Below, one piece after another: positions 1 to 64,000 of a stretch of 64,000 nucleotides of DNA. A program made the translations under genes and the position numbers. Below the pieces are notes generated by a model that did not search any database, was not told the DNA's origin, and worked only from the letters and a program-made list of their open reading frames with translations. The stretch is from Vigna angularis. Taxonomy: Eukaryota; Streptophyta; Magnoliopsida; Fabales; Fabaceae. Position 1 is the stretch's first letter; the number at the start of each line of letters is the position of its first letter. The stretch lies in the NCBI RefSeq assembly GCF_016808095.1, contig NC_068979.1, forward strand, positions 12,756,001-12,820,000, written 5' to 3'.

Positions 1-4
1 TGAA

Positions 5-1789
5 TTGATAGACAACATGGCTACTAATGACAACGAGATGCTTAGTGAAAGAGGAACTCCAATTCAACAGAAGGGAGTCCTACAATTGCAATCTCAAGAT
101 TCCTTGCTTGGACAAAATAAAATCATAACTCAACAGTTGGAGAATTTGACAAAGACACTCGCTCAGTTGCCAAAGGAGTTGAAGATTGTTGCACAAATTC
201 AACAACTCTGTGAAATATGTGGTGGTGACCATATTAATGGTCAATGTGCTTTTCCAGTGGAGGCCCTAGAAGATGTCAATTTTATGGCCAATCAATTTCA
301 AAATCAATTCCAATACCGCCAAGGGAGCTTCAACCAAGGGTGCAAACCTCACCCAAGCATGGGTCAAGGTCAAAATGGACAAGCTGGACAAGCAGGGCAA
401 GTTAATAGACCACAACAACAACCATCACTATGGAAACAAGTATCTGCACTAAATGAGAGATAAAAAAAGCTTGAAGAAACTCTTCAACAATTTATTCAGG
501 TGACTATCTCCAATCACAAGAGCACTGAAGCTACAATTAGAAATATGGAGATTCAGGTTGGCCAAATGGCTAAGAAGTTGGAGGATATGCCTGACAGGAG
601 TTTTGGGGCTAATATTGAGGTTAACCCTAAGGAAGAGTGTAAAGCTATTGTGAGTATATGTGATGAGAGGGTGAATGAAAAAGAAAGAGTTGAGTTAGAA
701 AAAAGAGAAGAAAAAGAAGAGAGAAAAGGTGAGGATGAGAGAAAAGAGAAAGAAAAGAAGAGGGGAGTGAAAAATTGTGAGAAAAGTGAAAGAGTTCTTC
801 CTTATCCTAAGGGGAGTGAAAAATTTGATAAAGAGAGACAATATAAGCATTTTAAAGAGATCTTCAATCAATTGGAGATTGAGATACCTTTGACTGAAGC
901 ACTGCAACAAATTCTTGCTTATGCAAAGCACAGGAAGCAAATCCTCGCAAAGAAGAGATATCTAGAGGAGGAAACTAGTGATAAACAGGGAGAATGCAGA
1001 GCCATTTTGGAGAAACCACTTCCTCCAAAAGTGAAAGATCCAAAAAGTTTTACTATTCCTTGCGTCATTGGGAAGGAGAATATAAGAAAGACCTTAATTG
1101 ATTTAGGGTCAATCTTTAATTTGATGCCCTTATCTATGCTCGAAAGGATTGGTGATCTTGAAATCAAGCCAACCAAGGTGACTTTGCTCATGGCAGATGG
1201 ATCTTCCAAGAAACCCTATGCTGTAGTGGAAGATGTTGTGGTTTGTATAGAGAAACTTAAATTCTTGGTGGACTTTGTGGTGATAGAGATGGAGGAAGAG
1301 GAGAAGATCCCAATTATTCTTGGAAGGCCGTTTATGAAAACGACAAAGGTAATCATCAATGTGGATGATGGGTTGATAGTGCTTCAAGACCGAGAAGAAA
1401 AGGTGATTTTTAATGTCTTCAAAGTGGAGCAGCAGATTCAAGAGAAGGAAGCTAGTCATAAAACTGCATGTAAGGATGCACACGTGACTAGCTCTAAAGC
1501 TGCAAAGCCGGTCATCAAAGGTAAAAGTTGTTTCTTGTCACAGGTTAGGGAAGAAGAAAAAGATGGCAAAGGAAGGATGGTTCATGGTGACTTGATGGAT
1601 GCACAATTCAAACTTGGTACACCGGTAAGATTCAAAAACAAGTTGTGGGTTGTGAAAGATTTCAAAGAGAATGGAGTGATAGAGATTGAAGCTCTATATT
1701 CAAGGAGAGCCAAGAAGGTGGACCGAAAGCAATTGATGAGTTGGTGTGATGAAAGCAAGATGAACACCAACATTGAAGAAGGAAATTGA
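5..1789 (+). pseudogene. gag-protease polyprotein of E1 with one nonsense stop
   Basis: One reading frame runs across the interval, broken by TAA at 461-463; the downstream part stays in frame. The gag part has a zinc knuckle of form CX2CX3HX4C (CEICGGDH...C) around residues 69-81, then Q/N-rich sequence, then a K/E-rich linker (about 670-800). Protease follows near 1090-1420: the Athila-style motif DLGSIFNLMP replaces the usual D-S/T-G, with IILGRPF later. From about 1600 the frame continues into FKNKLWVVKDFKENG and KKVDRKQLMSW, which resembles the integrase C-terminal tail, so RT to integrase core appear to have been removed in frame. The frame ends at 1789, next to motif I. Confidence 0.8.
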
Positions 1790-1796
1790 GCTTTAT

Positions 1797-1845
1797 TGGG
1801 TCAAGCTAGTGACGTTAAAAGAGCGCTTGCTGGGAGGCACCCTAG
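1797..1845 (+). other. Conserved Athila post-pol motif I (E1)
   Basis: A ~49-nt block beginning TGGGTCAAGCTAGTGACG, containing the palindrome-like GCGCTT core and ending GGGAGGCACCC. It recurs at 2042-2090, 16882-16930, 26301-26348(-), 31554-31602(-) and 31835-31884(-). In better copies its end can fold as CTGGG-AGGCAA-CCCAG. It lies just 3' of the gag-pol frame. Non-coding role is inferred from conservation in different frames. Confidence 0.8.
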
Positions 1846-1930
1846 TGATTTGAGAACATTAATTTCTTTGAATTTATTTATTTTGGTGATGTAATTTGAA
1901 ACTTTGGAATATTATTATATTTGGGTTTAT

Positions 1931-2030
1931 CATCTACTGATGGATGCTAGGTTGATGAGTATTTATTGAAGGATACTCAGAAGGTCACCTACTAAAGGGT
2001 GATGGTAAGGTTTGAACCTACTGATGGGTG
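1931..2030 (+). other. Array of 8-nt-loop hairpins (E1)
   Basis: Four short dyads share an 8-nt loop close to TACTGATG: 1931-1946 (stem CATC/GATG), 1956-1979 (TGAGTATT/GATACTCA with one G.U pair), 1984-2003 (TCACC/GGTGA plus a wobble) and 2016-2029 (ACC/GGT, decayed). The array sits between motif I and motif II. Stems differ in sequence but keep pairing, while loop bases stay nearly constant. Confidence 0.8.
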
Positions 2031-2041
2031 CTGGAGGATTT

Positions 2042-2090
2042 TGGGTCAGGCTCGTGACGTTAAACAAGCGCTACCTGGGAGGCAACCCAG
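2042..2090 (+). other. Conserved Athila motif II (E1)
   Basis: Second copy of the motif at 1797, here with an intact CTGGG-AGGCAA-CCCAG hairpin at its 3' end. It follows the hairpin array and precedes the ORF3 leader. The pairing motif I / array / motif II is repeated in E4. Confidence 0.8.
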
Positions 2091-2344
2091 TTGATTGAAT
2101 TTATATGTGTTTATTTGTGTTGGTTTTGGTCTAGTTGCATTATAGGGATTGAATGTTTGAGTGATGTGAGAGACTAAATGCATTGGGTAAGTGAGAGGCA
2201 TTGGTAAAGGACACCTAGGGCAAGCTAGGAAGAAGGAGACTTGGTGCTGCGTATGCCACTCATCGGTAATTACCATTGAGCGCGAACGCTGCAGTTTTGC
2301 TTACTGGTCTTGTGTTAATTGGGCTCAGCGGGATTTGGCCCTTT

Positions 2345-3013
2345 AGGTCATTTTTATACCCTAAGGTGCGTCTTGGCCGCCACTTTCAGATCTCCCTCTT
2401 CCCATACACTCTCAAGCACTCTCCAAAGAGTTCTCTCTATTTTTCCCTTCTTCCCCCTTCATAAAATCTCTCTTTAAACCACCTTTGCATCAAGTTTCCA
2501 CTCAAGTTTGGGGTTTGGTGAGAGCATTGCTGTTAGGGGCTGACTTTTGCACATTCCTAGAGTATTCTACACATATTCACCCAAGTAAGTACAAGCATTT
2601 TACATTCTAGGGTTTTTGAAAGCATGAATTGGTATGAACATGGTTGTCTAAGCATGATTCTTGAGGGATTTTGATTTTTATGCATGATTACATGAATTAA
2701 TCACTGTTTGGACCGATTAAATTGCTTGATTTGGGTCTAGAACTAGGAAGAATGCATGTGGGTGGAGATTAAAAGTATTTTTGGGTGATTTTGAAAAATC
2801 TGCAGAAGCGTCGCTCAGGGGAAATTTCTGCTGAGCGCGATTTCTGTAGATTGGTGTTTTGAGTCTGTTTTACTTGATGGTTCTCTGCACAGGTTGCGCT
2901 TAGGGGTTTTGTTTGCCCTTAGCGGTGATAAGAATGGTTTTAGGGAGTTGTTTGGGGTTTACTAATGCTTAATGATGTTTCTTGTGGTTTTGTGAATTGT
3001 TTTTGATGTAGGG
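2345..3013 (+). promoter_or_regulatory. ORF3 leader with probable intron (2585-3011)
   Basis: A TATA-like TTTTTATACC lies near 2350. A pyrimidine-rich leader follows, then a strong donor CCCAA|GTAAGT at 2585 and an acceptor TGTAG at 3007-3011, three bases before the ORF3 ATG at 3014. E4 keeps the same arrangement on the other strand (donor 31106, acceptor 30688), with introns of 427 and 419 nt. The exon part also has a PPT-like AAGTTTGGGGTTTGG near 2504. Splicing of an env-position ORF is known for Athila-type elements; the promoter reading is inference. Confidence 0.55.
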
Positions 3014-5520
3014 ATGACCTCCTCATCGGGCAAGAGAATCAAGACCTTGGATCAAAGAGGAAGGAGAACGAACCAGAGCGGCCCTATTCCAGAAGGTTCC
3101 TTTCCCGCAAACATGAGTGCCATTTCAATATTGTCCAAGATAGAAGGCTACTAATGTAAGGAAAGGCTGGGTTGATACTTGATTTTGCTCCACAGTTTGG
3201 GGAGCAATTGGAGAACAGGAATTGGGAGAGACTAGCCACTTATCCTGCACTAGTTAACATAGCAGTGGTAAAAGAGTTCTACACTAATGCAAGGTGATGA
3301 CAAATTTATGAACACCGAAAACGGCGCCACAAACTTGTTTGACCCTCGGCAAGTGTGACCGAATCGTATCAAGTAATAAACTCAGTAAGACCAAGTATCG
3401 TTTTCCCAAAGGACTCACGGCCTAGTTAGTTATCTGATTTGTTGATTATTTAAGACTTGTGAACGATTGATTGTAGGTTTAAATGCAAAAGACAGTAATT
3501 AAACATGTATGCATGAATGTGATCAATGGCAGAAAGAGTAAAACAAACACGGAATGAATTATATGGATGAGTATGTTGTTGGGGTTATCAATTTCATCTT
3601 ATCGACTCTCATATACTTTAGGAATTCATCAATCTTTTCATCAATGTTAATGCCACTCTCTAAATCACCTTGTCAAGAAGGCCTATCCTTAATTACGAGT
3701 TCATACAATTCCTAGCATTCCTAGTAATTAGTTCTGAAGTGCCGGAGCTTAACGGCAACCAATATACTATTGGGAGAAATTCCCCAGATCTAGACTTCCC
3801 CGTACGTTCCCATATCAACAAAATCAATGATCATGACAATGAATGAGTTAAACACTGCATGCTTTGAGCAAAGAGGAAAAACCCTAACAATTAATCAAAG
3901 AAAGCATGTATCTCAAATAAGATGTTTAAACACAGATTCCATATATGAGAGTTTCACAAGATTACATTGATTCCCCAACAACAATACAAGGTTTAGTTCA
4001 CCATATTCATGGTGAATCTAGATGAACAATGATGAAAGAATGAAAGATAAAACCCTAGAAAGGTAGAGAGGTAGCCTGAGCATCCAAGATCTTCCTTCAA
4101 AGGGGTGGAAAAGAGAGTGTTTGCTTCGTCCCAACCAAAGATACAAACCCTAGGAAACCCTAAAGCTTATATACTATCCGTAAAATTACAGAAAATTAGG
4201 CCCAAACCCAAAATAGTACCGCTCAGCGGTAAGTGCGCGAGTTCATTTCTTCCCCTCATCGGCCTTTTCACCCCTCAGCGGAGCCAACGTGGGTTTCTGA
4301 GTGCCGCTCAGCGGTAAACTGCCGCTGTGCAGTGGTTGCGGCTTCTCCTTTTGCACTTTTTAATGTCTTTTCTGATTCCATTCCTATCCTTCTTCACTTC
4401 TTTCACCAAATTCACCTTAAAACCTGAATAAAACACTGAAATCAAGCATCAACCTGTCCAGCTCTCTTATTTCTAAAAATATAACCAAAAGCATGATTTC
4501 AAGCTAGTTTCTAAGTGTTAAAGGTTGCTTTTAGTATCAAATTTAAGCATGAAAATAACAATTTTTCAATTGTTATCACAAGGCAGTTGGGTGATTATCC
4601 CACTGAGGAATATATGAGCTATGTTAGAGGACACACCATTCGGTACGATCCTGATGCCATTAACAGGTTCTTAAATATAGAATGGGCTTGTGAGCAATGT
4701 CAGTTTGCTCTGAGTATGGAGGAAGGAGCAGACTTTGTTGATGTGGAGAGCGTGCTTTGTATGCCTGAAGGGCACTTTCAGAGAAATAGGAATGATGCTG
4801 TTGTGAATATCAGGAGAGCTGATTGACTCCTTTAGCAAAGTACTGGATGACATTTTCTCATGCCAACATCCAGCCTTATTCGCATGTCTTTGATATTACT
4901 GTCAGCAAGGCTCTTCTGCTGTACTGTGTGCTGAGAGCGAAGAGCATTAACATTGGCCAGGTCATAGCTAATGAGATACAGGTGTGTGCTAATACTATGA
5001 ACAACAAGGCACCTTCGGGGCATCCTTCTCTGATCACACACCTCTGTGAGCTAGCTGGAGTGAATATTTCTACACCGTCGTTTGAGAGGCCTAGGAAGGC
5101 GATTGATGAGGCCTACTACAGATAATATTGTGGCGAAGATGAGGCAGCTCAGCCAGTACCACCACGTCAGTCTTCTAGAAGGAGAGGACCATCACGAGGA
5201 CATGCACCGCCTCATGGTGCAGAGCCTTTTAAGATGAGGGACATGTATATGTCTCTGATGGAGGACAGGTTGCAGTGTATCCAAAGAGGACAGGTGGTCA
5301 CAACAGAGATGATCATTGGGATGTATGATACACCCCAGGACATCGGTGGACCATGGATGAATTCAACAATGTGGTGGCATGACCAGAGGAGCAAGCTCAG
5401 GCTAGTGGAGCTAGAGCAGCTGAAGCTCCAGCTATGGATGATGATGAGGATGATGATGATGACTTCGAAGATGCTGAAGATGAAGGAGAGGAGGAAGATT
5501 CGGATGATAGCAGGGGTTGA
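3014..5520 (+). pseudogene. ORF3 (env-position, 'putative plant transposon protein' type), broken
   Basis: Homologous to the intact ORF3 of E4 (29450-30685). Starts MTSSSGKRIKTLD after the acceptor at 3011. Damage: frameshift near 3050, TAA at 3157-3159, solo LTR 3295-4578, frameshift near 4823, TAA at 5123-5125 and a frameshift near 5345. Recognisable blocks include HANIQPYSHVFD, GHPSLITHLCELAG and FERPRKAIDEAYYR. The last frame is very acidic and ends at TGA 5518-5520. The family matches what I recall as Pfam Transposase_32; its function is unknown to me and no transmembrane segment is seen, so an envelope role is not supported. Confidence 0.75.
3295..4578 (-). mobile_element. Solo LTR, Athila-type, inserted in E1 ORF3
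   Basis: 1284 bp, TG...CA on either strand, flanked by perfect 5-bp duplications CAAGG (3290-3294 and 4579-4583); removing insert and one duplication restores the ORF3 frame. In sense orientation its last bases read AAATTTGTCATCA, preceded by a PBS-like TGGCGCCGTTTTCGG (complement of 3315-3329). CCGCTCAGCGG-type repeats lie at 4220-4330. No internal region remains. Confidence 0.93.
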
Positions 5521-5531
5521 TGAGGAGTAGA

Positions 5532-5557
5532 GATAGCATCTACTAATGGATGCTATC
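5532..5557 (+). other. 9-bp-stem hairpin just after ORF3 stop (E1)
   Basis: GATAGCATC - TACTAATG - GATGCTATC, a perfect 9-bp stem with an 8-nt loop, 11 nt after the TGA at 5518-5520. E4 has the same hairpin at the same distance with the loop-closing pair changed from C-G to T-A. Confidence 0.85.
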
Positions 5558-6809
5558 ACCTCTAGAGTAGGATTTTTTCTATCTTGTGTTTTGTACTGTT
5601 GAACTTATTTGCTTACGTTATTAGAATAGGTTGTGATGTACTCAGTGTGAACTTTATCTGCTATGATGGTTTGCTTGTGATTTATGCATGAAGAGTATTG
5701 CTTGATGATGCTAGGATATTGATTGATGTTGAGATTATTCACTATATGCTGATATACATGTGGTTGTTCACAAGCTATGTGAACAGATGCATGATGTTGT
5801 GATTGTGATTATGATGCTAAGCAGGATGTGTATGTGGAATGTTGAATGAGCCTATATGTGAGGTTTTGAACTCCAAAGTTTTTGTGATTGAATGCTATTA
5901 TATTGAAAGCATGAATGACTTTGCCTAGGTTTCTATGATTGAATCACTTGCTTGTATGTGTCTTATGTTCAAGGCCATTTGTTGGTAACCCTTTTTAGCC
6001 AAATGCATGATTTTAGCCCAATAAAAGAGAGTACAATGTGTTCTATCCTTTGAACCTTTAGCCTTAATATGATGTAAAAACCCTTTTTGATAATCTTTAC
6101 CTTGAGTTGAGTTGAGAATATCTTGTGGTATTGATAAAGGTTCAAGTTTGGGGTTGTTGGGAAGTCTAAAAAGGGAATACGACAAGCATTAAGATAAGCA
6201 CGTGAAAATCAAAATAAAAAAGAAAGAAAAGAAAGAAAAAGAGAAGCTCAATGCAAAGGAAAGTTGAGAATAAGTAAGAATGGTTGTGTTTACATGAGTA
6301 ACTCTTTTAACTCAAGGATTTTGTGATCCAGAAAAACCAATTTTCTCCTTAGCCCCAGCCTCATTATAAGCCATAGAAATGTCCTTATGATGATGCTTGC
6401 TTGTGAGTGTGTTTAATTGTGGTTGAATGAAAGGCAAAGTTGATTCATGTGACATTGTCATAGTATAGTGAATGAGTGACCTCTATATACACTTGTGTGA
6501 TTGAGTGAGACACTTTATCTAGTGAGGAATAATTCCATGAGCACATGATTACATCTAAGCTTAGTTAATTGATCATTCATGAGAATATCATCTCTTGGAT
6601 ACTATGTGATTATGTGAACACCACAATGAGTTTGAATAAAACAAAGCATGTGTGCATCTTGACTGAATTCTTTTTGAGGAGCTGATTTAAGTAATTACTT
6701 GTTTTGAAAGAAAGAGTTTTTGAATGTGTTGAACCATTGTATTGATTGGTGGAAGACTGAGTTACATCTTGTTTGCTTGAGGACAAGCAAAGTTCTAAAT
6801 TTGGGGTTG
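5558..6809 (+). other. 3' UTR and polypurine tracts of E1
   Basis: No coding frame supported. Sequence is shared with E4 (28170-29412) and partly with EB (24992-26300). The terminal PPT-like TTCTAAATTTGGGGTTG (6793-6809) abuts the LTR. A near copy, TTCAAGTTTGGGGTTG, lies at 6141-6156, about 650 bp upstream, and is conserved in the other two elements. Confidence 0.7.
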
Positions 6810-8092
6810 TGATAACGGTTGAAAAACCGTTATTTTTATACTTAATTTTGATATTAAAAACCACCTTTATGACTTAGAAACTAGCTTGGAATCATGTTTT
6901 TGCTTAAGTTTTGGAAATAAGAGAGTTGGATGGGTTTTATGCTTGGTTTTCCTTGTTTTGGCAGGAATTAAGATGAATTAGATGAAAGAAGTTGAAGTAG
7001 TAACGAGCTGGACTCAGGAAAGGAAGTAAAAGGGCACAACAGAAGAGCCGCAGTCACCGCTGAGCACAACTTTTACTGCTGAGTGACATTCTGAAGTACC
7101 GTAGTCACCATTGAGGGCCAAAACTGCAGCTGAGCGTCATCTTGAAGAGCCGCACTTACCGCTGAGCACCAAAAGTGCCGCTGAGCGCCATTTAATTGGG
7201 CTTAGGCCTTGTTTCTATAATTTTTAATAAACTATATAAGGCTTTAGTCGACCTAGGGTTGATATCTTTGGATAGAAAGAGGCGAAATCACACTTTCTTC
7301 ACCCCATGGAGGCGGATTTTGGATGCGGAAGCTCCTTTCTTCAAATTCTAGGGTTCTATCTTTCATTCTTTTCATTATTTTCATCTAGTTTCACCATGTC
7401 TACGGTGAACTAAACCTCCATTGTTGTTGGGGAAACGATGTAATCCTTTGAAACTCTCATGTATTGAATTGATTCTATATTTTATATACTTTGCTTCATT
7501 AATTGTTAGGGTTTTTCCTCTTTACTCTATGCATGCTTTGTTTAACTCATTCAATTGCATGATCATTGATGTTATCTATATGGACACATATAGGTAAATC
7601 TAGAACTGGGGAAATTCTCCCGGAAGCAATATTACCTAGACATAGGAATAGGAGGATCATTTGCCTTTATGCTTCTGCGCGAATGTAATGCATGAATAAT
7701 TGCTAGGGAGATAAGACATTGTAAACTAGTGATTAGGAGTAGGCTTTCTTCACCGAGACATCGAGTTTAAGGTAAATTAGAAAGTGACATTAACATTAAT
7801 GAAGAAAGATGAATTCTTGAATACATGAGAGTGGATAGGATAAGTCGGAAACCCCAACAACATCATCATTCATATTTTACGTCAATCTTTTTTGCTTCTT
7901 TCAATCCAATTGATCAAAACTTGCATTCATGTTTATTTTCCGCAATTCAAACACAATGATTTCGTTTACAAGTCTAATTTAATCAAGAAATCACATAACT
8001 GTCTAGGCCGTGAGTCCTTTGGAAAACGATACTTGGTCTTACCATTTTATTATTACTTGATACGATTCGGTACACTTGTCGAAGTGTTAACA
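6810..8092 (+). repeat. 3' LTR of E1
   Basis: 1283 bp, TGATAACGG...GTTAACA. TATATAAG at 7233-7240 is the likely promoter element; the stretch upstream (7050-7190) is rich in CCGCTGAGCG-like words. The next base (8093) is gag coding sequence of E2. This LTR ends at GTTAACA, the short form without the extension seen in solo LTR 3295-4578. Confidence 0.9.
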
Positions 8093-8770
8093 TATTGCTA
8101 GACCAAGGGTAAATGCAGCAAACATGGAGATGAAGCCTGCTCTCATTCAACTGGTGAAGAGCAATCAATTCAATGGATTAGCTCATGAAAATCTATATGA
8201 ACATCTGACCACGTTTAATGAAATATGCAATACAGTGAAGATTAATGGTGTGCCAGATGAGGCTATTAGACTTAGCTTGTTCCCTTTCTCTTTAGGAGGC
8301 AATGCTAAGATGTGGCTTAATTCATTCCCAGAGAATAGCTTCACTGAGTGGGAAGATGTGGCGGCAAAATTTCTGAATAAATATTTTCCTTAGTCTAAGG
8401 TAAATAAAGGTAAATAAGAAATTTCTTCTTTTAGACATGGCATGGACGAAACTCTAGGTCAAGCGTGGGATAGATTCAAAGATTTATTGTGGAAGACGCC
8501 CACACATGGCTTTGATGAACCTAGGGTGGTCATTCTTTTCCTTGGAGGACTTAGTTCACAGACTAAATTTATGCTGGATGACTCAGTTAGAGGTAATATC
8601 AAGTGCAAGACTCCAGAGGAAGCTTATTAGTTGATTGAAAATATGGCCGCCAATGATAATGAGATGCATAATGAAAGAGCTCAATTTCAACCGAAAGGAG
8701 TTCTACAATTACAATCTTAAGATGCTTTGTTAGCTCAGAACTAAATAATGAGTCAATAATTGGAGACTCT
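8093..8770 (+). pseudogene. gag fragment of Athila-type copy E2
   Basis: Matches the E3 gag block at 10536-11220: KPALIQLVKSNQFNGLAHEN, then FNEICNTVKINGVPDEAIRL and ETLGQAWDRFKDLL. Stops at 8391-8393, near 8415 and 8628 break the frame, several of them explained by CAG or CAA to TAG or TAA changes. Its upstream part would lie beyond E1, outside the window; its downstream part is cut at 8770 by E3. It is the target of both E1 and E3. Confidence 0.85.
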
Positions 8771-10133
8771 TGATAACGGTTGAAAAATCTTTATTTTTAT
8801 ACTTAATTTTGACATCAAAAACACCCTTTATGACTTAGAATCTAGCTTGAAATCATGCTTTTGCTTAAGCTGTGGAAATAAGAGAGTTGGATGGGTTTTA
8901 TGCTTGGTTTTCCTTGTTTTGGCAGGAATTTAGAGGAATTGGATGAAAGAAGTTGAAGTAGCAAGGAGTTGGACTCAAGAAAGGAAGGAAAATTGCACAA
9001 AAGAAGAATCGCAACAACCGCTAAGTGCCATTTCACCGCTGAGCGCCAAGCTTGCTGTTGAGTTCTTTGTCTGATGCTTAAGCGCCATCGCCGAGGGATA
9101 ATTCAAGTATCGGAGTCACCGCTGAGCGGCATTTCTACCGCAAAGCGCTAGAGTCTGCTATTAAGTGCACTGTTTCACACTTGGGCGCCATCACTGAGCG
9201 TCACTCTGAGTGTCGCACTTACCGCTGAGCGCAATTCCTACGTTGGGCCAATTTTCTATATTTTGAATAAACTATATAAGGGTTTAGTCAACCTAGGGTT
9301 GATATCTTTGGACAGAAAGAGGCGAAATTACACTTCTTTCACCCCTCGGAGGCGGATTTTGGATGCGGAAGCTCCGATCTTCAACTTTTAGGGTTCTATC
9401 TTTCATTCTTTTCATTATTTTCATCTAGTTTCACCATGTTTATGGTGAAGTAAACCTCCATTGTTGTTGGGGAAATGATGTAATCCTTTGAAACTCTCAT
9501 GTATTGAATTGATTCTTGATTATATATGCTTTACTTCATTAATTGTTAGGGTTTTTCCTCTATACTCTATGCATGCTTTGTTTAACTCATTGAATTGCAT
9601 GAACATTGATGTTATCAATATGGACACATATAGGTAAATCTAGAACTGGGGAAATTCTCTCGGAAGCAATATTACCTAGACATAGGAATGGGAGGATCTG
9701 TTGCCTTTACGCTTCTATGCGAATGTAATGCATGATTAATTGCTAGGGAGACAAGACATTGTGAACGAGTAATTAGGATTAGGCTTTCTTCACCGAGACA
9801 TCGGATTTAAGGTAAATTAGAAAGTGGCATTAACACTAATGAAGAAAGATGAATTCATAAATACATGAGAGTGGATAGGATAAGTCGGAAACCCCAACAA
9901 CATAATCATTCCATATTTTACATCAATAACTTTTGCATCTTTCAATCCAATTGATCAACACTTGCATTCATGTTTACTTTTCCGTAATATGAACAAAATG
10001 ATTTCGTTTACAAGTCTTATTTAATCAAGAAATCACATAACTGTTTAGGCCTTGAGTCTCCTGGGAAACGATAATTGGTCTTACCATTTATTATTACTTG
10101 ATACGATTCGGTACACTTGCCGTAGTGTTAACA
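8771..10133 (+). repeat. 5' LTR of E3
   Basis: 1363 bp, TGATAACGG...GTTAACA. Closely resembles 6810-8092 but has a longer block of CGCTGAGCG-like words (9010-9235). Immediately followed by the PBS region. Confidence 0.9.
9273..9280 (+). promoter_or_regulatory. TATA box in E3 5' LTR
   Basis: TATATAAG with the same flanks in the 3' LTR of E1 (7233-7240), the E3 3' LTR and other copies. It lies just 3' of the GC-rich dyad block, as expected for the U3 end. Confidence 0.65.
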
Positions 10134-10139
10134 AGTTTT

Positions 10140-10157
10140 TGGCTCCGTTGCCGGGGA
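10140..10157 (+). other. Primer binding site of E3 (tRNA-Asp type)
   Basis: TGGCTCCGTTGCCGGGGA, one mismatch to the complement of the 3' end of plant tRNA-Asp(GUC) (TGGCGCCGTTGCCGGGGA, derived from the known tRNA sequence). Six bases follow the LTR end. Confidence 0.85.
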
Positions 10158-10290
10158 CTCGTGGTTTAACCATTCTGTTTGTGTGATTATTGATTAGCTT
10201 TGACTTGATTTTTATCTTTTTGTTTTATCTTTTTATCTTTTTTTATCTTTTTGTGCTAACAATTGTTTCTAGGGTTTTGTTTTCTTGTGT

Positions 10291-11546
10291 ATGCAGGATT
10301 CAATTCGTACTAGGAGCAAGAGAATTTCGGAACCTCTTCTTGAAGGATTGGACGAGAGTAGAAGGAGGAGGAGAATTTGAACATCTAGAGAATTATTTCC
10401 TTCTCCGGAGACACTTTTACAACCCTCACCAGAAAGGTTTGACCAGAGTACTAAAGAGATGGCTGGAGAAAATAATGGTAGACGTACTCTGGCGGATGAC
10501 ACCACTGTTGTTGGCCCTCATCACTTTAACAACATTGCTAGGTCGATGGTCAATGCTGCAAACATGGAGGTGAAACCGGCGTTGATACAATTGGTGAAGA
10601 GCAACAAATTTAATGGACTGTCACATGAAAGTTCATATGGGCATCTAACCACATTCAACGAGATTTGCAACACTGTGAAGATCAATGGTGTGCCGAATGA
10701 CGCTATAAAGCTTAGTTTGTTTCCTTTCTCATTGAGAGGGAATGCTAAGCTATGGTTGAATTCTTTCCCGGAGGATAGCTTTACTGAATGGGAAGTCGTG
10801 GTTTAAAGTTTCTAAACAAGTACTTCCCACAGTCTAAAATCAACAAAGGAAAGCAAGAAATTTCCTCTTTCAGGCAAGGTATGGAGGAAACGCTAGGTCA
10901 AGCATGGGATAAATACAAGAGCTTGTTGAGAAAGACGCCCACTCATGACTTTGATGAAGCAACAATAGTCATTCTTTTTCTTGGAGGTCTTCGTTCACAA
11001 ACCAAATTGATGCTAGATGCTTCAGTTGGAGATAATATCAAGTGTAAAACTCCAGAGGAAGCTTTTGAATTGATAGACAACATGGCTACTAATGACAACG
11101 AGATGCATAATGAAAGAGGAGCTTCACCTCAACAGAAGGGAGTCCTTCAATTGCAATCTCAAGATGCCTTGCTTGCACAAAATAAAATTATCACTCAACA
11201 GTGGGAAGAAGTGACGAAGAAACTTTCTCTATTGCCACAAGAGATACAAAATGCTTTAATGGTTCAGTGGCAGCAACAAAGATGGCAACAACAACCTACT
11301 CTATCTAAGAAAACCACAAAGCTTGAGGAAACTTTCCAGCAATTCATGAAGATGAGTGTATCTTATTGTAAGAATGTGGAGGTTGCATTTAAAAGTATGA
11401 AAATTCATATTGGGCAATTGGTCAACAAGATGGAGATTTTTGAGAGGAATGCAAAAAGTAATCTTAGGGAAGAGTATAAGACCATTGTTACTAGAAGTGG
11501 TAGAGTTAGATTAGAGAAAAATAGAGAGAAAATAGAAAGAAAATGA
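10291..11546 (+). pseudogene. gag of E3
   Basis: Starts MQDSIRTRSKRISEP at 10291; an in-frame TGA at 10378-10380 interrupts, then reading resumes through MAGENNGRRTLADD (10459). A frameshift near 10800 moves to the frame containing FLNKYFPQSK and ETLGQAWDKYKSLL. The retrotransposon gag core spans roughly 10560-11080. The Q-rich tail lacks the zinc knuckle seen in E1; the equivalent segment is shortened. The frame ends at 11546 in the K/E-rich linker. Confidence 0.85.
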
Positions 11547-12537
11547 GAGTGAGAGAGAAACACTTGAGTGGAAAGAGAGGATTGAGAGAGAAAAAAAGAA
11601 AGAAGAGGTAGATGAGAGAAAAAAAGAAAAAGATGTTGAAAAACCACTTCCTTATCCAAAGATCTATTCAAGGAAGGAGAAAAAAAATAGCTTGAGCGGT
11701 TCATGGAGATATTTAAGAAACTGGAGATTACTATACCTTTCTCTGAAGCATTGCAACAGATGCCGTCATATGCAAAATTTTTGAAGGAGCTCCTTACAAA
11801 GAAAAGAAAATATATTGAGAAGGAGACCATTGAAGTGCAAGGTAATTGTAGTGCAATCATACAAAAATTACCTCCTAAGTTTAAAGATCCAGGAAGCTTA
11901 ACTATTCTGTGTACCATCGAAGAATTGGAAGTTGGAAGAACATTGATTGATTTGGGAGCTAGCATTAATTTAATGCCGCTTGCTATGTTCAAAAGAATTG
12001 AAGGTTTGGAACTCAAACCTACTAGAATGACACTCCAATTGGCGGACATGTCTCTTAAATACCGATACGGGGTGGTTGGAGATGTACTGATGAAGGTAGC
12101 AAATTTGTATTTCTAGTGGATTTTGTCATAATGGAGATGGAAGAGAATGGAGATGTGCCTCTCATCCTTAGGCGACCATTTATGAAGACTGCTAGAGTTT
12201 TAATTGATGTGAAGAATGACAAGCTTAAAGTAAGAGTTCAAGATGAAGAAGTGAATTTTGATGTATTCAAAGCCATGACACATCCTAAAGATGATAAAGC
12301 ATGTTCCAATTTGATATACTTGATGAAGTTTATATGGTGCAAGAAAGGATGGTACATTGTTCTTCTCCGTTAGAGAAAACTCTTATTGATGCCTGTGAAG
12401 ACTTGAATGAAGAGGAAGAAAAATTAATTGATGAGTGTATAATGGATTTGGAGACATTGAAGGAGATCCTAGTGGAGGAGCTAATTTTGAGATTATTGAT
12501 ATCAAATAAAGAAGTCAACGAAAAAAAGTTGGAGTGA
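11547..12537 (+). pseudogene. Linker and aspartic protease of E3
   Basis: 11547-11702 is a purine-rich linker with a frame break. From 11703 the sequence MEIFKKLEITIPFSEALQQM leads to KDPGSLTILCTIEELEVG and the protease motif DLGASINLMP (about 11949-11978). TAG at 12114-12116 precedes the block MDFVIMEMEENGDVPLILRR, where LGRPF has become LRRPF. A frameshift near 12300 enters an acidic stretch ending at 12537. Function when intact: processing of Gag-Pol. Confidence 0.8.
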
Positions 12538-12540
12538 AAG

Positions 12541-13474
12541 ATGTTACCACCACATTTGAAGTATGTTTTCTTAGGAGAAGATGGAACTAAGCCAGTCATC
12601 ATTAGTAATTCTTTGCTTCCTGAAGAAGAAGAAAGGTTGGTGGAAATATGGAAAACCAACAAAGAAGCTATTGGGTGGTCAATCTCAGATCTCAAGGGTA
12701 TAAGTCCAAGTTACTGCATGCATAAAATAGTTATGGAGGATGACTATAGACCAAGTTCTCAACCACAGAGAAGGTTAAATCCAGTGATGAAGGAGGTGGT
12801 TAGAAAAGAAGTATTGAAGCTTCTAGAAGCTGGCATTATATATCTGATCTCTGATAGTGAATGAGTGAGTCCAGTACAGGTAGTGCCAAAGAAAGGTGGG
12901 ATGACATTAATCTATAATGAGAAGAATGAGCTTATTCCTACTCGGACTATTATTGGATGACGAATGTGCATTGATTATAGGAAGTTAAATAAGGCCACTA
13001 GGAAGGATCATTTTCCCCTTCCTTTTAAGGATCAGATGTTGGAAAGATTGGCAGGTCAGGCTTTTTATTGCTTCCTAGATGGATATTCTGGATACAATCA
13101 AATTGTGGTAGATCCAAAAGACCAGGAGAAGACAACATTTACGTGTCCATTTGGTGTATTTGCTTACAGAAAGATGTCATTTGGGTTATGTAATGCTCCA
13201 GCTGCGTTTCAAAGGTGTATGCAGGCAATTTTTGCGGATCTCATAGAGAAGTGTATTGAAGTCTTCATGGATGATTTTTCGGTGTTTGGAGATTCTTTTC
13301 AAAGGTGTTTGGTGAATCTGGATATTTTCCTCAAGAGATGTGTTCAAACGAATCTTGTGCTTAACTGGGAGAAATATCATTTCATGGTAACAGAAGGAAT
13401 TGTGTTAGGTCACAAGATTTCTGCTAGGGGGATTGAAGTGGATAAAGCCAAAGTAGAGTTCATTGAGAAACTTC
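12541..13474 (+). pseudogene. Reverse transcriptase of E3 (first part)
   Basis: Begins MLPPHLKYVFLGED; key blocks are VVPKKGGMT, MCIDYRKLNKATRKDHFPLP, FLDGYSGYNQI, FGLCNAPAAFQRCM and the catalytic FMDDFSVFG (near 13268). Two TGG-to-TGA type stops occur at 12862-12864 and 12958-12960. The frame is cut after VEFIEKL by solo LTR 13475-14913 and resumes at 14914. Confidence 0.9.
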
Positions 13475-14913
13475 TGATAACAGTTGAAAAACTGTTATTT
13501 TTATACTTAAAATTGACTTCAATTACAACCTTTATGTCTTAGAAATTAGCTTGAACTCATGATTTTGTTTTAGTTTTTTTAATAAGAGAGTTGAAGGTGA
13601 ATTTAATGGTTTTGTGCTAGATTCCCTCGATTTTGTAGGCTAATTAAATGGTTTGAAAGAAGAGTTGAAGTACCGAATGATTGGAATGCAGAAAAGTCAA
13701 CCAGAAACCAAAAAAGTCAACCAGAAAAGTCAACCAGTCAACCAGAATGCAGAAAGTCAACCAGAGTGTAGAAAAAGTTGCGACCGAGTGGCGCTGAGCG
13801 GTAATTTCCGCTGAGCGCCAGTTTTCAGGTGCCGAAATCATCGTTGAGGGGCAAAAACAACAGCTGAGGGGCAAAATTGAAGACCCGCACTTACCGGTGA
13901 GCGGCGTTTTTATGGGCCTTGGGCCACTTTTCTGTAATTTTTATGGGTTTGGACCTGGTTCCTGTTATTTTTATGTTCTATTTAAGGACTTGTATGTCCT
14001 AGGGATTGTATCTTTGGCTGGGACGAAACACAAACACACTTTTCACCCCTTGGGGGTAGAATTGGAGATGGTGACAACTCTCCTCTTCTCTTTCTCGGGT
14101 TTTTCTATCTCTTCCATTCTTTCATTCCATTGTTCATCTAGTTCTTCCATGATGATGGAGAACTAAACTTATTTTGTTGTTGGGAATCATTGTAAATCCT
14201 TATAAACTCTCTTGTATGGAATTTGTTCTTCAAGATCATTTTTATGATACATGCTTTCTTTCATTAATAGTTAGGGTTTTTCCTCTTTGCTCAAAGCATG
14301 CATTATTTAACTCATTCGATGTCATGATTATTGGTTTTGTCGATATGGACACATACGAGGAAATCTAGATCTAGGGAATCTCTCCCAACAGTATATTACA
14401 AACCTAGACATAAGAGTATGATAGTCGGTTGCCTTTAAGCTTCTATTCACTATAATGCATGATTAATTGCTAGGGAGACAAGACATTGTAAACTAGTGGT
14501 TATGATTAGGCTTTCTTCGCCGAGACATCGGGTTTAAAGTAATTTAGAAAGTGACATTAACATTAATGAAAAGAATGATGAATTCCTGAATACAAGAGAG
14601 TGGATAGGATGAAATTGATAAACCCAACAACATATTCATCCATATATTTCAATTCACGTGTTTTGTTTCTTCTTGCCCATTGATCATCACATGCATATAT
14701 ATTTACTTTTCAGTCTTTTGCATTTGAAACTTACAACAAATTGTGCACAAGTCTTAATTAATCAATAAATCACATAACTGTCTAGGTCGTGAGTCCTTTG
14801 CGAGAACGATACTTGGTCTTACCAGGTTTATTACTTGATACGATTCGGTTACACTTGCCGAAGGGTTAACAAGTTTTTGACTCCGTTTTTGAGGATTGAA
14901 AATTTGTTCATCA
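13475..14913 (+). mobile_element. Solo LTR, extended-end type, in E3 RT
   Basis: 1439 bp starting TGATAACAG and ending TTCATCA, flanked by ACTTC at 13470-13474 and 14914-14918. Removing it restores the RT frame (EKLPPPTNVKG), so the borders are firm. The usual LTR end GTTAACA occurs at 14865-14871, but the insertion runs 42 bp further through a PBS-like TGACTCCGTTTTTGAGGA (14878-14895) to AAATTTGTTCATCA. The PBS-like part therefore belongs to this LTR. Confidence 0.9.
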
Positions 14914-15510
14914 ACTTCCACCACCAACAAATGTGAAGGGAATTAGAAGTTTTTTAGGCCATGCTGGGTTTTATAGAAGATTTATTAAAGACTTCTCAAA
15001 GATTGCCAAATCATTGAGTAATTTGCTGGTTAAAGATGTACCTTTTGTGATGAATGAAGAATGTTTAAAAGCTTTTGACATCTTGAAAAGAAAATTGATC
15101 TCGGCCCTAGCGATTGTAGCCGCAGATTGGAATCGAAATTTTGAATTGATGTGTGATGCTAGTGATTATGCAATAGGTGTTGTGCTGGGTTAGACAAAAG
15201 AGAAAGTATTTCATACTATCTATTATGCTAGCAAGGTTTTGAATGAAGCTCAATTGAATTATGCCACCACAGAAAAAGAATTTCTTGCTATTGTGTATGC
15301 TTTGGAGAAGTTTAGACCTTATCTCATTGTTCTAAAGTGATCATCTACAGAGATCATGCAACTATAAAGTATTTGCTAAGCAAGCCGGATTCTAAGCCGC
15401 GAATGATTAGATGGTTTCTTTTACTACAAGAGTTTGATGTGGAAATCTGTGACAAGAAGGGAAGTGAAAATGTAATAGCTGATCACTTATCTAGGTTGGT
15501 TAACAGTTAA
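14914..15510 (+). pseudogene. RT connection and RNase H of E3
   Basis: PPPTNVKGIRSFLGHAGFYR continues the RT. RNase H blocks follow: FELMCDASDYAIGVVLG (15147 on), TAG at 15192-15194 (a Gln codon in relatives), [20 protein letters not shown], a frameshift near 15335, then [16 protein letters not shown] and [12 protein letters not shown] at 15508-15510 ends the block. Confidence 0.85.
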
Positions 15511-16806
15511 GTTACAAGCAATGAAGCTGAAATATGGGAATCTTTCTCAGATGAAACACTCATGTATATCCAACAAAGGCCGTGGTTTGCTGATATGGCT
15601 AATTTCAAAGCTGTAGGAGTAATTCCAGAAGATCTTAATTGGCAACAAAGAAAAAAAATTTTACATGATGCCAAGCAGTTTATTTGGGATGATCCATACT
15701 TGTTCAAGATTGGAGCTAATAACCTTCTGAGGCTGTGTGTGACAAATGAAGAAGTAGAAGGAATTCTCTGGCACTGTCATGATTCACCTTATGGGGGACA
15801 TTTTAATGGAGAAAGAACAACAACAAAAGTTCTCCATTCAAGATTTTATTGGCCTACCATATTTAAAGATGCTCATAATCATGCCAGAAATTGTGATAAA
15901 TGTCAAAGGACTGGGGCTATTTCAAGACATTATGAGATGCCATTACAAGGCATTTTAGAGGTTGAAGTCTTTGATTGCTGGGGTGTTGATTTTGTGGGAC
16001 CCTTTCCACCATCTTTCAACAATGAATACATATTGGTGGCAGTGGATTATGTGAGTAAATGGGTGGAAGCTCTCGCTTGTCCCAAGAATGATGCTAGCTC
16101 TGTGATTAAATTTCTGAAGAGGCAAGTTTTTTCACGCTTTGGAACTCCAAGAGTACTTATTAATGATGGAGGATCTCATTTTTGTAACTTTCAGCTTGCA
16201 AAAGTACTCAAACATTATGGTGTGAGACATAAGGTGGCTGCACCTTATCTTCCACAGACAAATGGGCAAGCTGAGGTGTCTAACAGGGAGATAAAGAGGA
16301 TTTTGGAGAAAATAGTTGCTTCGTCAAGAAAGGATTGGTCATAGAAACTGGATGATGCTCTCTGGGCATATAGGACGACAATGAAGACATCTATGGGTTT
16401 ATCACCTTTTGAGCTAGTCTATGGGAAAGCATGTCATTTGCCAGTGGAGATTGAGCATAAAGCTTTGTGGGCTCTAAAATTTTTGAATTTTGATCCCTCA
16501 GATACTCAAAATAAACGCAGAAGGCAGATATTGGAGCTTGAAGAGATGCGGTTGCATGCATATGATTCATCCATGAATTACAAAGAAAAGGTAAAATTCT
16601 ATCATGACAAGAAGTTGATAAAAAGAGTTTTTAATCCAGGGCAGCAGGTGTTGTTGTTCAATTCACGTTTGAAGTTGTTTCCATGGAAGTTGAAGTCAAA
16701 GTGGTCAAGACTGTCCATAGTGAAGGAAGTGTGTCCTCATGGAGCAATTGAATTAATAGATCCAGCTGCTAGTGATCCACAGAGAAGTTGGGTAGTGAAT
16801 GGTTAA
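15511..16806 (+). pseudogene. Integrase of E3
   Basis: Zinc-binding HHCC region with [36 protein letters not shown]. Catalytic core: first D in [11 protein letters not shown], second in [12 protein letters not shown] in [17 protein letters not shown] stop at 16342-16344 follows KDWS, and the frame continues [20 protein letters not shown]. The C-terminal domain has [19 protein letters not shown] and GAIELIDP, with stop at 16804-16806. Apart from the single stop this is the best preserved domain of E3. Confidence 0.9.
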
Positions 16807-16979
16807 TGTCTCAAGCACTATTTGGGAGGAGAAGTGGAATGTCTCTCAACAGTTATGAAGCTGAGGGATCCATGAGCTTATTGGGTCAAGCTAGTGACGT
16901 TAAACAAGCGCTTACCGGAAGGCAATCCAGTTTTCTAAACTTACCTTTATTTTATGAACTTATTTGTTTTAGAATTTTT
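16807..16979 (+). other. E3 post-pol segment with conserved motif (16882-16930)
   Basis: The motif TGGGTCAAGCTAGTGACG...GGCAATCCAG is present once. No hairpin array, no second motif and no ORF3 follow; the 3' LTR begins 50 bp downstream, so a deletion removed the region seen in E1 and E4, or this lineage never had it. A clear PPT is not visible before 16980. Confidence 0.65.
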
Positions 16980-17600
16980 TGAATAGGTTGACAAATCGTT
17001 ATTTTTATACTTAATTTTGACATCAAAAACACCCTTTATGACTTAGAATCTAGCTTGAAATCATGCTTTTGCTTAAGTTGTGGAAATAAGAGAGTTGGAT
17101 GGATTTTATGCTTGGTTTTCGTTGTTTTGGCAGGAATTTAGAGGAATTGGATGAAAGAAGTTGAAGTAGCAAGGAGTTGGACTCATGAAAGGAAGGAAAA
17201 TTGCACAAAAGAAGAATCGCAGCTACCGCTCAGCGCCATTTCACTGCTGAGCGCCAAGCTTGCTATTGAGTTCTCTGTCTGACGCTTAAGCGCCATCGCT
17301 GAGGGCTAATTCAAATATTTTAGTCACCGCTGAGCGGCATTTCTGTCACGCCCCGATATTTTATCCTGAGAGGGTGACACCGTTTCTCAAAACACAACAC
17401 TGCTTTTCCAAAAGCATGCGGAAGCGTAAATTTTAAAATAATTTCAAAACTAATATCGTCTGATACCTTTCATTGAAATCTACATTTCAAATTGAGTTTA
17501 AACCAAATAATTTTAATCTCCAATCCAATTAAGAAAATTAAACATATGCAGTTCTAACAACATAAGAACTTTCCAAATGCATTTGCTTTTCGGTAGCCTG

Positions 17601-17692
17601 ACTCATAAGAACTCCATGGTTAAGCGTGCTTAGCCTGGAGTAATTCTAGGATGGGTGATCTTTTGGGAAGTTTTCCCGGAAAGTGTGCGAGT
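17601..17692 (+). other. 5S rRNA-like segment in Cassandra LTR (first copy)
   Basis: AAGAACTCCATGGTTAAGCG, then GTGCTTAGCCTGGAGTAATT, then GGATGGGTGATC follow the order of the plant 5S gene (AACTCCGAAGTTAAGCGTGC ... GGATGGGTGACC). It spans the pol III internal control region. Too diverged to be a functional 5S gene. Confidence 0.8.
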
Positions 17693-17978
17693 GAGGACAA
17701 AGCACACTGGAAAGCTTTGTGGTGATCTGTGGGGGCAGTCGATGGTCCCTGTGAGATGGTATCAGAGCCTAGCCTCTCCCAGTACGGTGTGGTTCGAGGA
17801 CGAACCAGACAGAAGCTGGTGGGCAGAGTGGAAGGGGTACATGGACGAATCGAACATACACCGGAATGAGAGGGATCTGGAGACTGTGTAGGTATGGGAC
17901 TATACAGTTGAAGGATAGCTTAAAGGAATTGATTTGACTACTCATATCACCAAATGCATTTGCTTTTCGGTAGCCTGA

Positions 17979-18070
17979 CTCATAAGAACTCCATGGTTAA
18001 GCGTGCTTAGCCTGGAGTAATTCTGGGATGGGTGACCTTCTCGGAAGTTTTCCCGAAAAGTGTGCGAGTG
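17979..18070 (+). other. 5S rRNA-like segment in Cassandra LTR (second copy)
   Basis: Same segment in the 3' LTR, with GGATGGGTGACCTTCTCGG closer to 5S than the first copy. Confidence 0.8.
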
Positions 18071-18769
18071 AGGACAAAGCACACTGGAAAGCCTGGTGGT
18101 GATCTGTGGGGGCAGTCGATAGTCCCTGTGAGTTGTCGGGACGTTACAATTCCTACCGCTGAGCGCTGTTAACTTGGGCGTGGGCCAATTTTCTATATTT
18201 GTAATAAACTATATAAGGGTTTAGTCGACCTAGGGTTGATATCTTTGGACAGAAAGAGGCGAAGTTACACTCCTTTCATCCCTCGGAGTTGGATTTTGGA
18301 TGCGGAAGCTCCAATCTTCAACTTTTAGGGTTCTATCTTTCATTCTTTTCATTATTTTCATCTAGTTTCACCATGTTTATGGTGAACTAATAAATCTCCA
18401 TTGTTGTTGGGGAAACGATGTAATCCTTTTAAACTCTCATATATTGAATTGATTCTTGATTATATATGCTTTACTTCATTAATTGTTAGGGTTTTTTCTC
18501 TATACTCTATGCATGCTTTGTTTAACTCATTCAATTGCATGAACATTGATGTTATCAATATGGACACATATAGGTAAATCTAGAACTGAGGAAATTCTCC
18601 CAGAAGCAATATTAGCTAGACATAGGAATAGGATCTGAAGACTTCATGCTTTCATAGCAACAATAACGAACACTTTTGAACCTGATACAAAAATCTAAAG
18701 TGATAACAACATTGATTCAATGCATACTCAAATTAATTTTGTTGGCTCTATCAACATCTATTTAAATGG

Positions 18770-19560
18770 TAACCATGGAGGTAAAATTTACTCCATTAAT
18801 GGTTTTGGCAAAAATAAAGGTGGTTGGATTCTTGAATCTAGGGCAACAGGTCATCTTGCTGCTTGGATAATTTTTGTTTTGTAATCCTGTTACGCCTATC
18901 ACTGTTAAGCTCCCTAATGGAAAATGTGTTAAAGCTACCCATAAAAGAGTTGTTAAAATTAACAGAAAAATTCTTCAAGATGCTTTATACATACCTAATT
19001 TTGATTACTACCTGATTTCTATATCCCAATTGGTTTCCAGTCATAACATTCAACTTTTCTTCTCTTCAAAATCTTGCGTAGTTGATGTTGAAGCTGGGTT
19101 ATATGTTGTGTTTGCATAATACTCTTTCCTATTGCTTGAATACTATTGCTCTAAATAATGTCTCTGACATATGGCATCTGAGGATGAGGCATTTGTCTGC
19201 TGAAAGACTTGAGATAGTGAAAAAGAAATATCATTTTATTAGCAATACAAATGACTTTGTTTGTAACACTTGTCATTTGAAAAAAAAACTTCCTTTTGCT
19301 TATAGCAAATCTAGGACAAATACAAGTCTGATCTTGTACATGTGGATATTGAGGACCATGTTCTAGCATTTTTATGAATGGTAACATATTTTTTTAATTG
19401 TTGTTGGTGATCACATTCGTTTTACTTGGGTCTTTCTTTTCAAAAACAAATATAAAGCTAGAAAATATCTGATTGATTTTGTTAAGTATGTTGTGACTCA
19501 ATTTCAGAAAACTAATAAAGGTATTAGATTTGATAATGGTGTGAAATTTAACTAAGTAAA
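18770..19560 (+). pseudogene. Copia gag-pre-integrase and integrase core (C1)
   Basis: WILESRATGHLAAW (degraded protease-side WILDSGATDH) is followed by PITVKLPNGKCVKATHKRVV and ALYIPNFDYYLISISQL, then DIWHLRMRHLSAERLE. The HHCC end reads VCNTCHLKKKLPFAYSK, and the core FTWVFLFKNKYKARKYLIDF and IRFDNGVKFN follow to about 19553. Several frameshifts and stops; not functional. Confidence 0.8.
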
Positions 19561-20779
19561 ACAACTTCTTTTGCCTTAAATTATAGAATCAGGAGTAGAG
19601 AAGTTAGAAAATATGGAATTTGATATGTTTGTAAAGCTTTTGCAGGTAAATTCAAGAAAATCAAGGGGATGGCATTGGGCCTCAAAGTTAACATTGAGCA
19701 CTGTAAGATAGTTTAATAAAGATTCAAATGTGAGCCTTGCGGGTTAAGCAATAATATTGGCGCTGAGCCTCACAGAAAAAACTTTCATTGCAAGAAACCT
19801 CAAGTACCAGAGTTGGCAGTTGAGTCTCAAAAGAAAACTCTCATAGAAAAGAAAGTTCCATTGTTGACCACCACACCAGGAGCTCAAGCTAAAAGGAAAC
19901 CCACCTAGAAACCTCCATAGTTGACTAACATCATTGAGCTAAAGCAGCATGTTTAGCATTGCTATGTTATTTGTATGTTGATTGTACACTAACTTTGCAA
20001 TTTAGTTCTAGAGTTCTTAGGACCAATTGTAATATACTTAGAGAGAGAACCATGGGAGGAGGATAAAAACTCCTTATGTTTGTTCTAGGATTCACTACTA
20101 TGAACAACTAAACTCTTCTTTGTTGGCATTTCGTGTAACTTCTCTAACTTTCTAACTGAATACAATTCAATATGTGTTATGTTCTTACTTTACATATTAT
20201 TTATTCGATTTGCTTTTGATGCTTTGATGACTTGATCAATCATTTTACTTCATCACCTTAAATTAAGTGGAAATTGGTTTAAGTTTAGAACCAATCGAAT
20301 CTCATAATGCTTGTTACATGCTAGAAATAAATCTAAGACTTTAGGTTCTAAATGCTAGGAATAAATTTAGAATTACCGCAAAGAGTACTCCTAAGAAAAC
20401 TAAAATAGTGAACATAATGTATAGAGAATTAATGACAATCTAGTAGAAGAAGAGGAGTTAAGTTCAATCCCAATATCTTAATCGGCATCACTTATTCTTA
20501 TATTAATAAAATTTGTTTTCAAACTTATTCTTGTATTAATAAAATATGTTTTCAAACTGTCAAACTTTATTAGTGCTTTTCACAAATTCAGCTTGATCAT
20601 ATATTACTGTTTTGTTAAACCATATCCTGTGGATATGACCTTGTTTACAATTGAACTAGTACATTTGTTGAAAAAAATTATATTCTTAACGAACAATCAA
20701 CAAAACTCCTCCGAGTATAGACAATAGTTCTAATCAGGATAGGTTTGCAAATTAAACAACCCTCTTTATGACTTGAGAC
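19561..20779 (+). other. Unassigned stretch inside copia C1
   Basis: No supported ORF. It interrupts C1 between integrase and RT. Around 20620-20695 the words CCTGTGGATATGACCTTG and TAGTACATTTGTTG look like the end of some LTRs, so part may be a decayed LTR, but no borders or duplication could be fixed. Two near-identical ~45-bp units at 20480-20560 (TATTAATAAAATWTGTTTTC) form a short direct repeat. Confidence 0.4.
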
Positions 20780-21141
20780 AAGCCAATAGATAATAGTTTG
20801 AAAATATTTCTTCCTTTCTCATTTTACAAGGTTATACTAGATCTAGTGTTGTTCATTCTTTGTTTCTTAAAAATTTTGGAAACAATAACATTATTGCATT
20901 CAAAATTAACTAGTGGTGACATAATTTTAACTGGAAATAGTATGATGGAAATAGAAAAATTATCTCATCTCCTTGATAAAGCTTTCAAAATAAAGAAACT
21001 TGGAGATTTAACATATTTTCTAATTGGTTTTAGAGGTGGCTAAAAAATAAAACTAGAATTCCATAAAGATGTAAGAATGGTGGATTGGGCACCAACTATT
21101 ACTCTCATGAACCACAAGTTTACTACTAATATTGGAGAAAT
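20780..21141 (+). pseudogene. Copia RT, C-terminal part (C1)
   Basis: TSGDIILTGNSMMEIEKLSH resembles the DDIILTGN-type copia RT block, followed by FKIKKLGDLTYFLIGF. Frame breaks and a TAA after RGG. The sequence is cut at 21141 by EB and continues at 46403. Confidence 0.8.
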
Positions 21142-24100
21142 TGTTGACAATATTTTTGATCTCCAGAAACGAAACCAAAAACTTGTTGATGGATCGGCAA
21201 GTGTACCGAATCGCACAAGTAATATAAAATGGTAAGACTAAGTATCGTATCCCAGAAGACTCTCGGCACTAAACAATTGTGTGATAATTCAATTAATTAA
21301 GACTTAAAAGAAACGAGATCATTGGTTTAAAATGCAAAGACAGAAAATTAAATATGAATGCAAATTGATCAATAATAGAGTAACACAAAGATGAACGGAT
21401 GTTGTTTAATATAAGATGAATATGTTGTTGGGATTAGATTTCACCAAGTTCCCTCTCATGTATATAAAAATTCCTCTTTATGCATTAATGTTAACCTCAC
21501 TCACTAAAGTACTTAGAACCCAATCCCTTGGCGCAATAAGCCTGCCTTAATTCCTAGTTCGTGCAATTCCTAGCGTTCCTAGAAAATTAAGTCGGAAGAT
21601 CAAGAGCTTAAGACGACCAAGTACTCATACCCTCATCCCTGAGAAATATTACCCTTGGGAGAATTCAAATAGAACCTGAATTGTAAGGAACCTTCCGGCA
21701 CTCATGCAATTCATAAATCATGCAACTAAATGAGTTAAATAGAGCAAGCATTAAATAGAGCAAGCATTAAAACAGATGAATTCCCTAACAATTAATGAAT
21801 AAAGCATATATGATTAAGAATCAATTCAAATACATGAGAGCTCACAAGGTTACATCATTCCCCAACAACAAATAGAGTTTAGTTCCCCATAGACATGGAG
21901 AAACTAAATGTACAATGGAAAAACATGAGATAGTAAAACCCTAAGAGTAGAAGAGGAAGCTTCTGCCTCCAGATCCGCCTTCAGAGAGTAGAAGAGTGTG
22001 CTGTTGTGTTGCTCCAGCCAGAGATACCAAACATAGAGCGCTGGTGATGAGTGATGCGGCTGTCGCGGCCCATACAAATTTGATGTTCATAAAAGAATGC
22101 AGTATAGTGCTAGGAAGTGACTCCAAGGTCGTCTCTCAAGGACCAAATGTGGTTCGAGACTTAGATCAAACACATAGTGGGAGGTTTTGAAAGTCTTTTT
22201 ATGCTTAGAAATGAACTAAATTAAAACACAAATAAGTAGAGCAGAATAAACACAAGAACAGTCCAGGAGTCTCAAAGAAGCAATGTAATTTCGCTAATGA
22301 CCAACCCAACTTACTTAAGCTAACATTACAACTAAAATTTCACAACCAAACAAAATAAACAACATTAAAGTGAATGAAAATAGTAAACCGAACAATCCTA
22401 AAACAAACAATGCACACCAGCCGGCTAACTAAATTGGGCTTAAAAAAATATGGCATGGTTAATAAAAGGAAATAGAACGAGTGGCATTAAATATGCAAGC
22501 ATTGGAACAGGGAACAAATTTGTGAATAAAAGCACCTCCCGGTGATAAAAGAACTACCATAATAGACCGAGCGGTCTATCCTGAGCAAATTGCTTCAGTT
22601 GGGAAGCACCGTGTAGCAAAAATGCACTTCATTTTTCAGCCTATTAAAATGAACCTCTTGAGCTAAATAATTGAATTGCTGATTGAAGACATCCACCAAC
22701 GCATATCATTCACGGAAGAAACACGCGTGCACCAGCCAAATGAAATCACCGCTTCATGCTTTTCCCAGGCCGTGAATCACCGTTCTTCCTCCAGCTAAAA
22801 CGAACTCACGCCTCCTATTCCTTGAATAACCGCTTCTGCTTCTAGAGAAAAAAAAAACTAATTCCGCGTGCTGTTGGAATGCTTTAAACGAAAAGCTTTT
22901 GAACTCTCCATTCCCACATCACCGTGTGCACTCTTTGCTGGACGTTACCTTCTGGTCGTCCCTTTTGAATCAGCGTTTGCGCCTCTTGCTGAACGTACAT
23001 TGCGTGCACACCAATGTTGCTCTTTCATTGATGAAGCACCCTGCTTTCAAATGAATCACCACTTCCTCCTCCCGTAAACGTGCTTATCCTCTTCTCTAAA
23101 AGAAATATGGAAGCATTTGTGCTGCTGCAGTAAAAATAAATCGAGAATTTCTTCGAGCTCCACTTTCCGTGCCACCCCTTCATCCATAAACCACCGCATC
23201 CTATTCTCTAGAAAAATGAATCATCCCCCTTTTCCAAGGATCATCGAATGCGAGAAGAGATTGTATAAACGTGCACAAAACCAAATGAAAATGCAATGAG
23301 AATTCAGCAAAAAGAATAAACGTCAGTTCTTCATTCATTCCATTCAAAACAGCGTTCAAAAGCCGAGAGAAAAAAAACTAGTAACAAGTGGCGGCTCCCC
23401 TTTCCTAGGCCGTGAGTTCCATTTTATGAGGATGGGGTCCACACAAAAAATCCTAGGGTGCCAAGTCATCCAACCCTACTTTTGGGCCTAGTTCATTTTG
23501 CCAAAAATTGGCTCAATCTACAAAAGTTAATCCAAAAACATTCTACACTACTAAATTACAATTTAATTAATTCTAAAATGTCTATGTGAAGAGTCTTGAA
23601 TTTATTTGGCAGTCTTCCTGATGTCCCAAAATGTATCTCCAAAATTTTTCTTACAATCAATGATGAAAATAATTAGCTCAGATAACTCAAATTAATTAAA
23701 ATAAGAATTTCTGGTTAAGTTAAGAATAGTTAGCAAAAACGGAAAAATACCAGACATTTAAGCACAATTCCCTAATTAATTCTAGCACAATAAACTAGGT
23801 GAAGTCAAGAAAATATTGACTCATCAATGGGGAATAGCATGCTTAGAGAGAAATGTTCTAATGACAATTAAGAAATGGCAATTGAAAAGATTTAAAATGG
23901 AAGAGATAAGGAAGAGAGAACTTATGAACTTGAGGACACGCCACTTGAAATGATCCAAGATAAGTGCCAAGGGTGGATCGTCACTTGCTTCTCACAAGAT
24001 AAGACCCAAAAGATGACTTAAAGACATAATTCTATCTCAAAGAAGATAAACAAATGAATGTAAATCACTCTTATATTCATTTAATCAAAGTTGTGTAGAA

Positions 24101-24991
24101 AAGGAGACCCCTAGGTTTCTTATATAACCTTTAGGATGAAGTAATTGGAGAGTTTTAAGGGATGTGGGACTTGGAATGGCTTCCAAGTCTGGACAACCAC
24201 ATTTTCAAGTGCTCGTTGTCCCACATCTCTTAATTCTTCCGTTCCTAAAGGGTTTATAAGCTTCCTAGCAAGTCTAGAAACTAAAAACTACAAACTATGC
24301 ATGTTTACTTGCACTACAAACAACAAAAGGAGAAAGCCTATTTGTTCTTCTTTTTCTTTAAGTCCAAGCGATGTGAAGTCCCACATTGCTTGTACTGTAA
24401 AGAAAAGAAGAGTTTATAAGCTTCTCTACAACTAGAAATAACGAAAGAACAAAAGAGGCAAATACAAGCCAATGAAACCTATTCTACTCTTTTTTTATGC
24501 TTGTGTCACTTTGAAAACTCTTCATTGTTGCCCCATTTATGATCATATCATCCGGGATCCTTTAAATAGAGTCAGAAAAGAGTAGAAACAAGGCCCGGTC
24601 CAAAAGAGTCGAAACAGAGCAAAAACTGGGCCTAATCCACGACGCTCGGGCGCCCAGGTGGTGGATGTCGATTTCTAGCACCCAAGCCTCCATTGGGCGT
24701 CCAAGCTTCGCGGTTGACTTTTCTGGTTGACTTTTCTATACTCTAGTTGACTTTTCTGACCTCTGATTGACTTTTCTGCATTCCAACTATTTAGTACTTT
24801 AACTCTTCCTTCAAATCATTCCGATAGCCTACAAAATTAAGGGAGTTTGGTGATAAAATCATCAAGTATAACCTCAACTCTCTTATTCACAAAACTAAAG
24901 CAAAAACACGAGTCAAAGCAGGTTTCTAAGTCAAAAAGGGTGCATTTAGCATCAAGTTACATCACAGATAACAATATTTTAAACCTTAACA
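21142..24991 (-). repeat. 3' LTR of EB (interrupted)
   Basis: Outer parts match the right LTR 45103-46397. In sense orientation it starts TGTTAAGGTTTAAAATATTG and ends ATATTGTCAACA. The complement of 21162-21177 is a PBS-like TGGTTTCGTTTCTGGA lying inside the LTR. GC-rich GGGCGCCCA-like words occur at 24650-24715. Confidence 0.85.
22045..24550. mobile_element. 2.5 kb non-coding insert in EB LTR, probably a solo LTR
   Basis: Absent from the other EB LTR, whose sequence is continuous here (CTAGAGCACCGGGATCC). Ends TGATGAGTGATG and TCATATCA fit TG...CA; flanking GCTGG and TCCGG could be a decayed 5-bp duplication. No supported ORF. A dyad with GATGTGGGAC / GTCCCACATC lies at about 24159-24228. 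Family not identified. Confidence 0.55.
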
Positions 24992-26300
24992 CAACCCCAA
25001 ACTTAGAACTTTGCTTGTCCTCAAGCAAAACAAATTGTAACTTACTTTTTCAGAACAATCACCACAATGACTCAACCTTTTTCAAAATCTTTTTCTTCCA
25101 GGACAAGAGATCACTTTTATCAACTCAGCATAAAGATGTCAGTCAAGATATGCAGATGTCTTAATTCAATTAAAATTGCTCATATGTTTCAACAGATGTT
25201 ATTCTTAAGAATGATCAATCAACCAAGTAGAGATGTAATCAGAAATTCAGAGAACTACTCTTCACCAAAGAAAGTGTTTCACTCAAGCACTCAAAAGTGT
25301 ATCACTCAAGCACTCAAAAGTGTATAGTGAGGTGTTGGTGTTTCTTTCATTCTACTATCACAATGTCACACAAATTAATTTTTCCTTTCATTTAACCAAA
25401 ATCAAACATACTCACAAACATGTTTTTATCACAAGGGCTTTTCTTGGCTTGTAACTTGGTTAGGCTAAGAAGAAACATGGTTTTTCAGGAATGCAAAATC
25501 CTTGACTTAAGAGAGATATTTATGAATTTAACAATTACATACAGTTTATCTTTTCAAGAAGATCTTTTCTTATTCCCAACATTTTCCCTTGTAGTGAGCT
25601 TTTCTTTTTATTTTTTATTTTCTTTTGATTTCTTTTTTTTTTCTTTTTCTTTGTGCTCACTGCTTCTTTTTTTAGCAACCCCAAACTTGAACCTTTATCA
25701 ATACCTCACAAATATTCTCAACTCAACTCAAGGTAAAGAATTTAAAACAGGGTTTTCAAAGCATGCTTAAGGCTAAAGGTTCAAAGGATGGAACAAACTG
25801 TTCTCTTTTTATTTGGAAAAATTCATGAGTAGGCAAAAAAAATAAAGGGATAACAAAAGATGGCCTTGATCATATGAAACCTGCAAACAAGTAGTTCAAT
25901 CACAGAAAATTTGGGCAAAATCATTCATGCTTGCAAAGTAATAAAAATTATTCACAACAACTCTAAAGCCCAAAACTCACACAGGTAAACTCTCAAGTCC
26001 TAGAATTCAGAAAAACATCCTGCTCAGTATCTCAATTAAATTTTACATCAAGCACTTGTTTCATACTTTTTGAGCCATCACTTGTATATCAACACATCAT
26101 GCATCATCTCAACATCAATCAATACACTAGAATATCACAAAGCAATACTTATCACAAAACAATCACAATTGAATCAAAGCAGTGAAGTTCATTCAAGCAA
26201 AGTACAATAAATAAAAGAAAAAAATAAAACAAAAGCAAAATACAATCAATCAAAACAATAAAACAAAAATAGAAAAATAAAATAAAAGTTTGTAAAACAC
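24992..26300 (-). other. 3' UTR of EB with two PPT-like motifs
   Basis: Homologous to the post-ORF3 region of E1 and E4; no ORF3 remains. Terminal PPT-like (complement of 24992-25008, TTCTAAGTTTGGGGTTG) abuts the LTR; the second copy is the complement of 25676-25691 (TTCAAGTTTGGGGTTG). Confidence 0.7.
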
Positions 26301-26348
26301 TAGGTTGCCTCCCAGCAAGCGCTTCTTTAACGTCACTAGCTTGACCCA
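26301..26348 (-). other. Conserved Athila motif II (EB)
   Basis: Complement of the motif at 2042-2090; contains GGTTGCCTCCCAGCAAGCGC on the plus strand. It lies on the 3' side of the hairpin array in sense orientation. Confidence 0.8.
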
Positions 26349-26363
26349 GTCTTCATCATCATA

Positions 26364-26542
26364 ACATCCATCAGTAGATGTCTAATCACATAGCATCCAT
26401 CAGTAGATGCTAATATTTCTTATCTTCATTGGTATCCCTCAGTAGACACCAATCTTTCTCATCTTTATCGACATCCATTAGTAGATGCCTAATCACCTAA
26501 CATCCATTAGTAGATGTTGTAGAAGCATCCATCAGTAGATGA
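26364..26542 (-). other. Array of 8-nt-loop hairpins (EB)
   Basis: Six dyads on the plus strand around CATCAGTA-like loops: 26364-26381 (ACATC/GATGT), 26391-26412 (TAGCATC/GATGCTA), 26428-26453 (ATTGGTATC/GACACCAAT, one mismatch), 26470-26489 (decayed), 26499-26518 (AACATC/GATGTT) and 26525-26542 (decayed). Spacing is 20-40 nt. The array ends right beside the ATTAC target site of the composite. Confidence 0.85.
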
Positions 26543-26551
26543 TGTCATTAC

Positions 26552-26861
26552 TGTGACACCCAGGCACTAATGAGGGCGGGGAGTGATCGCCGGTGCAAAA
26601 GGCACGAAGTGCAAGGGGCACAAACAAGGAGCGGCTCCTGGCAAGCTTCTAGTGGAAGGGACACATGGATGAATCGAACATACATCGGAATGAGAGGGAT
26701 CTAGAGAGTGTATAGGTATGGGACTATATAGTTGAAGGATAGCTTAAACAGATTGATTTGGCTACTCATATTACCAAAATGCATTTTCTTTTCGGTAGCC
26801 TAACCAATAAGAACTCTATGGTTAAGCGTGCTTAGCCTAGAGTTATTTAGGGATGGGTGAC
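26552..26861 (+). repeat. 5' Cassandra-type LTR of composite, first segment
   Basis: Begins TGTGACACCCAGGCACTAAT. Nearly the same as the start of 43184-43497. The 5S-like part runs from about 26808 to the E4 border, ending GGGATGGGTGAC, and resumes at 34257. Confidence 0.85.
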
Positions 26862-28169
26862 TGATGGACAAATTTATGATCACCAAAATATGATGTCACA
26901 AACTTGTTTTACAATCGGCAAGTATGACCGAATCGTTTCAAGTAATAAACTCGGTAAGACCAAGTATCGTTCTCCCAAAGGACTCACGGCCCAGTTTAGT
27001 TATGTGATTCGTTGATTAGCTAAGACTTAAGAACAAAATAATTGGATTTTACTATGCAAAAGACGAAAATAAACATGTATGCATGAGGTTGATCAATGGC
27101 AAAAGCAAAAGACAAGCACTTTCAATGAAATATATATATGAATATGTTGTTGGGGTTCAATTTCATCTTATCCACTCTCATATATTTTAGGAATTCAACA
27201 TTCAAATCATCATTGTTAATGCCACTCTCTAAAGTACCTTTCAAAGAAGGCTTCTCCCTAATTACGAGTTCATACAATTCCTAGCATTCCTAATAATTAG
27301 TTCATCAAGTGCAGGAGCTTAACGACAACCAATATAATATTGGGAGAAATTCCCCGGATCTAGACTTCCCCGTACGTTCCCGTATCGACAAAATCAATAA
27401 TCATGCATTGAATGAGTTAAACAAAGCAAGCATTAAGCAAAGAGGAAAAACCTTAACTAATGATGAAAGAAAGCATAAATCTTAGATTAAGATGTAAGCA
27501 CAAATTCCATATATGAGAGCTTCAAAAAATTACATTGATTCCCCAACAAACATACAAGGTTTAGTTCACCATATTCATGGTGAACCTAGATGAACAATAA
27601 TGAAAGAATGAAAGAGATAGAAAAACCCGAGAAAGAGAATAGGAGAGCTGTCACCATCTCCCAATCTACCCCCAAGGGGTGAAGAGAGAGTGTTTGCTTC
27701 GTTTATGCCAAAGATACCTAACCCTAGGAAACCCTAAAGCTTAAATACCATTCGTAAATTACAAAAAGTCAAGCCCAAGCCCATTAAAGTGCCGCTCAGC
27801 GGTAAAATACCGCTCAGCGGTGATTGCGCGTCTCGTTTTCTCCCCTCAGCGGCCATTTTGCCCCTCAGCGGACCTCCCGCAACCTCTTGAGTGCCGCTCA
27901 GCGGTAAAATGCCGCTGAGCGGTGACTTCGACTTCTTCTTTTTGCACTCTTCGATTCCTTTTCTGATTCTATCTCTCTCCTTCTTCACTTCTTTCACTAA
28001 ATTCACCTTAAAACCTGCACAAAAACACTGAAATCAAGCATAAACCTGTCCAGCTCTCTTATTTCTGAAAATATGGATAAAAGTATGATTTCAAGCTAGT
28101 TTCTAAGTCTAAAGGTTGCTTTTAGTATCAATTTTAAGCATGAAAATAACAGTTTTCCAACTGTTATCA
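26862..28169 (-). repeat. 3' LTR of E4
   Basis: 1308 bp. In sense: TGATAACAGTTGG...AAATTTGTCCATCA. CCGCTCAGCGG-type words at 27788-27930. A 90-codon open frame here (27734-28006) only translates these repeats. Confidence 0.93.
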
Positions 28170-29412
28170 CAACCCCAAACTTAGAACTTTGCTTGTCCTC
28201 AAGCAAACAAAATGTAACTCAATCTCCAACCAATTCATATGATGGTTGACTCATTCAAAAATCCTCTTTTTCAAGATAAATAACAACTTCACTCAAACTT
28301 ATGACCAAGAGTTCAATCAAGATGTGCACATGCTTTAGTGTTCACAAAGTCATTTAATTTCCAACAAATGCTATTTTTCATGAATGATCAATCAATTAAG
28401 CATGGATGTTCATGTGCTTATGGACTATTTCCTCACTAGGTAAAGTGTTTCACTCAACACACAAGTGTATAAGAGGTGAGGTGTTTCACTCCTTCACTCT
28501 ATTATCACAATGTCACACGAATCAACTTTGCCTTTCATTTTACCACAATCAAAAACATTCACAAGCATGCATCATCACAAGGACTTTTCAATGGCTTATA
28601 ATGTGGCTGGGCTAACAAGAAAATTGGTTTTTCTGGATCACAAAATCCTTGAGTTAAGAGAATCATAACAACACAATCATCTTATTCATTCTCAACTTTC
28701 TTTTACCTTTGCATTTGCATTGAGCTTTACTTCTTTTTCTTTTCTCTTTGCATATTCTTACTTTTTTTTTTTAGCTCTTAGCTCAATGCTTTTCTTTTCA
28801 TGTTTTCCCAACAACCCCAAACTTGAACATTTAACAATACCATACAAGATCTTCTACTTAACTCAAGGTAAAGATTTTCAATCAAAGGTTTTCAGTGTAT
28901 GTTCAAGGCTAAGGGTTCAAAGGATAGAACACAACGTGTTCTCTTTTAGTAGGCTAACTTTATGAATTTGGCCAATAAAAAGGGTTCCAACAAATGGCCT
29001 TGATCACATGATGCAAAACAAGCAATTGATTCTATCATAGAAAACCTGGGCAAAATCATTCATGCTTTCAAAGTAATAGCATTCAATCATACCAAAAACT
29101 CTGGAGCTCAAAACCTCACATATAAGCTCATTCACATTTGACATACACATCCTGCTTAATCTCACAATCACAATCATGATATCATGCATTTGTTCACAAA
29201 GCTTGTGAATCACCCGTATAAGCATTTTAATGTGCACATCTATCTCAACATCAATCAATCAATAAGCATCATCAAGCAGTACTTATCACACAATCATAGT
29301 TAATAGCAAACCATCATAACAAACCAGGTTTTCAATAGAGTACATCAAACCCTAATCTAAAAACAAAAACAAATAAGTTCAGAAAACTTAAACCACAAAA
29401 GCATAATCATAT
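28170..29412 (-). other. 3' UTR of E4 with two PPT-like motifs
   Basis: No coding frame supported. PPT-like complements at 28170-28186 (adjacent to LTR) and 28812-28827. Sequence matches 5558-6809 of E1. Confidence 0.75.
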
Positions 29413-29438
29413 GATAGCATTCATCAGTAAATGCTATC
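29413..29438 (-). other. 9-bp-stem hairpin just after ORF3 stop (E4)
   Basis: Sense: GATAGCATT - TACTGATG - AATGCTATC, 11 nt after the ORF3 stop. Compared with E1 (5532-5557), the loop-closing C-G pair is T-A here, a compensating change. Confidence 0.85.
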
Positions 29439-29449
29439 TCAGCTCCTCA

Positions 29450-30685
29450 TCAGTCTGAGCTGTCCTCTGTATCTTCCTCTTCCTCCTCATCTTCATCATC
29501 ATCAAATGCATCCTCCTCCTCAGCTTCATCTTCTTCCATCTCTCTAGCTGAAGCTTCAGCTGCTCCAACTCCTCCTCCATGTACTGGATCTTCTGGCCAA
29601 GCTACTACATTGTGGAATTCATCCATAGTCCACCTGTGGGCTGGAGGTGTATCATACATCCCCACTATCATCTCAGCAGTGGCCACCTGCCCTCTGTGAA
29701 TGGACTGCAACTGAGCACCTATAAGAGACATATACATGTCCCTCATCTGAAATGGTTCTGCTTCATGTGTATCAGCAGATGTCTGGCTCTCTGCTGGCCC
29801 TCTTTCTCTACGAGCCCGGCGTGGTGGAACTGGCTGAGCAGCATCCTCACCTCCACAGTACTGTCTATAATAGGCCTCATCAATAGCTTTTCTTGGCCTC
29901 TCAAATGGTGGAACAGAAGTGTCCACCCCAGCTAGCTTGCAAAGGTGAGTGATCAAAGAAGGATGTCCTAGTGGTGCTTTGTTGTTTGAGGTGTTAGCAC
30001 ATACACTAATTTCATCAGCTATCACCTGCCCAATATTAACATTCAAATTTCTGATAGCACAGTAGATGAATAGTGCCCTGCTGAGAGTAATATCTGACAC
30101 ATGTGAACATGGCTGAATGTTGGCATGAGAAAATGCCATCCAATATTTTGCAAGAGGATTCAAATCTATCCTCCTAATGTTAACCACTAAGCCAGATCTA
30201 TTCCTTTGGAAGTGTCCTCCAGGTATACACAACACTCTCTCCACATCCTCAAAATCAGCACCTTCCTCCATGCAAAGAGCAAACTGACATTGCTCACCAG
30301 CCCACACAGTATCCAGGAAGTTGTTGATAGAATCAGGGTCATACCTGATAGCATGGCCTCTGACATAGCCCAAATAATTCTCAGCTGGATAATCACCAAT
30401 CTTCTTTGCATTGGTGTAAAATTCCTTCACCACAGCTATGTTGGCAGGTGCAGGATAAGTGGCTAGCTTTCCCCAATCATTCCCTAACACTTGCTCTCCA
30501 AATTGAGGAGCAAAGTTAGGTATCATTCCAACCTTTCTCTCCATCAGAAGTCTCCTGTCCTGAACCACCCTAAAGTGCTTCTCATGTTTCCTAGAGAGGA
30601 ACCTGCCAGAATGGGGTTGCTCTGGTTCCTTTTCCTTTCTCTTGGTTGCCATGGTTTTCAATCTTTTTCCTGATGAAGATGCCAT
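29450..30685 (-). CDS. ORF3, intact 411-aa protein of E4 (env position, unknown function)
   Basis: Start chosen at MASSSGKRLKTMATKRK (30685), two bases after the likely acceptor; the frame is open 22 codons further upstream, but that part lies in the intron. Basic N-terminus, then a globular middle (about residues 40-270) with NIAVVKEFYTNAK, GHAIRYDPDSINNFLD, HANIQPCSHVSD, GHPSLITHLCKLAG and FERPRKAIDEAYYR. The C-terminal ~35 residues are almost all D/E. There is no signal peptide or membrane helix. It resembles the 'putative plant transposon protein' family (Transposase_32 as I recall it); its biochemical role is not known to me. It is the only long intact frame in the window and the only protein kept by this mobile passenger. 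Confidence 0.8.
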   Translation of the reverse strand: MASSSGKRLKTMATKRKEKEPEQPHSGRFLSRKHEKHFRVVQDRRLLMERKVGMIPNFAPQFGEQVLGNDWGKLATYPAPANIAVVKEFYTNAKKIGDYPAENYLGYVRGHAIRYDPDSINNFLDTVWAGEQCQFALCMEEGADFEDVERVLCIPGGHFQRNRSGLVVNIRRIDLNPLAKYWMAFSHANIQPCSHVSDITLSRALFIYCAIRNLNVNIGQVIADEISVCANTSNNKAPLGHPSLITHLCKLAGVDTSVPPFERPRKAIDEAYYRQYCGGEDAAQPVPPRRARRERGPAESQTSADTHEAEPFQMRDMYMSLIGAQLQSIHRGQVATAEMIVGMYDTPPAHRWTMDEFHNVVAWPEDPVHGGGVGAAEASAREMEEDEAEEEDAFDDDEDEEEEEDTEDSSD

Positions 30686-31553
30686 TCCTACATTCAAAAC
30701 ACAAACAAAACCACATAACATGATGTTAATCATTAGTAAAACACAGAACACAACTCCTTTCGAAGCTAAACCACCGCTGAGGGCCAGAATTTCCCCTCAG
30801 CGCCACCAGTGCCACAGTCCAACACACAAAAACTCAGAACAACCAAATCTGGCAGAGTGCCGCTCAGCGGCAGATTACCCCTCAGCGGTAACTCTGCAGA
30901 TTTTTGAAAAACCTATTTTAAAGCTGTCCTAACTCCACCCAAATGCAATTTTCAGTTTTCCAGTTCATGATCATGCAGTTTAATTGGTTCAAACATCAAA
31001 TATATCATCAAATCATGCATAGAAATCAAAACCCCTAAATATTCATGCTTTGACAATCACATTCAAATTCAAGAACCCTAGAATGAACAAAATGCATTTT
31101 ACTTACTTGGGTGGAGATGCTAGATGCAATGAGAATGCTTCCAAGCTAGAATGCTCTCTTCCAACCCCAAACTTTGATGGCACACTAGTGAAAAAGTGAG
31201 TGGAAGAGATATTTTCTTAAGAGGGAAGAGTGAAAAGATGTGGAAAACCTAGGAGAAGGTGTGTGGAAGTGTTTGTGCAGAGAAAAGCCTGAAAGTATGA
31301 GCAAGTGCGCAGCTTAGGGTTTAAGAATACCCTAATGGGCTCGGGTCCTGCTAAGGGGAACTAAAGCCCAATCTGCGAGAGTACCGCTCAGCGGTAAAAT
31401 ACCGCTCAGCGGCACTTTCGTGATGTGCTCCTCTCCTTCTTTTCTTAACCTACGTGACTTCCCTACATGCCCCTCATGGGTTCCCTGCAATTCAATGTTA
31501 AAAATGCTTATGCAAATCCTAACTAAAATAAACAAACAGAAACAATCAATCAA
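30686..31553 (-). promoter_or_regulatory. ORF3 leader with probable intron (31106-30688), E4
   Basis: Sense: donor CCCAA|GTAAGT (GT at 31106), acceptor TGTAG ending at 30688, 419 nt. Upstream exon part contains an AAGTTTGGGGTTGG motif (complement near 31160-31180). A CCGCTCAGCGG pair lies at about 31383-31411. Layout equals 2345-3013 of E1. Confidence 0.55.
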
Positions 31554-31602
31554 CTGGGTTGCCTCCCAGGTAGCGCTTGTTTAACGTCACGAGCCTGACC
31601 CA
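31554..31602 (-). other. Conserved Athila motif II (E4)
   Basis: Contains CTGGGTTGCCTCCCAG on the plus strand, a perfect 5-bp stem with a 6-nt loop. Follows the hairpin array in sense orientation. Confidence 0.85.
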
Positions 31603-31611
31603 AAATCCACC

Positions 31612-31752
31612 AACACCCATCAGTAGGTGTTTCAAACTTACCAGCACCCATCAGTAGGTGCAAAATTTTCTCACTAACACCCATCATTAGATGTTACAAA
31701 CCTAGTATCCTTCAGTAGATACTTAACCACCTAGCATCCTTCAGTAGATGCT
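31612..31752 (-). other. Array of 8-nt-loop hairpins (E4)
   Basis: Five dyads on the plus strand: 31612-31631 (AACACC/GGTGTT), 31644-31661 (GCACC/GGTGC), 31676-31695 (AACACC/GATGTT, one mismatch), 31704-31723 (AGTATC/GATACT), 31731-31754 (core AGCATC/GATGCT). Loops are CATCAGTA, CATCATTA or CTTCAGTA. Stem positions 2, 4 and 5 from the loop change as pairs. Confidence 0.88.
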
Positions 31753-31834
31753 GGATCCAACACAATATTTACAAGATAATGTCCACAGGTTAAAAATTAT
31801 AAAACTAAAATCAAAATCAAAAGTTTGTCAATCA

Positions 31835-31884
31835 TTGGGTTGCCTCCCAGCAAGCGCTCTTTTAACGTCATTAGCTTGACCCAA
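31835..31884 (-). other. Conserved Athila motif I (E4)
   Basis: Complement of the motif at 1797; in E4 it is joined directly to the gag remnant, so it is read by the end of the gag frame in a shifted phase. Confidence 0.85.
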
Positions 31885-32705
31885 TAAAGTTCAAGTTCCT
31901 TCTTCTTTTTCTTCTTTCTACTGAACTTCTTCAGAAATTTGATCAAACCAGGAACCTGTTGCAGTGTCTCAATCATAGGAACTTTAATCTCCAATTTCTT
32001 GAAGATTTCCATTAAGCACTTAAATTTCTTTTCCTTCCTATGATTCTTCTTTAGATGAGGATGGGATTTTTCATATGATTTCTTCTTCTTTCCTCTCATC
32101 TTCTTTTTCTTCCTTTTTCTCTCCCTAAAATTTCTCTTTTTCCTTTCTTTCATTTTTTTCTTCCCTTTTCTTTTTCTTTTCAACTTCTTTATTTTCACAC
32201 AAATCTTCTTTCTCTCTTCTCTCTCAACCACTTCTTTCTCTTTTTCTTCATCTTTATTTTTCTCACTCAACTCTTCTTTCTCTTTTCTCTCTATCTTTTC
32301 CGCATCTCCCTCTATTTTTTTCTCATCAAGAATCTTGTCACTTTCAGTGACATTGGTTTGCCCTTCTTCCTTAAGGTTAACTTCAGTATTAACCTCATCA
32401 TTCAATCTCTGACTAATGTAACGAAAGTGCATCTCCATCCTTTTACATGATTCTTCAATGCTTTTCTGAGTAGAGTCGGAATTTTTCAAAAATCGTTGAA
32501 GGGTGTCCTCCAAACTTTCTGATAGAGAGGGTTTTCGCTGCCATTGTTGTTGTGGTTGGTTCTCAAATTGTCCAGCAGCTTGCCAAAATTGGCTTTGATC
32601 CATGCTTGAGTGAGGTTCCCACCAGTGGTTGAGATTACTTTGGTAGAATTGAGTGCCCATATAGTTAAATTCTTGACCAAATTGCATTCTGCAGACATTA
32701 GGCAC
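31885..32705 (-). pseudogene. gag remnant of E4
   Basis: First ATG at 32687 (MQFGQEFNYMGTQFYQSNLN). Contains the Q-rich segment, the coiled LEDTLQRFLKNSDSTQKSIE, a very long K/E-rich linker and MEIFKKLEIKVPMIETLQQV, then runs into motif I and ends at 31797. The conserved gag core and zinc knuckle upstream and the whole protease downstream are missing. The 5' deletion border matches that in EB. Whether it is translated is unknown. Confidence 0.7.
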
Positions 32706-32737
32706 AAAACCCTAAAAACAATTGTTAGCACAAAAAG

Positions 32738-32919
32738 ATATAAAAGAAGATATAAGATCAAAGATAAGAAGATAAAAACAGAAAACAGAAAAAATAAAAT
32801 AAAATAAAATAAAAACAGAAAAATAAAATAAAATAAAAACAGAAAAAATAAAAACAGAAATTCAAATTTAAAGTCAAAGATAATCAATAATCACACAAAT
32901 TAACCAGTTAAACCACGAG
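32738..32919 (-). repeat. 5' leader of E4 with TAAAA microsatellite
   Basis: Non-coding stretch between PBS and gag. 32786-32850 consists of imperfect TAAAA/AAAATA pentamers; EB has the same at 44936-45047, and E3 has T-rich TTTATC-type repeats at the same place (10207-10256). Confidence 0.65.
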
Positions 32920-32937
32920 TCCCCGGCAACGGCGCCA
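32920..32937 (-). other. Primer binding site of E4 (tRNA-Asp)
   Basis: Complement reads TGGCGCCGTTGCCGGGGA, an exact 18-nt match to the complement of the tRNA-Asp(GUC) 3' end including CCA, six bases inside the LTR border. Confidence 0.93.
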
Positions 32938-32943
32938 AAAACT

Positions 32944-34251
32944 TGATGGACAAATTTATGATCACCAAAATATGATGTCACAAACTTGTTTTACAATCGG
33001 CAAGTATGACCGAATCGTTTCAAGTAATAAACTCGGTAAGACCAAGTATCGTTCTCCCAAAGGACTCACGGCCCAGTTTAGTTATGTGATTCGTTGATTA
33101 GCTAAGACTTAAGAACAAAATAATTGGATTTTACTATGCAAAAGACGAAAATAAACATGTATGCATGAGGTTGATCAATGGCAAAAGCAAAAGACAAGCA
33201 CTTTCAATGAAATATATATATGAATATGTTGTTGGGGTTCAATTTCATCTTATCCACTCTCATATATTTTAGGAATTCAACATTCAAATCATCATTGTTA
33301 ATGCCACTCTCTAAAGTACCTTTCAAAGAAGGTTTCTCCCTAATTACGAGTTCATACAATTCCTAGCATTCCTAATAATTAGTTCATCAAGTGCAGGAGC
33401 TTAACGACAACCAATATAATATTGGGAGAAATTCCCCGGATCTAGACTTCCCCGTACGTTCCCGTATCGACAAAATCAATAATCATGCATTGAATGAGTT
33501 AAACAAAGCAAGCATTAAGCAAAGAGGAAAAACCCTAACTAATGATGAAAGAAAGCATAAATCTTAGATTAAGATGTAAGCACAAATTCCATATATGAGA
33601 GCTTCAAAAAATTACATTGATTCTCCAACAAACATACAAGGTTTAGTTCACCATATTCATGGTGAACCTAGATGAACAATAATGAAAGAATGAAAGAGAT
33701 AGAAAAACCCGAGAAAGAGAATAGGAGAGCTGTCACCATCTCCCAATCTACCCCCAAGGGGTGAAGAGAGAGTGTTTGCTTCGTTTATGCCAAAGATACC
33801 TAACCCTAGGAAACCCTAAAGCTTAAATACCATTCGTAAATTACAAAAAGTCAAGCCCAAGCCCATTAAAGTGCCGCTCAGCGATAAAATACCGCTCAGC
33901 GGTGACTGCGCGTCTCGTTTTCTCCCCTCAGCGGCCATTTTGCCCCTCAGCGGACCTCCCGCAACCTCTTGAGTGCCGCTCAGCGGTAAAATGCCGCTGA
34001 GCGGTGACTTCGACTTCTTCTTTTTGCACTCTTCGATTCCTTTTCTGATTCTATCTCTCTCCTTCTTCACTTCTTTCACTAAATTCACCTTAAAACCTGC
34101 ACAAAAACACTGAAATCAAGCATAAACCTGTCCAGCTCTCTTATTTCTGAAAATATGGATAAAAGTATGATTTCAAGCTAGTTTCTAAGTCTAAAGGTTG
34201 CTTTTAGTATCAATTTTAAGCATGAAAATAACAGTTTTTCAACTGTTATCA
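32944..34251 (-). repeat. 5' LTR of E4
   Basis: 1308 bp, same length as 26862-28169. Differences seen by eye include aaggTttctc, aaaccCtaac, gattCtccaac, agcgAtaaaa, gtgaCtgcgc and agttttTcaac. Confidence 0.93.
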
Positions 34252-34256
34252 GTGAC

Positions 34257-34368
34257 CTTCTGAGAAGTTTTCCCGAAAAGTGTGCGAGTGAGGACAAAGC
34301 ACATTGGAAAGCCTCGTGGTGATGTGTGGGGGCAGTCAATACTCCCTGTGAGTCGTCAGGGCGTTACA
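34257..34368 (+). repeat. 5' Cassandra-type LTR of composite, second segment
   Basis: Continues from 26861: CTTCTGAGAAGTTTTCCCG...GTCAGGGCGTTACA. The E4 target site GTGAC lies within the 5S-like GGATGGGTGACC box. Confidence 0.85.
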
Positions 34369-34370
34369 AG

Positions 34371-34382
34371 TGGTATCAGAGC
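34371..34382 (+). other. Primer binding site of composite (initiator tRNA-Met)
   Basis: TGGTATCAGAGC, two bases after the LTR. Same PBS at 17757-17768, 43115-43126 and 55651-55662. It is followed here by an A-run and gag, not by the Cassandra internal part. Confidence 0.9.
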
Positions 34383-34507
34383 CTGGTTTTCCAAAAAAAA
34401 AAAATATTCTTTGGGGCTTTTGGGGAGTGAGCTCGACTAGTACGTTGGCGTAATTTTGATTTTTTTTTTGTGTGGTTATTTTTCCTTGCTTATCTTTTGC
34501 ATTAGAA

Positions 34508-35905
34508 ATGATAAGGATGTCGGGACGACCAAGAAATCCTACTCCAATCGATGCTACTACGGAGCTGGCGCAGGCAATGCAACAGATTGCTCAGGTTTTG
34601 CAAGCACAACAGGCACAACAGGCTGAGCAGGCAACCAGGCCGAGAGTGGGTATGAACGACTTTTTACGTCACAGTCCTGCGAAGTTCAATGGCAAGGCAA
34701 CTCCAGATGAAGCGGATGACTGGATTTGCAACCTTGAGAAGATATTTGAAGCAATCGAGTGCATTGAGGGGCAGAAGTTAGTGTTTGCTACATATATGTT
34801 GGCAGGAGAAGCTGAGTACTGGGTTCGTGGGATGTGGAGGAGCATGGATACCCGAGGGGAAGTTGCTACTTGGGAAGATTTCAGAGCTAGATTCTTGGAG
34901 CGTTACTTTTCGGCTAGCGCTAAGCAGCAACGAGAGTCGTAGTTTCTGGCTCTTCAGTAGGGAAGTATGTTTGTGCAAGACTACAAGGAGAGATTCGAGT
35001 ATTTGGCTCGTTTCTATACTCAGAATATGAGCGAGGATTGGAAGTGCAGGAGGTTTGAGCAAGGATTGCGCCACCATCTTTTGAAGGCACTTGTTCACCT
35101 GAAGATTAATGAATTTCCAGAGTTAGTGGAGCAGGCCACGATAGCTGAGAGGTTGGATGAGTCTGGGCGTGTGATGAGGAACCAGAAGGGAAGCTTTTCC
35201 ATGGGCAAGCAGCAGAAGAAACCGTACGAGAGGCCGCAACAGTTTAGGTCAGGTTTGTTGAACTGCTTTGAGTATGGTGGAGATCACATCCGAAGAAATT
35301 GTCCAAAGCTGAGTGACGTCAAGAAGGAGGTGAGGACGTGTTTCACATGGAATAAGCCTAGGCATATCTCTCTTCATTGCCCTCAGAAAAGGTCATTTGG
35401 TGGAACGCCTCAGAAGTCAGCTAATGGTGGAAAGCCGCAGGCTGCGGGCAGAGTGTTTACCATGTCGGGAGCAGAAGCCGAGAAGTCAGGTAACCTGATA
35501 CTTGATACTTGTTCTTTGTTTGGTAGAAATGTGAATGTCCTGTTTGATTCGGGTGTGACGCACTCGTTTATATCATTGTTATGTGTTGAGAATCTTGGAC
35601 TCTCTATGTTTGACTTGGGGTGCGAGCTTGTTGTCTCTACTCCAACATCCGGACAAGTTTCAACCAGTTCAATCTGCATTGGGTGTCCGATCGAGGTGGC
35701 AGGTCACAAGTCCAGAGTCAACTTGGTGTGCTTACCGCTTGAAGGTCTGGAGGTGATCTTGGGGATGGATTGCTTAGCTGATAACCATGTTATGATTGAC
35801 TGTGGACGTCAGAGGGTAGTCTTCCAAGAACCAGAAGGCATTAAAATGTCAACATCAAAGGAAGTGGTACAAGATCTCAAGAATGGAGTTGTTTGCTTTA
35901 TGTTG
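34508..35905 (+). pseudogene. Chromovirus gag and protease (Tekay/Del type)
   Basis: Start at 34508 (MIRMSGRPRNPTPIDATTEL). Gag core: DFLRHSPAKFNGKATPDEAD, YMLAGEAEYWVRGMW. Two in-frame TAG codons at 34940-34942 and 34958-34960 interrupt it, and the frame continues from 34967. Both zinc knuckles are damaged: [13 protein letters not shown] (a Cys lost) and [14 protein letters not shown] (a Cys and a Gly lost). Protease follows with [12 protein letters not shown] (near 35545) and [18 protein letters not shown]. Tekay/Del assignment rests on these blocks and the Met PBS. Confidence 0.85.
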
Positions 35906-37377
35906 ATAGTGAAAGAGCAGAAGAAGAGCATGGACGAGCAGATCAGTGGAATACCAGTAGTCAAGGAATATGCTGATGTTTTTCCTGAGGAGGTACCGGG
36001 TTTGCCGCCGAGTCGTGAAGTGGACTTTGCAATAGATCTGATGTCGGGTGCAGGGCCAGTATCTATAGCTCCATATCGTATGGCTCCAGCAAAGTTAGCA
36101 GAGTTGAAGAAGCAGATTGAAGATTTGTTAGAGAAGAAGTTCATCAGACCAAGTGTGTCTCCATGGGGTGCACCGGTGTTGCTAGTGAAAAAGAAAGATG
36201 GAAGCTCAAGGTTATGTGTGGATTACCGGCAGCTTAATAAAGTCACTGTCAAGAACAGGTACCCATTGCCAAGAATTAATGATCTGTTAGACCAGTTGAA
36301 AGGAGCTGGAGTGTTTTCAAAGATTGATCTACGGTCAGGATATCATTAAATTTTTGTCAAGCTTGATGATGTGCAGAAGACAGCGTTTCGTTCACGCTAT
36401 GGGCATTGTGAGTATGTTGTAATGCCTTTCGGTGTGACGAATGCTCCAGCTATATTCATGGATTACATGAATCGTATATTTCGTTCTTGTTTGGATAAGT
36501 TTGTCATTGTATTCATTGACGATATTCTTATCTACTCGAAGAACCGAGAGGAACATGCTGAACATTTGCGGATGGCGTTGGAGATTTTGAGGGAGCACCA
36601 GTTGTAAGGTAAGCTGTCGAAATGTGAGTTTTGGTTGGATGAAGTTCAATTCCTTGGTCATGTGATATCTGCTCAAGGAATATTAGTCGATCCAGCCAAG
36701 GTTGAAGCTGTGTTGAACTGGGAGCGTCCTACATCGGTGACGGAGGTAAGGAGTTTTGTTGGACTAGCAAGTTACTATCGGAGATTTGTAGAGGGTTTCT
36801 CCAAGATAGTAGGTCCTCTGACTCAGTTGACGCAGAAGGACCAACCGTTTGTCTGGACTGATCAATGTGAAGCAAGCTTTGAAGATATGAAGAAAAGGTT
36901 GACAACCACTCTAGTGCTAATTATTCCAGATATAGACAAGGCGTTTGAGGTAATTGTGATGCATCATATCAAGGGTTGGGATGCGTATTAATGCAAAATA
37001 GAAGACCAGTGGCATATGTTTCTCGTCAGTTGAAGATACATGAGCGGAATTATCCGACGCATGACATTGAGTTAGCAGCTGTAGTGTTTGCGTTGAAGAC
37101 TTGGCGTCACTATTTGTATGGAGCGAAGTTTCAAGTTTTCGGTGACCACAAAAGTTTGAAATACATGTTTGATCAAAAAGAGTTGAACATGAGGCAGCGG
37201 CGGTGGGTGGAATATTTGAAGGACTACGACTTTGAGTTGCTTAATCATCCAGGAAAGGCAAATATCGTGGCGGATTCCTTGAGTAGAAAGCGGGTTCAGA
37301 TGTCAGCTCTGATGATCCAAGAGTTAGAGTTGATAGAGAAGTTAAGGGATATGAATCTCGGTGTTCTTTTGGGTTAA
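35906..37377 (+). pseudogene. Chromovirus reverse transcriptase and RNase H
   Basis: [58 protein letters not shown], a stop at 36347-36349 inside [26 protein letters not shown], catalytic [11 protein letters not shown] (near 36513), a stop at 36605-36607, [21 protein letters not shown] frameshift near 36960 leads to RNase H blocks [59 protein letters not shown] and [15 protein letters not shown] at 37375-37377. Confidence 0.9.
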
Positions 37378-37383
37378 GATCAC

Positions 37384-38550
37384 ATGTGGTGTAGTCATCT
37401 GACAATTACGAGTAGTTTCTTGGAGCAAGTGAAGTCAGAACAAGAAACTGATCTAGAGCTGCAACGAATTGTGGGGTTGTTAGGAACTGATCAAGCCAAA
37501 GATTTTGCTTTATGCCGGAATGGTATTCTTCGATTTCGAGGAAGAGTGTGTGTGCCGACAACAGTAGAGTTGCGAAGGTTGATATTGGAGGAAGGGCATA
37601 AGAGTAGTCTCAGTATACATCCAGGAATGACTAAGATGTATAAAGACCTAAAAGAATCTTTTTGGTGGAGCGGAATGAAGAAGGATGTTGCAGAGTTCGT
37701 AGCTTCCTGTTTGGTATGTCAGAAGGCGAAGATCAAACATCAAAGACCAGGTGGAATGTTACAGCAGCTGAATATTCCCTAGTGGAAGTGGGATAGCATC
37801 TCGATGGACTTCGTAACTCACTTACCGAGGTCATCGAGGGGTCACGACTCCATATGGGTGATATTTGATCAGTTGACGAAGAGCGCCCACTTTATATCCA
37901 TCAATCAGAAGATGTCAATGGAGAAGTTAGCAGAGTTGTACATAAGAGAAATTGTAAGATTGCATGGTGTACCAGATAACATTGTATTGGATCGGGATCC
38001 AAGGTTTACCTCGAGGTTCTGGCAACAGTTGCAGGGTGCTTTGGGTTCGCAATTGAGGATGAGTTCAGCATATCACCCTCAAACAGATGGACAGACTGAA
38101 AGAACTATTCAGTCATTAGAGGACTTGTTGAGGGCTTGTGTTTTGGACCATCTTGGAGGTTGGAGTGAGATCTTACCGTTACACATATAACAACAGCTAT
38201 CATTCTAGCATTGGAAGCCTTTCGAAGCTTTGTATAGGCAAAGATGTCGAACTCCTCTTTGTTGGTTTCAAGATGGGGAAGCAATATCAGTAGGTCTTGA
38301 CTTGTTGCAACAAACTACTGAAAAGGTGAAGTTGATTCAAGAAAGAATGAGAGCAACACAGAGTAGGCAGAAGTCGTACGCTGATCGGAGAAGGAGGCCG
38401 CTTGAGTTCAATGAAGCTGATCACGTGTTTCTACGCGTGACACCGATGGCAGGTGCGGGTAGGGCTATCAAGGAGAGGAAGTTGTCTCCTATGTCTTTTG
38501 GTCCTTATGATATTCTTAGGCGGATTGGACCCGTAGCGTATGAGATAGCT
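37384..38550 (+). pseudogene. Chromovirus integrase, truncated before chromodomain
   Basis: Zinc-binding part HKSSLSIHPGMTKMYKDLKE and CLVCQKAK. Core residues: D in [10 protein letters not shown] in [13 protein letters not shown] in [16 protein letters not shown]. Stops at 37780-37782 and 38188-38190. The C-terminal GPY/F-like block SFGPYDILRRIGPVAYEIAL is present, but the expected PPQLS-type continuation and the chromodomain are missing after about 38550, where sequence of another kind begins. Confidence 0.88.
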
Positions 38551-41500
38551 CTCCTAAGACCAAAAAGGCTCCTAGCTCTTTTTAATTTCCATTTTGGCAT
38601 GTGGGTCCCACTATGAGGTAAGAAAGATAGAATTTGATGTGTTTAGTGTGGCTGGAGCATGTGCCTTTCATTTAATCTCTCATTCACGTGAAATGTTGCA
38701 TGGGTGCTTGGGTCATTTCTTTTTCCACTTTGCTTGGGTGGGCACATGTTTTCTAGACTTAGGAAGCTTGTAAGTGACCTTGGGGAGGTTAACCATTGCA
38801 TTTACATTGAAAATTATAATCTACATAAATGGATATTATAGAAGCACTTAAGCACACTTTAAAACTATCATTTAGTCACATTAAAGTGAAGTTTTATTGG
38901 GATAATGAAGAGTTAGGAAAGAGAATCTGAAGTTAGTAGTGTAGGGTGTCCTTGAGAGTAACCTTGAGTGGTTAGTGAAGGGTTGGTGAGGTTTAGAGTT
39001 AGTTTCTACTTAAGTGTGTAAGTTTAAGTTTGTAGGGTTGAAAAACAAAAACTTGGAGAGTGGAAAAGAGAGAGAATCGGGAGTTGGAGAGGCACTTTTG
39101 GAGAGCAACCAAGTTGGTGAGAGAAAGGAAGAGCCACCCTAGCCTTGGAGTTTTTGGACATCACTTGTAAGAGACTAAGAGGAGTAGAAGCTTGTTGTCT
39201 AGTGAGGAAAGAAACCTAAGAGTCTTTGGAAGTGATAATGCTAAATTTTACCATATTTTAAGCATCATTTTAGTAGCAAAATCAACTCCTTTCTAACTTA
39301 TAACTTGTTAAATCCTCTTCTTTTGTCTTGTTTTCTAAATAATTGTATCTTTGGCTACTTTGATGTGCTTTCATCAATAATCCCTTATTTTGTAGCTAAT
39401 AATGAGCTTGGAAGGGTCTCCAATAATGTCTAAAGCTGAACCAACCACTAGAAGCAAGCAGATCTGCGGAAAAAGTGAAAATGATGCAGTGCTGAAAAGT
39501 CAGGCTCGGGCCCCCCTAGGTCAGGGGGCGCCCAGCGCCACCTGCACAGAAGCCAGTTTCTGCACAGAAGCCAGTTTTTGTGTGCTGGTCGCGCCCGGGC
39601 GTCACAGAGGGGCGCCGGGCGCGACTTTTTGCGAGAAGCTCGCGCCCGGGCGTGAGAAATAGGGCGCCGGGCGCGACTTTTTCCGAGAGGCTCGTGCCCG
39701 GGCGCGACTGAGTGGGCGCCGGGCGCGACTTTTGCTGATGTGTCAGATCTAGCTTATTTAACCCTAAAACGCGAAGGGGTTAGGGTCTTTGGTTCTTTGG
39801 AGGCGCAATTCACTCAGAGGAGAGCTTGGAGGGCTGCTAGGGTTCGTGGGAACACTCCCTTCTTCCTCTTGGGTTCTTCATCTTCTTCCATGGCCATTTT
39901 GTAAGCTTAAAGGCTCTCCATGGAAATGGAGAGCCAAACCCATCTTGTTGGGATAAGTTCTAGCCTTTGAATTCTTGTGTAATTGTTGAATGATTTGAAT
40001 ATATATATGCCTTTTCTATCAATTGCTAGTATTCTTGTTTCCGATCTTAAAGCTTGCTTGTAATGGGGACGTTCATGACTTGATTTTGGGGTTTTATGGA
40101 TTATGGGGACGTAAGATGAAACCCAGAACTGAAATAGGAGTCCTTGTGGTCATTGATTCTAGGGATGGAAGATGATTCACATGTTGTCTTAAGATCCTAG
40201 CTCTTTCATGCGGGTTTGCTTGTTAGATTGTCCAAGGGATTGGAGTTTGATAAGGAAAACCTAGGCTCTTTCACCTAAGGGATTAGGGCTAGAGTGTTTT
40301 AGTGGATTGACTTTAGTAAATTGATAGAGAGGAGATGAAATTAGTCTTACACAAGAGTGCTTTGGTGAAAACTAGCCTTAACAATGTCATTTCATACCAT
40401 TTCTAGTCTTTTCCATTTCCAAGTGCCTTCAATACCAAAGTTCAAGCTTGTAATTATGTATGAATTTACATTTCTGCACTTGTTTGTAAATTGATGTTAT
40501 GTTCTTGAGTCTATATGAGTTGTTAATCGCACAATTCTCTAGTATTACGAGTCTCTTGGGAAAACGATACCCGGTCTTACCGGTTTATTACTTGAACGAT
40601 TCGGTACACTTGCCGAAATCGAGCCCAACAAGTTTTTGGACTAACAAGTTTTTGGCGCCGTTGCCGGGGATTTGGGGATTGAACCCGAGTCCTAGCAACG
40701 GCTAACAAGAAATGGGTCATCAGGAAGCTAGCTTGGAATTGAGGTAAGGGGTTTAACTTGGGATATAACATAGTGTATGATGGGTAGAAGGTAACATTAT
40801 ACTGTTGTTGCATGCTTTCTTTCTTGTGTGTTGGAATTAAATTTAACATCTTGATGCATGCACTTTTCTTTTGGGTTTAAATTTCATGTGTTGTTACATG
40901 GAGAATGGGTATTCACATGTTCATTTTCATTTTTCTACTATATGGGGTATTTAATGGATTATACATGTTTATATTTTATGAAAAAGTGGTGTTGTTGTAA
41001 TGGGTATACATGTTTGATGTATTGGGGTGTTGTTTGTGTATGAAAAAGTGTCATGGGTACACTTTAAAATCATGTATATTTTGTATATCTTGGTTCTTAT
41101 TACCTTGCAAGAATTATATATTGTTGGGAGCACTTATCTACACTCTTTAACCAAGAGTGTGGGTAAGAGGGTATTGAGAATTCTTTTCCATTGTTGGAAG
41201 AGGAAAGAATGAGTTATGAGAATGAAAAGAGTGAAAGTGATATTTTGGTGAAGTTGGGTACATGGGATTAATGAAAACAGTGAAGATGAATGGAGTTGGT
41301 GTCATGGGTGGAAGAAGATCATGAAGGAAGAAGAAAGAAGTGAAGAGTGTATTGTGTGCGTGTGTTACGTGGAAGAGAGAAATGAATGGAAAGAGGTATG
41401 TGTAGGTTGACATAAAGTGAAAAGAAGAGAGAGGGAAAGGAAGGTTAGTGTGTTTCAACTTAAGGTGTGGAGTGTGGAGAGAGTGATTAGAAAAATAAAA

Positions 41501-43112
41501 TAACATAAGTAGAGAGATGTGGGGCTGTGGGCATCAAATGAAAGAGATAGAAGAGTGAAATGAAAGAAGGGTAGTGTGTGAGGGTGTTTGTACGTAAATG
41601 AGGTTGGGAGAGTGAAGAAAGAAGAAAATAAAAATAAAATGTTATGTGTAGTGTGTGGGCCGTGAGCTTTAATGTAGAAAGGAGAAAAGGAAAGAAAAGA
41701 GTGGGAGAGTTGTGTGCATGGGAGTGTGCTACGTAAACTTTGGGGAGAGGAAGAATGATTTTGTTTTGAAAAGTCAAATAAAGTGGAAAGTGGGGTCCAC
41801 AGTTTTGTGAGAAAAGAGGTGTGAGTGAAACTTGTGTTTTAATTGAAAAAAAAGGGAGAGGAAAGAAGTGAAAGGTTACGTAAATGGTAAAAGGGGAGAG
41901 AGAAAGAGAGTTTCATAAGAAGTTGGTGGTTTCATGTGGGACCTACTTGGAAGTGAGAGAAAATATAATTTAATAGTTTTGGGGTCCACTTGAAATTGTA
42001 GATATAGAAGGGAGTGTGTTTAGAGTAAAAAAGGGGTGTATTAGAATTAGGTGTTTTCTTTGATGTTGGGTATTAATTAAAAAGTGGGGGTGCACTAGAA
42101 ATGTTGTTCTAGTTGATGGAAGTGTGAAATTAGTAATTTCACGGAGGTGCATCAGTAGGAAAAATAATTAAATTAATTTATTTAATTATTTGTGACTTTA
42201 ATTAATTGTTGGTGAATAAATTTGGTTGACTTTGTGCATGATGGTGATCTGCGTATGGTTGTGATGGTAAACTTGTGAGAGCAAGCGTTCTGCCATTTCC
42301 TTAGAATTTTTGTCGAATCGATGGTGTTCGTATTGCGATACGATAGTGTGTTGAGTCTCTGCAGAGACTGAGATTCGAGTGTCACCCTTTCCTCGTGCGC
42401 GAGGACTAGAGAGGGTTGGATGTCTCGCCCAATGACTTCGGCTTGTGTGAGTATAGTGCTCGGTGGGTGCGCCTAACCGAAGTTTCTACTCGTAATTCCT
42501 TGAGGAGTCGGGGAGATAGGTCTGAAGTTGCGATGGAAGACAGCTCGAATCGCCCTGTTTTGCGAAACAGGTTTGGTACGACAAAATTCAAGGAAACAAC
42601 AGAAGCTTGTGTAAATGATTTGAGTTGTGAGTTTAATACTGTGATGTATTGTAATGTTATGACTTTGATAGTCTGGGTGGTGATGATCTAAGTTATGAGT
42701 TGAATATTGTGTTGTATTATAAGGTTGTGACTAGGATAATCTATGTTATGATATTTTGATATTGAAATTATATGTTATGTTAGGTTCTTAGTTACTCACC
42801 CTTTCCTTTTGTGGTTGTGGTTCCACCTATGATGATCGTACTTGTACGGGAGTAGATGGCGTTGCAGATGAGCCAGAGATGGAGTAGCACGACGAGAGTT
42901 ATGGGAATAGCTATGGGGAATTTATCATGTTTTAAAGTAATTTTATGTTTTTGAATAATGAATTTGATATTTGTAAGGTTTTAACCTTATGTTGTAAGAT
43001 GCTTAGACTTTTGAGGTTTAGTTCCGTGATGTTATTTTTAAAAGAAAAAAAAAACTGGCGTAAAATTTTGGATTTTGTTATTTTCTAGTGGCACTCCGTA
43101 AGGGGTGTTACA
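38551..43112 (+). repeat. LTR-like DNA of the chromovirus (3' LTR, start unclear), with nested solo LTR
   Basis: No ORF supported. The end is clear: CTCCGTAAGGGGTGTTACA at 43094-43112, followed by a Met PBS. The part from about 42200 (GAGTCTCTGCAGAGACTGAG, ACTCACCCTTTCC, AATTCCTTGAGGAGTCGG) has the look of long Tekay LTRs. Removing 39233-40722 and one duplication makes 39232 continuous with 40728 (CTTTGGAAGCTAGCTTGG). A TG start was not found, so the join with integrase at about 38550 is probably a deletion. Confidence 0.5.
39233..40722 (+). mobile_element. Solo LTR, second Athila-like family, with internal PBS
   Basis: 1490 bp, TGATAATGC...GGGTCATCA, flanked by perfect GGAAG duplications (39228-39232, 40723-40727). 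The 18-nt sequence TGGCGCCGTTGCCGGGGA lies at 40653-40670, within the solo LTR, 52 bp from its end; AACAAGTTTTTGG is also tandemly doubled just upstream. GC-rich GGGCGCCGGGCGCGAC units recur at 39500-39735, ahead of TTATTTAACC near 39755. A long open frame at 39402-39662 is a by-product of these repeats. Confidence 0.88.
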
Positions 43113-43183
43113 AGTGGTATCAGAGCCTAACCTCTCCCAGTACGGTGTGGTTCGAGGACGAACCATGCGGAAGCTGGTGGGCA
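43113..43183 (+). other. Cassandra-type internal region with Met PBS
   Basis: AG then TGGTATCAGAGC (43115-43126), then CTCTCCCAGTACGGTGTGG, GAGGACGAACC and AAGCTGGTGGGCA abutting the LTR. The same internal region is at 17757-17824. The final purine-rich part would serve as PPT. Confidence 0.75.
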
Positions 43184-43497
43184 TGTGACACCCGGGAACT
43201 GATGAGGGCGGGGAGTGATCGCCGGTGCAAAAGGCACGAAGTGCAAGGGGCACAAACAAGGAGCGGCTCTTGGCAGGCTTCTAGTAGAAGGGACACATGG
43301 ATGAATCGAACATACACCGGAATGAGAGGGATCTAGAGACTGTATAGGTATGGGACTATACAGTTGAAGGATAGCTTAAAGGGATTGATTTGACTACTCA
43401 TATCACCAAAATGCATTTGCTTTTCGGTAGCCTTCGAAAGCCTCGTGGTGATGTGTGGGGGCAGTCAATATTCCCTGTAAGTCGCCGGGGCATTACA
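43184..43497 (+). repeat. 3' Cassandra-type LTR of composite, 5S part deleted
   Basis: TGTGACACCCGGGAACTGAT...GGCATTACA, 314 bp. Matches the 5' LTR except for loss of about 110-130 bp between TTCGGTAGCC and GAAAGCCTCG, which removes the whole 5S-like box. Confidence 0.85.
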
Positions 43498-43639
43498 ATT
43501 ACTACCATCAGAAGCAGCATATAACCTAAAAAAATTCAAACACACATAAACAAAATAAAATCCAAACCACACAACTAAATTAAAAATAAAAAAAATAAAA
43601 AAAAAACAAAATCAGAGATAAAAAAAATTCAGAGACGGG

Positions 43640-44930
43640 GTTGCCTCCTTAAGCTCAATCTGGATCACCCAATTCCAACTTTAATCTTGGTGTTCTCCTT
43701 TTTGTCTCCACACCAACTTATCTTCACCAGCTTCCTCTTTGTAGGCTTGACTTCAAGACCACCAATCTTTTCAAATACAGATAAGGGCATCAACTTGATA
43801 CTGGACCCTAAATCAATTAAGGCTTTCCCTATTTCATGTCTCTCAATAGTGCAGGGAATAGTGAAACTTCCCGGATCTTTAACTTTCGGAGGAAGTTCCT
43901 TCTGCAAGATTACACTACATTTGCCCTTTACCTCAATTGTTCCTCCTCTGGACTTTTTCTCTTTTTGTTGAATTTCTTCAGGAAGTTAACATCACTGGGA
44001 ACCTGTTGCAATGTCTTAGTCACAGGAATTTTAATCTCCAGATCCTCGAAGATTTCCCTGGATTGCTCAAACTGTCTTTCCTTTTCCTCCCTAGAAGAAT
44101 TCTTTGGGTAAGGAAGAGGCTTTTCATATAGTTTTTTCTTTTTCTTCTTATCCTCTTCCTCTCTTTTTTTTCTTTTCTTCCTTCTCTTTTTCTTCTTTCT
44201 CTATCTCTTTCTCTTTTTCACTAAAACTTTCTTTTTCTTTTCTCTCCATTTTTCTCTCATCTTCTTTCTCTCTTTTTTTCTTTTATTCACTCTCTTCTTC
44301 TATTTCTTTTATCTCACTCTCTTCTTCTTCCTTCTCTACATCTTTCTCTTTTTCGCTCAAACTTTCTTCTTCTTTTCTCTCTATTTTTCTCTCATCTAAA
44401 ACCTTGCCCCTTTCAGTAACAACAGTTGTGCACTCCTCTCTAGGGTTAGCCTTCATGTCACTCCCAAGATCATTCTGCTTCTGAATTATGAACCTACAAT
44501 GTGCCTCCATCCTTCTGCATGCTGCTTGGGTGTTGTTACGATGAGACTTAGACATCTGTATGAACTGTTGAAGCCTGTCATCCAATGTCGCCCTTCTTTC
44601 TGATATAAAGGGTTGTTGCTGCCATTGTTGTTGTGGTTCTCTATCAAATTGTTCGGCAGCTTGAGTGCTTTTGTGATGAGAATCAGACATCTGCATGAAC
44701 TGTTGAAGGGCATCATCCATCTTAGTCCATCTTTCTGATAGAGAGGGTTGTTGCTGTCATTGGTGTTGTCCGACAGCTTGTCCAAATTGACCTGGTCCCA
44801 TGTTTGAGTGAGGTTCCCACCAGTGATTGAAATTACTTTGGTGGAATTGAGTGCCCATATAGTTAACTTCTTGTCTGAATTACATCTTGCAAGCATTAGA
44901 CACAAAACCCTAGAAAATATTGTTAGCACA
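43640..44930 (-). pseudogene. gag-protease remnant of EB
   Basis: Sense: AARCNSDKKLTIWALNSTKV-type start region near 44890 (aligned out of frame to the E4 gag remnant), Q-rich part with a tandem duplication of the MDDALQQFMQMSDSHHKST / LDDRLQQFIQMSKSHRNNT unit (44520-44710), K/E-rich linker 44100-44400, then KELPPKVKDPGSFTIPC and protease DLGSSIKLMP (43800-43835). The protease is cut after EVKPTKRK and fused to LVKISWCGDKKEN, similar to the RKQLMSWCDE tail in E1. RT to integrase core are absent. Stops and frame breaks throughout. Confidence 0.7.
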
Positions 44931-44935
44931 AAAAC

Positions 44936-45078
44936 AAAAATAAAAATAAAAATAAAAGATAAGAAAATAAAATAAAATAGAATAAAATCAAATCAAATAA
45001 AATAAAATAAAATAAAATAAAGAAAAATAAAATAAAGCCAAAATTAATTAAGAATCACACAAATAGAATAACCGTGAG
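44936..45078 (-). repeat. EB leader with TAAAA microsatellite
   Basis: A-rich pentamer repeats (AAATAAAATAAAATAAAAT-like) from 44936 to about 45047, corresponding to the E4 leader. Confidence 0.65.
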
Positions 45079-45096
45079 TCCCCAACAACGACACCA
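45079..45096 (-). other. Degraded primer binding site of EB
   Basis: Complement TGGTGTCGTTGTTGGGGA differs from the tRNA-Asp PBS at four positions, all C to T. Confidence 0.8.
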
Positions 45097-45102
45097 AAAA
45101 CT

Positions 45103-46397
45103 TGTTGACAATATTTTTGATCTCGAGAAACGAAACCAAAAACATGTTGATGGATCGACAAGTCTACAGAATCGCACAAGTAATATATAATGGTAAGACC
45201 AAGTATCGTATCCCAGAAGACTCTCGACACTAAACAATTGTGTGATAACTCAATTAATTAAGACTTAAAAGAAACGAGATCATTGGTTTAAAATGCAAAG
45301 ACAGAAAATTAAATATTAATGCAAATTGATCAATAGTAGAGTAACACAAAGATGAACGGATTTCACCAAGTTCCCTCTCATGTATATAAGAATTCCTCTT
45401 TATGCATTAATGTTAACGTCACTCACTAAAGTACTTAGAAACCAATCCCTTGGCGCAATAAGCCTGCCTTAATTCCTAATTCGTGCAATTCCTAGCGTTC
45501 CTAGAAAATTAAGTCTGAAGATCAAGAACTTAAGATGACCAAGTACTCATACCCTCATCCCTGAGAAATATTACCCTTGGGAGAATTCAACAAGAACCTG
45601 AATTGTAAGGAACCTCCCAGCACTCTTGCAATTCATAAATCATGCAACTAAATGAGTTAAATAGAGCAAGCATTAAAATAGATGAATTCCCTAACAATTA
45701 ATGAATAAAGCATATATGATTAATAATCAATTCAAATACATGAGAGTTCACAAGGTTACATCATTCCCTAACAACAAATAGAGTTTAGTTCCCCATAGAC
45801 ATGGAGAAACTAAATGTACAATGGAAAAGCATGAGACAGTAAAACCCTAAGAGTAGAAGAGGAAGCTTTCGCCTCCAGATCCGCCTTCAGAGAGTAGAAG
45901 AATGTGCTATTGTGTTGCTCCATCCAGAGATACCAAACCTAGAGCACCGGGATCCTTTAAATAGAGTCAAAAAAGAGTTGAAATAGGGCCCAGTCCAAAA
46001 GAGTCGAAACAGAGCAAAAATTGGGCCTAATCCACGACGCACGACGCTCGGGCGCCCCTTTTTGGGCGCCCAGGCGGTGGATGTCGATTTCTGTCACCCA
46101 AGCCTCCATTGGGCGCCCAAGCTTTGCGGCTGACTTTTCTGCACTCTGGTTGACTTTTACTGCACTCTGGTTGACTATTCTACATTCCAACTATTTGGTA
46201 CTTTAACTTTTCCTTCAAATCATTCCAATAGCCTACAAAGTCAACGGAATTTGGTGATAAAATCATCAAGTATAACCTCAACTCTCTTATTCACAAAACT
46301 AAAGCAAAAAGATGAGTCAAAGCAGATTTATAAGTCAAAAAGGGTGCATTTAGCATCAAAATTACATCATAGACAACAATATTTTAAACCGTTAAGA
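45103..46397 (-). repeat. 5' LTR of EB
   Basis: 1295 bp; sense end ATATTGTCAACA. Its complement carries a PBS-like TGGTTTCGTTTCTCGAGA about 30 nt from the LTR end. GGGCGCCC dyads lie at 46035-46125, next to TATTTAAA. About 80 bp present at 21370-21450 in the other LTR are missing near 45360. Confidence 0.88.
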
Positions 46398-46402
46398 AAA
46401 AT

Positions 46403-46830
46403 CATCTCAAATCCTTCATCCTATAGAAGACTTATAGAAGATTGATATACTTGACCAATACTCACCCAAATATCATTCACGTTGTCCAGCATCTCAATCA
46501 ATTCATCTCTGCCTCGACTAACACACATCAACAAGCTACAATGAAAATTCTTAGATACTCGAAGAAAACTCCAAGAAAAGGTATAGTGACTCCGACTGGG
46601 CAGGATGTGCAGAAAGTAGAAAATTTGTCACTAGAAACATTATATATGTTGGAAGTTCCGATATTTCTTGGCATTCGAATAAGCAACCTATTATCTACTG
46701 CAACATGTAAAATCCAATGGTTAACATATCTTCCTAATGATATTGGTATCATTCACAAGAATCTTGTTGTACTTTATTGTAATAATCAATCCAAGGTTGT
46801 CAAACTCGATAGTTTACGTAAACTTGTGAG
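46403..46830 (+). pseudogene. Copia RNase H region (C1 continuation)
   Basis: SNPSSYRRLIEDLIYLTNTH, NIIHVVQHLNQFISASTNTH, then a shortened RNase H with TCKIQWLTYLPNDIGIIHKN and LYCNNQSK. Part between the two blocks is deleted. It joins the RT at 21141. Confidence 0.85.
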
Positions 46831-47407
46831 AGTCCAGTAAACTCGAATCGTAAACTCGTAAGAATTTACTTTGTATAAAAAAAATATAAATAACATCTAA
46901 TTTAAATAAGATAACAAAATTTATATAAATTCAAATACATAATTTCAACATTGAGGTGTGTTTCAACAGTGAGTATGCAACACTTTATTTTTGGAAAAAA
47001 TAAAAGGAATGGTGCAGTGTTGTAAAATGATGGAGTGCTTGTAAAAGAAAATATTATTAAAATATATGTTGCAGTGCTCAAAAATAAAATATCATTAAAA
47101 TATATGTTGCAATGCTATAAATATAAATATGTTGCAATGCCAGTGCCATAAAATCATTAAAAAAATATATGTTGCAGCGCCAATGCTATAAACCCATTAA
47201 AACTCAATGAACCCAAATTTCAGTCGTAGAGGGTTTTCCCTTACAGAACCCACAAGTTCGAAGATTGACGGCAAGATCGACATATGGCACGAATGGCAGG
47301 AACGAAACCGAGATCGAAGGAGGAGAACGAAGGCGCGAAAAAGGGTGAGATCGAACGTCGAGATCGACGACGCGACGGAGGGCGAATCTAATGAACGAGG
47401 GCGTGAT
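46831..47407. repeat. Degenerate repeats, including a ~45-bp tandem array
   Basis: 46800-46860 repeats AAACTCG/GTAAAC words in both orientations, suggesting a transposon end. 47035-47205 is a decayed tandem array of TTAAAATATATGTTGCARTG-type units (four to five copies). 47220-47407 is richer in GC (GAGATCGACGACGCGACGG) and continues at 48520 after the solo LTR, but no protein is recognised. Confidence 0.45.
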
Positions 47408-48514
47408 TGATAATAGTTGAAAAACTGTTATTTTTAGACTTAATTTTGACCTTAAAGACAACCTTTATGACTTAGAAACTAGCTTTTAATCATGCTTTTG
47501 CTTATGTTTTGGAAATAAGAGAGTTGGATGGGTTTTATGCTTGGTTTCTCTTGTTTTTGCAGGTTTTAAGATGATTTGAATGGAAGAAGTGAAGTAGCCA
47601 TAAGTTGGAGCCCGAAAAGGAAGAAAAAGTGCATAAAAGAAGAGTCGCAAGTACCGCTCAGCGAAAGTTACCGTTGAGCGGCACTCTGAAGTCCCGTAGT
47701 CACCGTTGAGGGGCAAAACTACAGTTGAGCGTCAAATAGAAGAACCGCACTTACCGCTGAGCGCCATTTTAATGGGCCTTGGGCCACTTTTTTGTAATCT
47801 TTAAGAGTCTATATAAGGTTTTAGTTGACCTAGGGTTAGTATCTTTTGGCATAACGAAGCAAAATCACATTTTCTTCACCCCTTGGAGGAGGATTTTGGA
47901 TGCTCAAGCTCCCCTCTTCAAATTCTAGGGTTCTATCTTTCATTCTTTCATTATTTTTCATCAAGTTTCACCATGATTATGGTGAACTAAACCTTCATTG
48001 TTGTTGGGGAATCAATGTAATCCTTTGAAACTCCCATGTATTGAATTGGTTCTTTAATTCACATGCTTTCTTTCATTAATTGTTAGGGTCTTTCTTCTAT
48101 ACTCTATGCATATGCTTTGTTTAACTCATTCAATTGCATGATCATTGATTTTATTTGTTTAACTCATTCACCAAGACATTGGGTTTAAGGTAAATTAGAA
48201 AGTGGCATTAACATTAATGAAGAAGATGAATTTTTGAATACATGAGAGTGGATAGGATGAATTGAAAACCCCCAACAACATTATCATTCCATATATTTCA
48301 ATCATGTGTTGCTTCTTTTGTTCAATTGATCAATACATGCATTCATATTTAATTTTTATTATTTGCATTTAAATCTACAAGACTTCGTTCACAAGTCTAA
48401 TTTAATCAACAAATCACATAACTGTTTAGGCCGTGAGTCCTTTGGGAAACGATACTTGGTCTTACCATTTATTATTACTTGATACGATTCGGTTACACTT
48501 GCCGAGGGTTAACA
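47408..48514 (+). mobile_element. Solo LTR, Athila-type, short-end form
   Basis: 1107 bp, TGATAATAG...GTTAACA, perfect duplications GTGAT (47403-47407, 48515-48519). Ends at GTTAACA without the PBS-containing extension. CGCTGAGCG-like words at 47650-47765. Confidence 0.92.
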
Positions 48515-48918
48515 GTGATGAAGGGCGAGATCGAACAACGAGATCGACGACAAGGGTGCAATTGATTCAATTTTACATAAATAGGGACCTAACTAAAAAC
48601 ACGAAAAATAGAAGGACCTATTCGAAACGATTCTGCATAAACATAGACCTCGAAAACGATTAAACCTAACAAATATTTTTGAAGCATCATAGTAGAGGAA
48701 AGTCTACTTACAAATATCCTAACACTCAAGTTAACAAATATATCCTAATAATATACTAGTAAAGAAGATTGTTAGATAAGTGTATTTCGTGTGTTGTCAC
48801 GTATATATAGGCTTTATAGGTCTATTGATAACATGTATAATAATAGACATCATATAGTCAATACTAAATATATCAAAGATATAACAAAAAGATCATTATC
48901 ATATTACGAAAAGGCTTC
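48515..48918. other. No feature recognised
   Basis: Starts with a short continuation of the pre-insertion DNA (GAGATCGACGAC), then AT-rich sequence. Only short chance frames. Confidence 0.5.
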
Positions 48919-49657
48919 TTTAACAACGTTTTTTTGTCAACGATTTGACAACGCCACGTGGCGGTTGTCGATTGGCTTATGTTGAAAAAAAAATAATATG
49001 CAATTGATGAGGCGAGGGTATTATGGGAAGGAAAAAATACGAAATTTCGTTTCGCGCTTTCCCTATTCTTCTTTCATTCGCAATTTGTTGTGCTATCGCG
49101 TTCTCACATCTCTTGCATTCCCTCATCTCTCTCGTTCTCTCATCTCTCTGGTGTTCAAACCCTAAAGACTCACCTTTTACTCAACCGTTGGTTTTGTGCC
49201 TTCTCGCTGTCTTGGACGTCCGTCTTATGCACCATTGAAGCCCTCTTCGACGTCCCTGTCCACCATTGGTATTGTGCCTTCTCGTTGTCGTGGTGTTTTT
49301 TGGTAAGTAGAACTATGCGAACCTTAACCATCTTCTCCAGCATTGACGTTTTGTTCTTTCGCGAACCCTAACCATCTTCTCGAACATTGTTGTTTTGTTT
49401 ATGTTATAACTATAGTTCCAATGGCAGCCCAAAAAAGGAAATGTAAGATGAAATGTACTTTTTTATTTTTATAGATGATGTGTTATCCTCTAAATCTTAG
49501 TTAATAATAATTTTTTGTTAATGTTTTGTAGTGGCGCCTTCATATCTCGATGGATTCATCTAGCTTTGTAAGTTGTTATAACCATTGTCTTTAAATATTT
49601 GGTATTGTCATTAATGTAGCTTGTGAGAATTGCTATATGTTGTGGTTGTATTGTTTC

Positions 49658-49925
49658 AGACATGATTGTGGAGTTATAATGTTAAAAGTAATGGAAATTT
49701 GGGATGAAGAGGACAAATACAATGGAAAAAGCATGCCTCAATATATGAATGTAAGTATCATTATCATTGTTAGAAATAGTTGATGATTGTCTTAATTTTT
49801 AAAGTATGAAATTTTGGTTTCAGGAGGAGTTGCTTGCAATTAGAAAGAAATATGTATGGGAGTGGATCCTCGACAATGACAACATTAGAAGAATGGAAGC
49901 ACTAGTGGAATATGGATTGTTCTAG
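49658..49925 (+). pseudogene. Ulp1-like cysteine protease, C-terminal exons
   Basis: Two exons: 49660-49750 after an acceptor TTTCAG, reading HDCGVIMLKVMEIWDEEDKY, donor GTAAGT at 49751; and 49824-49925 after TTTCAG, reading EELLAIRKKYVWEWILDNDN then EYGLF and TAG. HDCG carries the Cys of the C48 catalytic triad; the upstream His and Asp region is not seen. Nearby 49023-49370 has leader-like T/C-rich sequence with a ~47-bp duplication (49317-49400). Confidence 0.65.
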
Positions 49926-50154
49926 GATTGTATCCATTTGTACAAATTTTATTTGTATTTAGAGCAATAAGATTGCTATATGTACAGATTGTAACAAACA
50001 ATGATATTATGTACAGATTATTATTGCAATAAGATCATAAATTTCATTATTACTTTATGTTCAATGTTATTTTATTTACGTTGTGTGTGTTTTGATAACA
50101 AAGGAACGCGCAATATTAATAAGTCTTTTAAATTAATCCAATGGTTTACCAACT

Positions 50155-51300
50155 TAAGTAAAATCCTGAAACGTGTCGAGGAAAAAAACACACTTGTAAT
50201 CGTTTACAACTTCTTGGTAAACGATTACACGAACAAAATCTAGGTTTTGTACAGAAAGTTGAACTGTAGGAGCCAGTTGTGGTAACCTAGGTGACCATAG
50301 TAACAAATTTTAATTTTTGGCATAAGTCTAGTGGTTTTCACTTGATTTTGTTGTTTAAGTGTGAATAGAGGCTGAGAAGTCGTGTTTGGGCACCCCATGA
50401 TTGAGGAAAGGAACAATGTTTATGAGATGAGCAACTTGGGTGAAGTCCTGAAACTTGTGCACCAAAACACATACTTGTAATCGTTTACAAGTGCTTGGTA
50501 AACGATTACACGAACAAAATCTGGGTTTTGTACAGAAAATTGAACTATAGGAGCCAGTTGTGGTAACCTAGGTGACCATAGTAAAAAAATTTATTTTTTG
50601 GCATAAGTCCAGTGGTTTTCACTTGATTTTGTTATTTAAGTATGAGTAGAGGCTGGGAAGTCATGTTTGGGCACCCCATGATTGAGGAAAGGAACAATGT
50701 TTATGAGATGAGCTACTTAGGTGAAGTCCTGAAACTTGAGCACCAAAAAACACAATTGTAATCGTTTACAACTTCTTGGTAAACGATTACACGAACAAAA
50801 TATGGGTTTTGTACAGAAAGTTGAATTGCAGGAGGCAACTATGGTAACCTAGGTAACCATAGTAAAAAATTTTAATTTTTTGGCATAACTCTAGTGGTTT
50901 TCACTTGATTTTGTTGTTTAAGTGTGAGTAGAGGTTGGGAAGTCATGTTTGGGCACCCCATGATTGAGGAAAGGAACAATGTTTATGAGATGAGCAACTT
51001 AGGTTAAGTCCTGCAACTTGTGCACCAAAAAACACACTTGTAATCGTTTACAACTTCTTGGTAAACGATTACACGAACAAAATCTAGGTTTTGTACAGAA
51101 AGTTGAACTGTAGGAGCCAGTTGTGGTAACCTAGGTGACCATAGTAAAAAAATTTAATTTTTGGCATAAGTCTAGTGGTTTTCACTTGATTTTGTTGTTT
51201 AAGTGTGAATAGAGGCTCAGAAGTCGTGTTTGGGCACCCCATGATTGAAGAAAGGAACAATGTTTATGAGATGAGCAACTTGGGTGAAGTCCTGAAACTT
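50155..51300 (+). repeat. Tandem 281-bp repeats, left arm of giant inverted repeat
   Basis: About four units with period 281-282 bp. Each contains the dyad TAATCGTTTAC / GTAAACGATTA (starting 50197, 50478, 50759, 51041), GGTAACCTAGGTGACC and TTGGGCACCCCATG. No coding support; open frames here are incidental. Confidence 0.9.
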
Positions 51301-51375
51301 CTTTGGGAACCCACACTCCCTCATGATTTTGCACATAACCAAATGAGCCTATAACTTCAGATCCCATCCTTTTTG
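51301..51375. other. Spacer at the centre of the inverted repeat
   Basis: About 75 bp (CTTTGGGAACCCACACTCCC ...) between GAAGTCCTGAAACTTC and its complement. Confidence 0.75.
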
Positions 51376-52200
51376 GTGCAGAAGTTTCAGGACTTCACCT
51401 AAGTTGTTCATCTAATAAACATTGTTCCTTTTCTCAATCATGGGGTGCCCAAACATGACTTCCCACCCTCTACTCACACTTAAACAACAAAATTGAGTGA
51501 AAACCATTGAATTTATGCCAAAAAATTAACAATTTTGACTATGGTCACCTAGGTTACCACAGTTGGCTCCTACAGTACAAGTTTATGTACAAAACCCCAG
51601 ATTTTGTTCGTGTAATCGTTTACAAAACACTTGTAAACGATTACAAGTGTGTTTTTTTGGTGCACAAGTTTTAGGAGTTCACCTAAGTTGCTCATCTCAT
51701 AAACATTGTTCCTTTCCTCAATCATGGGTGCCCAAACATGACTTCTCAGCCTCTACTCACACTTAAACAACAAAATCGAGTGAAAACCATTGAATTTATG
51801 CCAAAAAATTAAAATTTTTTACTATGGTCACCTAGGTTACCAACTTTGGCTCCTATAGTACAAAACCCAGATTTTGTTCGTGTAATCGTTTACCAAGCAC
51901 TTGTAAACGATTCCAAGTGTGTTTTGTGGTGCACAAGTTTCAGGACTTCACCTAAGTTGCTCATCTGATAAACATTATTCCTTTCCTCAATCATGGAGTG
52001 CCCAAATATGACTTCCCAGTCTCTACTCACACTTAAACACCAAAATCAAGTGAAAACCATTGGATTTATGCCAAGAAATTAAAAATTTTGACTATGGTCA
52101 CCTAGGTTACCACAACTGGCTCCTATAGTACAAGTTTTTGTACAAAACCCAGATTTTGTTCGTTAAATGGTTTACCAAGCACTTGTAAACGATTACAAGT
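51376..52200 (-). repeat. Tandem 281-bp repeats, right arm (inverted)
   Basis: About three units in opposite orientation; dyads at 51613 and 51883, and a decayed one near 52163. With the left arm it could form an RNA or DNA stem of over 800 bp. Confidence 0.88.
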
Positions 52201-52646
52201 GTCTTTTTTGCAGTAGAACCATCACCACTTCTACTAAGTTCATCATGTCACAAGCATCGTTTCATTCATCCATCACAAACATAAATACTCAATCAAAGTG
52301 GCCACTTTATTCATTAACATTCCAAACAAAGCCTCATTTCACATTGACAATAACGAAGGGAATAACATTTCAATTAACATTAACAATATTTAATGGAAGC
52401 AAAGATGCATCTTTTATAACATTGAATAAAATAGGTTACATTACACTCTTTTGTTCATTAAGTACAATGTTGCATAACTTTCTATGAACAAATCATTACA
52501 ATTATCACTCATTTTTTATTGTAAGCACTCCATTTCCAATATACGGAGTGCTAAGCGCTCTACTCTTGTAACGTCTTCGTGATCTGACCCTCACATACGT
52601 CTTCATACGAGGTTGATTGGTGTACATGCCACTCGGGGAAACAAAG
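52201..52646. other. No feature recognised
   Basis: Unique-looking AT-rich DNA between the right arm and the DUF1985-like gene piece. CACTCATTTTTTATTGTAAG at about 52505 and CACATACGTCTTCATACGAG near 52590 belong to no known motif. Confidence 0.4.
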
Positions 52647-53101
52647 TCACTGTTCATGAGGGTTCTGCACGAGGCGTACTCTGTTCACTAATGCTAAACA
52701 AAAAACCTTTTCTTTCATAGACACAACTTTATCTACAATTACAAAACCATTACTAGAATCGACCCATTTAACCAATAACTCACTCAAAATATTCCTACCT
52801 AGTTTAACATTACCACTCAAATCTAAAAACCACCTAAATGGAGTCTTCGCAATGAGTGACTCGTGCTCGTCTGTCAAACGTTCGTTCAATGTACAAATAT
52901 ACTTTGTTGAAAGAGAGTGATGAACGGTCAACTGCATCAACGAAAACAAAATAAGCAAAAGGGCATATCTCAAAAACGAAAACAACACAAATTTAAACAC
53001 AATAGGGAAAACCCAAAAGCCAAACCGAAAACGTATTAAAGAAAATGGAGGAAGAATGCATTTACCTTTCTCGAAGGACCATGGTCACCAGACCTCGCCA
53101 T
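52647..53101 (-). pseudogene. DUF1985-like N-terminal gene piece, two exons
   Basis: Exon 1 53101-53066 (MARSGDHGPSRK), donor GTAAATG at 53065; acceptor GATGCAG at 52932, exon 2 52931-52647, in frame: ERLTDEHESLIAKTPFRWFL, GRNILSELLVKWVDSSNGFV. The RWFLD ... LLVKW ... F pattern resembles DUF1985-type domains that in plant transposons are fused upstream of Ulp1. It ends at a stop without the rest of the domain. It lies 270 bp inside the right inverted end and points toward the Ulp1 piece. Confidence 0.5.
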
Positions 53102-53412
53102 TTCGCACAATACCCTCAACAAAAAAGACGACGTTGAGCAAAACGAAGAGATGAAACAAAAACGAAGAGAGAGAACGAGAACGAAGAGGGAGAACGTGAA
53201 TGAAGACGAAGAGGGAGAACGAGAACGAAAACAAAGAGAGAGAACATTGATTTCTAATGAAACAGAACAAGGGGTATATTTGGAATCCCAAATTTCTGAA
53301 ACCTTTATCAATTTTGACGGCAAATTTTAACAATAAAAATAAATTAAAAATGATCTAATGGACTGCTAACACCTGGCGTTGTCAAATTGTTGTTAAAAAC
53401 TAGTTGTCAAAA

Positions 53413-55301
53413 TAACGGGACCCATCATATTATATGGTTGCTTTTATTCTCATTAATTAGGTTTACTTTTGACCTTAGTATTATTATTATTATTATTATA
53501 TTATTAAACCCCTTACTAGATATCTAGTTCATTATAATTATATTAATTCTGATAGATTGATTCAGGTGAACTATAACCCAGTTATAAATGAATAATATAT
53601 TAATTCTTCTTCCACACCATCAATAATATATATCCATACGAATCATATTATGCAACATAATAATTTATCCAACACAAGAATAATATAGTATATTTTTCAA
53701 GTAGAACAACATTCAATTATCATTCTAACAACGTCTAAAGCTTCCCTTTAAAGCTCAAACATCATAGAAACACAACCTACCACTTTAAATTCATTCTAAC
53801 ACACATAAAGGTTCATATTATCCTTGATTGAAAGAATAGATACCCATAATCAATTTGTATAACTATTATCTAGATTAACTCAATCACCAAAGTACAGACA
53901 GTCCATCCAAGTGCACCAGGTTCTGATAACTAATTCTTAGCTGCATAATCTACATGCATTCATCAATCTCATAAAACATAAACTCAAAATCCCGATTTTA
54001 CTATCTCAGATTGAATAGGTGAAACAGAGCATCCAGCACATTCTTTCCAAATTCACATACAACCCCCTATACTAATTAATATACTAAACAGAATCAAAAC
54101 ATCAATACCCTATTTTCATTTCCCCCAAACATACAATTATACCCAATATTGGAATGATTACCTACGTTTGATTCATGTTACAATTATACTAGTCAGATTA
54201 CACAAAAGAACACGTTTTCCTCCTATGGATTATCAATCCAGAATCATATCATGCAATATTGACTTAATTATAACCCTTCCTTACCCCCAATGAACTCATG
54301 CCAGTTTGATACCCCCATTGCCGTAACAGAATACATTATACATTCATATCAAAACTAAAAGAACAAATGTATATAACTTACCTTCAGTTTGCCACTGATT
54401 CAAATGAATACATACCACCCATGTCCCCTCTAACTCACTACTTAATCTTTACAGACCATCAAACCAGTTTTAATTCAAACATATATCTCAATTTATCCAT
54501 TTAAAACATCTTCAAGACATATCCCACTATTTCAACGTATTTAATCAGTCATTTTGATCACCAAGCATTACAACAATTCTTAGAGTTATAACATTATACT
54601 CCCGGTCAACAAAATTTAAGCAATACAATGATTATACAGAATATATCTCAGCTAAGGTAAAGTACTCTGGAGAAAAGAATGCAAGTTAACGCATATACAT
54701 CAGACCAAACATAAACCTTCACTCCTATTTCATATACTTAGACAAAATAGTGTACTCTAAATCAACAAGCAAATCCACGCATAGTTTTTCATTCACTCTC
54801 TAATAAGTGTTAACTCATAACAAACCAATCATTATCAGTCCCAGCCATCACATTTTGCGCAAATGTATCACAAATTGTTTCCTTATTAATAACCAAAGCA
54901 GAGCCTTCATGATTTCTAGTTTACCAAGTCATTTTCATAGTGACAATAGCTATCCAACTAAAATAAACACCCATATAGCATTCACAGTATCCAGAATCAC
55001 ATTTTAAACGGGTCAGACTCTTCAGATTAACACAACCTTTCATCCACGAGTCCAGAAACGAAACACACATAGACAATTACAATAAACAGACACAATTAGC
55101 CTTGCTTCTCATACCTGGGTTCGATTCTTCCTCACAAACAACGCACACTTCCATTGAGTCCTCTAGGATCCATGACTCTCTCTTGTATACTCAAACAATA
55201 TGCATTTCCCGAAGAAATCTCTCTCACTCTCAATGATGCGTACTTGGGTTCTCGAAACTCTATCTCTACTTCTCGAATCGACTCCCCACCACCGTGGTTC
55301 C
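53413..55301. other. AT-rich DNA, no gene recognised
   Basis: A short TTA microsatellite lies at about 53478-53503. The rest is A/T-rich without supported frames. The last ~250 bp are T/C-rich and, on the minus strand, look like a transcribed leader ahead of a short ATG frame near 55170, but no family is recognised. Confidence 0.5.
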
Positions 55302-55649
55302 TGTTGGGATAAACTTAAATTTTAGGGTTTTATTAATAATTTTGTTTAAATCTTATTTTATTAGTTTTGGATTTAGTAATATTTGATTTGATTTTGATAG
55401 AAATAAAATAGATATAGGTAGTTTTGATTTTCCATTTATTTAGGAGAGTATTATTTTATTAATATAAGATAGAGATAGATTAGGTAGATTTTATTTTAAG
55501 TTAGTTGATATTCTATTGTTAGTTTTTATTATTTGTACTTGACCCAAGGCCCTATTTGCACATATTTAAAGGTTGTCAAGATTCAATGAAAAGTAACTCT
55601 AGTGAATTGAAGAGTATTATTATTTGTGTAGGTCACGTTTTTCCCAACA
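55302..55649 (+). repeat. 5' LTR of copia C2
   Basis: 348 bp with perfect 8-bp ends TGTTGGGA...TCCCAACA, followed after one base by the Met PBS. Confidence 0.88.
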
Positions 55650-55650
55650 G

Positions 55651-55662
55651 TGGTATCAGAGC
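55651..55662 (+). other. Primer binding site of C2 (initiator tRNA-Met)
   Basis: TGGTATCAGAGC directly after the LTR. Confidence 0.9.
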
Positions 55663-55761
55663 TTTATCCTTTGAGTATCGAGAGAGAGAAATTAAGAGAG
55701 AGAAGAGAGAGTCAAACACCGTGAGAGAAAAAGTGAGTGCTTGACTTTTTTTGTGAGAGAG

Positions 55762-56945
55762 ATGACAAAGGTATTCAATAGGATGAGTGTGCCACAATTG
55801 TTGGAAAATACCAATTACGACAATTGATCTTTGCAGATGAAGGTTCTTCTTGGATCCCAAGATGTATGGGACATAGTGGAGGACGGGTACAATGAACTCG
55901 CGGATGATGAGCATCAAACAGTGAACCAGATTGCTGCATTGAAAAAGACACGAGTGAAAGAAAATCGGCTTTGTACTTTCTGTATAATGCAGTGGATGAA
56001 TCTGGGTTCGAGAAAATAGCTAATGCAAAGTCAGGAAAAGAAGCATGGGAAATTCTGAAGGTGGCATACAAAGGAGATACTCGCGTGATGCAGGTCTAAG
56101 TACAAGCTCTCAGAAGAGAGTTTGAACATATGGAGATGGATGAAAATGAGGGAGTTGCCGAGTTTATAACTCGAGTGCAGAAGATGGCCAACCAACTCAG
56201 AATGAATGGAGAAGAGGTTCCTCCTAATCGGGTTGCGGAAAAGATCTTGAGAAATCTGATGGATGATTTTGAAAGTATCGTGGTCACTATTAAAGAGACA
56301 AAGGATTTGTCAACTCTCACCGTGGAGGAGTTAGCTGGGTCATTAAAAGCCCACGAATTGAGGAAGAAAAAGAAAAAGAGGGAACCCAATAATCAATTAC
56401 TACAGGTACAGTTTGACTCGAATAAATCTCGGATTACTCAGAGTCGAGGTCCTGGTGGCAGAGGACGAGGTGGACGTGGCCGAGGTAATGATAATGAAGA
56501 TCAAACCAATCAGTAGAATTGGCATGACCGAGGACAAGGAAAAGGTCGAGGAGATCAGTCAAGAGTGGAGTGTTTTAAGTGTGCAAGTATGTTCACTATG
56601 CAAACGAGTATAGGTCAACAAAGTGCTACAACTATGGCAAGTTTGGTCATATTGCAAAGTATTGCAAGAACGAGATAAAGGGGGAGACTAATTTCGTTAC
56701 TGAAGATGCAGAAGAACTATTGTTGGTAAAGAGCTCGGATGCAGTGGACATGGAGGACCCAATCCCAACAATGGATGAAGTGATCTTGGTAATGGATGCA
56801 ACAATTGTGGAGAAGGAAAACCTGGTAAAAGAACTCAAACAAAAAGATGAAGAGATTCAGCGGATAAGGAGACTTCTAGATGAACAGAGGGTTGAGCTTG
56901 AGGAGCTGAAGAAGGCGGCTCTTGAAAAGGAAGAGAAAGCATATA
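55762..56945 (+). pseudogene. Copia gag (C2)
   Basis: MTKVFNRMSVPQLLENTNYD, a stop in place of Trp, QMKVLLGSQDVWDIVEDGY, then (shifted) SGFEKIANAKSGKEAWEILK and MEMDENEGVAEFITRVQKMA, EVPPNRVAEKILRNL. An RG-rich stretch (56440-56500) precedes the knuckle CYNYGKFGHIAKYC, which has lost its second Cys. A coiled segment EKENLVKELKQKDEEIQRIR follows. The element stops at about 56945 where minus-strand copia sequence begins; no pol or 3' LTR is present. Confidence 0.82.
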
Positions 56946-56949
56946 GCGT

Positions 56950-57300
56950 TCATGAAGATTTTTTTACATCATTTGTATCTTCGTGGGTTACTCTCAACAC
57001 TTCCCACATTTCTTGAGCAGTCTTACAAACAGAGATCATGTAAAACTTGTCAATAGTTAAAGCAGATGAAATAATATTATGAGCTTTTACATCGTTTTGA
57101 AACATTTTCTTATCTTCAGCAGTCCACTGAACACAGAGCTTTGGTTCCTGCATATTGTCGGTAGGAATAGAAGGACCAAATGCAATAACTTCCCAAATAT
57201 CACAATCAATAGACTCAATAAATATTTGCATTTTAACCTTCTAGCATGCATAATTTTCACCTACGAATAGAGGTGGTCTATTGATAGAAGCACCCTCTGC
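56950..57300 (-). pseudogene. Copia gag N-terminal fragment (C3)
   Basis: Sense: GASINRPPLFVGENYAC, a stop for Trp, KVKMQIFIESIDCDIWEVIA, TAEDKKMFQNDVKAHNIISS, AQEMWEVLRVTHEDTNDVKK. This is the start of a SIRE/Maximus-like copia gag. Confidence 0.8.
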
Positions 57301-57347
57301 AAAAGTTTGATATGATCCTGAATAATAACGATAAATAAAAAGAGTAA

Positions 57348-58257
57348 GGTTGAGAGAAATTTGCACAGATGATTTTATCCTGATTCGGATCTTACCAATC
57401 CTACATCCAGACACTTATCTCAAATCAAGATAAACAATTCACTACTCACAAAACAATTACAAATTACAATCACAAAGAAACAATTTGTAAAAGTTTACAA
57501 ACCACCTCTCTTAATACCACAAGAGATGAACCTGCACCTCCTTTGAGTCTTCACAAAGGATGAAACACCTCCTTCAAATACTTCACGAAGGATGACTTTC
57601 TCTTCCGAACATTTCCTTAGATTCACCAAGGATGAACCAGCTATTACTTTGTCACCATAGTAGCACTTCACCAGCTCCACAGACAAGAGTTTCTTTAGCT
57701 GAACAAGATCACACAATTCTCAATGATTTTTGAGTTCTAGAGCACAAGGGAAGAGTTGTTGTTGAAGGAAAATGAGAGCCTATTTATAGACTCAAGCAAA
57801 TACTCTTTCGTTCTTCGTTTCCAGCCATTTAACGCTTTTAATCGATTAATATTCTTGTTAATCGATTAAAATGAGTACAATGGCTAGAAAACTCCAACGA
57901 TCACCTTTAATCGATTAATTCAAGTTTTAATCGATTAATTCAAGTTTTAATCGATTAAAAGGTATTTTAATCTATTAAATCAGAGACAATTTGAGTTTTC
58001 AGCTTTTACTTTGTTTAATCGATTAATACTAGTTTTAATCGATTAAAACAGTGCGATTTTGACTTTGAACATCAAATTTGAAATTTGAAAGTACATGGAA
58101 TCAAAACCACTTAAAATCTAAGTCTTAGACGTTGAACTACAATTATTACAAAAGTTTTCCATTGCAATACAAGTCTTCATAACATCTTCTTGAATCTTGA
58201 TTTCTCTTGACTTGATTTGAACATCATCAAAATTTCATCTTCATCATTTTGCTAACA
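57348..58257 (-). repeat. LTR of copia C3
   Basis: Sense start TGTTAGCAAAATG at 58257, end near CTCTCAACC at 57348 (about 910 bp, end decayed). Contains at least nine TTAATCGATTAA-type words at 57830-58060. A PPT lies directly before it. Confidence 0.7.
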
Positions 58258-58274
58258 TTCTCCCCCTTTTTTAT
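58258..58274 (-). other. Polypurine tract of C3
   Basis: Complement AAAAAAGGGGGAGAA abuts the LTR start. Further GGGGGAG tracts occur at 58388-58395 and 58430-58455. Confidence 0.75.
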
Positions 58275-58869
58275 GATTATCAAAAGCTCCTTTTGATTTA
58301 AAGTTTTTAGTAATAATCTGGATAATAACACAACTTATGAAAGAAAAGAATATTAATGAATAAACACAAATAAGCTTTAAACATTTTCTCCCCTTTTTTA
58401 TCATAATTAAAAAGTTGTGTTTAATTGTTCTCCCCCTATGATAATACTCCCCCTTAATAAAAGCATGTATGCATATATTTCAAATTTAAAGATTCATTCA
58501 AACATACACAATAGGAGATTTAAAGCATATAATATTAGGATAAAAAACTTAAAAATCATTGTTTAAACATACATTGAACCATGCAAGATAGGAATTTTAA
58601 AGCATACAAAAATATGGCTAGTTTTTCAAATATACGAAACTGGAACGCATTTAATCGATTAAAGCTAGGTTTAATCGATTAGCTTTAATTGATTATTTTG
58701 AAGAATAATCGATTAAAAGCGCTATTTTTCATAAAATGCTTAAAAATGCACAAAATGGATCAAAATGCAATCCTAAGAGATTTCTAAAATTCCTATATCT
58801 CTTCTAATGTTTACCCCTTCAGATATGTCTCCAATTTCGTTGTGTAATGATAATCCTCTAGATTGGTGT
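58275..58869 (-). other. Non-coding, 5' of the C3 PPT
   Basis: A/T-rich, with repeated TTTAAAGCATA and ATCGATTAAA words and extra purine tracts. RT and RNase H of C3 would be expected here but are missing. Confidence 0.45.
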
Positions 58870-59130
58870 CACATTTTGTTTAGATCTTCATTTTGAGGAT
58901 TGTCATCATTCCTTGGTTCATTTGTTGTCTTCTGCAAGTCTTCATTTTCACCTACATCTGATTCATCTGACTCAAGAGGTTTTGCCTCAAGGTCTACAAT
59001 TTCATCAAAGACAACATGCACAGATTCTTCTATTTCAAATGTTTTCCGATTAAAAACTCTATATGCTTTGCTTGTTAGAGAATATCCAAGAAAAATAGCT
59101 TCATCGGCCTTGGAATAAAATTTTCTTAAA
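58870..59130 (-). pseudogene. Copia integrase C-terminal/hinge fragment (C3)
   Basis: Sense: FYSKADEAIFLGYSLTSKAY, RVFNRKTFEIEESVHVVFDE, then an acidic stretch DLEAKPLESDESDVGENEDL. The FLGYS...YRVFN pattern is typical of the copia integrase hinge. Confidence 0.82.
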
Positions 59131-59710
59131 TTTATTTTCCATTATTTAAATTATTTAAAAAAATTCTTAAATGTTAAACATTAGGTACCCAACTACTTTG
59201 TATGGGTCCTTTGGCTTAGATTGAAAAAAAAAATTGAAATCATTTTACAACCCAAACATATCTACAACTTGGAACACCATAATGCTTAATTTTACATTTA
59301 TTTGAAGAATGACCATTTTTCATACAATAAAAGCATGATACAACATTTATGTTCCTATAAGTTGTTCATTTTTCTGCCCAAGTTCTACGGGTTCTATTAT
59401 TATGTTTATTTTTAATTTTAGGAACATACTTATTTTTAACAACCTTATTTTCATTATTTTTACTGCATTTTCCTAAGGTTGTTTGTTCTATTAATTTCTT
59501 AAAATTTTCACAAGATGCATATTCATCACTACTAGTAAATTTATCCTTTTCATAAAATAAAATTTTATTTTTTAAATCTTTATTTTCTTCAAAAATATTT
59601 TCAAAATTTAATTTTAAATTTTTATTTTCTTCAAGAATATTTTCAAAATTTTCCTTTTAACCTACTTCTATAGTAACGTTTTATTTTTAAAATTTTCACA
59701 GATCATTTTT
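59131..59710 (-). pseudogene. Copia gag C-terminal part with zinc knuckle (C3)
   Basis: Sense (59340-59290): CFYCMKNGHSSNKC, an intact CX2CX4HX4C knuckle, followed by KIKHYGVPSCRYVWVVK and a stop. Upstream, K/N-rich coiled sequence with an internal duplication (FENILEENKNLKLNFENIF-like). Protease and most of integrase between this and the hinge are deleted. Confidence 0.7.
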
Positions 59711-60679
59711 TATATTAAATTTTTTTCGTTAAACGTTATATGTGTCGTTAAATGCTATTTTTGCACTAGTGTAAATGTAAGAACTAAAAAGATGAAATTG
59801 TTCAACTATAACAACCAAATGACATTTAACCTTTTTATCAAGTAATTTAACATTATTATTTTTCTAAAAGGAGTTGTTTATAATCACGACTTCAATTACA
59901 AAATTAAAAGTCGTAATCTTAGATATAAATTTTTTATATAAAACAAAGTAATATTTTAAATTTCAGGGTTTTTACGAAATTATGCTTTAAGATACTATTT
60001 ATATATTTCATAAGTTATTTTAAATTATTTACGTTTTTAACTTAGAAAATACTGGGTTAAATGTTTTTTTCATTTCTAAATTATTTTCAAAAATTATATT
60101 TCGTATCTAAATTAAATTATATATCTATTTCATTTTTGTAATTTTATGAAAATAATGAAATATATTTTTATAGCAAACAGAACTATTTTATGAATGAGAA
60201 TCAGGATTTTATACAGTGAACTAATTTAACTTGCACACATAATTTATGGATGATGTTTCACTTTTATAAAGTTAAAAAATGAAATAAATATATAATTCAA
60301 TTTTAAAAAAATCACTTTCACAAATAATTTAAGAACGAAAAATATATTTAGTTTTAGTGAAATTACATCAACAAAAGAACATTGTATGAGAATGAAGAAA
60401 CAAAGTATTTCACAAAGTTTCAAGTTATAAAAATGAAAGAATGTAAGTGAACTATATGAAATATACCGATATGAGTTAATGGTCATTTATGGGCAACTAG
60501 CAGGTATTAATGGATTAGATTACCTTATGCTTTACGAATATACGGTATTAATAATTGATTATTGGATTTGATTGCCTAAAAATATACTACATCAACGGAA
60601 TCAATGTGTTTGGCTATCGAAAGTAATATAAATATACAATTGATGTGCAGGTAAAACGACCTTAATCTATCCTAATAAA
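59711..60679. other. AT-rich DNA, no feature recognised
   Basis: Strongly A/T-rich. The only frames are short and low-complexity. No repeat structure is evident by eye. Confidence 0.5.
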
Positions 60680-60859
60680 ATAAAGACTTCTTTATTAAAC
60701 ATCTGACTTGAGCGTCAGAGTGTCTTCTGCAGGTCAACAACCCATCGGGGTGGATTGCATTCTCGGAGAGGATTGGACGATTGAAAGAGAGCAGAACAAG
60801 GAAGGATGACCGACGCTCGACCAATTCAACCGAAATATTTTGGCGCCCATGGTGGGACT
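60680..60859 (+). mobile_element. End of a Tat/Ogre-like LTR and its PBS
   Basis: CTTGAGCGTCAGAGTGTCTT, then CTGCAGGTC and CCGACGCTCG resemble the 3' end of Tat/Ogre LTRs; TGGCGCCCATGGTGGGACT at 60841-60859 resembles their PBS (canonical TGGCGCCCACCGTGGGG, tRNA-Arg type as I recall). LTR start and coding region are not seen. Confidence 0.55.
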
Positions 60860-60994
60860 GAGCGGCACCCCATGAAGCCACGAGGAACTAGATGCGCGCT
60901 CGGTCTCAATATCACTACTTCGGATCAATATCAGGTTTTGCAACTAAGAGTAAAAAAATTCCATAATAATTTGTAAAGGCATGTCTTTTGTTTT

Positions 60995-62420
60995 GAGAAC
61001 TTTCAGGAAGGTTTAGACCTACGTTCAACCTTATCAGGTTCTAATGGTTTCTTATTATAATTTATAAATTATAATATATTAAAGTGTTTACTTTATTTTG
61101 TTTAACTTATATATTTGTGAGTAAAAATATCTACACAGGAAGGTTCTCAACCTTGTCACGTTCCAATGACTTTTCATTATAATTTATAAATTATAAAAAT
61201 ATTGAAGCGCTTACTTTATTTTGTTTAACTCATATTTTTGTGAGATCCTGCAGGAAGGTTCACGTTCAATGTTGTCAGGTTCCAATGACTTTTCATTATA
61301 ATTTATAAATTATAATACATTGAAGCAATTACTTTATTTCTTTTTAACTCATATTTTTGTGAGTAAAAATATCCTGCACAGGAAGGTTCAGTCCTTTACG
61401 TCCAACTTTGTCATGTTCCAATGACTTTTCACTATAATTTAAAAATTATAAAATATTGAAACGTTTACTTTATTTTGCTTAACTCATATTTTTTGAGTAA
61501 AAATATACTACACAAGAAGGTTTCTTCCTACTTTCAACCTTGTTAGGTTCCAATGACTTTTCATTATAATTTATAAATTATAATATATTGAAGTGTTTAG
61601 TTTATTTTGTTTAACTCATAGTTTCGTGAGTAAAAATATCTTGCACAAGAAGGTTCAGTCCTACGTTCAACATTTTCATGTTCCAATGACTTTTCATTAT
61701 AATTTATAAATTATAATATATTCAAGCGTTTACTTTATTTTATTTAATTCATATTTTTGTGAGTAAAAATATCCTGCACATGAAAGTTCAGTCCTACGTT
61801 CAACCTTATCACGAAGGTTCAATCCTACGTTCAACCTTATCAAGAAGGTGACCTACATTTAACCTTGTCAGGTTCCAATGGCTTTTTATTATAATTTATA
61901 AAGTTTATTATAATTTATAATTATAAAATATTGAAGCGTTTACTTTATTTTGTTTAACTTATATTTTTGTGAGTAAAAATATCATGCACAGGAAGGTTCA
62001 GTCCTACTTTGAACATTGTCAGGTTCCAATGACTTTTCATTATAATTTATAAATTATAATATATTATTATAATATATTGAAGCGTTTACTTTATTTGTTT
62101 AACTCATATTTTTGTGAGTAAAAATATGTTGCACAAGAAGGTTCAGTCCTACTTTCAACTTTGTCAGGTTCGTTGATTATAAGTTATAAATTATAATATA
62201 TTGAAGCGTTTACTTTATTTTGTTTAACTCATATTTTTGTGAGTAAAAATATCTTGCACAGGAAGGTTCAGTCCTACGTTCAACCTTATCAGGAAGCTTC
62301 AAACCTACGTTCAACTTTTTATTATAATTTATGAATTATAAAATATTGTAGCGTTTACTTTATTTTGTTTAACTCATATTTTTGTAAGTAAAAAATATCT
62401 CGCCAGGAAGGTTCAGTCCC
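60995..62420 (+). repeat. Tandem array A, ~125-bp unit
   Basis: About 11 diverged units, each with GCACAGGAAGGTTCAGTCC, TTGTCAGGTTCCAATGAC, the perfect palindrome TTATAATTTATAAATTATAA and TTTACTTTATTTTGTTTAAC. Spacing varies from about 113 to 146 bp. A lone unit is at 63298-63422. Confidence 0.88.
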
Positions 62421-62834
62421 TTCCCGCTTGGTCAATTGGACCACATACGCTCAACCTTGTCAGGTTTAAAGGGTTTGGCTCTCGTTCGAGCATCAACTGG
62501 GCACATCTACCCTCGTTAAGCGTATCCCGAGCGGTGCCTATTTATATTATCATAAGTCAATGTCGTCTTCTATTTTGCAGGTCATAAGGTAGTAAGCACA
62601 TACAGCTTATACGTGACACATCCTAATACGAATTCCTCATTATTGCCCTACAAATGTTCAATCGAGGACCGAAGATCGAACTATCTTGCCTGCCCGGCCA
62701 TACGGCTTCATAACCTAAACTATTTTGATATTAATTTGATTGGCTACATTTTTCTGACCATTCGAATTTGAATTGTTATTTTCTCTTTAGTGTAGATGAC
62801 AGAATCCTAGCACAATCCACCTCAACCAGCCGTT
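62421..62834. other. Spacer between arrays, possible Tat/Ogre LTR sequence
   Basis: No ORF. GGGCACATCTACCCTCG, GCGTATCCCGAGCGGTGCC and TTTTGCAGGTCATAAGG resemble words near Tat/Ogre LTR ends. Confidence 0.35.
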
Positions 62835-63215
62835 TGGTGATTCTATAAAACGAATCTACCTCGAGCAAGGGCAGAAAGAGTGATAAAAATCTCCTTAGTC
62901 TCGACGCTTGGTGATTCTATAAAACGAATCCATCTTAATCACGAACGAACGGAAAGCTCCTCGGTGATTCTATAAAACGAATCTACCCGGTGATTCTATA
63001 AAACGAATCTACCTCGACCATGAACGAACAGAAAGCTCCTCGGTGATTCTATAAAACGAATCTACCTCGACCAAGGACAAACGAAAAGCTCCTCGGTGAT
63101 TCTATAAAACGAATCTACCTCGGACGAGTGGAAAAGCTCCTCGACGATTCTATAAAATGAATCTACCTCGACCAAGGACGAGAGAAAAGCTCCTCAGTGA
63201 TTCTAAAACGAACAC
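62835..63215 (+). repeat. Tandem array B, ~50-bp unit with hairpin
   Basis: Eight copies of GTGATTCTATAAAACGAATC, most followed by TACCTCGACC and AAAGCTCCTCG. Each copy can fold as GATTC - TATAAAAC - GAATC. One copy has AAAATGAATC and the last is shortened. Confidence 0.88.
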
Positions 63216-63297
63216 CTCAACCCAGGGCGGAAGGAGCTTCAAAAGCAAACTCACACAACATGTCGCTCGGTGATTCCAAAGAGAACTAACGTTTCCC

Positions 63298-63422
63298 GAC
63301 CACCTACATTCAGCCTTGTCAGGTTCCAAAGTGTTTTCAGTATAAAAATAAATTATAAAATATTGAAACATTTACTTTATTTTGTTTAACACATATTTTT
63401 TGTAAATGAAAATATCTTGCAC
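63298..63422 (+). repeat. Isolated array-A unit
   Basis: CAGCCTTGTCAGGTTCCAAA...CTTTATTTTGTTTAACACAT...TCTTGCACAG, a diverged copy of array A lying beyond array B. Confidence 0.75.
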
Positions 63423-64000
63423 AGAAAAAAAGTTCCAAAAAGAACTTCTAAAATCTGTCGTTTGATAGAAAAGTGAATGAAAACTTAAATAGACTTCCTA
63501 AATACAACGTAAGCAACCTCTCGTACAGTTAATTTTAACATCCTTATCTTATACAACTACAATGAGGAACACAATCATACAATCATGAAAACAAAGTATT
63601 TGTCCATTATTGTTAGGAGAAGAAGAGAGAAAGAGACCTCCAAACTTCGTTAGTTCATCAAATAAGAACCTCAAAAGCTACAAATTCCGAGGAATCTTAA
63701 TATAATAACATCATCATAAATGTCAAAAACAATAAATTAGCTTATAGTCCTCTATTACACAACCCTATAGAATAGAAAATTACGAATTAATTTGGTCAGA
63801 AATAAAAAACTATGATAAAACCTATATTTAATTTTTCTAACTTTATATTTTCCTTAAAAAATTTATTTGACCAAACGCAATATTGTGTACATAAATGTAT
63901 GCATCTTCACACACCTTTTATAGTAAAAGTTTTGAATAAAATAACACTGTAATCCCCCACATACACACTGATGACTCTCTAGGTCTCTATTTGAAAAACC
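63423..64000. other. No feature recognised
   Basis: A/T-rich, no supported frame or repeat. Confidence 0.5.

Follow-up and report, generated by a model that had tools for sequence, protein, structure and literature searches.

A tandem array of same-loop hairpins with covarying stems in a pol-less retrotransposon of Vigna angularis as a possible RNA docking site

What purpose, if any, could a tandem array of hairpins with a common loop and changing stems serve in a retrotransposon that seems to have no pol gene? The array in question lies in an LTR element of 7,390 bases (E4, 26862-34251, minus strand) within the window, the 64,000-nucleotide stretch of Vigna angularis DNA that was analysed. 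Self-comparison of the window placed the 3' LTR at 26862-28169, and it is 99.54% identical over 1,308 aligned bases to the 5' LTR at 32944-34251 (both on the minus strand). On the minus strand, E4 has no more than two frames that reach 150 amino acids: a gag-type frame (31797-32711), so named from its likeness to neighbouring frames and without a Pfam match, and an ORF in the env position (29450-30796) that matched PF20167 'Putative plant transposon protein' with an E value of 2e-66. Given that neither of these frames is an integrase or a reverse transcriptase (RT), we call E4 pol-less. The order between the LTRs is gag-type frame, hairpin array and PF20167 ORF, and the Pfam match thus places in E4 a PF20167 ORF in the env position, which we take to be the mark of Athila elements. 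This ORF has a long acidic tail and has stayed open although E4 is without pol. Its protein has 360 relatives, at least 120 of which are named Vigna angularis, and the best five, again from Vigna angularis, are 76-95% identical. Elsewhere in the window, an E4-type LTR (83%), solo or nested, lies at 3295-4581 within the ORF region of the left-hand element, and repeated stretches with a likeness of about 78-92% form clusters at 50150-52210 and 61004-62419, the former with direct copies about 280 bases apart plus inverted copies.

The initial annotation had described five hairpins in 140 bp that share a loop or a one-base variant of it. We located all TANTGANG octamers in the window with no stem being required, and this search together with a covariance model of the hairpin recovered all five at 31612-31752 on the minus strand, the sense strand of E4. 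Hairpin 1 (31733-31752) has the stem AGCATC/GATGCT and hairpin 2 (31704-31723) the stem AGTATC/GATACT, both around the loop tactgaag; hairpin 3 (31675-31696) has TAACATC/GGTGTTA, with one T.G pair, around taatgatg; and hairpins 4 (31644-31661) and 5 (31612-31631) have GCACC/GGTGC and AACACC/GGTGTT, respectively, around tactgatg. The stem changes at positions 2, 4 and 5 from the loop, said to be matched on both arms, are indeed matched in these stems. Hairpin 3 is unlike six of the eight family copies, where the stem AACACC/GGTGTT with the loop tactgatg stands instead. Two more minus-strand hairpins with the same loop lie apart from the five of the array and bring the total of E4 to seven: one inside the gag-type frame (TGAGGTTAA.tactgaag.TTAACCTTA, 32372-32397; covariance model E 0.005) and one located 11 bases past the stop of the downstream PF20167 ORF (GATAGCATT.tactgatg.AATGCTATC, 29413-29438). 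The initial annotation of the array mentions neither these two hairpins nor the related arrays and the doubled motif described below.

The sense strand of E4 has eleven TANTRANG octamers, and seven of them are enclosed by a stem of five or more pairs, compared with neither of the two octamers on the antisense strand. Across 300 dinucleotide shuffles of E4, a mean of 0.047 and a maximum of one same-loop hairpin were obtained, in comparison with seven in the real sequence. A count that started from the stem instead (Watson-Crick stems of at least 5 pairs, loops of 4-12) returned five hairpins in the 170 bases around the array, four of them with 8-nt loops, against a shuffle mean of 0.97, and five hairpins were reached in 2 of 1,000 shuffles. 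Neither LTR (26862-28169 and 32944-34251) gave a match to the hairpin model up to E 10. In a ranking of perfect hairpins with stems of at least 7, there were 218 with 8-nt loops versus 123-163 for loops of 3-7, loops of 13-14 being commoner still (308 and 346); TACTGATG came second among the loop strings of this ranking and fell outside the top list once stems of at least 6 were admitted.

The E4 array is bracketed by two copies of a post-pol core motif (GACGTTAAAnnAGCGCTnnnTGGGAGGCA), found by motif search on the minus strand at 31841-31869 (upstream) and 31560-31588 (downstream), for which the genome holds 2,591 exact matches and none to the reversed control. Four more copies at 1811-1839, 2056-2084, 16896-16924 and 26306-26334 make six in the window; the palindrome AGCGCT is present in all six (AAGCGCTT in two) and TGGG.AGGCAA.CCCA in three. 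The motif is doubled around arrays of the E4 family and of the left-end element's family, it is closely repeated in loci L090 and L091, and independently of the hairpins it may serve as a signal of the dimer or packaging type. Between the motifs at 1811-1839 and 2056-2084, the left-end element carries an array of four hairpins (1926-2035, plus strand), and it also has a counterpart of the post-ORF hairpin (GATAGCATC.tactaatg.GATGCTATC, 5532-5557, plus strand) in which stem position 1 is changed on both arms. A third element has an array of six hairpins (26360-26541, minus strand) upstream of the motif at 26306-26334, and a fourth fragment, with its type assigned from neighbouring gag-type frames and a motif remnant, has a single hairpin beside that remnant (stem TGCTGC/GTAGTA, loop ttctgatg; 43497-43522, minus strand, E 0.002). 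The covariance model, which was built from 18 of the 29 distinct stems treated below and two post-ORF hairpins chosen as well formed, gave 19 matches with E below 0.05 in the 64 kb window, all 19 on the sense strand of such elements; these matches are partly by construction, the 43497-43522 fragment being one that was not among the prior input.

Family searches in the genome were then read as top matches and not as a census, with the best 40 of 1,487, 2,037 and 2,131 candidates being scored for the E4 family (F1), the family of the left-end element (F2) and that of the 26360-26541 array (F3), respectively, and with 8 of 40 (F1, L001-L008), 30 of 41 (F2, L009-L038) and 30 of 75 rows (F3, L039-L068) being taken as loci. 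A two-hairpin pattern (GCATCTACTGATGGATGC, 10-40 bases, CTACTGATGG) had 263 exact matches in the genome and none for its control. Fifteen stretches picked for their different spacers among the matches listed ranged from three hairpins (L078) to 14 with a further 4 interlaced (L071), and 20 F1-like arrays taken from motif pairs on one chromosome carried 3-5 hairpins each and differed by whole units. Interlaced hairpins of the form CATC.loop.GATGC.loop.GCATC.loop.GATG, in 13-base steps, occur in L071, L072, L077, L082, L083 and others, where one arm is able to pair to either side. In L078, which belongs to another family, an array of three (330-520 of that stretch) has arisen from the hairpin behind the ORF stop. 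Viral contigs scanned for the core motif and for the hairpin pair gave no match to either.

The strength of folding does not by itself identify the strand at work. The 141-base array had a fold-energy z of -2.9 in the sense and -3.7 in the antisense direction, the corresponding values for 361 bases with both flanking motifs were -0.9 and -5.3, and the sister arrays gave sense values of -5.3 (26290-26560) and -0.9 (1795-2095). Fold energy was thus rejected as proof of sense RNA, given that the antisense strand folds at least as exceptionally. In a 171-base context, the five E4 hairpins reached mean pair probabilities of 0.57-0.97 with their loops open at 0.90-0.99, hairpins 3 and 5 having common arms and competing with each other, and the post-ORF and gag-frame hairpins formed at 1.00 in 70-85 bases. 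Five of the six hairpins of the F3 window copy formed at only 0.03-0.17; of the eleven in L069, five formed at 0.02-0.20 and four at 0.86 or higher. Given that equal arms cross-pair in these many-unit arrays, the folding model offers as an alternative there a rod with facing octamers, and divergence of neighbouring stems would prevent such cross-pairing.

Compensation across many copies was the check by which the initial annotation had proposed to judge its reading, and we carried it out with copies that all came from one genome. The units compared were octamers with at most one mismatch to four loop forms, with T at position 4 and A at position 6 required and with clustering but no stem asked for, which yielded 632 occurrences, 425 distinct 26-mers and 79 of these present in at least two loci; in such loop-chosen hairpin sets the constancy of the loop is by construction, and the pairing of the stems is not. 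Counted from the loop, positions 1-4 were paired in 95-97% of the 79 recurrent 26-mers, positions 5-6 in 78-82% and positions 7-9 in 51-54%. They contain 29 distinct 6+6 stems, in which 104 of 116 pairs at positions 1-4 were formed in comparison with a mean of 70.7 after redealing of the arms (0 of 5,000 redeals reached the observed number). In an alignment of these 29 stems, of which some are not array hairpins and 2 rows were displaced by the aligner and counted as gaps, 86.4% of the cells were paired versus 64.3% in shuffles (0/500) and at most 49% when the arms were slid, 36 cells were double-changed versus 11.3 in shuffles (0/500) and at most 17 when slid, and the covariation score was 0.599 versus 0.233 (0/500). 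Double changes occurred at all six pairs, a measure that taken alone was not above shuffles (98/500).

Thirty aligned F1- and F2-type arrays had 15 double-changed cells versus 4.1 in shuffles (0/500), with a slide of +3 also giving 13; 94.3% of their cells were paired versus 93.0%, four pairs had double changes versus 2.0 (20/500), and further pair types were not above shuffles (362/500). Their consensus fold recovered hairpins 1, 2 and 5 but missed hairpins 3 and 4, and its covariation term was no stronger than -0.53; it also paired the two core-motif copies with each other. The number of double-changed cells was thus reached by no shuffle in either alignment, and the proposal of compensated stems withstood this comparison.

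Clean compensations at one matching place are few, and they concern hairpin 1 and the post-ORF hairpin. The comparison of matched places covered 5 of the 30 F2 loci and 2 of the 8 F1 loci besides the window copies. At hairpin 1, GCATC/GATGC is replaced by ACATC/GATGT in five rows, and L016, whose left flank is the same, has a G-U intermediate. At the post-ORF hairpin, GATAGCATT/AATGCTATC of F1 stands against GATAGCATC/GATGCTATC of F2 (5532-5557), a T-A to C-G change in a region that is 72% identical between the two window elements; the post-ORF stem of L078 is GATAGCATT/AATGCTATC. The alternative stems in hairpins 2, 4 and 5 resemble neighbouring units (AGCATC in L094, ACACC in L107 and L110, and GCACC versus AACACC), and some rows of these hairpins probably align different units. 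Parsimony on a tree made from non-stem columns counted only four double changes from one Watson-Crick pair to another across the five aligned hairpins, and three of the four may have come from one unit replacing another. An apparent compensation in the gag-frame hairpin of L017 was rejected since that hairpin is at another place.

The loops themselves were examined by column. Position-based columns showed loop positions 4 and 6 unchanged in all five hairpins, and 38 of 48 loop changes fell at positions 3, 5 and 7, the other 10 being at positions 1, 2 and 8. Changes per column within F1 and F2 amounted to 1.20 for loops, 1.25 for stems and 1.94 for spacers, and within these families the loop is thus conserved no more than the stems are. 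In a wider set of 191 distinct hairpins, in which loops were allowed at most two mismatches from TACTGATG, 184 had T at loop position 1, 181 had T at position 4, 183 had G or A at position 5 and 188 had A at position 6. Structure together with a loop that hardly varies has good support between units and families; within the aligned arrays this is limited by the small number of double changes found by parsimony. Kissing of the loops in cis was rejected: CATCAGTA, CATCAGT, ATCAGTA and CTTCAGTA are absent from the sense strand of E4, where neither loop form, TACTGATG or TACTGAAG, has its complement in full and where CATCAG and TTCAGTA occur once each.

Whether such hairpins act as RNA or as cruciform DNA had been left as a choice, and G-U and A-C pairs bear on it. 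After removal of two duplicates from 59 arrays, the stem cells of the remaining 57 F1 and F2 arrays comprised 1,245 Watson-Crick, 111 G-U, 11 A-C and 94 other combinations, with 44 of the G-U cells lying at a single outer pair. The 27 F1-like rows, representing the recent family, had 691 Watson-Crick, 29 G-U, no A-C and 23 other cells, all 11 A-C cells lying in F2 copies and being distributed over 10 of them; one F1-like hairpin outside the count (L106), in which two units are seemingly fused, does have an A-C pair. Counted as events by parsimony, changes from Watson-Crick led 15 times to G-U, 10 times to A-C, 18 times to other combinations and 4 times to Watson-Crick, with p 0.42 for G-U versus A-C. 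On our reading, decay after insertion hits G-U and A-C alike, whereas changes inherited through transposition are mostly G-U. Inherited G-U pairs with hardly any A-C thus lean towards sense RNA, and the counted events do not confirm this; RNA is the favoured half of the choice by the standing pairs of the recent family and not by the new changes. Other sets gave a mixed result. G-U exceeded A-C at stem positions 1-4 in the 79 recurrent 26-mers (13 vs 3) and in the 29 distinct stems (7 vs 3), whereas the order was reversed at position 5 of the 26-mers (A-C 11, G-U 7). The 191 distinct hairpins had 90 G-U versus 61 A-C (p 0.02), their copies not being independent; A-C was common at stem position 5 in F3 sites, and it occupied position 4 in 12 of the 22 gag-frame hairpins among those listed.

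We also asked how the hairpins relate to pol. A pol-bearing element of the window (10788-16924), with gag, RT and integrase identified by Pfam, has one core-motif copy and no such hairpin except for a weak match at 12815 (E 0.56). Integrase queries taken from it matched none of the 68 array loci, each with about 1.5 kb upstream, in which RT would be too far upstream to show; among all 91 loci, they matched two (L087 and L088, 73%). In the four loci examined (L003, L012, L013 and L036), a protease-type frame closely precedes the array, as expected after loss of pol; the Pfam match of the L003 frame is weak (E 0.001, below the curated cut-off). No same-loop hairpin was present in eight loci, L087 and L088 included, where the motif is single or closely repeated; the 1.2-1.6 kb covered there extended from about 0.5-0.6 kb ahead of the motif to 0.6-1 kb beyond it, with the gag and post-ORF places outside, and a pol-bearing partner of the E4 family was not found among the loci examined. 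The core motif is thus the more widespread of the two, and every family in which the hairpins were seen looks pol-less.

Several known systems resemble the array in part. The core of the hammerhead ribozyme contains CUGANG-like letters followed by A. The loop letters CUGANG resemble this part of the core of hammerheads and retrozymes, but the next base in most hairpins is the G of the stem, and a hammerhead was rejected with no Rfam match to one up to E 10 on either strand of 31400-32000; the eight Rfam matches up to E 10 in that stretch, two of them to box C/D snoRNA models, lie far below gathering scores and were set aside as chance. Dispersed packaging signals have reportedly emerged from work on STNV. 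In single-stranded RNA viruses such as MS2, the available part of one account describes multiple dispersed signals as several stem-loops per RNA with a common recognition motif in the apical loop (PMC6281560), and at the sequence level E4 has both, namely several stem-loops per RNA and a common loop motif on free stems. The difference is that the present hairpins are mostly tandem, occur in pol-less LTR retrotransposons, have another loop motif and are known from their sequence; the array may work like dispersed packaging signals by analogy, and membership in that class is more than a sequence allows one to claim. Sirevirus RM boxes are likewise palindromic, vary in copy number and form clusters ahead of an ORF in the env position, and as far as the accessible text goes they belong to Ty1/copia elements, have arms with a CGG-CCG core in 12 of 13 elements and also fill the LTRs (PMC2829016). 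Here the arms vary, the loop is kept and the hairpin model finds none in the LTRs, and the RM box was rejected since there is no fixed arm core, double changes being found at all six stem pairs, and since the LTRs are without boxes.

Hypervariable tandem repeats in the 3' UTRs of Tat/Ogre elements resemble the array in that short units, present in differing numbers, occupy noncoding sequence of a Ty3-type element (the accessible text of PMC7004042), and short head-to-tail units of variable number are what the 20 F1-like copies with their 3-5 units show; paired arms with a kept loop are absent from that description, in which neither 'hairpin' nor 'secondary structure' appears in the same portion of text. 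The Mason-Pfizer export element, HIV Rev and CERV of Cer1 provide cases in which a protein of the host or of the element itself picks out retroelement RNA for export, with no tandem octaloop hairpins in the part of the description available (PMC10309623). A full-text literature search, judged by title and start of abstract and with subscription journals mostly outside its reach, returned no paper describing such an array, nor did the accessible parts of PMC2829016, PMC1142308, PMC7004042, PMC10309623 and PMC6281560; a search for the core-motif letters GGGAGGCAACCC returned one unrelated paper only.

A kept loop, changing yet paired stems, several copies along one RNA and multiplication in dependent elements are what would be expected of a binding site read in trans, and we put the chance that the array is a loop-read multivalent RNA docking site somewhat above even. 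At such a site, the sense transcript would fold in units of about 30 nt, each with a stem of about 6 pairs presenting the octaloop UAYURANG, with stem letters free to change while paired and most loop letters not, and a protein, or another RNA in trans, would read the loop, with several copies raising the binding strength. RNA as the working form, a protein as the partner and packaging by a helper's Gag as the function are steps that we infer. That the docking serves packaging in particular is a possibility that we hold with the balance tilted against it. The Gag of a helper element could package pol-less transcripts via the array, and it is the first candidate for the reader because packaging decides the life or death of a pol-less element; an export or stability factor would be the second candidate. 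The three pol-bearing relatives without hairpins near the motif argue against a Gag that is shared with just those relatives. More tentatively still, the array might represent a new class of cis-element, in which pol-less parasites multiply loop-read hairpins as tandem packaging signals to compete for helper Gag, copy number is selected and, as we propose, the stems diverge, which would keep every arm paired within its own hairpin.

The loops could instead be read for another fate of the RNA, such as nuclear export, retention of unspliced RNA or stability, by a host protein or by the PF20167 protein. We find this doubtful, with PF20167 matching only 31 of the 91 loci (all of them F1, F2 or L078), though many stretches were too short to reach it; it does fit the placement of hairpins before and again after the downstream ORF and the openness of that ORF in E4 despite the loss of pol, and the available text of PMC10309623 offers precedents in NXF1 reading the Mason-Pfizer element and CERV serving Cer1. 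It is unlikely, in our judgement, that no selected RNA is involved and that the array is a palindromic tandem repeat, made by slippage or unequal exchange and with its arms matched by template switching in reverse transcription or repair. Whole units are indeed gained and lost, new mutations are symmetric, stems and loops change equally within F1 and F2, equal arms cross-pair and short tandem repeats are, in the portion of PMC7004042 at hand, common in Tat-lineage 3' UTRs; correction of arms nevertheless leaves unexplained the fixed loop positions 4 and 6, as well as the same-loop hairpins far from the array and the 29 G-U versus no A-C cells of the recent family. A feature at the level of DNA, either cruciforms or inverted-repeat sites for a DNA-binding dimer, would accord with arms that are palindromic on both strands and with the A-C pairs common at stem position 5 in F3, but a dimer site would keep its arms, whereas it is the spacer that is kept in these hairpins and the arms that vary, and recurrent G.T pairs (TATT/GATA, GGTGTC/GATACC and GCGTC/GATGC) would be mismatches in a cruciform; we regard it as very improbable. 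Least credible of all is that the loops are decoys for SF1 or U2. The consensus of the branch site is UACURAY with a pyrimidine at the last position, and the letters at loop positions 1, 4, 5 and 6 of the 191 hairpins resemble it; position 7 is a purine in 61 of the 191, however, and one hairpin sits after the last ORF.

The array bears on two questions that, to our knowledge, have few answers so far: by which signals a plant LTR retrotransposon tells its own RNA apart for packaging or export, and by what means pol-less parasites obtain helper proteins. With a defined loop and natural variants ranging from one to more than ten units, the loop-read docking site would make RNA recognition and helper use directly testable. 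If this reading is true, it would give a reason for a noncoding tandem repeat to persist and multiply as the coding genes vanish.
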